Assembly (NCBI RefSeq): GCF_020520425.1
Contig: NC_079488.1
Coordinates: 89,943,285-90,007,284 of the forward strand
Direction: 5' to 3'
Length of the DNA stretch: 64,000 nt
DNA from: Spinacia oleracea
Lineage: Eukaryota; Streptophyta; Magnoliopsida; Caryophyllales; Amaranthaceae
Shown: piece by piece, positions 1-64,000 of the stretch
How positions within the stretch are numbered: the stretch's first letter is position 1
Layout of the letters: each line of letters opens with the position of its first letter
Program-made: the position numbers and the translations under genes
Notes under the pieces: generated by a model
What the model was told of the DNA's origin: nothing
Seen by the model: the letters and a program-made list of their open reading frames with translations, nothing else
Databases searched by the model: none

Positions 1-2529
1 ACAACTTTCAAATATAAGTTAACAAACCAGATCACTTAATAAAACAAATATAACTACAAGCTCTCTAATCCCGATCCCAATGATGCATCATCTTCAAACC
101 TGTAGATGGGCAATGCTTATTGATCCTTAGAGACTGCTCACCAAAGTTGGGTCATCCCATGATCAATAAGGCATAGCCATGATCAACACACACAAACAAA
201 GCACGTAATCAGCAAAGCTGAGTACTACATACTAAAAGCAATAATAATCCTAACATGATACTACCAAACGAATCATCCTAACATGATACTAATGAACATA
301 AATAAGGGCAGACAAACATGATAATTTGACGACCATACTTGACTAGACTAGGCTAGACTTATAACAATAATATTATTTTAGTTGAAATAGACAATGGACC
401 GAGTTTTCTAGCTAGAGGCTTCACTAAGGAAGACGAGGTACGGGCGCGACTCCGTAACCTCAGTGACCTGCGATATCGAGGAACGTTTGAATAAAAATAG
501 GACACGGTGATCAATCCGGTCCGAATTAAAGGCCATGGGCTACCACCATGAACCCCAACTCCTGTTTGTCCGTCACTTTAGACGTGCACAGTCTAAAGCT
601 ATTGCTACTCAGTTTCACTTTACATGATTTACAAACTAAAACCCTGTTATGACTCAACAATCACATAAGGCATACAAACCACATGTATTCACAACTGTTT
701 TTATCTTGGAATTAAGTAAGTGATCATAAAGGGATCAAACAAGACTCATTCCAATTAAATCCAACCTTTCCTTTAATACTGATTAACCCCTCTATATGGG
801 TACAAGGTTTCAACTTACTAAACAAGGTCCTCGGCCCTCATAAAGTAGTGAAAAGCTAAAAGGGAACAACAATCAACTGATCTGAATCAATATATACAAA
901 GTAATCTAGTGTTCCCAATCAAACATGTTTGCATCAATCATCCATACTAACATGTTATAATTCTCATTATGCAATATAGGATCAATATGTCCATGCAACA
1001 GTATTAAACATGCAATTTCAACCTGACTAAGTTCGTCAATAATATCAACATCACCAAGTTCAACAATACTATCAACATAGCCAAGTTCAACAACAAATTC
1101 AACATGGTTTCAACAATTAGCACACATTCCAAGCACACAGGTATGTACGTACCTTGTGTAAACAAACTGCAAGACCACTTTAATAATTCAAAAGTCGCCT
1201 ACAGAGAATTCTCCGCCTAAAACAACCAACAAATATTCCCAATCAACTTCTAATCATTCACAACTATACTAACACATTCTAACTACATCCTAAACATATT
1301 TAGAACTTTTCTCCAATAACAAAACTTGAATATTTGATTTCCTAGCATAACAATTATTGAATTAAAGATTGAAATTCGTTGAAAACTCTTTGAAAATATC
1401 ATACTTAAATTTTCAGCAATATAACTTATTTAAAAACATTGCCAAGGCCAATCTACGTTCTTAGAACATCGAAACAATAAATTCAATAATCCACAATCAT
1501 CCTGTCATGATTTAAAACTTAAAATTCATGCTTTTAATAATAAAAATCATTATTTCAATGCATTTATATAATCTGAAAATTAAATTTATTATTTAAACAT
1601 AATATATAAATCTGAAAATTCTAATTAAAACATAAAAATGTATAATTTAAATTCAAGAACATAATTTGAATTATTAAAACTTAATTAAATTCGTTAATTA
1701 ACTTAGGTTTAGAGAACAACCGAAATCAAGGAGGAGAGGAGAAGATTGGGCAGCGGCGTATGGTGCGGCGGCGACGGATGGCTGGTTGACGAAGGTGGTG
1801 TTGCGCGGCGGCGAGGAGGCTCGTGAAGAGCTGCACTGTTGCTTGCGAAAGGAGAAGGTTAAGGCTGGCTAGCGGCGCAATAAAAATGCACGGTGGCAGC
1901 GACGGTGCGGCGAGGCTGGTTGCGCGGTGCAAGTGGTGAGCGCTGGTGGTGGCTGAGCAAGAAGAGCAAAGGCAAGAAAAATAACAGATCCATTTATTAA
2001 GGAGAGAGGAACGAAAGAGATAAAGAAAGAATGAAGGAGTTACCGGTGGTAAAGGAGAGCGAGGAGAGGGACGACGATGGAGAAGCAGGCGGCGGTCAGG
2101 CGAGGTGGTTGACGGCGGCCTGAAGCAAGGAGAGGGGCAACAACGCACTTCACGTGGAACTAAAGCAAAGAAAGGGTTTTGGTTTTGGTTTTACGTGAAA
2201 TAGAAAAGAGGAAGGAGGATTATTTTGGGTTTATTGATTTGGGCTTTACCCATTTGGGCCTAGAATTAGGATTTGGGTTTTAGTGTTTGAGTCAAACCGA
2301 ATAGGATTGTTTTCTAAATTCAATCGTGTTTTCGTAATTCGATTTCTTTTCAACGTAAAATTATAAAATTACTTTTGATTTCATAAATCGTTAAAAATAT
2401 TTAAAATGTAATAAAACAAATATACGTTAATTATATATTTATTAATAAAACTCGTAAATTCTATTTTAAATATAATTAACTATACATTAAAATATATTAA
2501 TAAAATTTATAAAATTACGGGGGATTACA
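1..2529 (-). mobile_element. Partial LTR of a Tekay-like Ty3/gypsy element
   Basis: Read on the minus strand, this stretch starts with TGTAATCCCCCGTAATTTTA at 2529, which resembles the LTR start of plant Tekay/Del chromoviruses. It also holds a stretch reading GTACTCAGCTTTGCTGATTA near 210-230, of a kind common in those LTRs. The opposite end and the primer binding site lie beyond the window, so I cannot say whether it is a solo LTR or part of a full element. The GC-rich part at 1730-2140 gives an open frame rich in Ser, Pro and Arg with no recognisable domain; I do not call a gene there. Confidence 0.6.
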
Positions 2530-2578
2530 GTACTAACTTCCACATATTACTCTCTCCAACACTACCAACTTGAGCTCT

Positions 2579-3991
2579 TGATATATGCGTTTTATATAGA
2601 ATTTTTGCCCCCGTCCCTTAGTACTTTTATGTATCAAACGTGCTCTTAGGAGCCGTTTCTAGTACTAATGTGTGTTATTGAGTGTGCCTTGAGTTTCAGG
2701 TTTGATTATGAGAAATTGGTCGTTTTAGACCCGTTTCATTGTTGATCAAGGCCACTATATGAGTCCGAGAAGTTCGGGACCTCCATCGTCGACTTTCGGG
2801 AGCCTGAGATGCTTATGGTTGAGCCCCGGGAGTTAGACTTGGTGATACGGGCGAGATACATTGAAGATTGCAAATCGCCCTGGAAGCTGAGGGCGAAATG
2901 CAACCATCGGGCGGAAGTATAAGCAAGCCAAGTTCATCAACGCGCGCCCGATCGGGCGCAGCTCGCCCGATCCGGATCGGGCGGTCAATCTGGAGGTTTT
3001 GTGGAGATTTCGCAACCCGCCCGATCGGGCGGATTTTGGCCCGATCGGGCCGACTATCGAGTGATTAGCCCGATCGGGCGAAGCGTCGCCCGATCGGGCG
3101 ACGCCAACCTCCAGCAGTTTTTCGCGTTTTTAATTCCGTTTTTAAGCCTTATTTTGGCAAAACTATATAAGCAAACTTGTTTTATTTTTGACGGACATCT
3201 TATTTTTCCAGCACAAAACCCTTAGTTTATTTTTCTAAGTTTTATTTTTCTCTCTACATCAATTCAAACACTTAGTTTATTTTCAATCAAAGAAAAATCG
3301 AAGCTTTCATTTGCCATTGTCCTTCAATTAGGTATTATTCCTTATTTCAATTCTTTGTTTAAGCTTTAATTATGTTTTCAATCATGCCAATTGCTTTGCT
3401 TATTGTTAATATGTGTGAGTAGTTGATTTTCTAGGGTTTTGGGAATCCATGAACGAATGTGAAAGGATGATTAATTGTTGTTGATTGTTGGTTTAGCTGT
3501 TAATTCCTATTGATTGCCCTTATTTACTTTGCAATTAGATTTGCGCAGGTTTGATTGTATTAGTTTCGCAATATCAAATTAAGATTCGAGAGATGCAATT
3601 TGATGTTTAGGCTTGTTTCAATAGGTAGAATTGGGATTAATACGTAGCGAGAGCCCGTTAATTCTAAGTCTATGATTAGTATCGATTCGAGAGAGCATGC
3701 TGGTCTAATTAACTGTTATATTGATTGTTATCGATTGTTGTCGTCCTGGAATGTTGTTCATCGGTGAACCTATGCCCTAGACCTTTTAATATCTGATTTC
3801 TTCCTATTTTATTATCGTCCTAGTTATATTATACAAATCAATCCATATTCTTGTTACCAGTAGTCTAGATTAATAATTTAATAGTAGAAAGAACATTGTT
3901 TCCCTGTGGATACGATCCCTGCTTCCCTTGCTATATTTTTAGTTGGTGAACGTTAGGTTTATCTTTGATAGGAGTGCGATTTAGCCTGTCA
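2579..3991 (+). mobile_element. Solo LTR (Ty3/gypsy, probably Athila/Tat type)
   Basis: The LTR begins TGATATATGCG and ends GCCTGTCA. It is flanked by a perfect 5-bp duplication, GCTCT, at 2574-2578 and 3992-3996. No primer binding site or coding region follows, so this is a solo LTR of 1413 bp left by recombination between two LTRs. A TATA-like ACTATATAAG lies near 3162-3172. The stretch near 3900-3990, including CCCTGTGGATACGATCCCTG, matches the interrupted LTR at 24054-38062 read on the other strand. The lineage name is from memory and is less certain than the solo-LTR call. Confidence 0.85.
2946..3099. repeat. Cluster of GCCCGATCGGGC palindromes
   Basis: Five perfect copies of the 12-bp palindrome GCCCGATCGGGC start at 2946, 3019, 3039, 3068 and 3088. 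A sixth, expanded palindrome, CGCCCGATCCGGATCGGGCG, is at 2964-2983. All lie in the upstream part of the solo LTR, before its TATA-like box. The related LTR at 37.5 kb has two perfect copies and several decayed ones. Confidence 0.9.
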
Positions 3992-4192
3992 GCTCTCCCT
4001 AACATTCCCAACCAATAGCCCGACTTAACCGTCTATACCCCATCTTTTGTAGACAACCAAAACAATTTGTCGTTAGAGATAAAAATAGAAAGAGAAATGT
4101 TGAGAATTGACTTAACCATATTATTTATAACTAAAGTACGGAGTACAAAATATCAAGGTTTATACAAATAAGCTACTTGACAATTTAGTTTG

Positions 4193-4330
4193 GGAAAATT
4201 TGATAAAAATAATTCAACCTTTGCAAGGCTATTAGCAGTACGACAAATTGATTAATCCTAAATAATCAAACGTTTAATACGAGTCTTCTAATAACAGGTC
4301 AAGTGACCGATAACCTATTGAGACAGGTCA
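4193..4330 (+). repeat. Single terminal inverted repeat of a Mutator-like element
   Basis: This stretch (GGAAAATTTGATAAAAATAA and on) is a diverged copy of the long terminal repeat that flanks the PPR-carrying element at 21570-23194. It shares the stretches around the gtacgacaaat and cttctaataaca words. I found no matching opposite end downstream, so this copy is truncated. Confidence 0.6.
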
Positions 4331-5270
4331 ACAAGTCATTGTTGACTCTTTTCCCTCCTAAACTATTTCTTTTACAGGTTAAGCATGACATATGTCGGTT
4401 TCTAATTGGTCTATCTTATTTAATTATTTTAATTATACAAAAAAATCATCTCCACCCCTCCACCGGAGTTTTCTCTCTCCTCTACCTCGACCACCGACAC
4501 TCCACCAGAGTTTTCTCTCTCCTCGACCACCGACCACCAACCACTAAGAAATCATGAGGGAAACAACTCATCACCACCACCTTAAACCATCAACAATGGC
4601 CCGAATTTGCAGGGATGGAGGTTGTTCGAGGGGGTTGGGGTGGAAGAGGAGATAGACGATGTGGAGTGGGAGGAGAGAGAGTGGTGGTCGAAGGGAGGAG
4701 ATATAAGCAGGGGGTAGGGTTGTTAACATGAGGGTTGGAGATGGGGAGGTCGTACGGTGTGGGGTTGTTCGCAGGAGGGTGGGGGTTGTTCGTAGGGGGG
4801 TGGGAAATGGGGAGGTCGTACGGGGTGGGGTTGGTTGGTCGCATGGGGCAGTGGTGGGGAAGGGGGTGGTGACGGTGGTCATCTCCAAGCCCTTTATTAC
4901 CCTAGGAGTAAAAGTGCCCTATAGTTCTAAGTTCAGTCACCCCAGTGCGAAATAAGAACTGTTCAAAGTCCTGAGTATCATAGCTAGTAATACCAGCTCC
5001 ATTTAGCCTATCAACTCTATTTATAATGTTTTCGCTCTTATTAAAATTCGGATATTGGAAAAATGAGAAAAATTTAATGTCCCAATAGAAAAGTGTGAGA
5101 GATTAAATGACACAATAAATTTAATTGGTTAAAATAATAATTTGACACAAATTTTGATAGAAAATAAAGCATTTATGTGATAATATAAAAAGAAATGTAA
5201 AGAACATTTTGACACCCAAAAAGAAAAATGCAAAGAACAAAAAGAAACGGAGGGAGTACTTGACAAATTA
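4331..5270. other. Non-coding stretch with a GC- and G-rich core
   Basis: The part at 4450-4880 is strongly strand-skewed: pyrimidine-rich first, then runs of GGGTGGGG and GGTCGTACGG repeated with small changes. Open frames here are low in complexity and have no domain. It is probably the inside of the truncated Mutator-like element. The end near 5258-5268 (CGGAGGGAGTA) looks like one terminus of a Stowaway-type MITE, but I could not find its partner. Confidence 0.4.
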
Positions 5271-5275
5271 GTTTT

Positions 5276-5347
5276 GGGGGATGAGAATCGATCACAGGAT
5301 CACCTGGAACCGGGATGGAAGCTCTAACCAACTGAGCTATCCATCAC
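5276..5347 (-). other. tRNA-like relic (tRNA pseudogene or SINE head)
   Basis: On the minus strand the sequence has an A-box-like GATAGCTCAGTTGGTTAGAG and, after a short spacer, a B-box-like GTGATCGATTCTC. These are the internal RNA polymerase III promoter parts of tRNA genes. I could not fold a proper anticodon arm or acceptor stem, so it is not called as a working tRNA. Confidence 0.4.
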
Positions 5348-6084
5348 ACTCATTAACTAATTACAAGTTAAATGAACATCATTTCTTATTTAAAGGTGAC
5401 GTACAATAAGGAGTAAATATTGTATATCAGAGTAAAAGACTAAAAGTTAACTCAAAATGCTAAAAAAATTCTCCAACATATATAAAAGTTATCTATTTTT
5501 TAGTGATAAATTTTTTCATTTTATTTAAAATTATTCTTTCAAAATCACAAATAATAGATAAAGTAAACCTTTAATCCTTTGAAATGTTTATCTATCAACT
5601 ATTTTTTTCATAATATAAAGTCAATCAAAACATATTACATGTTACAAAAAACTGGATAAAAGTTATTCCGATGTACAATAAATTTAGTGTACACCTCATG
5701 TGAGCAAGACCTTTTGTTCCTTAAAGGGACCTATTATAGCACGAGGCAACCCGTCACGAGGATGTATGAATTTCTATCATCTTACAAGCTAATTGAATTC
5801 ACATGTCCAAACCCTAAAACTATTGGTCATAGTTAAATTTTAGAAGTTCTGAAATGATTGATATTATTGCACTTTTATAAACAGATCCTGTAAAGCTATA
5901 TCAGTTTCGTGATCAGCTGTGATTCCAACCATGGGAAGGACTGCATTAGATGGAAGACTACAACAGAAGATATGAAGCACAAGGTCTAGCAGAGTCCGCA
6001 AACTACGCTTCCACGATGCTCCACAATCCCACATACACTAATACAGTACTTCATTGTTGGCCATTAGTCAGTATACTAGAGTGC

Positions 6085-9000
6085 TCATTGTTCCTTGAAC
6101 AGTTCGCGGCCGATGATCATTCTCCTAATCTCACTGGTTCCTGCTCCAATCTCATATAATTTGGCATCCCGGAGAAGACGCCCTGTAGAATACTCATTCA
6201 CGTAACCGTTGCCTCCAAGACATTGTATAGCCTGCAAATGCATATATCCATTCAATTTCAATCAAGGTATCTTGGAAATAACAAACAGTTCACCTGTAAC
6301 AAACAGGTCCTATAACTCTATAAATTGAAGAGAACACACCCTTAAGATGACGTACAGATATCCAAGGTACATATATTACAAGAGTAAACCTTTACCTGTA
6401 ATGCAACCTGTGTAGCTCTTTCAGCAGCACAAAGAATAACTCCAGCACAGTCCTGCAAGCATTTAGAGGGGAAACAAAGGAATCCTTAGAACAGAATGAG
6501 TAACAAACATATAAGCGGAACAGAAAAATAAAGATATTGTGATCACTGGCAGAATTGATTAGGCAGTCCGTTGGTGACACGTACAAGTTGATGGAGGAAA
6601 TAAACATTATGAAATGACTGTATGGTAATAGACTACACTATACTATGTATAAGACATGCAGCTGCATTACTTCCTGGTATGGCTTGCAGACAGAAGAAAA
6701 TGATAAGATATATAACACACCAAACATTGTAGGACACCTAACATTGTAGGACATAAAGAAGCAACATTACGATACCTTAGCTGGGTAAAAAACAAAGCAA
6801 AGTAATATCATAATATTCCTATTAACACACCTTCGGGTTAACTTTTCCACCGTCACAGTCCCTTGCAACTGAGTACACATATGACCTGTAAAGGGTTAGA
6901 GAACACTCAATGAATTCATTTTTTACTTAAAACCTCTTTAAACTACTCATGCAAATGGGAAAGTCATCAATTTCATAAAACTCTTACCTTGAAGACTGCA
7001 GGGAAGTGTACATGTCAGCAACTTTACCCTGCATCAGTGAACCAACTGCGTTAATCAGGACCTTAAAACTGGAAGTCCAAAAGCTATTAAAAGGAACTGA
7101 AGACTTCAGCATGCCAGAAATAAACCTGTATAAACTGAAATTCGCCAATTGGACGTCCAAACTGTTCCCTCTGCCGAACATAAGGAAGAACAACATCAAG
7201 GCAAGACTGCATAATACCAAGAGGGCCAGCGGACAAAACAAGCCTCTCCAAGTCCAGCCCTGACATCATAACATATACCCCTGGAAGAGATGCAAGAAAG
7301 CAGTGTCAGCCAGCATGATTGTTAGTCCAACTCTTCATTTCATCTCAATCGTTCAGGGGTATGACCCACTAAGACACTTCATTTTGGACCAAGTCATGCA
7401 AGAGTTTCATAAAATGGCTGCGGGATGACACTTGAAGATGTACCAGTGTCTGACACTTCTAGTCAAGTCCAAGTAACATAGGCCAGCATGCATGAAATCT
7501 AGACTATCTGGAGCCCCCTCAAGAAAAATCACAAGTCTCTTAAAAACATGTATAGATTTTAACACAACTCTCAAACACCAGAAGAAGAAAAAAGGCTTTG
7601 AAAAGGTTGACATGTCGACTTTCCTATGTTGGGTATACAGATCCAACCCCAGAAAAGGAGAGTTGTAGTGTTGTCAGTTCTGACAACCAGTAAAAATCAT
7701 TATAGAAATTTCCTCGCTGGTGTCCTCATATCCAATCAAAAGCCCAGATATAAGAGCAGGATTATGTTAAAAGACCGAAACTATCATAAAACTTCACAAA
7801 TCCTTCTTGAGGACGAGAGATCTATTCTAACTCATTTTCAAACTCCTAACTGGAAGAGAGGCCAGAGAGAAATGCCAGCTAGCATTATTATTTACAAGAG
7901 AGGATGTTATGTGACCTATGCTGGAATATGGATGAGGAGAAATTAGGGAACGAGTTAAACTTTATCTACAATCAGCTCAAGAAAGGAATTTCTATTTTGG
8001 AGAAGTGGAAGTCTATTATTTCTTCATATTTTCATACATATTCCAGCACGGCTCACATAACTTCCCCTCTTGTATAAGTGTCAAATACTTAAACTCGTAT
8101 AAGAAAATTTGAACATGTACTTAGGTAATTCTCTTTGTTAATACTCTATAAATAAATCAAGGGAAATACTTTTCTCCAATTATTTATAGAACTTTAAGAA
8201 GAGAAACATTTGTCCAACTGAAGCTTTTGTTTTAAATTATGATCAAAAGATACTTTAGGCCAGCCAATTGGATCATAAACCTTGTAAAGGTGATTGAGGG
8301 GTCAGTTTCTTTGCTGATGCACCCTTACAAAGGCCTTTTCAAAGAGGAGGTGACTTGAGCTGCGACGACCAGTCGACCATGTTAAAACTGTATATAATCT
8401 AGATTCAAAGAGCATAACTTTCACCTTTTCCTTCCTCCCCAAGCACATTATCCTGAGGTACAAAGCAATTCTCGAAAACAAGTTCACATCTGCAAGGTAT
8501 TTTGCAATCCAACACTAAAGCATCAAAACAAAAATACATGTGATTGAATCATGAGGTAATTCATAGAGAACAGTCAGAACACATACGTGTCACTTCCTCG
8601 CATTCCCAGTTTGTCTAGTTTTTGGGCAGTGCTGAATCTGCAGTCCATGTAAAAGGGGTATAATAGGATGAGATCAAGAATTATACCATTCAGAAGATAA
8701 ATTTAGTAATTTACTCAAATACCCAGTTCTATCTGACACCTAGAAATAAACTGGCATACATTTTCTAGTAGAGAAGAGTGACAGCTTTTGAAAAAATTGC
8801 AAACACTTTCACTTAAAATCTCACTGATGGATGGACTCATCACCTATGAGTGCTTCAAATCCCTGATTAAAAAAGTTGGTATCTGTCCTAAGCATGGGAG
8901 CCTTGGATATTTTTCGAAAATTCACAGGACATAGAGATCAGAGTCGAACATGCATGAACCCGACGGACAGACAAAGTACACCAAGAATGAAAAGAAGTCC

Positions 9001-12000
9001 AAGTAAACAGATTGATAATTTTTTTTTTAAAACATTCCATGGTCTTAGTGTTTCATGGATTTTGATAAGCAAATAATGGTATCTCAAGGAAAGATTAAAA
9101 TCAAACTATTGAGGTATAGTAATTTCTTTAAAGTAAATGCATTTGCTAGTTAGGATTTTGAAGACTAATAACAGGTTTTTTAAATCTTTTAAGTAACAAA
9201 ACCTACAGAATTATTATGCTATACATTGTGAAACTTACAGAATTACAGCTTATGTACAAAATGATTCACTATGGATCAATTAGATTAATGTCCAAAGGCA
9301 TTATGTTAGAATCCAACCTTCCTTCACTTTTATTTGCTTATCTAATGTTTTTAGAACTTTTCTAACAGGTTTCTAAGCTTTAGATAGAATTATATGTTAT
9401 TGCCAATCTAGTTACAATGGTAGTTTATAGCTAATTCAAAATAAACTTCTATGAGGGGTATCAATGAATGAAATCCTACTTCTCACCAATTGTGGCCATC
9501 GCTTTATTGCTAGTGCTTCATTGTAGGCCTTTTATAGATATTGTGCCGCCACACGCTCCAAAGCACCCAAAATCAATCAAAGTCCCGCAATCAGATACAC
9601 TCTGATTGTCAATCCCGCTTGTGTCTGGTGTGAATGCGAACACTAACACCCCGATTGACCCTCGTCCCTCGCTCTTGTCGCCAATAGGCAAGAGTGCGCA
9701 TTCTTAATCAAACATTTGATCGTGCCCCTCTGAGCCCCGAGACACTCACTCCGCACAAGACTTTACGCCCTTACTACCAAAAGCCTAGAGCGCGCCGCAC
9801 GGAACCGGTGGCGAAACATTCAGACCACGACAATCGGTTGGTACCAGAGCCAACGTTAAACCTTGGCATCGAGAGACCCTAGATAGAAACACGACGGAGA
9901 CCATCGAAAGAAAATAAATAGAAAGACTCGAGACTCTGGTCGACGAGCTCATGCAAGAAAGAGATGCAATCCGTGAACTAGATGAAGCACTAGATAAGTT
10001 TGTGATGTTGATGCGCGTTGTAGGAATAGACTTCAGCAGAAGCTCGTTCACCAACCAAGAGACAACCAGATTCAAGAACATTCCATCAACTGCCACCGAC
10101 CATTGTCGCAACAGAGACTGCAGAATTTAGAATGTGAGACTTTTATTTTATCTATTGTAATTCTTGTAAGTCGACGGGAACGTCAACGCTTAGGTGAGGG
10201 AGGATGTTCGAATTCAACCTTCATTTTCTTGTGTTTTTCTTATCTAATGCTTTCAAGGACTTTTCTAATAGTTTTTTAAACTTTAGATAGAATCAATATG
10301 TTACTGTCAATCCAGTGTTCACTGATAGTTTGTAGCTAATTCAAAATACACCTCTATGAGGAGTATGAATCAATGAATTCCTACTTCTCACCAATTATTG
10401 GCATCGCTTTAATTGGATGTGTTTCGTTGTAGGCCTTTATAGATATTGTGCCACCACTCCCTCTAAAGCCTCCCAAAATCAATTAAAGTCCCGCATCAGA
10501 TACACTCTCGTTGTCGATCCCACTTGTGCCTGCTATACGCAGACAAGCCCCCGGTCGACCCTCGTCCCTTGCTCTGGTCAACAATAGACAAGAGTGGTCA
10601 TTCTGAATCAAACCCCTACGAGCCCTAAGACACTCATTCCGCACAAGGCTTGCATCCTTGCCGCCAAAAGGCCAAAGCGCATCGTACAGATCCGGTGTCG
10701 AAACATTCAGACTACGACACATTGCCTATAATAGAAGTATAGTAAATATCCTCTAAAGCATTAAAAAGATTATACTAATAGTTGATAATAAATACGAAGT
10801 AATATGCAAATGGAAATGGGCAATAAAAGAGACATTGGTTTTATCAATAGTTTACTTCACCAAAACATGCCAAATTGATCATGCTAAGAGATAGATTAAT
10901 ATAAGGACCATTAAGGTGGCGATCGGTCAGCCTCAAATTTATAGTACTTCAACATCAAAGTGGTGAGATTATAATATGAGATTAAACACAACTCATCTTA
11001 TCTATGTCGCAACTACACTGTTACAATTAACTGCATTTGCATGTGGAATTGTGGATGAATGGTCCGGCAGGGTTATAAGGGTTATACTACCGGAAATAGT
11101 GAGTTATTTAAAAGATATACAAGAAAAAAACAGAGATAATTGTTAATTGACAATAAATAGTATGCAGTTCAGTACCCAGGCATTCCCTTTTCAATGATGA
11201 ACGCAGTGATCCCTTTGGAGTGCGCGGCCATGTCTGTTTTTGCATAAACAACCTGCTCCAACAAGGCATCTCGTTATGAAGATAATGGATAAACTAAATT
11301 AGGTCCCGTGCATGCACGATTATTCAAAAATTACTTGACCAATTTTTTAATACTCTGTAATATAATTGACTGAAATATTTCTCACTGTAGAGTTACTGCA
11401 TAATTATAATTATTGAATCTTAAACGTATTCATTTAATCATCATATAGAATATACAATTTCCTACCTACTACGTATTACATATTTTATACACTTGATACG
11501 CTAATTACTAATATGTTGATTCGAAACAAATATTGAGTAAATGCATTTTTCATTATTAATATAACGATTTGACTAAAATATTAACCAAATTATTTTTAGC
11601 AAACTATATTAATTCCATAATCTATAAACAAATATGAAGTCTATTTTTTTCCATACATGACCGGTTGATAAAAAAAAAGGATAGAAAGTAAAAAAGATAG
11701 TGATTTTTTTTGGAAAAATGTTTTGCCGGGAGAATTTTGCACCAGGAGTGACACTCCTGTTTTAGTATAATGTAATAGATACGTCAAAGATGAGGCATGA
11801 AATAGGACAACAGGTTAGCGTGAAACATTAGGCCCACACAAAATGCCTTTTTGGTCTCATTTCTATTGTTTTGGGGAATTTGTTGCCTTAGAGGCTTACA
11901 CGTGTCCACCAAAGCAGGACAGAAAAACAAAGCTACAGAAGCTTTCTTGGATTTTTCGACTGAGTATCTAACACCAATTTTTGTAGGCATCATATCCCAA

Positions 12001-15000
12001 CATCCAGTTCCTAACCCATCTAATGGTATCACTTGCGGTAGGTGCAGCTCAAACCAAAAAGTATGTTAGTTCTATCAATAATTATCTGCACTCCACAACT
12101 ATCTCAGATTATATCAACATCAGTATATTGTATTCAGTCTCAGCCTGACAATATGACACAAATTCTTCAGGGGATAGTAGTTCAAGATCCTGTAGCCAAT
12201 AATATAACAGCTTCTGAATACTTTCTTAGATCATCTACATGAAAACTTAAATAGAAATGTTCTCTAACATTTTGATCGTCTATATTAGTCTTTAATACGT
12301 ACATAAGAAACCCACAAGAAATTCTGCATAGAAATATTCTGGCAAATAACAGCCATTATAATTAAAAGCTTAAAACAAACATGTAATGGAATTTTCATTC
12401 AGTGATAAGACCAACAGAAGCTATTTAGTTACTATCTATGATGGAGTTCATGCAATTTTCAACAGAACTACTATTCTTTAACCAGATGGGTACAGAAATA
12501 CACTACTTTCAATATTAGTCCTATTAATTCTTAATTCCGTTCCTGAAAATTGGTGAACAAATGATCATTACTTGCAAGTTTAAGGCTTCAGCAAACGAGA
12601 AGTTGAATTGCAAATGTGGCTCTAATGGATAACAATTGACACACACACACATAATATCTTCGAGTAACAGAAAAATGCATGCTGTTGTATGAGTTGATGG
12701 AAAATTTTGCACACACACATAATATCCTTGAGTAAACAGAAAAATGCATGTTGTTGTATGAGTTAATGGAAAATTGTGCACACCAGTGTTTGAGCAGTGG
12801 GGCCATTTGTGCACCACATTTTGTTCCCGTTTAGCATATAACCACCATCAACACGATCAGCTCTACATTTCATACCAACAACATCTGAACCAGCTGCAAA
12901 GTTACAAAGTGCAGAAGATATAAGGGACAACTAAAAGGTGACAAGATCTGCCCTCTGGTAATCATGATCATACTGATAACTGCAACTTTGCCTGTCAGTA
13001 AGAGCGGAAGGAAAAGGTACAGAATGCATACCATTAGGTTCACTCATTGCCAAAGCTCCAACATGCTCCCCACTGATAAGCTTCAAATGACACAGAATTT
13101 GATGCACCAACACATAGTTGGCGGAGGAAAAAGGAAAAAAAGTCAAAGAAATTAAAAGAAAAGTATTATATTAACACCTCCATAAAAGAGGACAATTTTC
13201 TCCTAATCGAGTTCCTTTAACCTTGCCAACTGAGTGATCCTTCAAAACCCTGCCGCCACCCTTAGCCCATAACGACGACAAAATGTGACTTTGCCCACAA
13301 CAAAAAAAAGACTTTGTTCATTGTTAAAAAAGGATTTAAATACTGATAAGACCTTCCCATCATCCTAATAAATATATTTGCAACATCAAAAAAGAGGACA
13401 GTCTGGGATTAGGCAAGGATGGTTCAAGAACGGTAACAATTGGGACAAACAAAATCTAATGAAACTCTCGCAATAACAAGATAATTATGCGCAATTGAAC
13501 ATCGCATTCACAAAGGAATTGTCCCCCTTTCCCCCACCCCAGCCCTCCATTCAACTGCGCAATTTGGCTGCGATTATAATATGACAGAAGCCACATCGCA
13601 CATTACCTTGAACGTGTATTAGTCAAATACCCTGACACCTCCAATCTAAGGAACACAAGAGTGTAGTCCCTACATCCTTTTTTTTATCTTCCTATTTTCC
13701 GTTGGGTTGTTCTTTTATCTTTAAACTTCTGATTTATTCAAATAATGTCAAAGATAATATTCACATTTACCCTTTCCTTACCATTACCACATGGGTGTAC
13801 TTATACTATTTAATAATATCAATGTAACAATGTCTCTATACAACTCTCTTTCCTGCCAATAGGTCAAAAAAGGGACCTACTTTCTACTAACCCTCTCAAT
13901 TCCATGGTTATGTTGCTACAGTAATTAGGAAGATCGTAACAGAAATGAGGGAGTATATAAATTATTAACCTAAACTTTCCTTTACGTACTTTTTCCTTTC
14001 AGGAGGCGAGCAAGCATGTTTATTGAAGTAGCTTAGAACCATAATTTTGAAGGTTAGGAATGAATTAGACTATAGCAATCAACAAGAATAAGCCTGTTGA
14101 TGACATATAGCACAATTTAGAGTGTTATACCTTTGGCAAATATTTCTGCTTCTGAGCAGGGTTCCCATTCCTCACCTGAATACATGACCCTTACTTGAGA
14201 ACGAAAGCATATGATATAGATAATATAGCATTCTAATTCTTGAGTTATGGAACTTACTAGCTGATTAATACAAAGATTAGAGTGAGCTCCATATGATAGG
14301 CCAACTGAACCAGAAGCACGACTGATTTCTTCCATTGCAATACAGTGATAAAGATAGCCAAGACCGAGTCCACCATACTCCTCTGTAACAAAAAATTAAT
14401 AGAATTCACTTATACCATGCAGGACAATGTGTAACAGCATAGAATCTTTGGAATTTATTAAAAATAGCTAACCAAAAGTTTTAGGTCAAAGCCTATTTAT
14501 GCAGTAAAATTTAACAAGTTGTACCCCCTCGGGCCTTTAATAGTTGGCATATTACAGAATGAAAACATGTGATGTTTCCCACCAATAGCCATTCAGTTCT
14601 GAAGCATACTAACAGAAACTTGGCAATTTATTTTAGGACTTCTCAAAAAGAAAAAATCGATAACTAATAGGACGGAAGGAGTAAGAATGAGCCTAAAAAA
14701 TGCCTGCAATAGCATGGAGAAATTTCAATAGGTCAAGAAACCTATAGCAGCAACTGAATTAAAAGAAATTAAGAAGATCGAACATGTAGATACAGGGGCG
14801 TACTACACAGAAGACAAAGAACACCAAAAACATAGACATGCCATCCTATTTCCAGAGTTCATTCTACACTAAGCATCTAAGCTTTAACTAGTGCCTGTAA
14901 CTAGTGCCTGAAACAAGCCACTGTATCATTGCACATATCTCTATGAGCTAGGGGGCGTGGTACTCTTGCACTGGATATACAGAGGAAGCGAGAGACTGAC

Positions 15001-17423
15001 AATCACTTTCTCCATAGCAAAAGCCTTCCAACATGACAGGGCAATGAACAAGTAAACCCTCAAGTCCTCAACCAAACAAATTATGGCACCGGGAGTAAGG
15101 AATTCTTAGCCAACCAAGTAATGACGGCAGGCAAATGAACCTTCACCAATACTGGTAGCTAAAGCTTCATTTTAAAAATTAACATGAGTACACAAAGAGA
15201 TGGCCACAAAACAAACCAGGATTTAATTTGGTGCTTATCAGTTGAAGTTCTTATCATCAAACTCAAGAGTCCAAGGTGATTTAATTCAAAAACCAAAGAA
15301 AACAGGTTGAGTTATCCAAAAATATGTTAGAAAGGAAACTGAATAAAATCAGTTAAGATTGAGGAGGAATAATATGCTACCAGCAAGTTTTACACATATG
15401 GAAGAGCATGCCTAATTCACCTTGTATAAAATCATTTAACAGAAAGTAAAAATTGCTGAATGATATTTCGGGGGCATGTAAATGATCAGTGAGATGCCCC
15501 ACGGCCTTTAGCATCAACTTACATTTGGACAGACTTAAGAGAGACATGTGAGATTAAAGGATGAAGTTTGATTGATTACTATCTGTAAAAAAACAGCAAT
15601 TATAGAGGGTAGTTGAAACCTTCCGATAGGCTTGCTCTCTCCCAAATTATAAACTAAATTACCAAACTAACAACAAACTCCCAATAATATTCAGCAATAT
15701 TCAACAAACTCTCTCTCTGATATTCTCTATTTATCGAGCTTCTACCCTAACTACCTAACTATCTTGTTTCTTGTTCTTCAAACCACAAAGAACAAAATTA
15801 TTATGCTTCTACCAAAATGGCCCCTCCCCCTTATATCGATGCTTGGCAGCCTTGCTAGAAAAATCGACCACGATGTTGCTACCGCTATGATTGCAACACA
15901 GTGGGACTAGCATCCACGCCTCACTGACTGACATTGCGGCATCATTAAGGCTCCGTTTGGTAGGGCGTAAAAGATTTTCCTGGAAAACAGTTTTCCTCTA
16001 TTTTCAATTTTACATTGTTTGATTTGCAAAGGAGTTTAAAACCATCTTCCCTAGGAGTAAAATTGCTCTCCAAATGATGGAAAACCATTTTCCCTTCCAA
16101 ATGAAGGGAGAACTGTTTTCCTTCCTTTTCCTTATCTCTATTGTTCACTCCTCTCACTACTTCCTTTCATTTTCCTTTCGTTTCATCATTTTTCTTACAT
16201 GGAACCAAACAACGGAAAACAAATTTTGGAATTGTGTTTTCCATTGTAAATTGTTTTCCATGAAAATGTTTTACACCCAACCAAATGGAGCCTAACGGAG
16301 AAAACTTTCAACTTCGTCATTCTTACTCAAGGGTATTAAAATATGTATCATAGGTTACTTTCGAGTTCCGACACCTTGACTTGTCTTCCTTACAAAGAAC
16401 GGTGTAATCCTACACAGTCAGGATCAGAAATAGTCCATAATTTGCCTAATGGCTATACGTATATTCATGCAGTACCCATACCATTACGATTCAAACCACT
16501 AACTGGTGGCTCAACAGTAAGTTAATGAGATAGTATAACTCAACAAGTCCTATTGTACCCATCTCGTGCCATGTATCACGCATGTGGATGCCAACCCCTA
16601 GGATTAAATCTAGTCTATATCATTGCCCTTTGTGGCTCTCGCTACACGCCTACACCCAAAGAAATGTAGCATAGCATGCCAGCAGAAAGCACCAAAATGA
16701 ACAATTGAATATGAAATCATCCTACAGTTAATCAAGTCATCAACATTAAAGCATAGTTTAACAAAAGAGCACCTGGTGCTGTAATTCCGTGAAGATTGAA
16801 GTCCCCCATGAGTTTCCATAGATTCACATCCTACCAAAAATACAGTCAGTATGTTTGTACTAGAAACTTTGTAATCATCTAAATTAATCATTAGCTTTAA
16901 AAACTCAACCAAATAATAATGAAGGCATACCAACCTTGGGAAAGTAATTCGTTTTATCAATTTTCTCTGCACAAGGAGCAATATTTTCTTGTGCAAATTG
17001 CGCAACACTTTCCTTGAACTGCAAACATGCCAAACTTCTTTATTTTAACATTTTCAACAAACAACTTCTTCCACAAAATCTGCATTCTTTTGGTTAAAAA
17101 AAAATAGGAAATTTGTAGGTGATGATAACTGATAAGCTCGTGTTTTGGGGTTTTCTAAATGGTGGAATTTAATTTATTCAATTTTCTTCTGAATTTGCCA
17201 TATTGTTGTTAAACAACATTTGTGATCTTATGTTGAAAAGAACCAAAAAGAGAAAAAAAAAATCTATATTCATGTGAATAGTGTAAAAAGGAAAAGAAAT
17301 CGAAACCTGAATCTGAGTATCATCAAAGAGAAGGGAGGTAGAAAAAGAAGCAGAAAGTGTTGGAGATCTCCATAACAATACAGCAGAGGTGAGTTTTCTT
17401 CTGGCTGCAAATAACCTCTGCAT
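6085..17423 (-). CDS. IVD: Isovaleryl-CoA dehydrogenase, mitochondrial
   Basis: This acyl-CoA dehydrogenase oxidises isovaleryl-CoA in leucine breakdown in mitochondria and passes electrons to ETF. Exons (high to low): 17423-17307, 17018-16935, 16830-16773, 14382-14258, 14175-14131, 13080-13032, 12893-12784, 11252-11176, 8637-8587, 8489-8425, 7280-7126, 7028-6988, 6885-6831, 6452-6396, 6231-6085. All joins are GT-AG and in phase; they total 1236 nt, giving 411 aa, close to the roughly 409 aa remembered for Arabidopsis IVD. The N-terminus ([14 protein letters not shown]) is Arg-rich and fits a mitochondrial presequence. [12 protein letters not shown] and [12 protein letters not shown] are family motifs. 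Glu272 in DLERLVL is at the position of the IVD-type catalytic base, and the late [10 protein letters not shown] motif lacks the Glu that other family members use. No stop or frameshift was seen. Introns 3 and 8 hold transposons. Confidence 0.95.
9304..10719 (+). mobile_element. Short non-autonomous LTR retrotransposon in IVD intron 8
   Basis: Two direct repeats, 9304-9832 (starts TGTTAGAATCCAACC) and 10205-10719 (starts TGTTCGAATTCAACC), both end in ACGACA. They flank a 372-bp interior. TGGTACCAGAGCC at 9839-9851 is close to the common initiator-Met tRNA primer site, and GTGAGGGAGGA before the second repeat is a polypurine tract. The flanks CATTA and CATTG fit a 5-bp duplication with one change. 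The interior has no pol. One frame could encode a short charged helix around [19 protein letters not shown]. This is a TRIM/LARD-like element with rather long LTRs. The two LTRs differ at many places, so the insertion is old. Confidence 0.85.
15949..16292. mobile_element. Tourist-like MITE (PIF/Harbinger) in IVD intron 3
   Basis: The element starts GGCTCCGTTTGGT and ends ACCAAATGGAGCC, an inverted pair. The inverted similarity continues inward (gtaaaagattttcctggaaa against tttccatgaaaatgttttac). It is flanked by TAA on both sides (15946-15948 and 16293-16295), the 3-bp target typical of PIF/Harbinger. At 344 bp with no coding capacity it is a MITE. Confidence 0.85.
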
Positions 17424-18531
17424 CTTCAAAAAGAAAGAGGAGAGAAAAAATGTAGTACGGAGTTTTGTTTTGGTGGGAATTGAGAAAAAATAGTTATTGT
17501 AGAAAGTTCTGTTATGGCACTGCACAAAATAGAAAGTAGAGGGCCTACAAATTGAATAAGAAGAAGCCTAATTTTGTCACAACTTCTTCTTGTTTTGTCT
17601 TTATCTTCTTTATAATTTGTAGGCGTGTAACAATGTCTTATGTTTATTCAACTATTATTATTGTCTGAATTGATAAATATGACGACTGTGAGTCTACGGA
17701 TAACGTAACTGTGTAAGTGCATCGTTGGAGGATCTATCCATTGATTTAATCGATTTTTATACACGGATTATTCATTTGAATCATGTCGCAAAAGTTGAGG
17801 GAGATTAGGGTGGTTGTATATTACCAAATTCAACATGTACATCATCATTATCATTATCATTACCCCATTGCCTCAAAGAAGCAGGATAAGGGGGTCGGAT
17901 GTACGCAACCTTACCCCTGCAATTGCAAAAAGGTTGTTTTCAATTGACCCAAAAGCGATAACGGGATAACAATGGAACGACCATCTTCTATTTCATGGAA
18001 AGGAAGCGAATAGGTATTAAGAGCCATTTTGATTTAGTCCATTACATCCACAGCCAAAAGAACAAATTAATCTTTGGCTCCATCAGAAATGGACAGCTAC
18101 TAGATCAGAATATGAATGACATAAAACACAATATTTCCATCAGATAAACGGATTATAACACAAATGTTGCTTCGGGTGAATACCAAGTACTAAGATAGCC
18201 AAGCACAAAGTTACCAACAAAATAACCCAATAAGAAACACTCCCCACATCTTTACACCCGCAAATAAGTGCCCATCAGCCTACCACATGGAAGTGTAAAT
18301 ATGAGTGATAAGCCCGCTTTGGGTGAAATTGAAACCAAGTACAAAAAGACCCTGCTTATTGAAGCAATTTGAGTTTGCCATAATCCTCATACTTACTACT
18401 GACTCATACGCAAATTTAACCTGTGATTAACTACAAAATGATCAAAACACAATCTAGAGTTACATGACCGAAGCAGCAATTCAGTATTGCGGACAGAACC
18501 AAAGGTAGATTTACTGAGGACCAATAGATAT
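17424..18531. other. Intergenic: IVD 5' side and S1FA 3' side
   Basis: Both neighbours lie on the minus strand, so this stretch holds the promoter and 5' UTR of IVD and the 3' UTR of S1FA. I saw no coding region or clean transposon end. A clear TATA box for IVD was not found. Confidence 0.4.
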
Positions 18532-20304
18532 CTATTCTCCAGGAGGTGCAACACCTTGCTTGAGCCTCTCCCTCTTCATCTTCTTCTTTGAAATAGGCTT
18601 CTTCTTCTTTGGTGGTAAGTTCTTCTGAGCATAGGTGTAAAGTATGAAATTCCCAACTAGGAAGGTTAATAGAAGTCCTCCAATAACCAACAAAACTATG
18701 AGGCCTGGATTGAGGCCTTTAGCTTCAACCTCGTTAACTGCCTGTTCATGTGAAAAACCAGTCTTAAAACTCACACCAATTATCTAAAGTCTAGCGACTA
18801 ATGGAACAAGGCATCCAAAAAAAATTGAAATTTGAAAAAGGGCTTCTTCCTCACCTAATATGTGCAATTCAGTAAGAGAAAACAGTTTACTCTTACTGAA
18901 TTGCATATTAGGTGAGGAAGAAGCCCTTTCTAAAATCCTTTATACTGAAGAAAGAGCTTAGCGTACAAGGATTAGAAGAAAAAAAACAGTTGCCTGCCTA
19001 TTCACATTCTATGCAACATTGGCCACCATCATTACTGTACATATTCATACAATATTGAGCTAACTAACAGAGTCGTGGATAACTTTCTGTTCCTATTGCA
19101 TTAATAGATTTACATTATCCTTCATCTCCTCTTTGAATTATGCCAACTGACTTGCACCTAAATAGATTTAATGATCCTCATGCTCATAACACACAATAGA
19201 GCTTCCCAATTAGCCTACATCTGGTTCATGACTGCTCCACTTCTTCAAAATTTTATATCTTACTAACAAATTTTAACTCGAACCTAAATAGTGAAAACTA
19301 GCTCTTAGGACAACTACCGCTGTGCCCAAGTCCTGCAATGGTACCACCTTTCATACTACTCAAGGAAACAACTCCCTGTCTTCTATTATCTGAACACTTC
19401 TCAGTCTTACAAATAAATTTTGGAATGCCGAACCGATTAACAAGCCTTAACACTAGCCACATTCATAAAAGTGAATGTTACAAAGAAATTAGGACTGGTT
19501 AAAGTGATGGAGAATCAATCACTAGGGACATCATAGATTCTTATATAGAAATTACTTTTATGTCAACTTGAGGAAGAGAACACCATATAACTAAACAGCT
19601 AACTTGTGCCAATTGAAATAGGTTATATTGCAAGTTACTTTAATTTCGAAACTAGGACTCCGCTCAAACAAACAAATGAAGTAAAATAATTGGATTTTGG
19701 CACCTTATTCACCTTAGCCCTCAAGTATACACAGTACTCTACAAGTTTCATCAACAAAAATGATTCCAATGTAGAAAATAATCCACATTTGATCTAGTTT
19801 TAGGTAATTGTCCAAAAAAAAAAAGGTATAAATGAGCTTAAATCCATCCGTCTAGATCCACCTACCCCAAAGAAAGATAATAAATTTTATGAAAATAAAA
19901 ACAACCAAATCTAACAAATACAAAAAATCATCTTCGATTATAAACAGCAGTAAACAACTTCAATATAAAATCATAACTCTCAACAAATGTAATTGCTCTA
20001 TAACAATAAACCACAAAAGTCAATAATCCACTAAAAAGTAAACCCCGTGTATGCTATTCACATCAAAAGCATAACATCAACATTGTTCATTAAAAAAGTG
20101 ATATGAGATCTAATTTTAGCTCAAATTTGACAAGCGTTTCAAATTACTTAACAAGGTATAACGAGAACTATTGAATACAAGAGCCCCAAAATTAAAATTT
20201 TGAAATGTAGGGTAGTTGACAAATAAAAAATATAAAAAGAACGATGAATACTACAATCAGTGCTGAAATGATGAATAAATTAAAAGTCGAAAGAGTAATA
20301 CCAT
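18532..20304 (-). CDS. S1FA: S1FA-family small basic protein
   Basis: S1FA was described as a small plant DNA-binding protein that binds the S1F site of a plastid ribosomal protein gene. The coding sequence is two pieces: 20304-20302 holds only the ATG, and 18741-18532 holds the other 69 codons. The joint (ATG, then GCA GTT AAC) is GT-AG. An in-frame TAG lies just before this ATG, which supports the start. The product is 70 aa, the length I recall for the first S1FA. It has a hydrophobic segment at about 14-40 (around [19 protein letters not shown]), then a Lys-rich tail with PPKKKKP and KKKMKRER, ending PPGE. A non-coding 5' exon ends at 20472 and the next exon spans 20346-20302. The family is sure; the N-terminus is less so, since some homologues have about ten more residues. 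Confidence 0.85.
18837..18929. repeat. Near-perfect 40-bp hairpin in the S1FA intron
   Basis: The left arm 18837-18878 (AAAGGGCTTCTTCCTCACCT and on) is the inverse of the right arm 18890-18929, with only a 2-nt bulge. The loop is about 11 nt. It lies in the 1560-bp intron about 100 bp downstream (in genomic coordinates) of the second coding exon. Confidence 0.9.
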
Positions 20305-20472
20305 GATCTAATCCTCCTAAAAAAGGATCTTTCCAATACGGCAAACCTGCAAAACGTAAATCAAAGCCAATAAAAACAAAATTGAAAAACCTAAAACTGA
20401 ATATTGATTATATTTAATGAAAGAAATAGCCCATATAATGCAGATCTAACTAAATTTGAGTGAATTCTCACC

Positions 20473-20941
20473 TGTTTGGGACGACAAATTGGGGAATTGA
20501 GATGAAAATTTGAGGGTGAAGAGAGAGATTTGGGTGTTGTCGTATGTTTGGGGGGGTGTAATTATGTAGGAGAGGGGAGAGAAAATGGTCTGGGCGTGGT
20601 GTGGCGTGGAGCAACCAATAAGAAAACAAGCTCGATGTGAATAGGCAACGTAGTGGGGTCAGAAATCGGAATAGAGCTATCAAAACGGTCATTGAGTCGG
20701 GTTGTTAAGTCATTATGGTCTTGGGTCATTACTGTATTAGATTGGATCATATTCGGGTAATCGGATAGGGTTCACTTTCAAGTTCGAACCTTGTCAACTC
20801 GGGTTTAAGTCGGGTATATTACAGGTAATTTTGAGTTACAGGTTAAGTTCAGATCGATAATTATTGAGTCGAATAAAATTCAGATTGGGTTCAATTTGTG
20901 ACATAGATATCCGCAATGGTTCTACCAAGGTACAGTCATAT
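20473..20941. other. S1FA upstream region
   Basis: The first S1FA exon (5' UTR) lies just above 20472; its cap site is not clear. The stretch at 20690-20900 is rich in degenerate TCGGGT-type words (gggttgttaagtc, gggtcatt, gggtaatcgg), of a kind often seen in plant repeats. No gene seen. Confidence 0.35.
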
Positions 20942-20957
20942 ATTGGTGTACCCCCAT

Positions 20958-21138
20958 AACCAAGTGTGTCTTGGCCTAGTGGAAAGGATTTCACCTTCCA
21001 ACCAAAAGGTTGGGGGTTCATTCCCCACTAGGGGCACTTTGAGGGAGGGTTCCCCTTATCACTCCCCCCACTCTCAAAGTTTTTAGTCTGCTAATCCGGG
21101 CGGGTTGACCCGTGCGAGGTTCCTACTAAAAAATAAAA
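20958..21138 (+). mobile_element. tRNA-derived SINE with a perfect 16-bp target duplication
   Basis: The insert is flanked on both sides by ATTGGTGTACCCCCAT (20942-20957 and 21139-21154). It has an A-box-like TGGCCTAGTGG near 20972-20982, a B-box-like GGGTTCATTCC near 21014-21024, and an A-rich 3' end (ctaaaaaataaaa). The long duplication and A-rich tail show insertion by LINE machinery. The duplication is perfect, so the insertion is fairly recent. I do not know the SINE family name. Confidence 0.9.
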
Positions 21139-21569
21139 ATTGGTGTACCCCCATGTGTCAAGCACATGTATTAAAAAAGCTTATATATAGGGTTTTAAAA
21201 TAAAGTTAAATAAAAAAATTCATTTCAAAACCCCACTTTCTCTCTCTCCAGAAAATTCTTCTCTCTAATATTCATATCACTCTAAACAATAAGAAAAAAA
21301 ATCTTCCAAATTTGTTTCTCTCCAAAAAATCTCCACTAAACTTCCAACAAGCTTTTTTTCTTCCGTTTCGTCGGCACAACAACACATAAAACACTAGAAT
21401 ATGCATCAAAATTGGAAAACGAACGTAGGTAACCAATTTTTTGAGATTTCAAGCAAAATTAAGAAAGAAACAATTGATGTTTGAGAGAAAATCAACTTGA
21501 ACAAGATTTTGGATGAAAAAATGCCAAAATTAAAGGTGAGTAAAACATTTTGTACTCATATTTTTTAAT

Positions 21570-23194
21570 GGAAAATTTGTTAAAAATAATCCAACATTTG
21601 GTCGGTCTTCTATTAATAGTACGACAAATCAATTAATTCTAAATAATCCAACGTTTAACTATCGTCTTCTAATAACAGATCAAGTTAGATGTTGACCTGA
21701 TGAAACAGGTGAACTTAATGACGTGACGGTTTATTGTCGTTGGTTGTTTAAACCCCCCTTCCCTGCTATTAAAATTCCTATCCCCTCCCCTGTTTCCCCT
21801 CCCTCTCCTCTGCTATTCTATTCACCCCCATTTTTTTCCTTCCTACTCTTTTATGTCCCCTTTTTAACATATTAAATGTCGGAGCTTTGGAAGGGCGCTC
21901 TCTGTACAAACAAGCACAAAAATCAACAGCATTGTATCTGAACTTTGATAGCTTCACGAACTCTTTTCTCATTGCGTGTGCTAATCTGAATCAAAGATCT
22001 ACGGGTTTTCAACTCCATGCCCTTGTTGTACAATTGGGATTTGAGTGTGATGTTTTTGTGCAGACTGCATTACTGAACATGTACATTGATTTTGGTTTGT
22101 TGAGTAATGCAAACAAGGTGTTTGACGAAATTCTTGAGAGACATTTGGTCACTTGGCATGTGATGTTCACTAGATTGGTTAAATGGGGTCACCTTGAGGA
22201 GGCTCTTGCTTTATTTAGGAACATGCCCATAAAGAATATTGTTTCTTGAACTGGTATGATTGATGGGTTCGCGGGAATGAAGAATTATCTTGGAGCATTT
22301 TCTCTGTTTCAGGAAATGATGATGGTTGGGGGCATTATGCCTACTGAAGCTACACTGTTAGCCGTTTCTACTGCTATCGTTGAGCTTGGGGATCTAAAAA
22401 TTGCCAATCATTACATGCCTTCGGCAAAAAAAGGTGGTTTGATTGCAAATGGTAGTCAGGTCACACACTGTTTCATTGATACTTATGCCAAATGTGGTTG
22501 CATTGTAAGTGCATTGAAGATATTCGAGGAGATATTTCCAAGTGGAAGAAATGTCGTGTCTTGGACATCGATCATATCCGATTTTGCTATGCACGGCATG
22601 GCCAAAGAAGTTGTGGACTTTCATGGTGATGTTGCAGTAGCCGAGTGTATACATAGGAAGATGCAGGATATGGAGAGAGCATATGGAGGAGATCATGTTT
22701 TGATGTCGAACATATTGGCATGTCAGCGTAAGTTCAATGAAGCTAAGAACATATTGACATTGATGGATAAAAGGCAGGTTCTGAAAACTCCAGGCCATAG
22801 TTCAGTTTAAGCTTATACGGAGTTGCTTCATGTGACACAGTAATCAACAAGCAGCACTGCCCATTTTGACTCCATTGATGAACCAAAGTAAAGAGGGGTT
22901 ATAGACATGAGGAGAGAGAAAGGCAACATGGAGGGGAAAGAGAAAATATATTTCCTGTAATTAAATTCAAAATAATAAGCCAAACTTGTAAAAAAACAAA
23001 CACGTGTCATATTTTACTCGTTGACCTGGAAAAAGAGACAATATTTGACTCGTTGACCTGTTTCAGCAGGTCACCGGTCATTTGACTTGTTATTAGAAAC
23101 GATAGTTAAACGTTGGATTATTTAGAATTAATTGATTTGTTGTACTGTTAATAGAAGACCACCAAAAGGTAGGATTGTTTTTAACAAATTTTCC
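21570..23194 (+). mobile_element. Mutator-like element carrying a PPR gene fragment (Pack-MULE)
   Basis: Long terminal inverted repeats of about 145 bp bound the element: GGAAAATTTGTTAAAAATAA at 21570 and its inverse ending at 23194. The 9-bp flanks ttttttaat and tttctaaat match at 7 of 9 positions, which fits a decayed Mutator-type duplication. The interior holds no transposase but does hold part of a pentatricopeptide repeat gene. Elements of this build are called Pack-MULEs. Related ends are at 4193 and 40624. Confidence 0.8.
21887..22810 (+). pseudogene. PPR protein (PLS type) fragment, broken
   Basis: PPR proteins bind organelle RNA; this copy is unlikely to do so. The frame shows several degenerate 35-residue repeats, with typical words such as NANKVFDEI, HLEEALALFRNMP, NVVSWTSIISDFAMHG and YAKCGCIVSALKIFEE, and an E-domain-like end near KTPGHSSV. 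Three faults are seen: there is no in-frame ATG at the start; the frame is cut by TGA at 22247-22249, where PPR proteins usually have Trp (IVSW), so a TGG to TGA change is likely; and after DFHG near 22626 the text jumps to the end region (AECIHRKMQDME), which suggests an internal deletion. The copy lacks introns and sits within Mutator-like ends. Confidence 0.85.
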
Positions 23195-24053
23195 TTTCTA
23201 AATTTTTAAGTGGTTTAAAATTTTTCTGGTTTACATCTCCATTTTTCTTGTCAAATATCAAGAAATTTAGATCTTGGGTTTTAACTTTTGTTTAGATCTA
23301 GATTTTTTCGAAGTTTATATTAGTACATACTTATGTTTATTTCGTGAGATTCTAACGTTCATATATGTTTATTATAAAGATTGAATATATGCTTCCTGAT
23401 TAAATGTTGGAATATAATAATTTTCATTTGATGAAAACAAAATATTCATTTTCTAAAAATAAAATGTTCATTTTTGTTGTGTATAATATTGTCATTAATC
23501 TTAAAATTAATTTTCCTAATGCTCCCTCCGCTCTTGAATGTTAGTCCCTTTGGGAATCTAAGACAATCCAACTTAAGTACACTTGTCAGGTGAATCTCAA
23601 TAGAATCTAACTCATGTGGGTAGAAGAGATAGATAATTAAGGGGTATAATTGGATAAATGTTTAGTTCAGAGTAAACACGTGGGTGATTTGGATATTTAC
23701 AAAGGTATAATGGGGATAAATGTTAGAGCTGGAAAACGTGTCGTGTCGGGTCGTATTTGTGTTCGTGTCGAATATAAACGGGTTGGGAAATCTCAACACG
23801 ACACAACACGACCCGTTTAATAAGCGTGTCGTGTCGTGTTGGCCCGTTTAACTAATTGTGTTGAAAACTCTTGACACCAACCCGTTTTTTCGTGTCCGAT
23901 TCGTGTCTTGTTTGTTCAATAAAGATGGCTCCATTGTAAAGGTTTATCACCAAATATGTTAAATTACTAGTTACTTTTTCTTAGGCGGTTAAATCGTGTT
24001 AGTTTTGTGTTGAGAATCTTAACACTTACCCGACCCAACCGAATAAATGCTAG
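23195..24053. other. Intergenic with MITE-like and GTGTC-rich repeats
   Basis: Near 23522 there is CTCCCTCCG, typical of MITE ends, followed by non-coding sequence to about 23715. The stretch 23725-24050 is full of CGTGTCGTGTCG and CGACCCGTTTAA words in both directions, a repeat type common in plant genomes that I cannot assign to a family. No gene seen. Confidence 0.4.
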
Positions 24054-24811
24054 TGATAGGCTAAAGTCGTATCACCAAATCAAAGATAAACCTAAATTCA
24101 CTAACCAAATAGTAAGGAAAGTCAGGATCTAATCCACAGGGAAACAACGTTCTTTCTACTACTAAAATAGAGGTCTAGACTATTGGTAACAAGTAAATGG
24201 GTTGGTTTGAGTAATTAAACTACGACAATAATTAAAAATGAGAAAATAAATAATAAAAGGCCTAGGATAAAGGTTCACCAATGAACAACATTCCGGGATG
24301 AAAATAATGATTAATAATCAATGAAATGATTAACTAGATTAGCATGCTCTCTCGAGTCGATATTAATCATAGAATTGGAAATAACAGGCTCTAGCAATTT
24401 ATTAATACCAATCCTTCCTATTGAAACTAGCCTCAACATCAAGTTGCAACTCTCGATTATTAACTCAATATTGCGAAACTATAACAATGTAGCCTGCGCA
24501 AATCTAATTGCATAGCAATTTAACCAATCAATAGGAAATTAAACAACATCACCAACAATCAACAATAATAAATCATCCCTTCATATTAGTTCATGGATCC
24601 CCAAAACCCTAGAATTAGACTACTCACACATAATTAAATTAAACCAAACTAGCATCATTAATGAAGGCATAATTAAAATTGAATAATAAAATAGGCCGGG
24701 ACCGAAGCAATACCGAAGTGAAGATCGAAGGATGAAATTGAAAACTTGAATTGAATAATAAAAGTAATTGAATAATAAGAGTTTGAGAGTAAAATAAAAC
24801 TAAGTAATAAC

Positions 24812-25333
24812 TGTTGTGGGCAAAATTACCGTGCCTTCGTGTACCAATGAGGATGTGACACCTGGCACGTATTGCGCCCCCTAAGCAGAAATCATACGAA
24901 GTCTACTCCGGGGCATGAGTATTAATCTAGGTATCTACAATGTATGTATTTAAGTGTGTATAAATGTACGTATAAAACCTATACCTGGAAAAGGGTTTAA
25001 TTAGTATGTATCCCAAGTGAATGACTAAGCACAATAGGCCCAAATAGCCCACTATTGCTAAAAGGGACCAGAGAATTGTAAGGAGAAAGGACACGTGTCC
25101 TCCTCCCATTCCCCAGCCAATCATGTAAGGGGAATATTAGGTCATTCCCACAAAAACCTAGTACTATAAATATTCCCACTTCCCTAGAAAAAGGGGTCAC
25201 AATCAATACATTCTAGAGCAATTGCTGCTCTGCCTTCTCTCTACTTTCTCTCTCTATAAAAATACAATCTTGTTTAATCTTTAAAAGTTACCAAGAAACC
25301 TCCAAGGTATCTCACCGGAAAACCCCACAAACA
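24812..25333 (+). repeat. 5' LTR
   Basis: The repeat starts TGTTGTGGGCAAAATTACCG and ends CCCCACAAACA. It is almost identical to 36871-37393. The differences are G/A within gcgcccc/gcacccc, T/C within gggttt/gggctt, and one extra A near the 3' end of the second copy. A TATA-like TATAAATA is at 25165-25172. Confidence 0.95.
25165..25172 (+). promoter_or_regulatory. TATA-like box in the 5' LTR
   Basis: TATAAATA lies about 160 bp before the LTR end and is a candidate core promoter for the gag-pol transcript. A second AT-rich word, CTATAAAAATAC, lies near 25254-25265. Confidence 0.55.
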
Positions 25334-25335
25334 TT

Positions 25336-25353
25336 TGGCGCCGTCTGTGGGGA
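25336..25353 (+). other. Primer binding site
   Basis: TGGCGCCGTCTGTGGGGA begins 2 nt after the 5' LTR. It resembles the site complementary to the 3' end of plant tRNA-Asp, TGGCGCCGTTGCCGGGGA, used by Athila and Tat elements, with changes in the middle. Confidence 0.8.
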
Positions 25354-25364
25354 GGTACGGTAAC

Positions 25365-28300
25365 ATGGAAGATCAACGACAGGACAACGATGCTGGGCGG
25401 CCTACGCGAGTAGAGCGGCCACCCCTCGAAAGAGAAATGCCGACTGAACATCATACGCCGGCCACAAGAATCACTGAAGATGCCGCGCGTATATTTGCGG
25501 CCGGGCACACCCCTCGTCACACTGCCGAGGTAGAGGTGCTCAGCGAGGAGGACGACCAGGCCAATCGCACCCCTCCTGGAGGACACCTGGATCCTCGGGT
25601 GGATACGGTAATAGAGGAGAACCCTGATATGCCTGTCTCTGTGGGTGCTCTTCGGGCTATTTTGGCTGAGTTCCAAGCTGATGTGGGAAAGACAGTTAAT
25701 GCTGAGGTACAGAAGAGTATGCTGATCTACACCACTGCTGTGGCTGCAAATCATGAGAGGCCGGCAAGCAATAGGCCAACACTTTCTTTGCGCCCCCCAA
25801 ATGTCTGGACCAGGCTGACAGGCGAGGACCTAAGGAGACAGCCGCCAACAAGTCAGCCCAATCAGGCAATGTCTTACCTACCACGCCGAATGCCACGGCG
25901 GCTGATCGGAGAAACGTCCCGAGGACGTGAGCAGCCACGCGCAGAGCAGTTGCCTGACTCTGAGTCTGAACTTTCTGACACTGGTTCAACCCCCGTCATG
26001 CCGGATAGACCTCTCCCTCATCCAACTTATACGCATCTGAGCCAGGCGCGTCCAGGGGCCACCCGTCCAACCCGTCAAACTCGCGGACGCGAGTCCTCCC
26101 AGCGGCTACCCTACTCAAGGCGTCAAGACCCTGTATGTCACATTCAGGAGGGGGTGTCCAACATGGCCCTAGGGCACACCACTCCTTTTGCAGACTCCAT
26201 CATGAGAGCCCCGAGGGAACCCAAAGTCAAGCCGCCCAACATTGATGCTTACGATGGTACCACAGATCCGGACATGCACCTCTTGGTTTACCGGCATCAC
26301 ATGTATGTCCAAGGAACAACTGACTCAACCTGGTGTAAGTATTTTCCGGGCACACTCAAAGGAGTAGCCTCTAAGTGGTTCGAGAGACTTCCAGCCGGAA
26401 CTATTCGCTCTTTTTTGGAGTTCGAGCTATTGTTCTCTACTCGGTTCATGGCTCACAAGGAAGAGAAGAAGACGAGCATGCATCTGAGTAGGATTCAGCA
26501 AGGGAAGGACGAGTCCCTGAGGAGTTATGTGAAGAGATTCAATCTAGAGGCAGGGCAAATTCCGGATTTGCCAGATGGTGTTGCATTCGATAACTTCATT
26601 CGAGGGCTTAAAAAGGGCTCTTTCAAGTTTGATCTGGTAAAGAAAAGCGTCCGAACAATGGCAGAAGTGCTGGATGAGGCCGAGGCCTTCATTCATGCAA
26701 CAGAGATTTGCAGCGTCCCGAAAGACCCCAGAGGAAGTGATACCGCTGAGCTAGCGGCAAAAAAGGAGAAATTCGAAAAGAAGAACCGGCCTAACGGGAC
26801 GTGGGCTATTGCAAAAGAGTCAGACAGGGCCCCCGGAGCGGCAGGTCAGAAACGGCCCAGAACTTATGATCGGGAGCGATTCGAGTATAACACAAACATG
26901 TACACAATTCTGATGGACGTCGGGTCCAAATATGACATTGATCGTCCATTTCCCATGAAGTCGCCACCAGAAAGTAGGGACCCCAAACTGTACTGTCACT
27001 TTCACAGTGACATTGGGCATGACACCAATGAATGTAAGAGCTTGAAAAGGGCATTGGATGGCCTAGCCCCCAAGGGGTTCTTAAAAAGTTATATCAGCAG
27101 GAACACGGGAGGTTCTGGCAAACCCTTCTACAAGAAAAACAAATCCCCTCCCTCGGAGGAAGATGGGAATCGTACCGACCCAGAGTGCGTGGCAGTCATC
27201 TCAGGAGGATTGGCCGCCGGCGGGCCGACCATGCGGGGCCAGAAGGATTATGCCAAGCGATTGGGGCAAGTGATGCTGTCCGGCAAGGCCACAGTTGACC
27301 CGTTTCCAAAAGTTGAAATCGGCGAGGCCGACCGTGGGAAAATCTCCACCCCGCATGATGATCCTTTGGTAATTGAGTTAAAAGTTGCTAACCTAAGGGT
27401 TAGGCGTATTTTGGTTGATACAGGAAGTTCGTCGGACATAATTAGTCTAGAGTGCTTGAATCGGCTGCAACATGATCCCTCAAAGATTGAGAAAATCCAC
27501 TATCCCATTATAGGCTTCGGAGGTAGTGTCATCCACCCAGTCGGCATAATTACCCTTCCTCTGAGGATGGGAAATAAAAAGGAATCTCGGCAAATGGATG
27601 TCCGTTTTCTCATAGTGAAAGATCTGACGGCATATAACATCATCTTGGGGCATCCCACGTTGAACAGGGCAAAGGCTGTCATTGTGACTCATCTGATGCT
27701 TCTTAAGTTCATTTGTGACGATGGGAGCGTCAGCACTATACATGGTGACCAGCAACAAGCTAGAGATTGCTACCTAACCACCTTGAGTCCAGAAGCATGG
27801 GGGACGGGTGAAGAGAAAGGGACATCGAGCAACAAACGAAAATGTGGCGACACGCAACCCAAGGTCGTCAAAGAAACATTAACTATCTCAGCAGGGCACA
27901 TGGAAGAGAGACGTCCAGAGCCTGTTGGGGCCCATTTCAATGTGGTATTAAACACAGATAAACCTGACAGAGTAGTGCCCATCGGGATTTCTCCTGACGA
28001 CCCGCTGGCGGCAGAGTTGGTCCACCTTTTGAGAGAATTTGAAGATATCTTTGCTTTCACAGTGGACGAAATGCCGGGTATTGACCCTGCTGTAGCCGTC
28101 CATAAGCTGAATGTGGACCCAAACTTCAAACCGGTTCGTCAGAAGAAAAGGAACCATGGGGAAGATAGAAATCAGGCGGCAGCCGCGGAAATACAAAAGT
28201 TGATGGAGGCTGGGTTCGTCAGGCCTAGTCAGTACCCCGATTGGGTTGCTAACGTGGTCCTCGTCAAAAAACCTAATGGTACCTGGAGAATGTGTGTTGA

Positions 28301-29516
28301 CTACACCAACCTCAATAAGGCATGTCCAAAGGACAGCTTCCCACTGCCCAAGATTGACCGGCTCGTCGACTCTACAGCAGGGCATGCTATGATGAGCTTT
28401 ATGGATGCCTACTTAGGGTTTCACCAGATTCCGTTGTGGCCTGACGACCAGGAAAAAACGTCATTTGTTACTGAACAAGGCCTTTACTGCTACAAGGTGA
28501 TGCCGTTTGGTTTAAAGAATGCACCGGCCACCTTTCAGCGTCTTATTAGCACTGTGTTCATCAAGCAGCTCGGCAGGAATATTGAAGCTTACATTGACGA
28601 TATGATCGTAAAAAGTAAGCTGAGGGCGGCGCACATAACTGATCTCAGGGAGACATTTGAGACTATTCGAGCTTACAACATGAGGTTGAACCCTAAGAAG
28701 TGTGTGTTCGGGGTGACGGCAGGCAAATTCTTAGGTTTCTTGATTGATGAAAGAGGAATTGAAGCCAACCCAGACAAAATCCAGGCAGTAATTGATATGA
28801 GCTCACCAAAGACAGTGAAGGAGGTCCAGCGGCTCACAGGTTGCTTGGCCGCCCTGGGCAGATTCCTTTCCAGGGCTGGAGACAAGTGCCACTACTTTTT
28901 CAGGTCTGTCAAAAAGAAGGCCAAGTTTGAATGGTCGGACGAGGCCGAGGCGGCATTGGTCAGATTAAAGGAGCACTTGCATACCTTGCCTCGTCTTGTT
29001 AGCCCCTTGCTAGGAGAGACTTTGTACATGTATCTCGCTGTGTCCGAGCACTCGTTGAGTGCCGTTCTACTGACAGAAAGGGAGGGAATACAGATGCCGG
29101 TATATTTTGTCAGTCATGTTCTTCAAAATGCTGAAGTTAGATACCCTACAGTGGAAAAGTTTGGCTTAGCTCTATTCATGGCCAGCAAAAAGCTCCGTCC
29201 TTATTTCTTAGCTCACAAAATAGTGGTCTACACAGATCAACCGCTCAAATTGCCCTTCACAAAGCTGGAGGCGTCAGGACGAATGCTAAATTGGGCAATA
29301 GAGCTGAACGCCTTTGATATCACCTATGAGCCGAGGAAAGCTGTCAAGGGGCAGGCATGTGCCGACTTTATTGTTGAAATGACGAGGCCAAACTTTGCCA
29401 AGAATACAAATACGGTGTGGACAGTGTATGTAGACGGCTCATCCACACAGAATGGATGTGGAGCAGGGATAATCTGTCACTCCCCAGAAGGAGATACTTT
29501 TGAGTATGCTATGTGA
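25365..29516 (+). CDS. Ty3/gypsy Gag-protease-reverse transcriptase-RNase H (first part of polyprotein)
   Basis: The first ATG after the primer site is at 25365; the frame upstream is the primer site itself. Gag domain words (PNIDAYDGTTDPDMHL, WFERLPAGTI, FSTRFMAHK) lie at about 26230-26700. A zinc-finger-like CHFHSDIGHDTNEC is near 26994. The aspartic protease active site VDTGSS is near 27415. Reverse transcriptase has FMDAYLGFHQIPL and the catalytic YIDDMI near 28591. RNase H follows (VVYTDQPLK). A second, archaeal-type RNase H starts at WTVYVDGSS near 29419 and is cut by TGA at 29514-29516. The same frame runs on without a shift into integrase, so one base change breaks a single long gag-pol frame. 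CGA to TGA, the usual decay of a methylated CpG, is a likely cause; this is inferred from the common residue there. Confidence 0.92.
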   Translation: MEDQRQDNDAGRPTRVERPPLEREMPTEHHTPATRITEDAARIFAAGHTPRHTAEVEVLSEEDDQANRTPPGGHLDPRVDTVIEENPDMPVSVGALRAILAEFQADVGKTVNAEVQKSMLIYTTAVAANHERPASNRPTLSLRPPNVWTRLTGEDLRRQPPTSQPNQAMSYLPRRMPRRLIGETSRGREQPRAEQLPDSESELSDTGSTPVMPDRPLPHPTYTHLSQARPGATRPTRQTRGRESSQRLPYSRRQDPVCHIQEGVSNMALGHTTPFADSIMRAPREPKVKPPNIDAYDGTTDPDMHLLVYRHHMYVQGTTDSTWCKYFPGTLKGVASKWFERLPAGTIRSFLEFELLFSTRFMAHKEEKKTSMHLSRIQQGKDESLRSYVKRFNLEAGQIPDLPDGVAFDNFIRGLKKGSFKFDLVKKSVRTMAEVLDEAEAFIHATEICSVPKDPRGSDTAELAAKKEKFEKKNRPNGTWAIAKESDRAPGAAGQKRPRTYDRERFEYNTNMYTILMDVGSKYDIDRPFPMKSPPESRDPKLYCHFHSDIGHDTNECKSLKRALDGLAPKGFLKSYISRNTGGSGKPFYKKNKSPPSEEDGNRTDPECVAVISGGLAAGGPTMRGQKDYAKRLGQVMLSGKATVDPFPKVEIGEADRGKISTPHDDPLVIELKVANLRVRRILVDTGSSSDIISLECLNRLQHDPSKIEKIHYPIIGFGGSVIHPVGIITLPLRMGNKKESRQMDVRFLIVKDLTAYNIILGHPTLNRAKAVIVTHLMLLKFICDDGSVSTIHGDQQQARDCYLTTLSPEAWGTGEEKGTSSNKRKCGDTQPKVVKETLTISAGHMEERRPEPVGAHFNVVLNTDKPDRVVPIGISPDDPLAAELVHLLREFEDIFAFTVDEMPGIDPAVAVHKLNVDPNFKPVRQKKRNHGEDRNQAAAAEIQKLMEAGFVRPSQYPDWVANVVLVKKPNGTWRMCVDYTNLNKACPKDSFPLPKIDRLVDSTAGHAMMSFMDAYLGFHQIPLWPDDQEKTSFVTEQGLYCYKVMPFGLKNAPATFQRLISTVFIKQLGRNIEAYIDDMIVKSKLRAAHITDLRETFETIRAYNMRLNPKKCVFGVTAGKFLGFLIDERGIEANPDKIQAVIDMSSPKTVKEVQRLTGCLAALGRFLSRAGDKCHYFFRSVKKKAKFEWSDEAEAALVRLKEHLHTLPRLVSPLLGETLYMYLAVSEHSLSAVLLTEREGIQMPVYFVSHVLQNAEVRYPTVEKFGLALFMASKKLRPYFLAHKIVVYTDQPLKLPFTKLEASGRMLNWAIELNAFDITYEPRKAVKGQACADFIVEMTRPNFAKNTNTVWTVYVDGSSTQNGCGAGIICHSPEGDTFEYAM

Positions 29517-29576
29517 TTTAACTTCCAGGCGTCAAATAATGAAGCCGAATATGAAGCTCTGCTTTGGGGCATTAAA

Positions 29577-31127
29577 ATGTGTAAGGCGGCAGGCGCCGAG
29601 GATATTGTAGCACTATCTGACTCCCAACTGATTGTGAGCCAAGTTAATGGGACCTACGAAGCTAGGGATCCGACTATGGTCAAATACATGCAGGCCATCC
29701 ATCAGGAAGTAGAGCCACTGAAAAGTTTTGAAGTAAGGCAAGTCCCTCGCTCGGAAAATAACCAAGCTGATGCCCTGTCAAAGTTGGCAAGTTCAGCGTC
29801 TTGTGATACCCCTCGGCACGTGTTTTGGGAGGTAAAAGAGCACAAAAGTGTTGAGCAAATGGAGGTGGAAACTCTTGATAGAACGTCCACATGGATGGAT
29901 GACATAGTGAACTCCAAAATGAATGGAGTCTTGCCCGAAGACTCAAGGGAAGCGGCAAAACTTCAAAAGAAATGTTCTTGGTTTGAAATGTGGAACGGCA
30001 CCCTCTATAAAAAGGCCTACTCCCGTCCTTTGTTAAGATGTGTAACACCTGAGAAGGGGCAGGAAATTCTAGAAGACCTTCATCAGGGGTTGTGCAGCTC
30101 GCATATTGGTGGAAGGGCTTTGGATGAAAAGGCACTTCGAACCGGCTATTACTGGCCGACTCTTAAGGAGGACGCAATCTCACTGGTCAAGAAGTCTGAC
30201 AAATGCCAGCGCTTTTCTCACCTAATACACCAACCAGCACGAGTTCTAACGCCCATTACAAGCCCAATTCCATTCGCTAAATGGGGGATGGATCTTCTAG
30301 GCCCATTTACGACCGCACCAGGAGGAAGGCGTTATGTCATCGTTGCTGTAGATTACTTCACCAAATGGGTGGAGGCAGAAGCGCTCAAAAACATAAAAAC
30401 TACTGATGTGAGAGCATTCATTTGGAAGAACATCATGACTCGCTTTGGGATTCCACAGGCTATCGTCTTTGATAATGGGCCCCAGTTTGAGACGCCTAAG
30501 CTGAAAGAGTGGCTGGCAGATCACGGTATACACACTTGTTTTGCATCAGTCGGACGACCCCAAGCCAATGGTCAGGTTGAGGCGTTCAACAAAATTATCT
30601 CCGAAGGAATGAAAAAGAAGCTTGACGAAGCCAAAGGTCTGTGGGATGATGAGCTGCCAAATGTCTTATGGTCCATCCGCACTACGGCTAAGAATTCAAC
30701 CGGTGAAACACCCTTCTTGCTAGCCTATGGCGCCGAGGCTGTCCTGCCCATAGAAATGTGTGAACCGACGTTGAGAGTCATGCTGTACGACGAAAATGCT
30801 AACTGGGAGACAATGAAAGCAGCCTTGGACTTTCTGCCCGAGGTTAGAGGAAATGCAGCGCTCAGACAACAGCTGTACAAGATAAGGATGGCAAGAGAAT
30901 ACAACAAGAGAGTCTCTAATAGAGTGCTCAAAGTGGGAGATTTTGTCCTCAGGAAAATGGAGTCCACAGGACGAGCAAATGAACAGGGTAAGCTGACGCC
31001 CACTTGGGAGGGACCTTACGAGATCTATGATGAGGTTAGAGATGGAACCTACCGCATTCAAGACATGCAAGGCCGGCCTATTTTGCGCACTTGGAATGCC
31101 GACAATCTCAAGAAGTATTTCTTCTAG
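29577..31127 (+). CDS. Ty3/gypsy RNase H end and integrase (second part of polyprotein)
   Basis: This is the same frame as the preceding polyprotein, after the TGA at 29514; the coding text resumes at 29517 and 29577 is only the first ATG. It completes the second RNase H (ALSDSQLIVSQVNG), then has the integrase: an HHCC-like region with HIGGRALDEKALRTGYYWP and KKSDKCQRF, and the catalytic core with WGMDLLGPF, VFDNGPQFE and NGQVEAFNK, which supply the D, D and E. In KKSDKC the first Cys of the usual CxxC is Ser, so the zinc site looks damaged. The end (TWNADNLKKYFF) is usual for this lineage, and no chromodomain follows. Expression from its own ATG is unlikely; it was probably made as part of Gag-Pol. 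Confidence 0.9.
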   Translation: MCKAAGAEDIVALSDSQLIVSQVNGTYEARDPTMVKYMQAIHQEVEPLKSFEVRQVPRSENNQADALSKLASSASCDTPRHVFWEVKEHKSVEQMEVETLDRTSTWMDDIVNSKMNGVLPEDSREAAKLQKKCSWFEMWNGTLYKKAYSRPLLRCVTPEKGQEILEDLHQGLCSSHIGGRALDEKALRTGYYWPTLKEDAISLVKKSDKCQRFSHLIHQPARVLTPITSPIPFAKWGMDLLGPFTTAPGGRRYVIVAVDYFTKWVEAEALKNIKTTDVRAFIWKNIMTRFGIPQAIVFDNGPQFETPKLKEWLADHGIHTCFASVGRPQANGQVEAFNKIISEGMKKKLDEAKGLWDDELPNVLWSIRTTAKNSTGETPFLLAYGAEAVLPIEMCEPTLRVMLYDENANWETMKAALDFLPEVRGNAALRQQLYKIRMAREYNKRVSNRVLKVGDFVLRKMESTGRANEQGKLTPTWEGPYEIYDEVRDGTYRIQDMQGRPILRTWNADNLKKYFF

Positions 31128-31530
31128 ATATGTGCTAAGCCTTGTCTTACTTACCACGATCCATTGCCCAAGGGGCGGCCTCCTATGGTCATAGTAGGGT
31201 AGTAATTACTTTTGTAACCGGCTAAATTCGCCTTGCAAAGTTATAAATAATACTACTCTATTTTGTCTCACAATATTTATTTCTCGAACAATGAATATAA
31301 AAATATACACTCCAATGCATAACCAAAGCCTAATTGTATGACGGCCTGAGAAGTGGCCCAGATTAACAAAAACTCTCGGCAAGACTAATTGTTTGAAGCC
31401 TAAGAAGTGGCCCAGATTAGCACCAAGTTGTAGGCTGATCACCTATCCAACTCCCTTCCCAGTATAGCAAGCCGCTGGCCGACCAGTACGGCATAGTAAG
31501 TGCCAGCGGCACAAATAAACCTTAAATCAT

Positions 31531-32570
31531 AGGTTGTTTGCTCAAAAGCTCAGCGGCATGAACAACTTTGAAACATAGGTTGTTTGCTCAAAAGCTCAGC
31601 GGCATGAACAACTTTGAAACATAGGTTGTTTGCTCAAAAGCTCAGAGGCATGAACAACTTTGAAACATAGGTTGTTTGCTCAAAGGCTCAGCGGCATGAA
31701 CAACGTTGAAACAAAAGGGCGGCGGCACGAATATTTGGCCGTCCAGTCCATTTGACGAGCATGTCTAGCGGCAATCATACCTATTGATTGACTTGCGTCA
31801 ATCAATAACGTTATAGACATGCTCGCCAAAGAAAGAGACGACCCCAGTAGTGCCTAGCGGATGATCGTTTGCCTGCGGCACCAATAATTTGAAACAGGTT
31901 GTTTGCTGAAAAGTGCGGCGGCATGCACGTTTGGCCGACCAGTCCATTTGACGAGCATGTCTAGCGGCAATCATACCTATTGATTGACTTGCGTCAATCA
32001 ATATCGTTATAGACACGCTCGCCAAAAAAAAAAAAAAAAAAAAAAACGACGACCCCAGTAGTGCCTAGCGGATGATCGTTTGCCTGCGGCACCAATAATT
32101 TGAAACAGGTTGTTTGCTGAAAAGTGCGGCGGCATGCACATTTGGCCGACCAGTCCATTTGACGAGCATGTCTAGCGGCAATCATACCTATTGATTGACT
32201 TGCGTCAATCAATATCGTTATAGACACGCTCGCAAAAAAAAAAAAAAAAAAAACGACGACCACAGTGAGGCCTAGCACATGCTCAGTTGCCAGCGGCACC
32301 AACAACTTCGAAACAAAGGTTGTTCGCTCAAAAGTTCAGCGGCACGATTAACTTCGAAACAAGGGTTGTTTGCTCAGAAGTTCGGCGGCACGAATATTTG
32401 GCCGTCCAGTCCATTTGACGAGCATGTCTAGCGGCAATCATACCTATTGATTGACTCGCGTCAATCAATAACGTTATAGACATACTCGCCAAAGAAAGAG
32501 ACGACCATAGTAGTGCCTAGCGCATGCTCAGTTGCCTGCGGCACCAACGTGCTTAGTGTACACTCAGTTG
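31531..32570. repeat. Two-level tandem repeats after pol
   Basis: From 31531 a 46-bp unit (aggttgtttgctcaaaag and on) repeats about four times, at 31531, 31577, 31623 and 31669. Then a longer unit of about 200-260 bp repeats about four times, each copy starting near ggccgtccagtcc or ggccgaccagtcc (31738, 31934, 32143, 32399). Each longer unit has a nested hairpin: outer arms CGAGCATGTCTA and TAGACATGCTCG (with point changes in some copies), inner arms ATTGATTGAC and GTCAATCAAT. Two units include poly(A) runs near 32025 and 32234. The region lies between the convergent ends of pol (31127) and the antisense gene (32856). Confidence 0.9.
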
Positions 32571-32855
32571 CACCTTGGCTACCATACCTATTGATTAAGC
32601 CTATAGACTAAGGAATAATCAAATGATGAAGAACAAATAAATGCGAGATAAAAGAACAAAAATAGCCTATTTATAGAACAACGCCCGCAAGAGGCGTGCA
32701 AAGGTGGCCAAATATTCAAAACAAATTGTTGAGTGCTCAGCAGGCACGATGGTACAGACGCCAGCGGCGCCAAACATAACAAAATAATTGTTTTTGCCCT
32801 TAGGCATGAGAACACTTAACTAAATTTTTGCTGGAATAATACACAAGGAAGAAAA

Positions 32856-35800
32856 TCAGGGAGCGGCCGCATCGTCCTCGTCATCGGAGGATACAAACTC
32901 AGGGGGCGGCTGACCAAGACGTTCAGCAGCCAACACAGCGGCACTATGTTCCATTCGCCGCTGGAACCACGCAAGATCATACTCTGACATGTGGCTCTCC
33001 CAGGCGTGCTTAACAGCGTCCTTGGTCGCTTGTTCCCCCTGATCATAGGATTCCAGGAGACGCTCACGCAAGGTGCGAACTTGCGATCTGGCCGTCTCTA
33101 GCTCCCCACGAAGATGCTCGGCCTCCTCAGCCGCCTCTTTGACCTGAGGGTACTCCCGCAACTGGTCCTGAAGCGTCCGTATTTCCGCCGCCGCTGTCTT
33201 GGCCTCCTCGACCATTGCCACCATGTCTTTATCCTGCGCCAAGATCTTCTTAAGCAGCTCGGCCTTGTCAGATCTCAACGCAGCTACCTCCTTTGCTTGA
33301 AGGTCTATGGTCGTCTGCATCTGCAGGCGGACCTCTTCAATGGATTTGAACGCATAGTCGCCATGGTGGGTGGACTCAGCCACCTGAGCTTTGAGCTCCT
33401 CAGCAGTGCGGGTCTTCCAACTCTTGCAGAACTCCATGCGGCAGAACAACTGCAAAAGGAGCTACATGTTAGTAAATGACTAAAAGAGAAGACAAGTACA
33501 AGCAAGTTGGAAATAGACTTACGTCGAGAAGAGTGGCCTGGATCGCACCAAACTGGGCGTCAGTCTTGCGGCCAGGAAGAGAAGCAACATACTCTGCGGG
33601 GACGGCCTTAAAAACCTTGCGGCATATAGCCACCCTATCCTTTGACGAATAGTGGGGAGTAGCAGGTACGTTCTCGTCCTCAGCAGCAGCTGCATTCTTC
33701 CCTTTGTCTTTGGCTATAGGAAAAACAACGGCCTTAGGATGACGCGGAGAGTAAGAAGAACTGCCAGAGGAGGCTCGATACGTCTGAACGACGTTCGAAT
33801 AATACTTACCGCCCGAAGACCTAGCTCGGCGGGCCACCTCCGCAGGTATCTGAGAGCGGACGTCGGCCGGGATTCCAGAAAGAGGGTCCTCCAGCTCGTC
33901 CGGATGCCCACCGGACCTCGATTTGGACACCAAGTCCACCACCAGAGACGGCTTGTCCACGCCCATCTCTTCGTCATCAGGGCATCCCCCCTCAGCAACC
34001 TTCGACTCGTCTTTCTTCACGAGACGGCGGGGTAGGGGTTTTGGCTTCTTGAAGGTACTCGGGGTCTCCGAGCCAGCTGGCACAACTCTCTTCTTCAGCT
34101 GGGACAGAGTCGTCCCCTTCTTTTTCCCTGACGCCCTAGCCGCGTCCTTAGCTTGCTAAAAAAGAAAGTAAAGGACAGTCAAATATTAAGCCTCGTCATC
34201 AATCACAAGTCACTCACCAGATAGTGGCTCGTCATTAAAAAGGACGCCCATCTTAAAAATGACGAGGCGTACCTCATCAATCACAAGTCACTCACCAGAA
34301 AAGTGGCTCGTCATTAAAAAGGACGCCCGTCTCAAAATGACGAGGCGTACCTTATCAATGACAAGTCACTCACAGAATAGTGGCTCGTCATTAAAAAGGA
34401 CGCCCGTCTCAGAATGACGAGGCGTACCTTATCAATCACAAGTCACTCACATAAAAGTGGCTCGTCATTAAAAAGGACGCCCGTCTCAAAATGACGAGGC
34501 GTACCTTATCAATGACAAGTCACTCACAGAATAGTGGCTCGTCATTAAAAAGGATGCCCGTCTCAGAATGACGAGGCGTACCTTATCAATCACAAGTCAC
34601 ACGAAGAACGGTTGCTCGTCATTATAAAAGACGCCCGTCTCAAAAATGACGAGGCGTACCTTATCAATCACAAGTCACTAAATAGTGGCTCGTCATTAAA
34701 AAAGGACGCCCGTCTCCAAAATGACGAGGCGTACCTTATCAATCACAAGTCACTAAATAGTGGCTCGTCATTAAAAAGACGCCCGTCTCCAAAATGGCGA
34801 GGCGTACCTTATCAATCACAAGTCACTAAATAGTGGCTCGTCATTTAAAAGGGACGCCCGTCTCAAAAATGACGAGGCGTACCTTATCAAGTGCAAGAAC
34901 TCATAGAAAAATGGCTCGTCATTAAAAAGGACGCCCGTCTAGAAAATGACGAGGCGTACCCTATCAACCACGAGTCACTTGTAAAGAGAAACACTAACTA
35001 AGGGGCCCGTCATTAAAAAGTGACGAGCACTAAAAAGACGTCCAATGTGGACACTGGACGAGGGAAGCTTAACTTGCAAAAACAACCTAAGAGAATACTC
35101 ACCTTCTCCTCCAACTCGGCCTTGGCTTTCTGCATTTTGGCCTCATAAATGTCTGCCATCCAATCGGTCATATCGCCCTTCCCGGTATCCGCCGCCGACA
35201 GCTTGCTCATTCCTTCCTCTGTGAACAAAAGAAATCCAAAGTTAGAAAGATAAATAAGACCAAGGCAGAGCGGCACATAAATTGGCATACAACCTCGAGT
35301 CATGGAATATCCTAAGCCTACGGCCGCTAGAAAGGCCTCGTTCCGAAACTGGCTAATGTGCGGCAACCATTCGGCCGGCACATGGAAACTCTTATCCACT
35401 GTTAAGTGGTAAGTGTTGGCCCTGAACAGGACCATTATCTGATCCCACTCTTCGGCAGTAAGGGGTGGAAGGGGCTCGTCACGATCCATGTAGTTGGCGT
35501 TGCAGTTCCAGCGGCTCATCCGCTCATACATCTCCTGGTCGTCCGTGTAAAACACGACCCACCTCTTTCTCCACATATGCCACTTGCTGAGCTTGCCGAC
35601 CACTGTCTAGTAGGTACCACGGCTGCTCAGATTAAACCACCCTTTGGCGGCGCTGGGGGAACGAGAGAGGGAGACCAGATGCAGAAAAGCGTTGAAGGAC
35701 GGCTCCACGTCGTTCAGCGCACATTTGGCAATATAGCCAAAGATATCCGCCCATGAGTTGGGGGTCAGTTGGGCCACCCCAATGTTAAAACCATCTAACA

Positions 35801-36317
35801 CCTCCACAACGAAGGGGTGTGGAGGGAATCTCATGCCGAGTTTGATGGATGCGGCATACACAGGGAATTCTCCCTCGGCAAGCAGGCTGACGGTCGAGTC
35901 CAGACCGGCCGGCACGCGCATTTGATACCCTTCCCCCACACAGAGGTCATCCCTCATCTTGGCTCCGTGCCTGTCTAGCCACCGCATCCAGCCCACGTCT
36001 GGGTGAATCTCTGACGGAAGCAATTGGGCCTCCTCCCGTCCTCTGGGCCTAACAAGCTGGGGAGCAGCCTCTTGCTCCCCGGCGGCCGTTGACAATGGAG
36101 CGACGCTTGGCTCCCCCACTGCCTGGCTTGCTGTACCCTCCGACGAGCTTGCCGCCTGCTCCCCCGCCTCGACATACTCGTCGATCTCTTGAAAGAGTTC
36201 GGCAAATTCTTCGTCGACTGCCGAGGCAGTGGAAGAATATCTCTCCCTAGGGGGTGTCGATGCTTCTTCCCGCAAGCGCAGGCGCGTAGGATCTGCCGTT
36301 TGCTTGGTTCTAGCCAT
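32856..36317 (-). CDS. Spliced antisense gene of the Tat-type element; H3-like N-terminus
   Basis: Four exons on the strand opposite to gag-pol: 36317-35294, 35218-35103, 34155-33523 and 33449-32856. The three introns have GT-AG ends and the exons total 2367 nt, exactly 789 codons. The product starts MARTKQTA, identical to the start of histone H3, then has an acidic Ser/Glu-rich part. A domain around MRFPPHPFVVEVLDGFN, QLTPNSWADIFGY and GWFNLSS follows, as in plant proteins labelled putative gypsy-type transposon (Pfam Transposase_28, from memory). The C-terminal half of exon 4 is a Glu/Lys/Ala-rich coiled coil ending SSDDEDDAAAP. One in-frame TAG at 35609-35607 breaks exon 1. The frame is also open above 36317, but that part is Phe-rich and contains three copies of a 21-bp repeat, so I take it as 5' UTR. 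Function is unknown. Confidence 0.85.
34200..34980. repeat. Tandem repeat of about 77 bp in intron 2 of the antisense gene
   Basis: About ten copies of a 75-79-bp unit are present, with gtggctcgtcattaaaaa starting near 34224, 34303, 34380, 34457 and on. Each unit can form a hairpin between CTCGTCATT and AATGACGAG. The array takes up most of the 947-nt intron (35102-34156). It is removed from the antisense message by splicing but stays in the genomic RNA of the element. Confidence 0.9.
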
Positions 36318-36543
36318 GCCTTCTGCATAGTGAACGAAGCACGGCTTAGGAGTGACCAACAATGAAGAAAAAGACGTGATTGGACGTCCGCCCCGTAAAA
36401 AGATGAACGGCGGAAAAATCTTAAATAAAACCTTCAAACCCCTACTAAGAGGTCGGCCGCTAACAAAGAGAAAAGTGACGAGAGGATAACAAAAACAAGA
36501 AAGAAAGGCGAAAACTAACCTTGAAAGATCTGCGAAGTACTCG

Positions 36544-36605
36544 GTGAAGAACAGGATGAGTTTCGCGAAGAACAGGATGAGTTTCGCGAAGAACAGGATG
36601 AGTTT
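36544..36605. repeat. Three copies of a 21-bp repeat
   Basis: The unit gaagaacaggatgagtttcgc is repeated in tandem about three times upstream of the antisense start, with a fourth, changed copy (aaaaggatgagtctcg) after it. Confidence 0.85.
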
Positions 36606-36728
36606 GACTAGGAAAAGGATGAGTCTCGTGGTGGCCGGAAATCGCCTGATGGTGGTGGGAATACGCCGGAAATCGCCTATGAGAGCTCTGTGAAAACGAA
36701 ATGTAAAAAAATGAAATTTACCCCCCTC

Positions 36729-36738
36729 TATATATATA
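36729..36738 (-). promoter_or_regulatory. TATA-like box facing the antisense gene
   Basis: TATATATATA in a GC-rich setting lies about 410 bp before the antisense ATG at 36317 and outside the 3' LTR. It is the best candidate for an antisense core promoter. The second element has a TATA box in the matching place (58528-58535). Confidence 0.5.
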
Positions 36739-36858
36739 GGGAGGGGCAAAATGGAGAAAGGTGACACGTGTCACCCCCTCAACACCTGACCCAAAGATGA
36801 AGATGCAAATCAAAGGTCAAGAAGCGATACCCGGAAAGTGTTTCCAGAAATGCCCTTC

Positions 36859-36870
36859 TTGAGGGGCAAA
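36859..36870 (+). other. Polypurine tract
   Basis: The purine-rich TTGAGGGGCAAA lies directly before the 3' LTR, where plus-strand DNA synthesis is primed. Confidence 0.7.
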
Positions 36871-37393
36871 TGTTGTGGGCAAAATTACCGTGCCTTCGTG
36901 TACCAATGAGGATGTGACACCTGGCACGTATTGCACCCCCTAAGCAGAAATCATACGAAGTCTACTCCGGGGCATGAGTATTAATCTAGGTATCTACAAT
37001 GTATGTATTTAAGTGTGTATAAATGTACGTATAAAACCTATACCTGGAAAAGGGCTTAATTAGTATGTATCCCAAGTGAATGACTAAGCACAATAGGCCC
37101 AAATAGCCCACTATTGCTAAAAGGGACCAGAGAATTGTAAGGAGAAAGGACACGTGTCCTCCTCCCATTCCCCAGCCAATCATGTAAGGGGAATATTAGG
37201 TCATTCCCACAAAAACCTAGTACTATAAATATTCCCACTTCCCTAGAAAAAGGGGTCACAATCAATACATTCTAGAGCAATTGCTGCTCTGCCTTCTCTC
37301 TACTTTCTCTCTCTATAAAAATACAATCTTGTTTAATCTTTAAAAGTTACCAAGAAACCTCCAAGGTATCTCACCGGAAAAACCCCACAAACA
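36871..37393 (+). repeat. 3' LTR
   Basis: This is the second copy of the LTR, with two substitutions and one 1-bp indel against 24812-25333. It ends CCCCACAAACA and is followed by the duplicated target ATAAC. Confidence 0.95.
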
Positions 37394-38139
37394 ATAACCT
37401 AAAAGTGTTGAAACTAAGATAGTTTACAAACTCCTAAACTTGAGAATTTATAGTGTTCCTCAAAATTAAGAGAAATCCGATTCATTAAACTGAAAAACGC
37501 GGGCTGGGTTGTCGTCGCCCGATCGGGCGAACGACTCGTCAAAACATAATAGCAGTAGTGTAGCATCTGCCCGATCGGGCGCGTGTTGAAAGTGCTTTTT
37601 CCTTCATTTTTCGCCCGATGGGTGCTCATCACCCATAATTCAAAGAAGAAGCCCAGCACCCGATGGGGACCGAGCGAACGACGCTCGATCTGCCGCCCGT
37701 AGAAACGTCCAATTGTTGTTTTAATTCGCCCAGTGAGTCTACATTCGCCCATGGATCACCGGGCGACCTTCCATATAGGCCTTGGGATGCCTTTATCTAT
37801 TTCAATCACCGAGTCTAACCCTTAGGGCTCGAACATAAGCATCATAGACTCCATAGAGTTGACTAGGATCACCCCGAACTAGCTCGGGATCGTGTAGTGG
37901 CCCGTAAAAACGTGAAACAAGCCTAAAAATGTCAATTTCTCCTTAAACAACCTGAAAACTCTAGACACACTACACAACACTAAAGTAGCTCCGAAGAGTT
38001 CGTTTGAGACCGAAAACTACTACCGGACGGGGGTAAAAACATTATAAAATATGAATATATCAGCTAGCAACACTAATGAGGTTGCTCATATACTACTTGG
38101 TGAACATGCACAATGATGGTAGTATATCCATCATGCATG

Positions 38140-38434
38140 ACTATGATATGCATGACTATGATATGGAAATGGTGGTGGATGATCAGGCAAGTACTTAGCT
38201 GCTTGGATGGGACCTTGAAGCTTTGTGTAAAGAAGAAGAGATTGGATCTAACTACTCTTATTTTGCTTGTTCATATTTTATCTTTTGCTAGCCTAGCTCT
38301 AACTTGTGATGCTGTGCCAATATTGGTTTTTGTGATGGCACTTATGCACTATGTAGGCTCTTTTGTATGGTCCAAAAACTTTAGAGGTGTAATCCTCTTT
38401 TGGTAATATATTTCCTATTTCTGCATTAAAAAAA
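38140..38434 (+). mobile_element. 5'-truncated LINE tail
   Basis: The 295-bp insert is flanked by a perfect 16-bp duplication, ATATCCATCATGCATG (38124-38139 and 38435-38450), and ends in a short poly(A). The 3' part (cctcttttggtaatatattt, then ctgcatt and A run) is like plant L1-type LINE 3' ends. The open frame across it has no catalytic domain, as expected for a short tail copy. Confidence 0.75.
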
Positions 38435-38450
38435 ATATCCATCATGCATG

Positions 38451-39169
38451 TTAGTAGGGAATTCTCTACTCACTTAATTATATATTTGTCAAATTATTTT
38501 ACGAATATATTTAGTTTGTGTACCTTTCCATGCATAATATTTATTTCGATAATTTGTTGTGATATGTGGGGGTGTGCTAGTGTTTAAGACTAACTGATAA
38601 GTTAGTTACAACGTGATTTAGTGAGTACGTACATATATGTGAAGCTACAAAAGGATTGTTGCAGGCACCTAAAGCACGTAGTGTCATGAGTAGTTTCTTA
38701 AAACTACTATTTAGTCTTGGGTTATAATGATTGAATTTATTTCATGTACGTGTATAGTATATATGATTGGCTTTAATTGTGTTTATATGCCTTGTGGTGA
38801 TCATATGTTGTTGATTCACATGTCCTTTAATACTTTTGACGAGATTAAAGTTCCTCATTCTTAAGCGAAGGTGAAAGTTTGAGGTGGGAGATTTATATGA
38901 TACTTGATGACCTGGTGAATGAGTTGGTGCAAGTACATTAAATCTTATTCTCGTTATGTAAAGAAATATTTGGTAATCCCCAATTATATTACCTAGTACA
39001 GACTTGTTGTGTTACTATTGCTAATGTGCTTGTAAGTCCAATGTGGTGATTATTTACTCTTGTCTTTATATTGCATAATTTCCAGTAACAATCGTTTGTT
39101 GGTACAGTCATACGACTATTAGTGAATTTATTTTTCACTAGGTAGTAGTGTAATGTTATGGAAGATGCA
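38451..39169. other. Intergenic, nothing recognised
   Basis: AT-rich sequence without a supported gene or clean repeat end. It may be more decayed Copia sequence, as it precedes the relic at 39170, but I saw no domain in it. Confidence 0.3.
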
Positions 39170-40110
39170 AAGCATAAATATATTTTACTTTACACTATGA
39201 AGTTGATTTCATTGGACTGGATCTTAGATCTCAAGAAACACAAGGTTTGTAAATTGGTTAATTAAGTCGTTGAAGGACATACGCAAGCTTCTAAATAACG
39301 GCATGACAAGTTTGACAAGACTATGCATGGTAATGATTTTCATGTCAATGAAGGTGACTCTTGTGTTTATTCTAAGCATGATTTTCTTGGTTGTGTGATC
39401 GTTCGTCCTTATGTGGATGCTATAATATTTTTTGACACTAACTTGCATCGAGTAAATGAGATAAAAGAATTTCTAAAATCAGAATTTTTGAAATGAAAAA
39501 CGACATGGATGAGGCAGATGTGATTTTGGGAGTAAAATTCATAAGAACTCCAAATGGCATTTGTCTCAGCCTGTCTCATTAAGTTGAAAATTTTCTTAAA
39601 ACGACTTTTCTCATTTAATGTTGATCAAGTTAGGACTTCTTTTGTTCCAAACATCGACTTAAAGAGAAATAAGGGTGATCTAGTTTGTGAATCTGAATAT
39701 GCTAAGATTGTTGGTAGTGTTATGTTTCGTATGAACCACACTACGCTTGATATTGCTTATTTTGTGAGTGGATTGAGCAGGTACACTTATAGCCTAAGTA
39801 ATAATTATCGGGATGCTATAAGGTGATTGCTTCGGTTCCATATGAGTACCATGGATTGGAGTTTGCACTAGTCCAAATGTCCAGAAGTGTTGGAGGGATT
39901 ATGTGATGCCTATTTGGTATTTGACAATTATAAAGTTTACTCCAGTAGTGGTTATGTATTCACCCAAGAATGGTGGAGCAGTATCTTGGAAATCTTGCAA
40001 ACAATCTTGTACTGACTGTTATGACTAATATAGGATATGAATTTATTGCTGAACAGGCAAGAGGTCAGGTACTCTCATTTCCGATCAGAGGTTGATAGAA
40101 ATGTGTTCCT
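39170..40110 (+). pseudogene. Ty1/copia reverse transcriptase and RNase H relic
   Basis: Broken frames together give Copia-type pol text: KFDKTMHGNDFHVNEGD, then a YVDA where active copies have YVDD, then DEADVILGVKFIRTPNGI, YAKIVGSVMFRMNHT and LDIAYFVSGLSRY. RNase H-like text (GGAVSWKSCKQSCT) follows near 39975. Several stops and shifts are present and no LTRs were found, so this is an old fragment. Confidence 0.8.
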
Positions 40111-40623
40111 TAGAACTAGAGCGCCTCGCCTTTGAATTGGCATGAGAAGAATAGGTTTTGAATCACTTTAAACGATTAAGAAAAGAAAGAGATATCGTAA
40201 TTTTAAAATGAGAAAACTGTAAAGTGGCAGTGATTCCAAACAAAAACATACTTTAATGTAGTAAATTAAAATAATTTTTTTATAAAGTAGTAAATACAAA
40301 AGTTGTGTATTTTTAAGGTAGTAAATACCAAAAATATCCTTAATTTTAAGCTTAAATTTGTGAGCTATACAACCCTTTGTTTCGAAATTCCCACATATAG
40401 AGGTAGACATTGTGAATTAATTAGCCCAAAGAAATTTCTAGGTTATCTGAAATTTGCTTATGTTAAACCATATTTGTTGTATGTACTTCTATCCTTTTTT
40501 TAATATATAGTAGATAAGAAATCTCTATTATATAAGTGAAAGTCGGAGTCGGCGTCAAAAAGTGAATGATTACCCTTTATTTAAATAAAAAATAAAAATA
40601 AAATTATTTAGGAAATCAATTTA

Positions 40624-40976
40624 GGAAAATTTGGTAATATTAATCCAACCTTTGACCGATTTTCTTTTATTAAGCCCACCTACGACATATTTTTTAATAA
40701 TCCCACCTTTATTACCCAACAACTTTTATTGCGCCCAACAGGTCATAAAACTGTTGTAAGCGGCATTATTTCTCTACATGGCAGTACTCTCTCTCGATAT
40801 ATTCAGTCATCATCATCAATTCATCACCATCTCGTTGACTTTTTCACCGATTACCGGCCACTTAAGCCCAATAAAAGTCGTCGGGTAGTAAAGGTGGGAT
40901 TATTAAAAAATATGTCGTAGGTGGGATTAATAAAAGAAAATCGGCAAAAGGTTGGATTAATATTACCAAATTTTCC
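40624..40976. mobile_element. Mutator-type MITE with a perfect 9-bp duplication
   Basis: Inverted ends of about 95 bp (GGAAAATTTGGTAATATTAA and its inverse) enclose a 353-bp element. The flanks are both ATCAATTTA (40615-40623 and 40977-40985). The ends share the GGAAAATTTG start with the PPR-carrying element at 21570. No coding region. Confidence 0.93.
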
Positions 40977-41061
40977 ATCAATTTAAGAGATGTTTATCAA
41001 AATCACAAGATACTAAAACTAAAAACCATATTAATAACAAGGACAAAAAATAATTAACCAA

Positions 41062-41634
41062 TCTATACTAATATATTAAAAGGCGTTTATAAGAACGTAT
41101 ATGTGCCACGTAGATCCCTCCTTATTACGCCACATCACCACTACTCTGTATCATGACATATAGTTGACAACCAAAAAGCATATAGCAAGGATTGAACACT
41201 AGACATCTTGAATTAAAAGTTACCATTCTTACCATCTTAGCTAGCCACAATGATGTTATATCTTTCTATTTAAATAATAAATACAACTTTTTTAAAATGA
41301 ATAATTAAAGGGAAAAAAAAACAAAAGAAAATTAATTACTTAACTTATAAATGTACAATTCTTTTCTTCTCAACTTAAGCTTAAAAAATAAAAAACTTAG
41401 GGTAATGGAGTGTAATTATGAGTGCAGAAGAGGGAACTCGACAAGAGTATAATAATCAACTAATCATCAAGAAGAGAACTCGACTTTGTTTTGATTTTCG
41501 GATATGGGAAGGAAGTTTGTTGATCGGCCACTGATCTTGCATGGAAATCAAATAATAGCACCACATACACATATTTAAAATAAGTAAATCCCACTAAAAG
41601 TAAAACCCGGAGCAACGCCCGGGCAACAAACTAG
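41062..41634 (+). mobile_element. Non-autonomous Helitron
   Basis: The element starts TCTATACTAATATATTAAAA and ends CAACAAACTAG. A short hairpin (CCCGG, loop AGCAACGC, CCGGG) lies about 11 nt before the end. It sits between A (41061) and T (41635), as Helitrons do, and makes no target duplication. At 573 bp it has no Rep/helicase gene. Confidence 0.9.
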
Positions 41635-42578
41635 TTAAGTATTATTATGTGTGCATTTTAAAATTATAAGCACACATCACGTGCTTAGAAAACTAGTTTA
41701 GTAGAAGTAAACCAGTTAGACTCTACCCTGTATTTATTTTTAAAGTAGACAAAAATGTAGCAAAAGTAAATCAATTAGATTCATAACTAGATTTTCTTAT
41801 GATAAGAGCCTGATGAGGAACAGATTCAAACTACATTCTCGAGTAAACATGTGATCAAGGGCTATTGGTGCTTTCTTGAACATGATCCATCGAGGACATG
41901 AGGTGTACCAACAAGTATATTGCATCTTGTTATTAGCGGTTTAAGACGCTTGTGTGTAATTCACAAGGTCAACCCGCCAAAGCCGTGACTTTGTTTCTCT
42001 TCCATTCCTTCTCTCGTCTTCCAATACTCGCAGGTTTTTAAAGGAGCATCCTAGTGGTAAGCGATCCAATGTCAACGCCATCTTCTAAAAAGAAAACACA
42101 ATTACAAGTTGTCTTGGCACGATATCGCCTCGGTGGTGGTGCAAACAAGGCAATTACAATAATCAAGGGCCTGCATGAGAAGAGCCAGCTATATATAGTT
42201 TGTGTTTGTAATAATGTGTGTAATGGTTTGTATATATAGTTTGTTTTGTAATAATGTGCGTAATGGTCTATAAAAAGCTAGTGGTTGTTTATTTTGTAGT
42301 GTGTAGTTTGTAAACTTCACTTTATATACAAATTTCATCCCATGTCAAAAAAAATTATATATTTATATATATCTTCCTTTGTTTTGGTACAAGGAATTTA
42401 TGACAACTTCATCGTATACAATAATAACAAGAATTGATATATCCTTTTGATGGTGCATAAATTCATGCTTGATTGAATGGATAAAGTTCCTAAACAATTT
42501 ATATCCAATATTCTTGCCAGATTGTATTGCTAATTATGAAGTTATATTGGATGGAGGAGATCAAACCAATTAAAACTT
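41635..42578. other. Upstream region of the double-knottin gene
   Basis: No gene is supported here. Near 42190-42270 a unit of about 50 bp containing tatatagtttg and gtaataatgtg is present twice. A pyrimidine stretch at 41995-42030 and TATATAA at 42579 are the only promoter-like signs. Confidence 0.35.
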
Positions 42579-42585
42579 TATATAA
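42579..42585 (+). promoter_or_regulatory. TATA-like box of the double-knottin gene
   Basis: TATATAA lies about 80 bp before the ATG at 42665, a usual distance for a plant gene with a short leader. Confidence 0.55.
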
Positions 42586-42664
42586 GTAGGGATAATCCTT
42601 AACTTGCGTGAGACAAATTTTCTACTATATATTTAAAATTAGTCTTCTGTATATATTACTCAAA

Positions 42665-45600
42665 ATGGATAGAAATTTTGCTTTTTACAAATCCAGGAAG
42701 AATGTAATAACCATTCTTTTCATCCTAGCTCTTGGTAATAATTTGAGTATATATGTCTATTAATCTCTTCTTTTTTCTTGTGGTTTTATTATTTAATAAA
42801 TGTTAATATTCATCCATTTCATTAATAAGTTCATTAACATGATAGTTTTGTATTTGAAACAGTGGCAATGCGAAATAGGGTCGGAAAAGCAAGATATAAT
42901 TGTGTTCTTATTGGAGATAAATGTGGACCTGGTTTGAATTCTTGTTGTGCGCAACTTATATGTGGTCCAAAAAACATTTGTATGGAAGGTATGTGGCAAG
43001 ACTTTAGAATTATTTCCTAAGGATATAAATGAATTATGTGATAAATTTTAGAACTCCTTATCATTTTTACTTTTATTTTTAAACAGACCACATAAAATAA
43101 ACTCTTTATATTCCTTAATATTCTAATACCTCTCTTTAAAGATGATCTTTAGAGTTGTTATTTGCATAAATAGTAAAGAAAAAAAAAGGGAGAGAGTGTA
43201 AAAAGTTGTGTGAATATAGTAAAATATGGGTGAAGTAGAAGATATGGGTAAAAATGTGGATGGGTGTAAGAAAAAAATGAATAAGTAAGGAGAAAGTGAG
43301 TGAAAAATTGTAAATATTATGGGGCAAGAGGGGTAAGGTAGTAAAATTTTCAAGTAAAAAAATAGTATAAAATACAATGTAAAAAACATTATGAATGAAA
43401 TACAATATAAAGTGTAAAGATCATTTTGTAACAAATATAGTATTAATTTTGTTTTTCATAGTCTTCAATGCCCATATTCTACCGCTAATATCTTTACTAA
43501 AGTATTAATTAATAAAATTATGAATTGTTTATTTATTATGGAAAAGCATCATGTTACAAACTTAACAGGAGTCCACATGTCAATATTTTCTATATATAAT
43601 CACAAAATACTATCATAGTTTGATTATTTTGACCACATGACCATTAACTGGGTAGAACAAATTAAGGAATATAAGGTCAATGAGAAGATCCTTATAATGA
43701 GAAAATCCTTACTATAAGAATAATGAGAAAGAATATGAACCTTTCAAGTGGATGGTAGGGATTAGACTAGATTTTCTCATTTAAAATTTTGCTCATTATA
43801 ATTTTTTTGTGCACATTAAATTTTTTTGCTCATTTTTTTCTAATAATATTTTCTACATTCCTTAAATATCACACTATATATTAACACTAAGTTTTGGTCA
43901 TCTTTGTGATTCACACCCAAGAAAAGTTGTAGTCGTGTGAGATATTGTTAGATTCTTATCGATATATATTTTCTAAATATCAATTTTTTATAATTTTTAA
44001 TTATACATAATTCAACATTTTAAGAGACAGGGTATGTATTGGAGAGCGTAAAGTTTAGTCAACCATGGTGCATATTTAAGGAACAAAGAAAGTAGTAGTA
44101 ATAATAATAATAATTATTATCATTACTATTATGATTATAATTATACGTATAATAATCATTATTATAATTATAATTATATTTGTAGTAACATATAATAAGA
44201 AAAATTATTATAATAATAAAAATAATTATTATAAGAAGTAATAATTTTAACTATAATAATAATAAATATTATAATAATATTAAAATTAATAGTATACTAA
44301 TAATAATAATAATAATTTATTATAACTATAAATAATAATTGTTACAATTGTTATTATAATTATTAAGTTTCAATCAGGTTTGATCAGTTCCAATAAGTTC
44401 AGATAATTTCAGACAAGTTCCACTAATCTCAGATAAGTTTAGATAAGTTAAAGTCTTATAAGGTCAATAGAACACACCCTTAATGTCACTTTTGCAATTG
44501 GAAAAAAAATTTGTACTCATTTGCCACTTGTCAAACACTCCTTACATTAAATTGGTTTCTAATGGGAGGCTACATCGTTGGTGGACAGCGGCACAATTAC
44601 TCCATACCCGGGGTAAAATGGTATTTTCCCTTCATGAGTTGAAAAGTCAAACAAAGTACTAATTATCGGCAACAATGATAGTAATTAGTACAACAATGAC
44701 AGTATTTTAATACAACAATGACAGTATTTATGCAAACGATGACAATACTTATATAACACTTGTATACATACTTTTACCCATTCATCTAATATGCAACACT
44801 TTTATCCATTCATTTAAGTGGTCCCTTTACTTTTTCTATTTAATTACACTTGTATACATAATTTCCTTTTTTTTGGGGTGATTGTGACAGTATTTTAATA
44901 CAACAATGACTATATATATACAACAGTGACAATACTTATATTACCGTTGACAGTATATAACAAGTTAGCAACACTTTTACACATTTATTTAAGGGTGGGC
45001 CATCTTTCCATTTTTTTTTAGGGTGGGTATGGGGTCCTTGTTTCGCTGTCCACCAGCGATGTAGACAACCTCCTATAAACACCAACTGTTAATATGGATC
45101 TCTCTCTCTCTAACTATTTTATAGTTTTTTATTTATTTCATTCTCTCTCTTAAACACCAATTGTTGAATGTGTTAAACATTCTCTTAGTATGTGTTGCTA
45201 TAGGAAGTCATAAGAACTTTTTATTACACAATTTTATGTAAGAACCAAAATATTTCATAAATAAAACATATTACAAAACTTATATGGGTTAAATTTTAGC
45301 CTCTATTACTTAGATCATTGGAACAAATTCTTTAGTGGGTGCAGTAGATAATTTAACAAATTATCTCCTTTACCATCAAGTTATATAATCATGTACAGAC
45401 TAATAATTAAGAACTTGTGTATAATTAGGTTTGATGTGGTTTAACTTTGTCAAATTGCAACAACAAAAAGTTAGCAAAAGATTTTTTTATAATGTCTTAT
45501 CTTATATTCAAATTGTTGTAAGTTTATGATAGGACATATGAGAATATCATGTCCCTTTAGAAGTTACTTGAGTGATTATTTTAATTTTTTACTAGGAAAA

Positions 45601-45914
45601 CATATCTATAATTTTTTTTTATTTTTTTTGACATAGAACATATCTACAATTAATGTATACGTAAATTGGAGTATATATTTTGCAAAAAATCATTCATAAT
45701 TGTACTCTATATATTATATATGATTTTATTTATGAAATATACTTTGTGATTCCCATCAAATACATTTCAAAATTACAATTGAATCTAAACTTTGTTCGTA
45801 GACCCCTACCACAACTGCAAACTCACAGGGGAAAAGTGTGGTTTCATCTTTGGTAAGTGTTGTATAGGAGCAGGAAAATGTTCAGGCCGCGTTTTAAGAA
45901 GCAGATGTCACTAA
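42665..45914 (+). CDS. Secreted peptide with two six-cysteine (knottin-like) domains
   Basis: Exons are 42665-42734, 42863-42988 and 45802-45914; the two introns (128 and 2813 bp) are GT-AG and both phase 1. The joined frame is 103 codons, giving 102 aa. The N-terminus (MDRNFAFYK, then NVITILFILAL) has a basic start and a hydrophobic core, as in a signal peptide. Exon 2 encodes one cysteine domain with spacing C-6-C-6-CC-4-C-5-C. Exon 3 encodes a second with C-6-C-6-CC-5-C-8-C, ending RCH. This C-C-CC-C-C order is that of plant knottins, which include antimicrobial peptides of Caryophyllales and amaranth alpha-amylase inhibitor. A role in defence is inferred, not shown. No single exon is long, so a plain open-frame scan would miss it. 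The splice sites and clean frame make it probably real. Confidence 0.82.
44090..44350. repeat. AT-rich trinucleotide microsatellite
   Basis: Runs of ATA/AAT/TTA units, partly in inverted order, lie inside intron 2 of the double-knottin gene. Confidence 0.85.
44565..45073. mobile_element. Inverted-repeat element in the double-knottin intron
   Basis: The left end GGAGGCTACATCGTTGGTGG and the right end are inverted and similar over about 45 bp (both include GGTGGACAGCG, and CATACCC further in). The inside repeats words such as acaatgacagtattt. No clear target duplication was found, so the superfamily is not assigned. Confidence 0.6.
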
Positions 45915-46336
45915 TTTTGATCATCACAACACTCACCTTATGTAAGTAATGCAACCATTATTTTATTTCATTTGATTTTGTATGTATGTTTGTCTCAAAA
46001 TACTGACTTTAAGGATGGTGATAACTATTGTTATTATTCAATATCTATACAAATATTTTACAACAAAAAGTTTCTTTTCCACCTATCATACTTTAGCTTT
46101 ATTTATGTTTTTATTCATTTCTTAAGGAAATTTATTTTATCAAAACTAACTATTGAGCCCGTTCAAAAAGAAAATGAAATTCTATGTCTAGACTTTTAAA
46201 TTCGCATTCTTCTTGTTTTGTATGTCATGAATGGAGAGGATAAATGGTAGACTGAGAGTTTTTCTAGAACGAGATCAAAATTTGTAGAACCCTTAGATGT
46301 TTTTTTTATTCGTTTATTTGGGTCATGTTGGTGATA
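45915..46336. other. 3' side of the double-knottin gene
   Basis: AT-rich sequence with no supported gene. It should contain the 3' UTR of the preceding gene. Confidence 0.35.
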
Positions 46337-47414
46337 GTGGCGGACCCAGGATTTTGGGCCAGGGGTGGCACAAAAGTAGACAAGTGCTTTGTAGTTATAG
46401 AATATATACTCCGTACAAAAATAAATTGTTGTTGTAGGTTTTGGAATAGAGTAGAGTTACGAAAAAAAGGGTAACTTGTAGCTACAAGTCGAAGATATTT
46501 TTCAAGATGTTAATTTTGCATCAATATATAGATGGTAGATTGCGCAAAGTTCAAATTGATTGAGAATTTTTTTTATAAGTATCTCACTATAAGTTAAAAA
46601 AAAAAAATTATAAGAATCAAAACGACGTATTTTAGGGGATACTATTATCATAGAATAGTAATTGATTGATTCTATTATCATAGAATAGTAACTGAATATG
46701 AAGATGAGAAAAAAAAAATGCTTTAACTTGTGTAGAAATTTAAGAAGAATTGTTTTTTTTTTTTTGGAAATACAAACAATGAATTTATTAGGAAAAACAA
46801 TTAAAGTTTCCATCCAAAAGAAAATTAAAAAAACAAAGAGGCAGACAAATAATATGTGCGTGCAAATGGAGGAGAAACAAAAATGAGCCTTTAAGGGATT
46901 CGATTTGGTTTTTATAAATATCTCACTATAAGTTACAAAAATATAAGAATCAAAACGACATTCTTGAATCTTATTATCATAGAATAGTAATTGATTGGTT
47001 TTATTTTGTTCTGGTCGGAGTGAAACATTGTTTTTAAGTGTAGTACAACTGAATATAAAGGTAAGAAAAAATGCTTTAATTTGTGCAGAAATTTAATAAG
47101 ATTAAAAAAAACATTGAAAATGCAAACAATGAATTTATTAGAAAAAGCGTTTAAAAGAATTCCATAAAAAAACGATTAAAAGAGGAAAAAAAAGAGAGAG
47201 AAACCACCTTAAAGGGATTCGAACCTAGGTTCCTCAACCAAGTCACTCTTATATTAAACACTTTGCTGACCACTACAACAAGACCCATTTATGTGTCTTT
47301 TGCGTGAAGTTATTGTACATATACTTTAGTTTTTATTGCGTTTAATAAATTTCAGTTTTTTTTCGGGGATGGCACGTTCCCCCCCCACCCCCCAGCCCCA
47401 ACGTGGGTCCGCCA
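46337..47414. mobile_element. hAT-like non-autonomous element, degenerate
   Basis: The left end (GTGGCGGACCCAGGATTTTG) and right end (inverse of TGGCGGACCCACG) match the termini of the two better kept elements at 51968 and 57258. The flanks tggtgata and ttgcgata match at 6 of 8 positions. No transposase frame. Confidence 0.6.
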
Positions 47415-47619
47415 TTGCGATATGATATGCATCAATATCCAATCAATCAAGACTTCCTTGTTTAGGAATCGGAGTATTCCAACACCTTCGACATCAACGT
47501 TAATGGGTCTTTATAATATAGACATATCATTCAGTTGCTACGAATTCTTGATCCATGCAAAAGGCTCACCGGCTCACCAACATGACCTAAGTTAACCTGC
47601 AATTTGGGTTCACCAAGCC

Positions 47620-48690
47620 ATATTGTATTCAATCTCGATGCCCACATCATAAACCATGCATGTTGAAGTTGTCAAAACCTAGCTTAGGTAGCACATGTGA
47701 TGCTTATTCTCGTAATCCTTTCTTTGAGTGCTCTCACTCAAGATCGAATTCCTCACAACATCACTCTTTAGCTTCTCCTTCCCCGAAGAGTTCGCTAATG
47801 GCGGCCATCATTGTTCCCATGTAGGCAATGAAGACACCAATATTAATGTCTAACCTTATCATCAAATTTAATATCCACCGAAAATAATTGACTCAGTAAC
47901 AAATACAATTGAACATATTTACGTGTCCCGCGGTGGAGCAATCATCACCCATTCTCAAATCAAACAACTTGCACATCAAGATAACTTTGTTCACCGTTGA
48001 GGGCTTTTCGTACATGCTTGATAGGTTTTATCAAACCCGTCGTTGCCTCCTAATTCTTGACGTTGTAGGCAACATTTTTAGACAACATCAATTTCAACGC
48101 TCCTAGTACTATCCTATCCAAGAACTTTCATTATCCCTTCGACATGCTTGCCGGTTTCTCTTCCGCTAGACGTTAATAACAATCATTGGGATACAAATAT
48201 TCCTCTATTTGCATTTTCCAAAAGCCAAAATTTTTCTCGTCAAAACTCTCTATCCTTAATCTATCTTCCATTGTTAATTCCAAACAAATACTCAAACGCT
48301 TTTAAGTTTCAATAACACATAATTAAAATCCTAAGCAAATAACTCACAATTTTTAATATTTTTAACACCAAAAAATGTAAACTTTAACACCAAAGATTCA
48401 AGATTTGGACTTTCAACCACAACAACATGTTTTACCATCAAATCTAATTTAAATTCTCCCAAGGAATAAAACCAAGGCTCTTGATACAAGTTGTTGTGAA
48501 TTAGAAGTGTTCAAACTAGCTAACTTGTAAAAACCGATAACAATATTGAAGAACTAAGCAAGTAAACAAAGACAAGAAAGTTTATTGTGAAAGCCCCAAT
48601 TAATCCACTAGAAATAATAAAGAAGATTTACAAAGAGATTATTAAGCTAAACAAGCTTTAAGTGAAAATTAAAACAATAAATAAATGTAA
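47620..48690 (-). pseudogene. Ty1/copia gag relic with primer site and LTR remnant
   Basis: Read on the minus strand, 48270-47700 gives Copia-type Gag text with several stops: MEDRLRIESF, FGFWKMQIEEYLYP, VLGALKLMLSKNVAYNV and GLIKPIKHVRKALNGEQSY. Just upstream on that strand, CTTGTATCAAGAGCC (48490-48476) resembles the initiator-Met tRNA primer site TGGTATCAGAGCC. The sequence 48492-48690, ending CACAACA on the minus strand, is then probably the LTR end. Its outer boundary is not clear and may overlap the 3' UTR of the receptor kinase gene. Confidence 0.65.
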
Positions 48691-48695
48691 TGAAG

Positions 48696-51173
48696 CTACA
48701 GTTGGGATATAGCATTCATATTAGTGGTTGTATTCTGAGTAGCTGATGCATAACTAGTAGTTTGTGTTGCGTATTGAGTAGATGAGAATTCGCTGAAAAA
48801 CATAGGACTATCAGTATTACCCCCAAACATTTGGATAGATCTGGGGATTGTAGGCATATCAAAATCTAAAAGTCCTTCAAGAACTTGCACAACCTGCCCC
48901 ATTGATGGTCTCTGACTTTCTTCATCTTGGATACACCAGCATGCAAGTTTGCAAATTCTCATCACTTCTTCTTTTTCAGCTTCTCCTTCTAACCGAGGGT
49001 CTAGAATGCTTAAAACATCTTCTCCCTCAGTTATTTTGGTTAAAGCCCAAGTTGGGAAGAAGTCCAACCTCGCTTCGTTTGTTATATGAATGTTTCTTCT
49101 TCCTGAAACAATCTCAAACAGCATCATCCCATAGCTATAAACATCGGCTTTTGCTGTTATTGCGTCTCCTGATATCCATTCTGGTGCTAAATAACCCCTT
49201 GTACCTCTGATTGTTGTTAAAACACGACTGAATTCCCTTCCTACAAGCTTTGCTAACCCAAAATCTGCAACTTTTGGACAAAACTCAGCATCCAAAAGTA
49301 TATTTTCTGGCTTAATATCACAATGTATGATACAATCCCTGCATTTTTCATGTAGATAAGCTAATCCCCTTGCTGTTCCTGTTGCTATTTGATGCCTCAC
49401 AATCCAGCTTAAAATCTGTGTGTTTTCTCTTTTGAATAGATGAGTGTTTAGTGATCCATTTGGCATATATTCATAAACCAACAACCTCTCAGACCCTTCT
49501 GAACAAAACCCACGAAGACGAACAAGATTAACGTGCTGAATCATCCCAATTGTACTTACCTCTGCTCTGAATTGCTTCTCCCCTTGAGCGTGCTTCATTC
49601 TTTCCAGTTTCTTTGCAGCTATAACCGTTGAGTCTGGTAAAATTCCTTTGAAAACAGATCCAAAACCCCCTCCTCCAAGTTTCTGAGAGAAGTTTTTCGT
49701 GGCAGATTGCAGATCTCTATACGCAAATCGTGCCAATGAGTGCTGCATATTTTTTGCAGCTTTGAGAAACCGCCTTTTCTGTCTGTAATAAATAACAAAA
49801 ACAAGCCCAAAAACAGCTACTACTAACCCCATGCCTAAACCTACTGTAACACCAATGACTAATTTTACATTTCCACTACTTGTTTGGACATCTACATCTG
49901 ATGCTGCAAGCCTAATATGAAGAGTTTTGCCACTATCGTCAGCTAGCTGTCTCATGTTCAAGAGGTCAACAAACCAAACAAAACAACCATTATCATCGAA
50001 AGCATATGCAGTGCAAGAGCAATTCCTTAAACATGCAGATTCACATTCTCCTACAGTAGTTGAAGTAGAGACAAAATGTGGATGTTCTGGTAATACTTTA
50101 CTAGGACTTACTGAGAACTTATCTCCGTTTTTTCCGCCCTCACATATCAACTTGTTCTTCCTAGTACACCCACCAGAGTAATCATTCAAATTCCACTCCA
50201 TTACTGAGTTTGGTACAAAACCTTGCAAACAATGACAATATGGAAGAGATGATTGATTACAAGTAGCAAAAGTACCACAATATGAATAAACTTCACACTG
50301 CTGTCCAGGCTGTGACCAAAATAAAACCCATTGTTTGGAACTTTCCAACCACGTTAGCTGCTTAAGCTGTCCTGAAACATCCATGACTAACCTTGTTACA
50401 ATTGAAGGGTTATGAACAGAATAAGTGATATAACTCTCATTCTCATTATCAACATAACTAAAGCTATAAAGCTGAGTTTTCAGAAACCTTAGCTCTGGTA
50501 TTAGGCTAAATATCTGTTGATCAGGAACCCATAGGCCACTACTCCAATATTGCTCGGTTTTGTTCCACAACATAATGAACTGACTAGCATTAAGATCACG
50601 CTCTATATTAAAAAGACCTGTTCCAGGATCTTGTAAATTCTTCCAAGAAGTAAGAATTTGGGTTGAATTTGTGACTTTGCTAAATCCTAATTTACCATCA
50701 GGCATAAGTGTATCGGTTGGATGCTCAAAACTCTGCCAAAGGGGAGAACTTGAACTAGACTTTTCCCTCAAAACAAGATTCCCATCATTTAGGAGGACAA
50801 CTTCAACAGGTTCAGACCTATTGTAGTTCAAGTTTGTGGACCAAATTGGTGTTTTAGACACATTTGTAACAAGAACTAAATTACCATCACTCGATATTCT
50901 TAGCTTCGATACATACTTGTCAGAAACAGGCTTATCTCTATTAGCTATCCAAATTACAGCATTTCCAGGAATTTTCTTATACCATATGGCTATGTAGTAG
51001 TTGCTAGTGTTACCTGGTTTGTAGAAGCCTAGCTCAAACAGCCCTGTCGCAGAAACTATTGTTTGGTCTCCAGTGAGATATTCATTTGCAGCTACACTGT
51101 CAGCTCCAAAACATGAAGGAATTTGGAAACACAAAACAGAACACAAAACTGGCAATATGTTTTTGACATTCAT
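48696..51173 (-). CDS. G-type lectin S-receptor-like serine/threonine-protein kinase
   Basis: A single-exon frame of 825 aa, full length for the family and like Arabidopsis At2g19130. A signal peptide is at 1-23 and the B-lectin domain at about 30-150. An S-locus glycoprotein/EGF-like part contains the cysteines around 293-315, and a PAN domain lies at about 344-420 (CESACLRNCSCTAYAF). The membrane segment is at 437-462. The kinase domain has the P-loop LGGGGFGSV at 499-507, the Lys of AAKKL at 521, HCDIKPENILL at 617-627, DFG at 637-639 and APE at 663-665. HCD in place of HRD makes it a non-RD kinase, a class often linked to immune receptors. The extracellular part has many NxS/T sites. The Ser/Thr/Gln-rich tail may be a phosphorylation region. 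Its ligand is unknown. No break was seen, so it may be a working plasma-membrane receptor. Confidence 0.95.
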   Translation of the reverse strand: MNVKNILPVLCSVLCFQIPSCFGADSVAANEYLTGDQTIVSATGLFELGFYKPGNTSNYYIAIWYKKIPGNAVIWIANRDKPVSDKYVSKLRISSDGNLVLVTNVSKTPIWSTNLNYNRSEPVEVVLLNDGNLVLREKSSSSSPLWQSFEHPTDTLMPDGKLGFSKVTNSTQILTSWKNLQDPGTGLFNIERDLNASQFIMLWNKTEQYWSSGLWVPDQQIFSLIPELRFLKTQLYSFSYVDNENESYITYSVHNPSIVTRLVMDVSGQLKQLTWLESSKQWVLFWSQPGQQCEVYSYCGTFATCNQSSLPYCHCLQGFVPNSVMEWNLNDYSGGCTRKNKLICEGGKNGDKFSVSPSKVLPEHPHFVSTSTTVGECESACLRNCSCTAYAFDDNGCFVWFVDLLNMRQLADDSGKTLHIRLAASDVDVQTSSGNVKLVIGVTVGLGMGLVVAVFGLVFVIYYRQKRRFLKAAKNMQHSLARFAYRDLQSATKNFSQKLGGGGFGSVFKGILPDSTVIAAKKLERMKHAQGEKQFRAEVSTIGMIQHVNLVRLRGFCSEGSERLLVYEYMPNGSLNTHLFKRENTQILSWIVRHQIATGTARGLAYLHEKCRDCIIHCDIKPENILLDAEFCPKVADFGLAKLVGREFSRVLTTIRGTRGYLAPEWISGDAITAKADVYSYGMMLFEIVSGRRNIHITNEARLDFFPTWALTKITEGEDVLSILDPRLEGEAEKEEVMRICKLACWCIQDEESQRPSMGQVVQVLEGLLDFDMPTIPRSIQMFGGNTDSPMFFSEFSSTQYATQTTSYASATQNTTTNMNAISQL

Positions 51174-51967
51174 GGCTATAAATGAGTGATGTTTATTTGG
51201 AGAGCTACTTTGTTAAAACTGCAAACTTCAATCACCAACTTAAATATAAGAAAGTAGCAAAAGCATGCTCAAGGGATCTTATATTATCTATGATATGAAT
51301 ATGACCTGAAAAGAGGTCCTGATGTTATATTGTCTAATAATGTACCTAATCTAACACTGATTTTGATTAGCCGACTTTTTCGACCACGTTAAGCTGTGAT
51401 TTTTGCCTTGTCAAGTGTATTAACATATTTTATTAGTAACTTTTGACTTGGTTTACACAAATATTACCTAATCTTCCATAGATTGGATGCTAGTTTGACT
51501 ACATGAAGATCTTGGTTGTACAAAAGTAGACCCCCGGGTAAACTAATTTTATCATATTTTAACATTTTTAAGAGAAAATGCCGCATGCATGTTCAGATGT
51601 GCTCAAGGAAACATTTAGCAAATTTGTCAACATTAAGTATTTACAGTCTCTAGACTCTAGGTGTTCTTAGTCCCTTTCCTGCTTACCTGATTATTATTGA
51701 CTAAACTTAATTTTAGAGGTTATAAATTTTTATTACTGATTCAAGTTACTTTAATGATTCAGCAGTATACCTGTGTGTTTATTTTGGAATGCAAACTAGT
51801 GTATTTTGCTACATACTGTACATGTTTTTACCAATGAAAATAGATTTATTTTAATTAAAACTGTGTAGAAGTTGATTTTGTTGGAAATGATACGTTGTAA
51901 CCATGAAATTAACGATAATAATAAGGAAGAAACACAATACTCAGTAATTGATCTCAAAAGCTGTGAC
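51174..51967. other. Upstream region of the receptor kinase
   Basis: AT-rich sequence with no supported gene; it should hold the kinase promoter. I could not choose a TATA box with confidence. Confidence 0.35.
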
Positions 51968-52610
51968 CAGTGGCGGATCCAGTATTTTACGGATGGTGTG
52001 TCACCATTGTCCACAAATTTATTACAGAGTACTAATTATTAACTAGTGCGTGAATAAAAAATCAAAAAATTATCCAAAAATTGACAAATATTCAAATTAC
52101 AACCATAGTTATTCAAAATTTCCCAATTGCTCTATAGTTTTGAAAATATAAATAAGAAACTTAAGTCCTCCAACTATTCTCAAGATAAATATACAAATTA
52201 ACATGTATAGAGTAGCTTTTTTTTCTTTTTGATAATATAAACGGAGTAGTTAACAATAAAACCATAAGATAATAACTGGAATTTTATAAAAATTAAAAAG
52301 TTAACTACTATGACAATAAAGTAAACTAATAAAGTAACAAAAGGGGAAGATAATTGGAGATTACAATATGGTGCAAAGAAAAGAAAAAAACGAAGCAAAA
52401 TGGTAAGAAAGCATGTTCGAACCCGCAACTAGCTGTTCAAATAAATCACTCTTAGAGAAAATCTAAAACAACTGAAACACTCACCTATTTGTGTTACTCT
52501 TATTCACGGATATGTATTTATTTACTCTGCAAGGTTAACTTAAAAAAACAATTTTTTTTTTTAATGGTGGGTCACGTGACCCACCATGACACAATGTAGT
52601 TCCGCCACTG
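51968..52610. mobile_element. hAT-type non-autonomous element
   Basis: Inverted ends CAGTGGCGGATCC and the inverse of CAGTGGCGGAACT, with perfect 8-bp flanks GCTGTGAC (51960-51967 and 52611-52618). The 8-bp duplication is that of the hAT superfamily. The 643-bp element has no transposase. Confidence 0.92.
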
Positions 52611-52649
52611 GCTGTGACGGGTTTTACGCCTGCCTTAGAAGCTATTTCG

Positions 52650-52771
52650 CCAAGAAACAATAGCCGGTCCAATAGCTGCTTCAGCGGCTGCAATGGCTAT
52701 AACAAAAATGGAGAAAATGTTTCCCTTTAATTGGCGACTATCAAAAAAATCAGAAAATGTTACAAAGTTTA
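52650..52771 (-). pseudogene. ndhE: Plastid ndhE fragment in nuclear DNA (NUPT)
   Basis: On the minus strand this short stretch reads as the C-terminal half of plastid NdhE (NDH-complex subunit 4L): [15 protein letters not shown], then [17 protein letters not shown]. It differs from the remembered plastid form at a few residues (G to N and D/N-type changes) and is cut at both ends: the text before NFVTF and after AIVS does not match. It has no start and no expression is expected. It lies about 30 bp beyond the right duplication of the hAT element. Confidence 0.8.
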
Positions 52772-53150
52772 CCACCGGTACAAGGTTCTCAGTGACGATT
52801 GCTCCCCAAGGGTAGCACAACTACCTTCCAACTTTGTACCCCGATTGGAAGGCTGAAATTACTTGTTTAGAGTTTTTTTTTCTATGTGTCTCTAGGTTAT
52901 TTTCTTGGAATAAATAAAAGAGTATTTATAGGGAATCTGGTATAAACCGCAACTCCCAATCAATACTCCAAAATCAGTACCCAAGACAAACATCGAAACG
53001 GGCCCACACACATTATCATGTTAAAGGGGTCCGTATTAATTGCATTACAAATACCAACAGATTTTGCACATTAAAAAAATTTATTAAAATATATTTTATA
53101 CAAATGATGATTATCGTGGTATTCTCGTAGAAGTAAGATAATAAAAAGAT

Positions 53151-54436
53151 CGGATTTTTCATGAAATACCCTTGAGGTTTGCCTTAATGCACCAAATACC
53201 CCTAAACTTTCCAGAATGCACCAAATAACCCCGGAGGTTTAGTATAAATACACAAAATGACCAAAATGCCTATTTTCCGTTAACTCCGTTAACTTATCCG
53301 TTAACTTTAACTTTTATTTTATTTTATTTTTATTTTTTCTCTTTCCTTTTTTATTTCTTAATTTTTTTCATTTGTTTTTTTCTCTCTCTCCCCTTCCTTC
53401 TTCCCTGTCCTCCATGGAAGCACCATGGAAGCCCATATCACCACCATGTTCCAATGGGATTTCTCAATTGAGAACGAAAATCATCAAATTTGCATCTTAA
53501 TCTAATTGTTTGTTGGGAAAAGAGAGAAAATCTTTGTTGTTGTTTGATGGGTATGAAGATGGTGATTAAATTCCTGTGAAGTTGTGGAGGTGGAAGCAAC
53601 TGGCTTCCATGGCAGGAAGAAGGAAGGGCCCTTCTCTTCCTCACCACCACCACTAAACACCGTCCCGCTAACCCCTTCTCTTCCTCACCACCACCCCACA
53701 CCGCCACCGACACCAGCCCTGCTCTTCCTCACCACCACCACACACCGCCCCGCTAGCTAACCCCTTATCTTCCTCACCACCACCCCACACCGCCACCGAC
53801 ACCAACGCCTTCTCTTCCTCACCACCGACACCATCCCGTCTCTTCCTCACCAACACCACACACCGCAACCAACACCACACACCGCCACCAACACCAGCGT
53901 GCTCCAGCGGACCAAAGGCATGCCCATATCGTCGCGAGAAACAAAGCAGCAGATCTGAGCCTCGGTTTTGGTCTTGTTCAATCGATTTGGGTGTGTGAGA
54001 GAAGGGAGAAAATGGGGTTTTGAGTGATGGGTTTGAAGAAGGGATTGGAGAGAAAGAAGGTGGTGAAGACAGAGAAAATCGAGAGAAGAGCAGCAATGGA
54101 GAATCCAAAAAAAATTGGGGGTAATTGATTTTTGATTTTTGATTTTTTTAGATAATAGTTAATTAATTTGTTAAGAGTTTAATTAATTTAATTAAGGTTT
54201 ATTAATGTAATTAAGGGTTAATTTATGTAATTAAGGGTTAATGTTAGGATAAATACATAAAACGATTTATTAAGGGCAAAAAGGTAAACATACGCTAACA
54301 GGGACTTAACGTTCGTTAGCCTTTTGGGCATTTTGTGTATTTATACTAAACCTCGGGGGTATTTGGTGCATTCTGGAAAGTTTAGGGGTATTTTGTGCAT
54401 TAAGGCAAACCTCAGGGGCATTTCATGAAAAATCCG
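53151..54436. mobile_element. Mutator-like element with a perfect 9-bp duplication
   Basis: Inverted ends of at least 115 bp (CGGATTTTTCATGAAATACC and its inverse) are flanked by TAAAAAGAT on both sides (53142-53150 and 54437-54445). The inside (53400-54120) is CT-rich on one strand, with repeats of cctcaccaccacc. The minus-strand frames over it are Gly/Arg/Val-rich or Ser/Pro-rich and show no domain. It may have captured host sequence, but I cannot name it. Confidence 0.9.
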
Positions 54437-54445
54437 TAAAAAGAT

Positions 54446-54582
54446 CTGATTTTTCATGAAATACCCCCGAGTTTTAGCATAAGTCACCAAAACGCCCATC
54501 AAGTTTCAGAAATACATAAAATGCCCCTCACAAATAACTTAATACCCAAGATACCCTTACTAATGACGCGTCGTTAGTCCTC
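54446..54582. repeat. Second, truncated Mutator-like end
   Basis: Starting 9 bp after the preceding element, TGATTTTTCATGAAATACCC is a diverged copy of the same terminus. It runs to about 54582, where Copia-like sequence begins. No partner end was found in the window. Confidence 0.65.
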
Positions 54583-55370
54583 TGTTGCCTAAGTTTCAAT
54601 TTCACCAAATAGATACTTAGTTTTACAAGTGTCAATATCTTGTGAACTTGAATTGATTCCCAGTGCATTCTAATATGTCACCAAACCATGTTAAGTGGAA
54701 TTATCCTTGAACCTTAAATGGGGATCGTAGTAACACATTAGTGCACTAAACTTTTCTTTAAACAAGAAGTGTCCTCGCGAACTTTAATAGTCAGTGTCCC
54801 TCAAATTCCTGGTTTTTTCATGAATGCTCTAGAATTCCTAAGCCAAGGGACCTCATAAGGGGTTGGGCGTAGCCCCCACAATCATGTAGGTAAGTTCACA
54901 GGTTTGTACTGTCATAAACCACCTCAATGATAGTAAAAATAAATAGTACATCACTTAATTAATAAGAATGTAGTACAATATACGAGTTCTTTTATGACTT
55001 TGTTTGACACATTAACTTAGGTTTCCCTAAGATGGGTACCCATCACAATTCACTCCTCAATGGGCTTTAAACTCATTCCTTCTGCTGACTCATGCACCAT
55101 TTTCTTACAAAAGCCTTTGGTGAGATGATCTTCATATCCCTCTCTGATTTTACATACTCAAGTGATATCACATTATTTCTGATCAGATATTTAACAATAG
55201 CATGTCTCACGCGAATGTGCCTCTTTTTTTCCATTATATGATTGATTATTAGCTACCCCAATTGCAACTTGTGACTCACAGTGCATGGAAACTGATGGAG
55301 TTGGCTTCCCTCAAAATGGAGTATCAGCTAGCAGACTCCTTAGCCATTCGGCTTCCTGACCTGCCAATTT
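54583..55370 (-). pseudogene. Ty1/copia 3' fragment: RNase H end and LTR
   Basis: On the minus strand 55370-55070 reads as the Copia RNase H region: LRSLLADTPFWGKPTPSVSM, CESQVAIGVANNQSYNGKKR, HIRVRHAIVKYLI and NNVISLEYVKSE. Then TTGAGGAGTGAAT acts as a polypurine-type stretch, and TGTGATGGGTACCC at 55047 starts a likely 3' LTR. The LTR may end near 54583. The rest of the element is missing on the right side. Confidence 0.7.
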
Positions 55371-57257
55371 TAAAGGTTCCTCAAAGTTGGATCTTGGCAT
55401 CCATTTGGGGAGATTGTACTTGGATTACTTGAAATTGGATTTTGAATCGATGTCCGGAATTGTAACGAACTCGAAAATTGGAATTTTGTAAGATTGAATT
55501 TAATTTTGGAATTTGGAAGTTGGATTTTGAATTTGAATTGGAAAAGGAATAAGTTCATTGTCATCGCAATTGTGATTCCTCTCGAAGTTGCTCCAACCAT
55601 AGATAGACTGGTGATGTCGTCATTGATCGACTCTGAGGGGAGACACAAATTAAGTATCTACAGAATTCCCCCACTTTGAGTAACCTTTTAGTTAGAAAAG
55701 CATTGTAAAAATTTCAAATGGGAGAGAGAATGGTCAAAATGCTCTGCAATTAAGACTACCCTTTGTACGTCGATACCTGCATATAACCAACGTAAGAAAG
55801 AACAGTTGAGTCTACCTCTGGTCCGACTTGATGACTCTGATTCTTGATCTTGTATGGCTTATCTTCTCTGGAACTATCTTGGAACGGAGCTTGACATCGA
55901 AAATTTTTAATACTTTTTTTGAATTATACCCTGGGTTAAGTCCGTCGGGTGCTTGAATTTTGTTTGGGGTTTTGCTCGGGATTTTGAATAAGAAAGGAAA
56001 AAGGGATTAAGTAAAAATAAACAAACATGAACTACATGAATTTGAGTAATTATAAAAGTTGAAGGTAAAATTAAGTGGGGTCAAATATAGGCCAGGTTAA
56101 AACCACGTCGGTTCAATACTATAGGCCGTTTAGATAATAGTCCAGGGTAAACCAGATCGGGCCAAATCAGATAGTTTCCTGGTCAAATCGGTGTTGGATG
56201 GAGTTTAGGTTGGGCAAATCAGTGTCGGTTAGGTAACAGTTCTGGTCAAACCAAATCGGGTCAAATCAACGCCCAATGGATGTCAGGTCGGATCAAATAC
56301 ATGACAGGTGGAGTTGAGTCGAATCCAACCGGTGGTAGATGGAGTTCGGGCCAGATCAAAATGGTGACGGGTAGTTCAAATCGGGTGAAACGGGTGTCGA
56401 GTAGAGTTCAAGTTAGTTACAGATCAGGTTGGGTCATTAATTTTTCTAGTCAAAGGACTTCGTTTACAATTAGAAACATGTGATTTTTCTGATTGGGTTA
56501 GCTTCATAATCTTCTTGTTTATTAAGAGTTACCTCTTATATTTTCTCTCTTCTTAAGAGGGAGCTATTAGTTGCGTATATACTACTTCCATTTCTAAATA
56601 TTTACATTATTTAGATCTTTGACACTATTCATACTCTCTTTGTCCCTTATACTGAGTTCGGCGAGACGACTATCTGATATGTTTTGCAAACACATATCAG
56701 TCAACAAAACGACAAAATAGGGAAAAATCAAAGTATCATTCATGTAAAACAGTACCATTCTTGTTTAAAAAGTACCATTTCTGGAGAACAAAAAAGAAAA
56801 AAAAAAGGATCATTTCTTTTATAAAAGTATCATTCAATTTCTTTTTTGTCTTTTCCATTTATTGTATTTTGCTGTGATATGCATTTGCAAGCACATATGA
56901 GATATACAAAGATACTTCCTCCTTAATACTCGCCTCGTTTCTATAAATGACATACTTTTACTAATATTATATCATTTCTTTCACTTACACATGGACCCAC
57001 ATATATTTCTACTTCTTAAAAAATATTAAAATATTCAACCCCTCCACCCCCTTCCAATTTATTTTGGGTCCCAACCATCCCCACCCCTTCAAAAAATTGA
57101 CATATTTTTCACTAACTATATTAAAAAAATTAAAAGTACCTCGATCAACTACTACCTAATTAAATAATAAATCAATTAAATTACCTTAAACCCGAAGATC
57201 CGATGGAGTATATATACTGACGATAACTTTTTTACTAATATAAACTATTGTTGGATT
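55371..57257. other. Intergenic with degenerate repeats
   Basis: 55430-55560 repeats words like ttggaattttg and ggatttt. 56040-56430 is a degenerate tandem array of words like tcgggtcaaatc and ggtcggatcaaat. 56930-57210 looks like a MITE relic (cctcgtttctataaatgac and on). No coding region is supported. Confidence 0.4.
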
Positions 57258-57806
57258 CAGTGGCGGCACCAGAAAATTTGTGTTAAGGGTTCGAAATTAA
57301 AACATGAGTCATATTTTTTGTGCAGAGCATACATTAGCAGAATTTATTGATTTTTTGGGGTGCAAGTAACTGATTTTATACGTACTATATAAGATAAATA
57401 ATTAAAGAATTTTTTATTAAAAGAAAATGAATAAAAACAAAATCTAATTTTTTCTAGAGCATTGAATAATTTACAGAATTTAAAAGATATTTAGTAGTAG
57501 GAATGTATAAAAAATTATTTATTAAAAGTTCAAAACTATAGCTATTAAGAAAGAGAGGAAAAAAAAGAGATGAAAGTCTTAGAATATCACTTGCTAAGAG
57601 TCGAACCCGCGACCACACATTACACACCAAACAAAAGACTGTTCCAGCTCCGACCAGCGTTCCAGCTCTTACTTTGTGTATTTTTTGAGCTCTAAAATGT
57701 ATATAACATTGAAGTTTGATTGTTTCAGAAACTTAAGAACTTCTTCTTTGTTTTTGCCAGTACGAGTTCAGTTGAACCCACTGAACCCGTACTGGCACCG
57801 CCACTG
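57258..57806. mobile_element. hAT-type non-autonomous element
   Basis: Inverted ends CAGTGGCGGCACC and GGTGCCGCCACTG, with perfect 8-bp flanks GTTGGATT (57250-57257 and 57807-57814). It is 549 bp and related at its ends to 51968-52610. Confidence 0.92.
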
Positions 57807-57934
57807 GTTGGATTTATATCAAAATATATTTATCATATATCAATTTTTATAATTTTTACTACTGCCTCTGTCCTAATTTACTTGCACCAGTTTGACCTTT
57901 TCACACATATAATACCTTGTTAATTGTTTGATAA

Positions 57935-58371
57935 TGTTCCGGTGTTGTAGTGAGTGAAACAATGGGCTTCGAATGAAGACCCTTTCGTGTGTGATGAAGA
58001 TCTTGCTAGCTCGAATGTGTCGTGTCCAAATCAACCTGCACAATAAACAAGTTACTAGCCTCGGGGGTGTTTCCGAGGAAAGCCCCTCCGATGCCTAAGT
58101 AAGAACAATGCTCGGATTCTAGAGAGAGAAGTTCTCTAGAAGAGTAGTCTTAAGGCGTGAAATGGACGTACCTTGGTAAGTGAGCCCTGGCGGCTTATTT
58201 ATAGTGTTTGTACAATAAATCCCCTTAGGCTATTTATTGCAAGTGGGCCTTGGGCCTTGGTTGGCGGCTGAATAGCCTTTTGGACTGTAGTGGGTTTGAT
58301 GTTGTTGTTGTGAGCCCTTGGGCTTTGGACTTAATGGCCAAATTGATATTCGATTGGGAGCCCAAACAACA
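57935..58371 (-). repeat. 3' LTR of the second element
   Basis: On the minus strand it starts TGTTGTTTGGGCTCCC at 58371 and probably ends CCGGAACA at 57935. A TATA-like CTATAAATAAG lies near 58204-58194 on that strand. The inner border is clear from the polypurine tract; the outer border is a best guess. Confidence 0.75.
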
Positions 58372-58384
58372 TGCCCCCCAGACC
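58372..58384 (-). other. Polypurine tract of the second element
   Basis: On the minus strand GTCTGGGGGGCA lies directly before the LTR start. Confidence 0.7.
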
Positions 58385-58527
58385 CGGCCCATTTAGAATT
58401 AAATGGGTGGGTTTCCAGCTGTGAGAAGTCCAAAGGTTCTCTCTTTTTTCGAGGAGAAGACGATGCGAGTTCGTGGATGAATGACAAGTGTGGAGAGCGG
58501 AAGTTGGGTGGTTTTTTGGACGTGGCC

Positions 58528-58535
58528 TATAAATA
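58528..58535 (+). promoter_or_regulatory. TATA box of the antisense gene, second element
   Basis: TATAAATA in a GC-rich setting (gacgtggcctataaatacc), followed by a pyrimidine-rich stretch, lies about 250 bp before the antisense ATG at 58777. It is outside the LTR and faces the antisense gene. Confidence 0.65.
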
Positions 58536-58776
58536 CCGCATCTTTTCCCTAATTTCAAACTTTATTCACTCAAACGTTTTCCATATCTTCAGAATTCCGG
58601 CGATTTCTTTGGGTGTTTTCTTCATATCTTTGCGTATTCATCGCGGATTTGCTTCGGGACTTTACTTCGTTCGCTTCATCGGTGTTTTACGCTTCCGGAA
58701 AGGTAATTTGTTTTCCGTTTTTGCTTCCTTCTTTTCCTACTCCTTTCTGTGTATCTTCGGCACTCTCTGTTTCGCC

Positions 58777-61700
58777 ATGGCTGGGGGAAGATGGAAGAAG
58801 AAATCCGATGTGGTGTCCTCCTCTAGTGATGAGGAGGACAGGGTTGCTCCCGGGGTTGGTGTTGGAGAGGACTCGGGGAACGAGGCCCGTGCTGAGTCGA
58901 GCCAAGGGGCTGGCGTGACGGGTCGTTTTCCTATTCACTCGCTCTTTCCGAGGCGGTGGGAGGAGGCTGATCCCTTTGGGAGGCTTGCTAGCCTCTACGA
59001 GGACAAGTCCGAGATTGCTGGCCCGGATGGAGTGGCAGTTGATGGGAAGTGGCTGGTGGATGCCAAGAAAGGGAGGTATCATCGGCTTACCGAGGATTTA
59101 TATGGCATTCAACATGCCTTGGGCTATTGGTGCGAGCTCCCGAAGCAGAAAAATGCGAGGGTGACTCGTACTCCTCCGGAATACGTTCCTGTGTATCTCC
59201 ACCACTTCGACTACGGGCTTCGGTTCCCCTTGGATCCGTTCATCGCCCGTGTGCTGGAGGAGTACAACGTCTCATTGTGTCAGTTGACCCCGAAGTCCAT
59301 GCGCCATATTGTGGGGTATCGCTGGATGTGCGATTACCTCGGCTACGAGCCGTCGGTCGAGGTTTTCAAAGAGATGCATGAGCTCGTGAGGAACGCGAAT
59401 GCCGAGGCTGGTTGGTGGGCCATCAACAACAAGAATATACGGAAAGGCGAGGATCTTTATATGACCGCTTTTCCGTATGTATCCTCGGTCCACGGGTGGA
59501 AAGAACGATGGTTGTTGGTCCGTGTTCCCGTTGATCTGAGGCATCCTCAGTATTTCACGCAGCCGAAGTGGTTCGTGAAGCCGGACCCTTCGATGTCGCG
59601 GGTTGGCCCTGTTGATCGAGAGAATCCTGATCACGCCATGCAGCTGGAGTGGTTTAAAGCCAAGACGGCTCGAGAGCCGATGTATTGGCTTCCGAACCTG
59701 CACTATATCACACGGGAGGTCATCCTCGCTGCTGCTGGTCTCAGTAGGATATATGACAGGGGTGAGGTTTTCTTTGCTGAGATCGTGCTTCAGTTGGGGT
59801 GTTGGCCTCCCCTTTCTTTACCCCTTTGAATCTCATCTTTTCTATCTCTTCTTTTTTGTGTAGATCAAGGCGAGAAAGCTGTTGACCCTGCGTTGCTTGG
59901 TTACCAGCTCAACGGCGAAGGGGTTCTCATTCGTTGCCCTCCCTACGATTTCAAAGCGCAGAATCCTCGGCAGCCAAAGCTCGAGGATCACAAGTTCTCG
60001 GATCACGCTCTTGCGCATATGGAAGACGTTCGAGCCGACCCTTGGGATTCTCAGAATCCTGGAGAAGCTGTCCCGAGGCGGACAGTGCTTCCTGAATTGG
60101 TAACTACCTCTGATCCGGTAACGCTGATTAGTTCGCTCATTTTGTTTAGACTTCGGATCTATGGATTCTTGTGGTCTCGCTTTTGACCCTGTCTTCGGTG
60201 TCTGTTTTTCTTAGGGACCAGAGGTAACAGCCGCTGCGCCTGTCATTTCCTCTGCTTCGTCTCCTCCATCTTTCGCCGCTCCCGAGGTAATCGATCTTAC
60301 ATACGTACTCTGTTTACCTTCTTCGTCGTTTTGGTCGTTTCTCATCCGCCCTCTCTTTTTGTAGGAGTCGAAGAAGCTAAAGAAGAGGAAAGCTTCGGAG
60401 AAAGAGACTTCTCCTAAGAAGCACAGAAAGGAGAGGTCTCCTTCGAATTTGAAGAAGAAAGTTGCTTCTTCGTCGAAGGTAACCCCTAGTCCCGAAGTTC
60501 TCGAGTTTTTGAGCCGTCGCCCTTATCTGACTGAGGAAAGAATTCGGCAGGTTGTTGCTGCGGATCCCAGTCTAGCTGAGGCGGGCAAACTCTACCTTGC
60601 TCGACAGAAGGAAGAGATGGGTCCGCCGCCGAGCCTCGGGAGTAAGCTTCCGCTCCCTAGCCAGAAGCTGAAAAGCGTGGCGATTCTGGTACAGGACGAG
60701 CCTGTGAACCAGCCCATGGGCGAAGAGTTTACTACGCCTTCGCCTCTGAAGGCTGAGTTCACTCCAGTGGGGGGGACTGTCGCTGATGTCACTCCGATGG
60801 TGGAGATGTTCGAGATGGATCCCCCTTTTGGGGCTGCTGAGGCTGCCGAGGCTGCTGGGTCTGAGGACGCTGCTGTGGCTGGGCAGGGGAATGATCTGCA
60901 AGATCCCCCGAAGGTGGTTGTCGACCTTACCTCTTCGGGTACTGAGGAAGGTGGTCCTTCGGCAGCCAAGGGCGCTGATTTTACGGTTCCCGAAGATGGG
61001 GAGCTCGGCCCTCAACGCGGACTGAAAGGGAAGTTCCGTGAGACTTTGGGCTCCACATCTACTTCGGTGTTGGAGCATCTAGCCTACCCTTCCTTCGACG
61101 TGTCGATCAGGAGGGTTCCTCGGAAGGTGAGGGACACCATGGCTCGGTTTGCTCGTGCTTCTGTTCTGGGTGAAGACCCCGAGGCACACCGCGAGTCCAT
61201 GATTGGCGTGTCCCTGGGCAGGAGGCGAACCACCCTACTCAAATGGCTCAGTTCCATTTGAACGAGGTAAGCATCATTTCTTTCTTGTGATTTTTGCTTT
61301 TACTCTTCTTTTGTATTCACTGTTCTTTTTCTCATCCTCGTAGGCGCACTTCTGGTCTTCCTTCGCTGCTGAATGTCAGTATTTTGACGAAGTGAGGCTG
61401 GCCAGATTTGAGGAGCGCTATGATCATGATGTTCCTCTTCTGGATGAGAAGGCGAACACTCTCCTTGCCGAGCTTGAAGAAGCAAAGGGCTTGGTTGCCG
61501 AGTTTACTCGGGAACAGACGGGCACACTCGAGCTGCTCGGCAAGGGGATTCATGATCTGAAGTCGGAGATGGAGGCTGATGCTCGGGAGCACGAGGCCTT
61601 GAAGACGGAGAAAGCTGAGGAGAAGGCTCGCTTTGACGCTGCGCTGCAGAGCAAGGATGTTGTCATCCTGAACCTTCGCGAGAGCGCTCAGAAGTTTACG

Positions 61701-62075
61701 GCTGCTCTTGAACGGATCCCCGTGCTTGAACACGAAGCTGATGAGCTTAAGGCCAAGGTTCGTCAGCTCGAAGCGGAGAAAGCCTTGTTGTACACCGCCG
61801 ACCAGTGTCGAGACCAATACTGGGAGGGGATCCTTGGTGCTCGTCGGATGTTTGCCAAGCACATGCCTGACTTCAAGTGGACTGAGCATGTGCCTCAATG
61901 GCTCGAGGCCGAGGATAACTTGGTGGAATGCCAGGCTGACAGAGACGATGCTTCCGGGGAGCTCGAAGAAGCTGCTAAGGCGCAGCAAGCTCGGAAGGTC
62001 GCCTCGGAAGGTGATACCACTGCCGGCGCCTCTTCGCGGTCTGCTCCTCAGGGACGCGTTGGTGATGTCCCTTAG
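58777..62075 (+). CDS. Spliced antisense gene of the second Tat-type element, frameshifted
   Basis: Five exons opposite to pol: 58777-59761, 59864-60099, 60215-60286, 60365-61266 and 61344-62075, with GT-AG introns. The product would be about 975 aa. It starts MAGGRWKKKSD, with no H3-like tail, then has an acidic Ser/Asp/Glu part. The shared domain follows (LRFPLDPFIARVLEEYN, QLTPKSMRHIVGY, GWWAINN), and then VILAAAGLSRIYDRG at the first intron. Exon 4 opens with a Lys-rich, nuclear-signal-like stretch (KKLKKRKASEKETSPKKH). Exon 5 is a long coiled coil. Exon 4 has 902 nt where 903 are needed, and the frame changes at the G run near 61216-61218, which fits a 1-bp deletion. The first and last introns match those of the other element in place and phase (1 and 0). 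Function unknown. Confidence 0.82.
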
Positions 62076-62539
62076 AAACTCGGGCAGTCGTCTTACTCAG
62101 AGTCGGTCGGTTCCAGTTGAGGGCCTCCGAACTTGCGATTTATTTTCTCCCTTTTTGCCTCGGTGCTGCGTTGTACTTTAATAATTTCTTTTTGCTTTCC
62201 TTTAGTACTTCGGTAAGCCGATGTTTTGTCTGTTGATGGCTGCCGAATTTAGCTTTTTCTTTTGGTCATTTTGCTTTCAATCTTTGAGGACTCCTCGGGC
62301 TGTGCCGAGATTTAGTTGGTATGATTGTACTTGTCCCCCCCAAATATTGAATAAAAAATGACTTTGCTGTTTCGTACACTACCGAAGTATCTGCTTTTGA
62401 ATCCACCGTTTTTCTAAGTTGTTTCCTCGTTTGCGAGCTTTCCCAATCCGCAGGTTTTCTAAGACTCGTTTCGAGTCTTGCTTAGGCTCTGCGGGTGGAT
62501 TCGGTAGCTCTGGACTCTTAGTCTTTGATTTCCTTGGAG

Positions 62540-62940
62540 TTTCGCTTCCGAGCTCTTCAGATCCGTGGATCTGTTTTGAGAGTGCTTTTGAGCTTTTTAA
62601 CGTATGTAGATGTGTTCAGAGTCTGCTTTTGATCTCTTCAGATCCGTGGATCTGTTGAGTCTGCTTTTGAGCTCTTTTAATGTTTGTAATGTTTAGAGTC
62701 TGCTTCTGAGCTCTTCAGATCCGTGGATCTGTCGAGTCTGCTTTTGAGCTCTTTTAATGTTTGTAGACATGTTTAGAGTCTGCTTCTGAGCTCTTCAGAT
62801 CCGTGGATCCTTCGAGTCTGCTTTTGAGCTCTTTTAATGTTTGTAGACATGTTTAGAGTCTGCTTCTGAGCTCTTCAGATCCGTGTGGATCCGTCGAGTC
62901 TGCTTTCGAGCTCTTTTAATGTCTACTTCTGCTCTTCCGA
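62540..62940. repeat. Tandem repeat of about 80 bp after the antisense gene
   Basis: About five units are present, each with cagatccgtggatc (near 62559, 62639, 62716, 62796 and 62876) and gagtctgcttttgagctc. Single further copies of gatccgtggatc occur to about 63015. The array lies between the convergent ends of the antisense gene and pol, like the array at 31531-32570, but has a different sequence. Confidence 0.9.
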
Positions 62941-63335
62941 CTTCTTGTGGTTCGAAAACCTGGGCAAGAAATCGCAAGTCTGACTTAGCTATGAGTTTCG
63001 GGGATCCGTGGATCTGAGCCTAACTCTTTATAGTTGTTCGAGACTTTTTTTGCGAACGGAATGTCCCTGGGTACCGCGAATCCGAGGGTTCTGGACGGTA
63101 CCTTGCGGGTTGTTTCGAATTAGCTATTTCTTGGGCCTTTTGACCCCAGGAAATGGCTACTTCGGGTTGTTTTTAGCTTCGGATTGATCAGATCCGAAGT
63201 TGCATGTATTCGTATGAAAACATAGTGACAGAAAAATAAAAAAGACATAGGGATATGTTTAATGAAACACATGGTGCCAGTGGCTTTCCTCTTCTCATTA
63301 AACGACTTACTTGGAATACAAAAGGAGGGGTGAGA

Positions 63336-64000
63336 TCATACAAAATATTTCTTGAGAACATCGGCATTCCAATGGTTCTTCAAGATGGTTCCATCTAACT
63401 GTTTAAGCATAAAGGTGCCAGTCCTCTTTTCAGAGTGGATGATGTATGGTCCTTCCCATGTTGCCGAGAGTTTTCCGTGGATCTTTCCCTTCTGAACCGC
63501 AGCAGCATTTCTGAGCACTAGATCACCGATCTTTAGAGGTCTGGCATTGACTCTTCGGTTGTAGTGTTTGCTGACTCTTTGCTGATAGGCTGCGTTGAGA
63601 GTTCTGGCTTCGTCCCGAGCCTCATCTAGTAGATCCAAGGATTCGGACAGAAGTTGATTGTTGCTTTGCCCATGGATTCCATCATACTTGTTGTATGCTT
63701 GGACCCTTAAGCTTTCTGTTCTGATCTCTACAGGGATGACAGCTTCGGAACCGTAAACCAAGTGGAAGGGTGTTTGTCCTATGGCTTCTTTCTCGTTGGT
63801 CCGAAGGGACCAGAGTGTCCCAGGGAGCTCCTCTAGCCATTTGCTTTTTTCGTTCTCAACCCTCTTCTTGAGTGCATTGAGGATGAGTTTGTTTGCGGCT
63901 TCGGCTTGGCCATTTCTCTGAGGATGGCACACTGCTGAGTAGGCGAGGTGGATACCGAACTGTTTACACCATCTTTGCAGTGGTGTGTTGTCGAATTGCT
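63336..64000 (-). CDS. Ty3/gypsy integrase C-terminal part (partial)
   Basis: The frame is open to the window edge on the minus strand. It shows the end of the integrase core (QFGIHLAYSAVCHPQRNGQ, with the catalytic Glu in GQAEAANK), then WSLRTNEKEAIGQTPFHLVY and GSEAVIPVEI. The C-terminal fold (PLKIGDLVLRN, ATWEGPYIIH) follows, ending HWNADVLKKYFV. The matching part of the first element has the same order but clearly different sequence, so the two belong to different families of one lineage. No stop is seen in this part. No chromodomain follows. Confidence 0.9.
   Translation of the reverse strand, partial: QFDNTPLQRWCKQFGIHLAYSAVCHPQRNGQAEAANKLILNALKKRVENEKSKWLEELPGTLWSLRTNEKEAIGQTPFHLVYGSEAVIPVEIRTESLRVQAYNKYDGIHGQSNNQLLSESLDLLDEARDEARTLNAAYQQRVSKHYNRRVNARPLKIGDLVLRNAAAVQKGKIHGKLSATWEGPYIIHSEKRTGTFMLKQLDGTILKNHWNADVLKKYFV

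Follow-up and report, generated by a model that had tools for sequence, protein, structure and literature searches.

SNAG-domain proteins are H3-tail mimics bound by LSD1, and their carriers are host transcription factors with a looser similarity to H3. EZHIP, a mammalian host protein, is an H3 K27M-like mimic that acts on a chromatin enzyme. Among mobile elements, the VANDAL elements are DNA transposons. In Arabidopsis, binding of the VANC proteins of VANDAL elements to noncoding tandem-repeat regions has been described to induce loss of silent marks (PMC10398659). Of the Retand clusters with recent activity in a survey of flowering plants, 97% were described to have antisense TRP28 ORFs, with a function given as unknown, and the TRP28 protein is predicted to bind DNA and was nuclear in the maize Grande case (PMC11963269).

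Here we analyzed a window of 64,000 nucleotides from Spinacia oleracea (assembly GCF_020520425.1, contig NC_079488.1, positions 89,943,285 to 90,007,284 of the forward strand), which contains an element with an antisense TRP28 gene that begins with the codons for MARTKQTA. Like SNAG-domain proteins, the antisense TRP28 protein would present a free N-terminus similar to the H3 tail, but its match to H3 covers seven identical residues and it is encoded by a retrotransposon. EZHIP likewise has an H3-mimicking segment, although this corresponds to the K27 region and not to the N-terminal end. VANC and the antisense TRP28 protein are both encoded by elements, and Retand elements also have family-specific repeats near their accessory gene; however, anti-silencing was shown for VANC whereas it is proposed here, and in the VANC paper (PMC10398659) we noted no H3-like N-terminus, while its main text contains "H3K4" zero times. 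In the Retand survey (PMC11963269) we noted no N-terminal motif on TRP28 proteins, and its main text contains "histone" zero times. We found no report in the open-access literature of an H3-like start on such a retrotransposon protein.

The element and its antisense gene

The window element is a Ty3/gypsy retrotransposon of about 12.6 kb and of Retand type. On one strand, gag, reverse transcriptase, RNase H and integrase are encoded between the LTRs, and an antisense ORF with a PF04195 match (E 1.9e-11, over the cut-off) lies between pol and the 3′ LTR. The lineage name is given by this layout, which is that described for Retand elements. The two LTRs, of about 525 bp each, were 99.24% identical over 526 alignment columns, and ATAAC was seen by eye to flank both ends of the element. 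The features are as follows.

24809..25333, plus strand, 5′ LTR (aligned span; TG start at 24812 by eye)
25335..29516, plus strand, gag, reverse transcriptase and RNase H reading frame
29577..31127, plus strand, end of RNase H and integrase reading frame
31528..32394, tandem arrays separating pol from the antisense gene, with units of 46 bp and 211 bp
32856..33455, minus strand, last antisense coding exon, coiled-coil-like by eye, matching P0003/P0006
33469..34083, minus strand, later antisense coding exon(s), basic and Lys/Arg/Pro-rich, NLS-like by eye, matching P0002/P0006
34198..34979, tandem array of a 77-bp unit, about 10 copies, between antisense coding segments
35013..35603, minus strand, antisense frame continued past the stop, matching spinach proteins P0002/P0003 by eye
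35607..36317, minus strand, antisense coding exon 1 up to the in-frame TAG
36294..36317, minus strand, first eight codons, MARTKQTA (residues 2-8 = histone H3 1-7)
36323..36519, minus strand, predicted 5′ UTR intron, AAG/GTTAGT ... CTATGCAG
36546-36628, 21-bp tandem repeat, 4 copies, in the predicted 5′ UTR exon of the antisense gene
36731..36738, minus strand, TATA box upstream of the antisense gene
36868..37393, plus strand, 3′ LTR (aligned span; TG start at 36871 by eye)

In common with the Retand elements described in PMC11963269, the window element has a long region between pol and the 3′ LTR that carries an antisense TRP28 ORF and tandem repeats. It is larger than the Spinacia oleracea Retand cluster given there (LTR 425, internal region 10,719 bp).

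The protein encoded by exon 1 has PF04195 (Transposase_28/TRP28) as its sole domain match (E up to 0.1), at residues 153-216 counted from the Ala after Met; no histone domain was found among these matches. In the window copy the in-frame TAG falls at residue 236 of P0001, or 237 counting Met, and there are copies in which the antisense frame is open.

The first-pass annotation, made from the sequence of this window, had proposed a minus-strand protein start at 36294-36317, and the surrounding sequence agrees with that assignment. If the transcript is spliced as predicted, from the donor AAG/GTTAGT at 36519 to the acceptor CTATGCAG, which ends at 36323, no ATG precedes the one at 36317; the sole other ATG within 36900-36294, at 36328, lies inside the predicted intron. 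An AG 5-6 bases ahead of the ATG was present in most of the loci looked at from families 1-5 (family 1 being that of the window copy; the others are described below), with exceptions in L079, L087 and L090, where the CAG before the ATG is lost. Donor-like sites were located 117-229 bases upstream in L070, L078, L076, L079, L102, L100, L014 and L008, the last with a second site at 290, and a loose scan gave none in L034, L085 or the fetched family 5 stretches.

The start differs between public spinach gene models. P0006 has it at the motif, as M-ARTKQKA, whereas P0004 starts upstream and reads through the motif, and in P0002 (42 member sequences) and P0003 the start lies downstream. The starts of P0002, P0003 and P0004 count against the mimicry explanation given below. 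No relative of P0006 was found among PDB sequences (single match, E 0.99).

Histone H3 identity and conservation of the start

The minus-strand codons at 36317-36294 are ATG GCT AGA ACC AAG CAA ACG GCA. Residues 2-8 of MARTKQTA are therefore exactly H3 1-7, as first proposed, and the H3 sequence ends there: from residue 8 on the protein continues DPTRLRLR, without Lys9, in line with the initial reading that the match stops and that no histone fold follows. With no H3 sequence past residue 7, we ruled out that the antisense protein is histone H3 itself.

MARTKQTA is encoded at 353 places in the 894-Mb assembly, 17 of them with a CGN Arg codon and 336 with an AGR Arg codon (reversed-pattern controls gave 0 in both searches). 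All 17 CGN-type places were read; 13 were H3 or H3-like and the remaining four (L008, L079, L085 and L087) were not H3 and start MARTKQTAN, with a TRP28 match adjoining L079 only. The first 30 that were read of the 336 AGR-type places all continue like the window antisense gene, and L098, among the few read afterwards, is a true H3 gene. We also observed six dispersed H3-derived fragments (L091-L096), which begin MARTKHTAKN or MARTKNTAKS, have very similar 5′ flanks and run into a stop or unrelated sequence soon after.

L091, C1:32400600-32401850
L092, C1:32673400-32674700
L093, C1:127240200-127241500
L094, C3:38084020-38085300
L095, C3:126038500-126039800
L096, C3:133569600-133571050

These were considered as a further element family and rejected, as they are H3-derived and have no TRP28 match in the stretches read.

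To avoid choosing copies by the motif, family 1 was collected with an upstream anchor that left the codons free (controls 1 and 1). MARTK was kept in 320 of the 328 anchored places; one of the other eight is unrelated, and ARTK losses may exist among the remaining seven. Among the 100 anchored places listed, 99 were related, of which 90 encode ARTKQTA and nine have an amino-acid change by eye, in every case within residues 5-7 (QTA). The MARTKQTA start is not a one-copy accident, and the concern that other copies might lack it does not apply to this family. Young copies look alike in any case, however, so that the 320 of 328 is by itself no proof of selection.

The start is also common to more distant proteins. 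In all, an ARTK start is shared by four spinach families, one of them known from a single decayed locus, and by P0005, a protein from other public data that is 32% identical and has MARTKQTA followed by an unalignable linker (a search of IMG/VR found no relative of P0005). The suggestion that the motif might be specific to the window family is thus contradicted by three more spinach families and P0005. Family 2, 40% identical to P0001, was reached through a search with P0005 (102 places). MARTK was in frame in 8 of 10 fetched loci, the other two being one without an ATG and one frameshifted; its usual start is MARTKKTA, with codons that differ from those of the window copy. The reported P0005 match left the motif uncovered in 7 of these 10 loci; in L070 it was reported from P0005 residue 50 on, with the motif covered. 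Family 3 has MARTKQTAN in other codons (L079/L103), and family 4 has MARTKETAN, again in other codons, at one decayed locus (L102). Families 3 and 4, as well as subfamilies 1b and 1c of the window family, were found by motif pattern searches (one round, with controls 1 and 0), so that their agreement in the motif is biased, while agreement in codons 9-16 is unbiased. The conserved N-terminus is identical to H3 1-7 in several families and sits on a retrotransposon accessory protein. The start is old, being common to TRP28 families that are only 32-40% identical, and its amino acids are kept in several.

We then compared codons between families, a check for purifying selection on the first codons that the first-pass annotation had called for. 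Between the window copy and family 2 (L070), codons 2-8 differ by five silent changes and one amino-acid change, and dN was 0.067 in codons 2-8, compared with 0.59 for codons 9-16, 0.89 for the linker and 0.49 for the TRP28 region. With the lowest dN of the four regions, the first residues are the best kept part of the protein between families 1 and 2. In comparisons of the window copy with five 1b/1c loci, synonymous change was high or saturated, and dN was 0 in codons 2-8 (biased by the motif), 0 to 0.065 in codons 9-16 and 0.19-0.55 in the linker. In the TRP28 region dN/dS was 0.05-0.12 in the seven of nine pairs for which it could be computed (0.08-0.12 in four of the five 1b/1c pairs), and these low values indicate that selection maintains the protein. 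When codon changes were counted across 17 representatives, the minimum was 15 silent and 2 amino-acid changes (p 2.7e-7); we weigh this count lightly because most of the representatives were found through the motif.

TRP28 families with a changed start

The motif is not universal in TRP28 proteins. Sampling that was independent of the motif, in which 8 loci were fetched among the 150 PF04195 matches listed, gave five loci of an abundant sister family (family 5) with MARIRQTAN or close variants, two with MASDELAG and one without a clear start. An anchored search with codons 2-6 left free retrieved 366 places of family 5 (control 0). Among the 100 of these that were listed, 51 encode ARIR, 25 ARTK, 8 ARIK and 16 other forms, and Arg2 is kept in 96. 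Family 5 has Ile at the T3 position, mostly Arg at the K4 position and a variable position 5, in a pattern A-R-x-[KR]-Q-T-A. The ARIK forms suggest that T3I may have preceded K4R in this family. Loci L108-L112 of family 5 represent natural variants at the H3 T3 and K4 positions.

The motif is absent in two more distant TRP28 families (6 and 7). As the first-pass annotation had noted, it is absent from a second TRP28 gene within the window.

58318-62075, plus strand, second TRP28 gene; an integrase-like frame (by eye) lies on the other strand at 63336-63932

The start of this gene, at 58777, is MAGGRWKKKS. By eye it has sites that resemble a TATA box and a donor, but no acceptor lies directly ahead of the ATG. 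P0009, an outside relative, shows no motif and may be cut short. In a small TRP28 tree several deep nodes had support below 0.65, and we did not root the motif on it. Taken with the ARIR family, the families without the motif indicate that an exact H3 match belongs to some families and that one abundant family has left it.

A possible H3-tail mimic and its alternatives

Our tentative preference, which falls just short of probable, is that the conserved start acts as an H3K4-tail mimic on a probably nuclear TRP28 accessory protein and helps the element to escape silencing. We thus confirm the first-pass observation and support its interpretation in part. The antisense protein would be translated from the ATG of MARTKQTA, and since Ala is in second place, Met would be expected to be removed. 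Provided that the end stays unacetylated, this would expose a free A-R-T-K-Q-T-A end equal to H3 1-7 (N-terminal peptide ARTKQTADPTRLRLR), carried on a Glu/Ser/Ala-rich linker that looks disordered. The TRP28 domain, which is conserved, comes next, and then a tail that is basic and coiled-coil-like. In the nucleus, the element protein could offer an unmodified H3K4-like tail to readers of H3 1-4. The best candidates for such readers may be ZMP, SHH1 (K4me0), NERD (with a PHD of the ZMP type) and RDM15 (K4me1). The ZMP PHD has been reported to bind H3 1-18 with a preference for K4me0, SHH1 to bind K9me2 and K4me0, and the NERD PHD is grouped with that of ZMP (PMC9699677), while RDM15 is reported to read K4me1 (PMC8184781). 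Competition for Pol IV/RdDM, or its repositioning, at the element's own DNA might then lead to escape from silencing. A decoy or recruiter at the element's own DNA would be consistent with the predicted DNA binding of TRP28 proteins, the nuclear Grande case and the H3-like end.

A broader version, which we consider doubtful, is that in a clade of plant LTR retrotransposons the antisense protein displays a genuine H3 1-7 tail, decoying the H3K4me0 readers that direct Pol IV and RNA-directed DNA methylation, and that sister families replaced K4 by an Arg, which cannot undergo lysine methylation, in an arms race with host silencing. If this were true, retrotransposons would imitate the very histone residues that are read by plant silencing proteins, and the ARTK, ARIK and ARIR versions would serve as natural built-in controls. 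The conserved histone-tail start provides a concrete and cheaply testable idea of what some antisense TRP28 proteins may touch.

Alternatively, the first residues may form a conserved short block with another job, such as a basic end that contacts nucleic acid or protein, or a stability signal, with the H3 identity reflecting convergence on a short basic sequence. We regard this as rather unlikely, although two observations speak for it and against a simple H3K4 mimic: conservation in family 1 extends through DPTRLRLR to residue 16, beyond the H3 match, and the large sister family keeps A-R-x-[KR]-Q-T-A with Ile3, Arg4 and a variable position 5. However, family 1, family 3 and P0005 match H3 1-7 at all seven residues, with a chance of about 5e-9 per given N-terminus (using assumed residue frequencies), and it is codons 2-8 that have the lowest dN between families 1 and 2.

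The start could also descend from an ancient capture of a histone H3.3 gene, with its 5′ UTR intron and start codon, and persist by descent or by constraint on translation start without any mimicry. The L007 H3 gene appears by eye to have an acceptor directly before its ATG (TTCTTATAG/ATGG), and the dispersed fragments described above indicate that H3-derived pieces occur in the genome. Nevertheless, capture seems improbable to us, as the families read have no H3 sequence past residue 7 and no upstream similarity by eye, and codons differ silently with the residues unchanged, both in the comparison with family 2 and in the motif-biased count of 17 representatives. Least probable of all is a chance match without special constraint: the motif is short, plants have many element proteins, family 5 has changed the motif and two distant families lack it, but it is kept with silent codon changes at 32-40% overall identity (P0005 and family 2) and in nearly all anchored family 1 places, even though young copies alone would give the latter.

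Apart from the TRP28 genes, two other open frames were observed in the window. An 825-residue frame on the minus strand (48696-51173) is probably a host gene and by eye looks like a G-type lectin receptor kinase. A 184-residue frame on the plus strand (22256-22810) resembles, by eye, a piece of a pentatricopeptide-repeat protein; an inverted repeat pair of 89% identity, at 21562/23099, encloses it.
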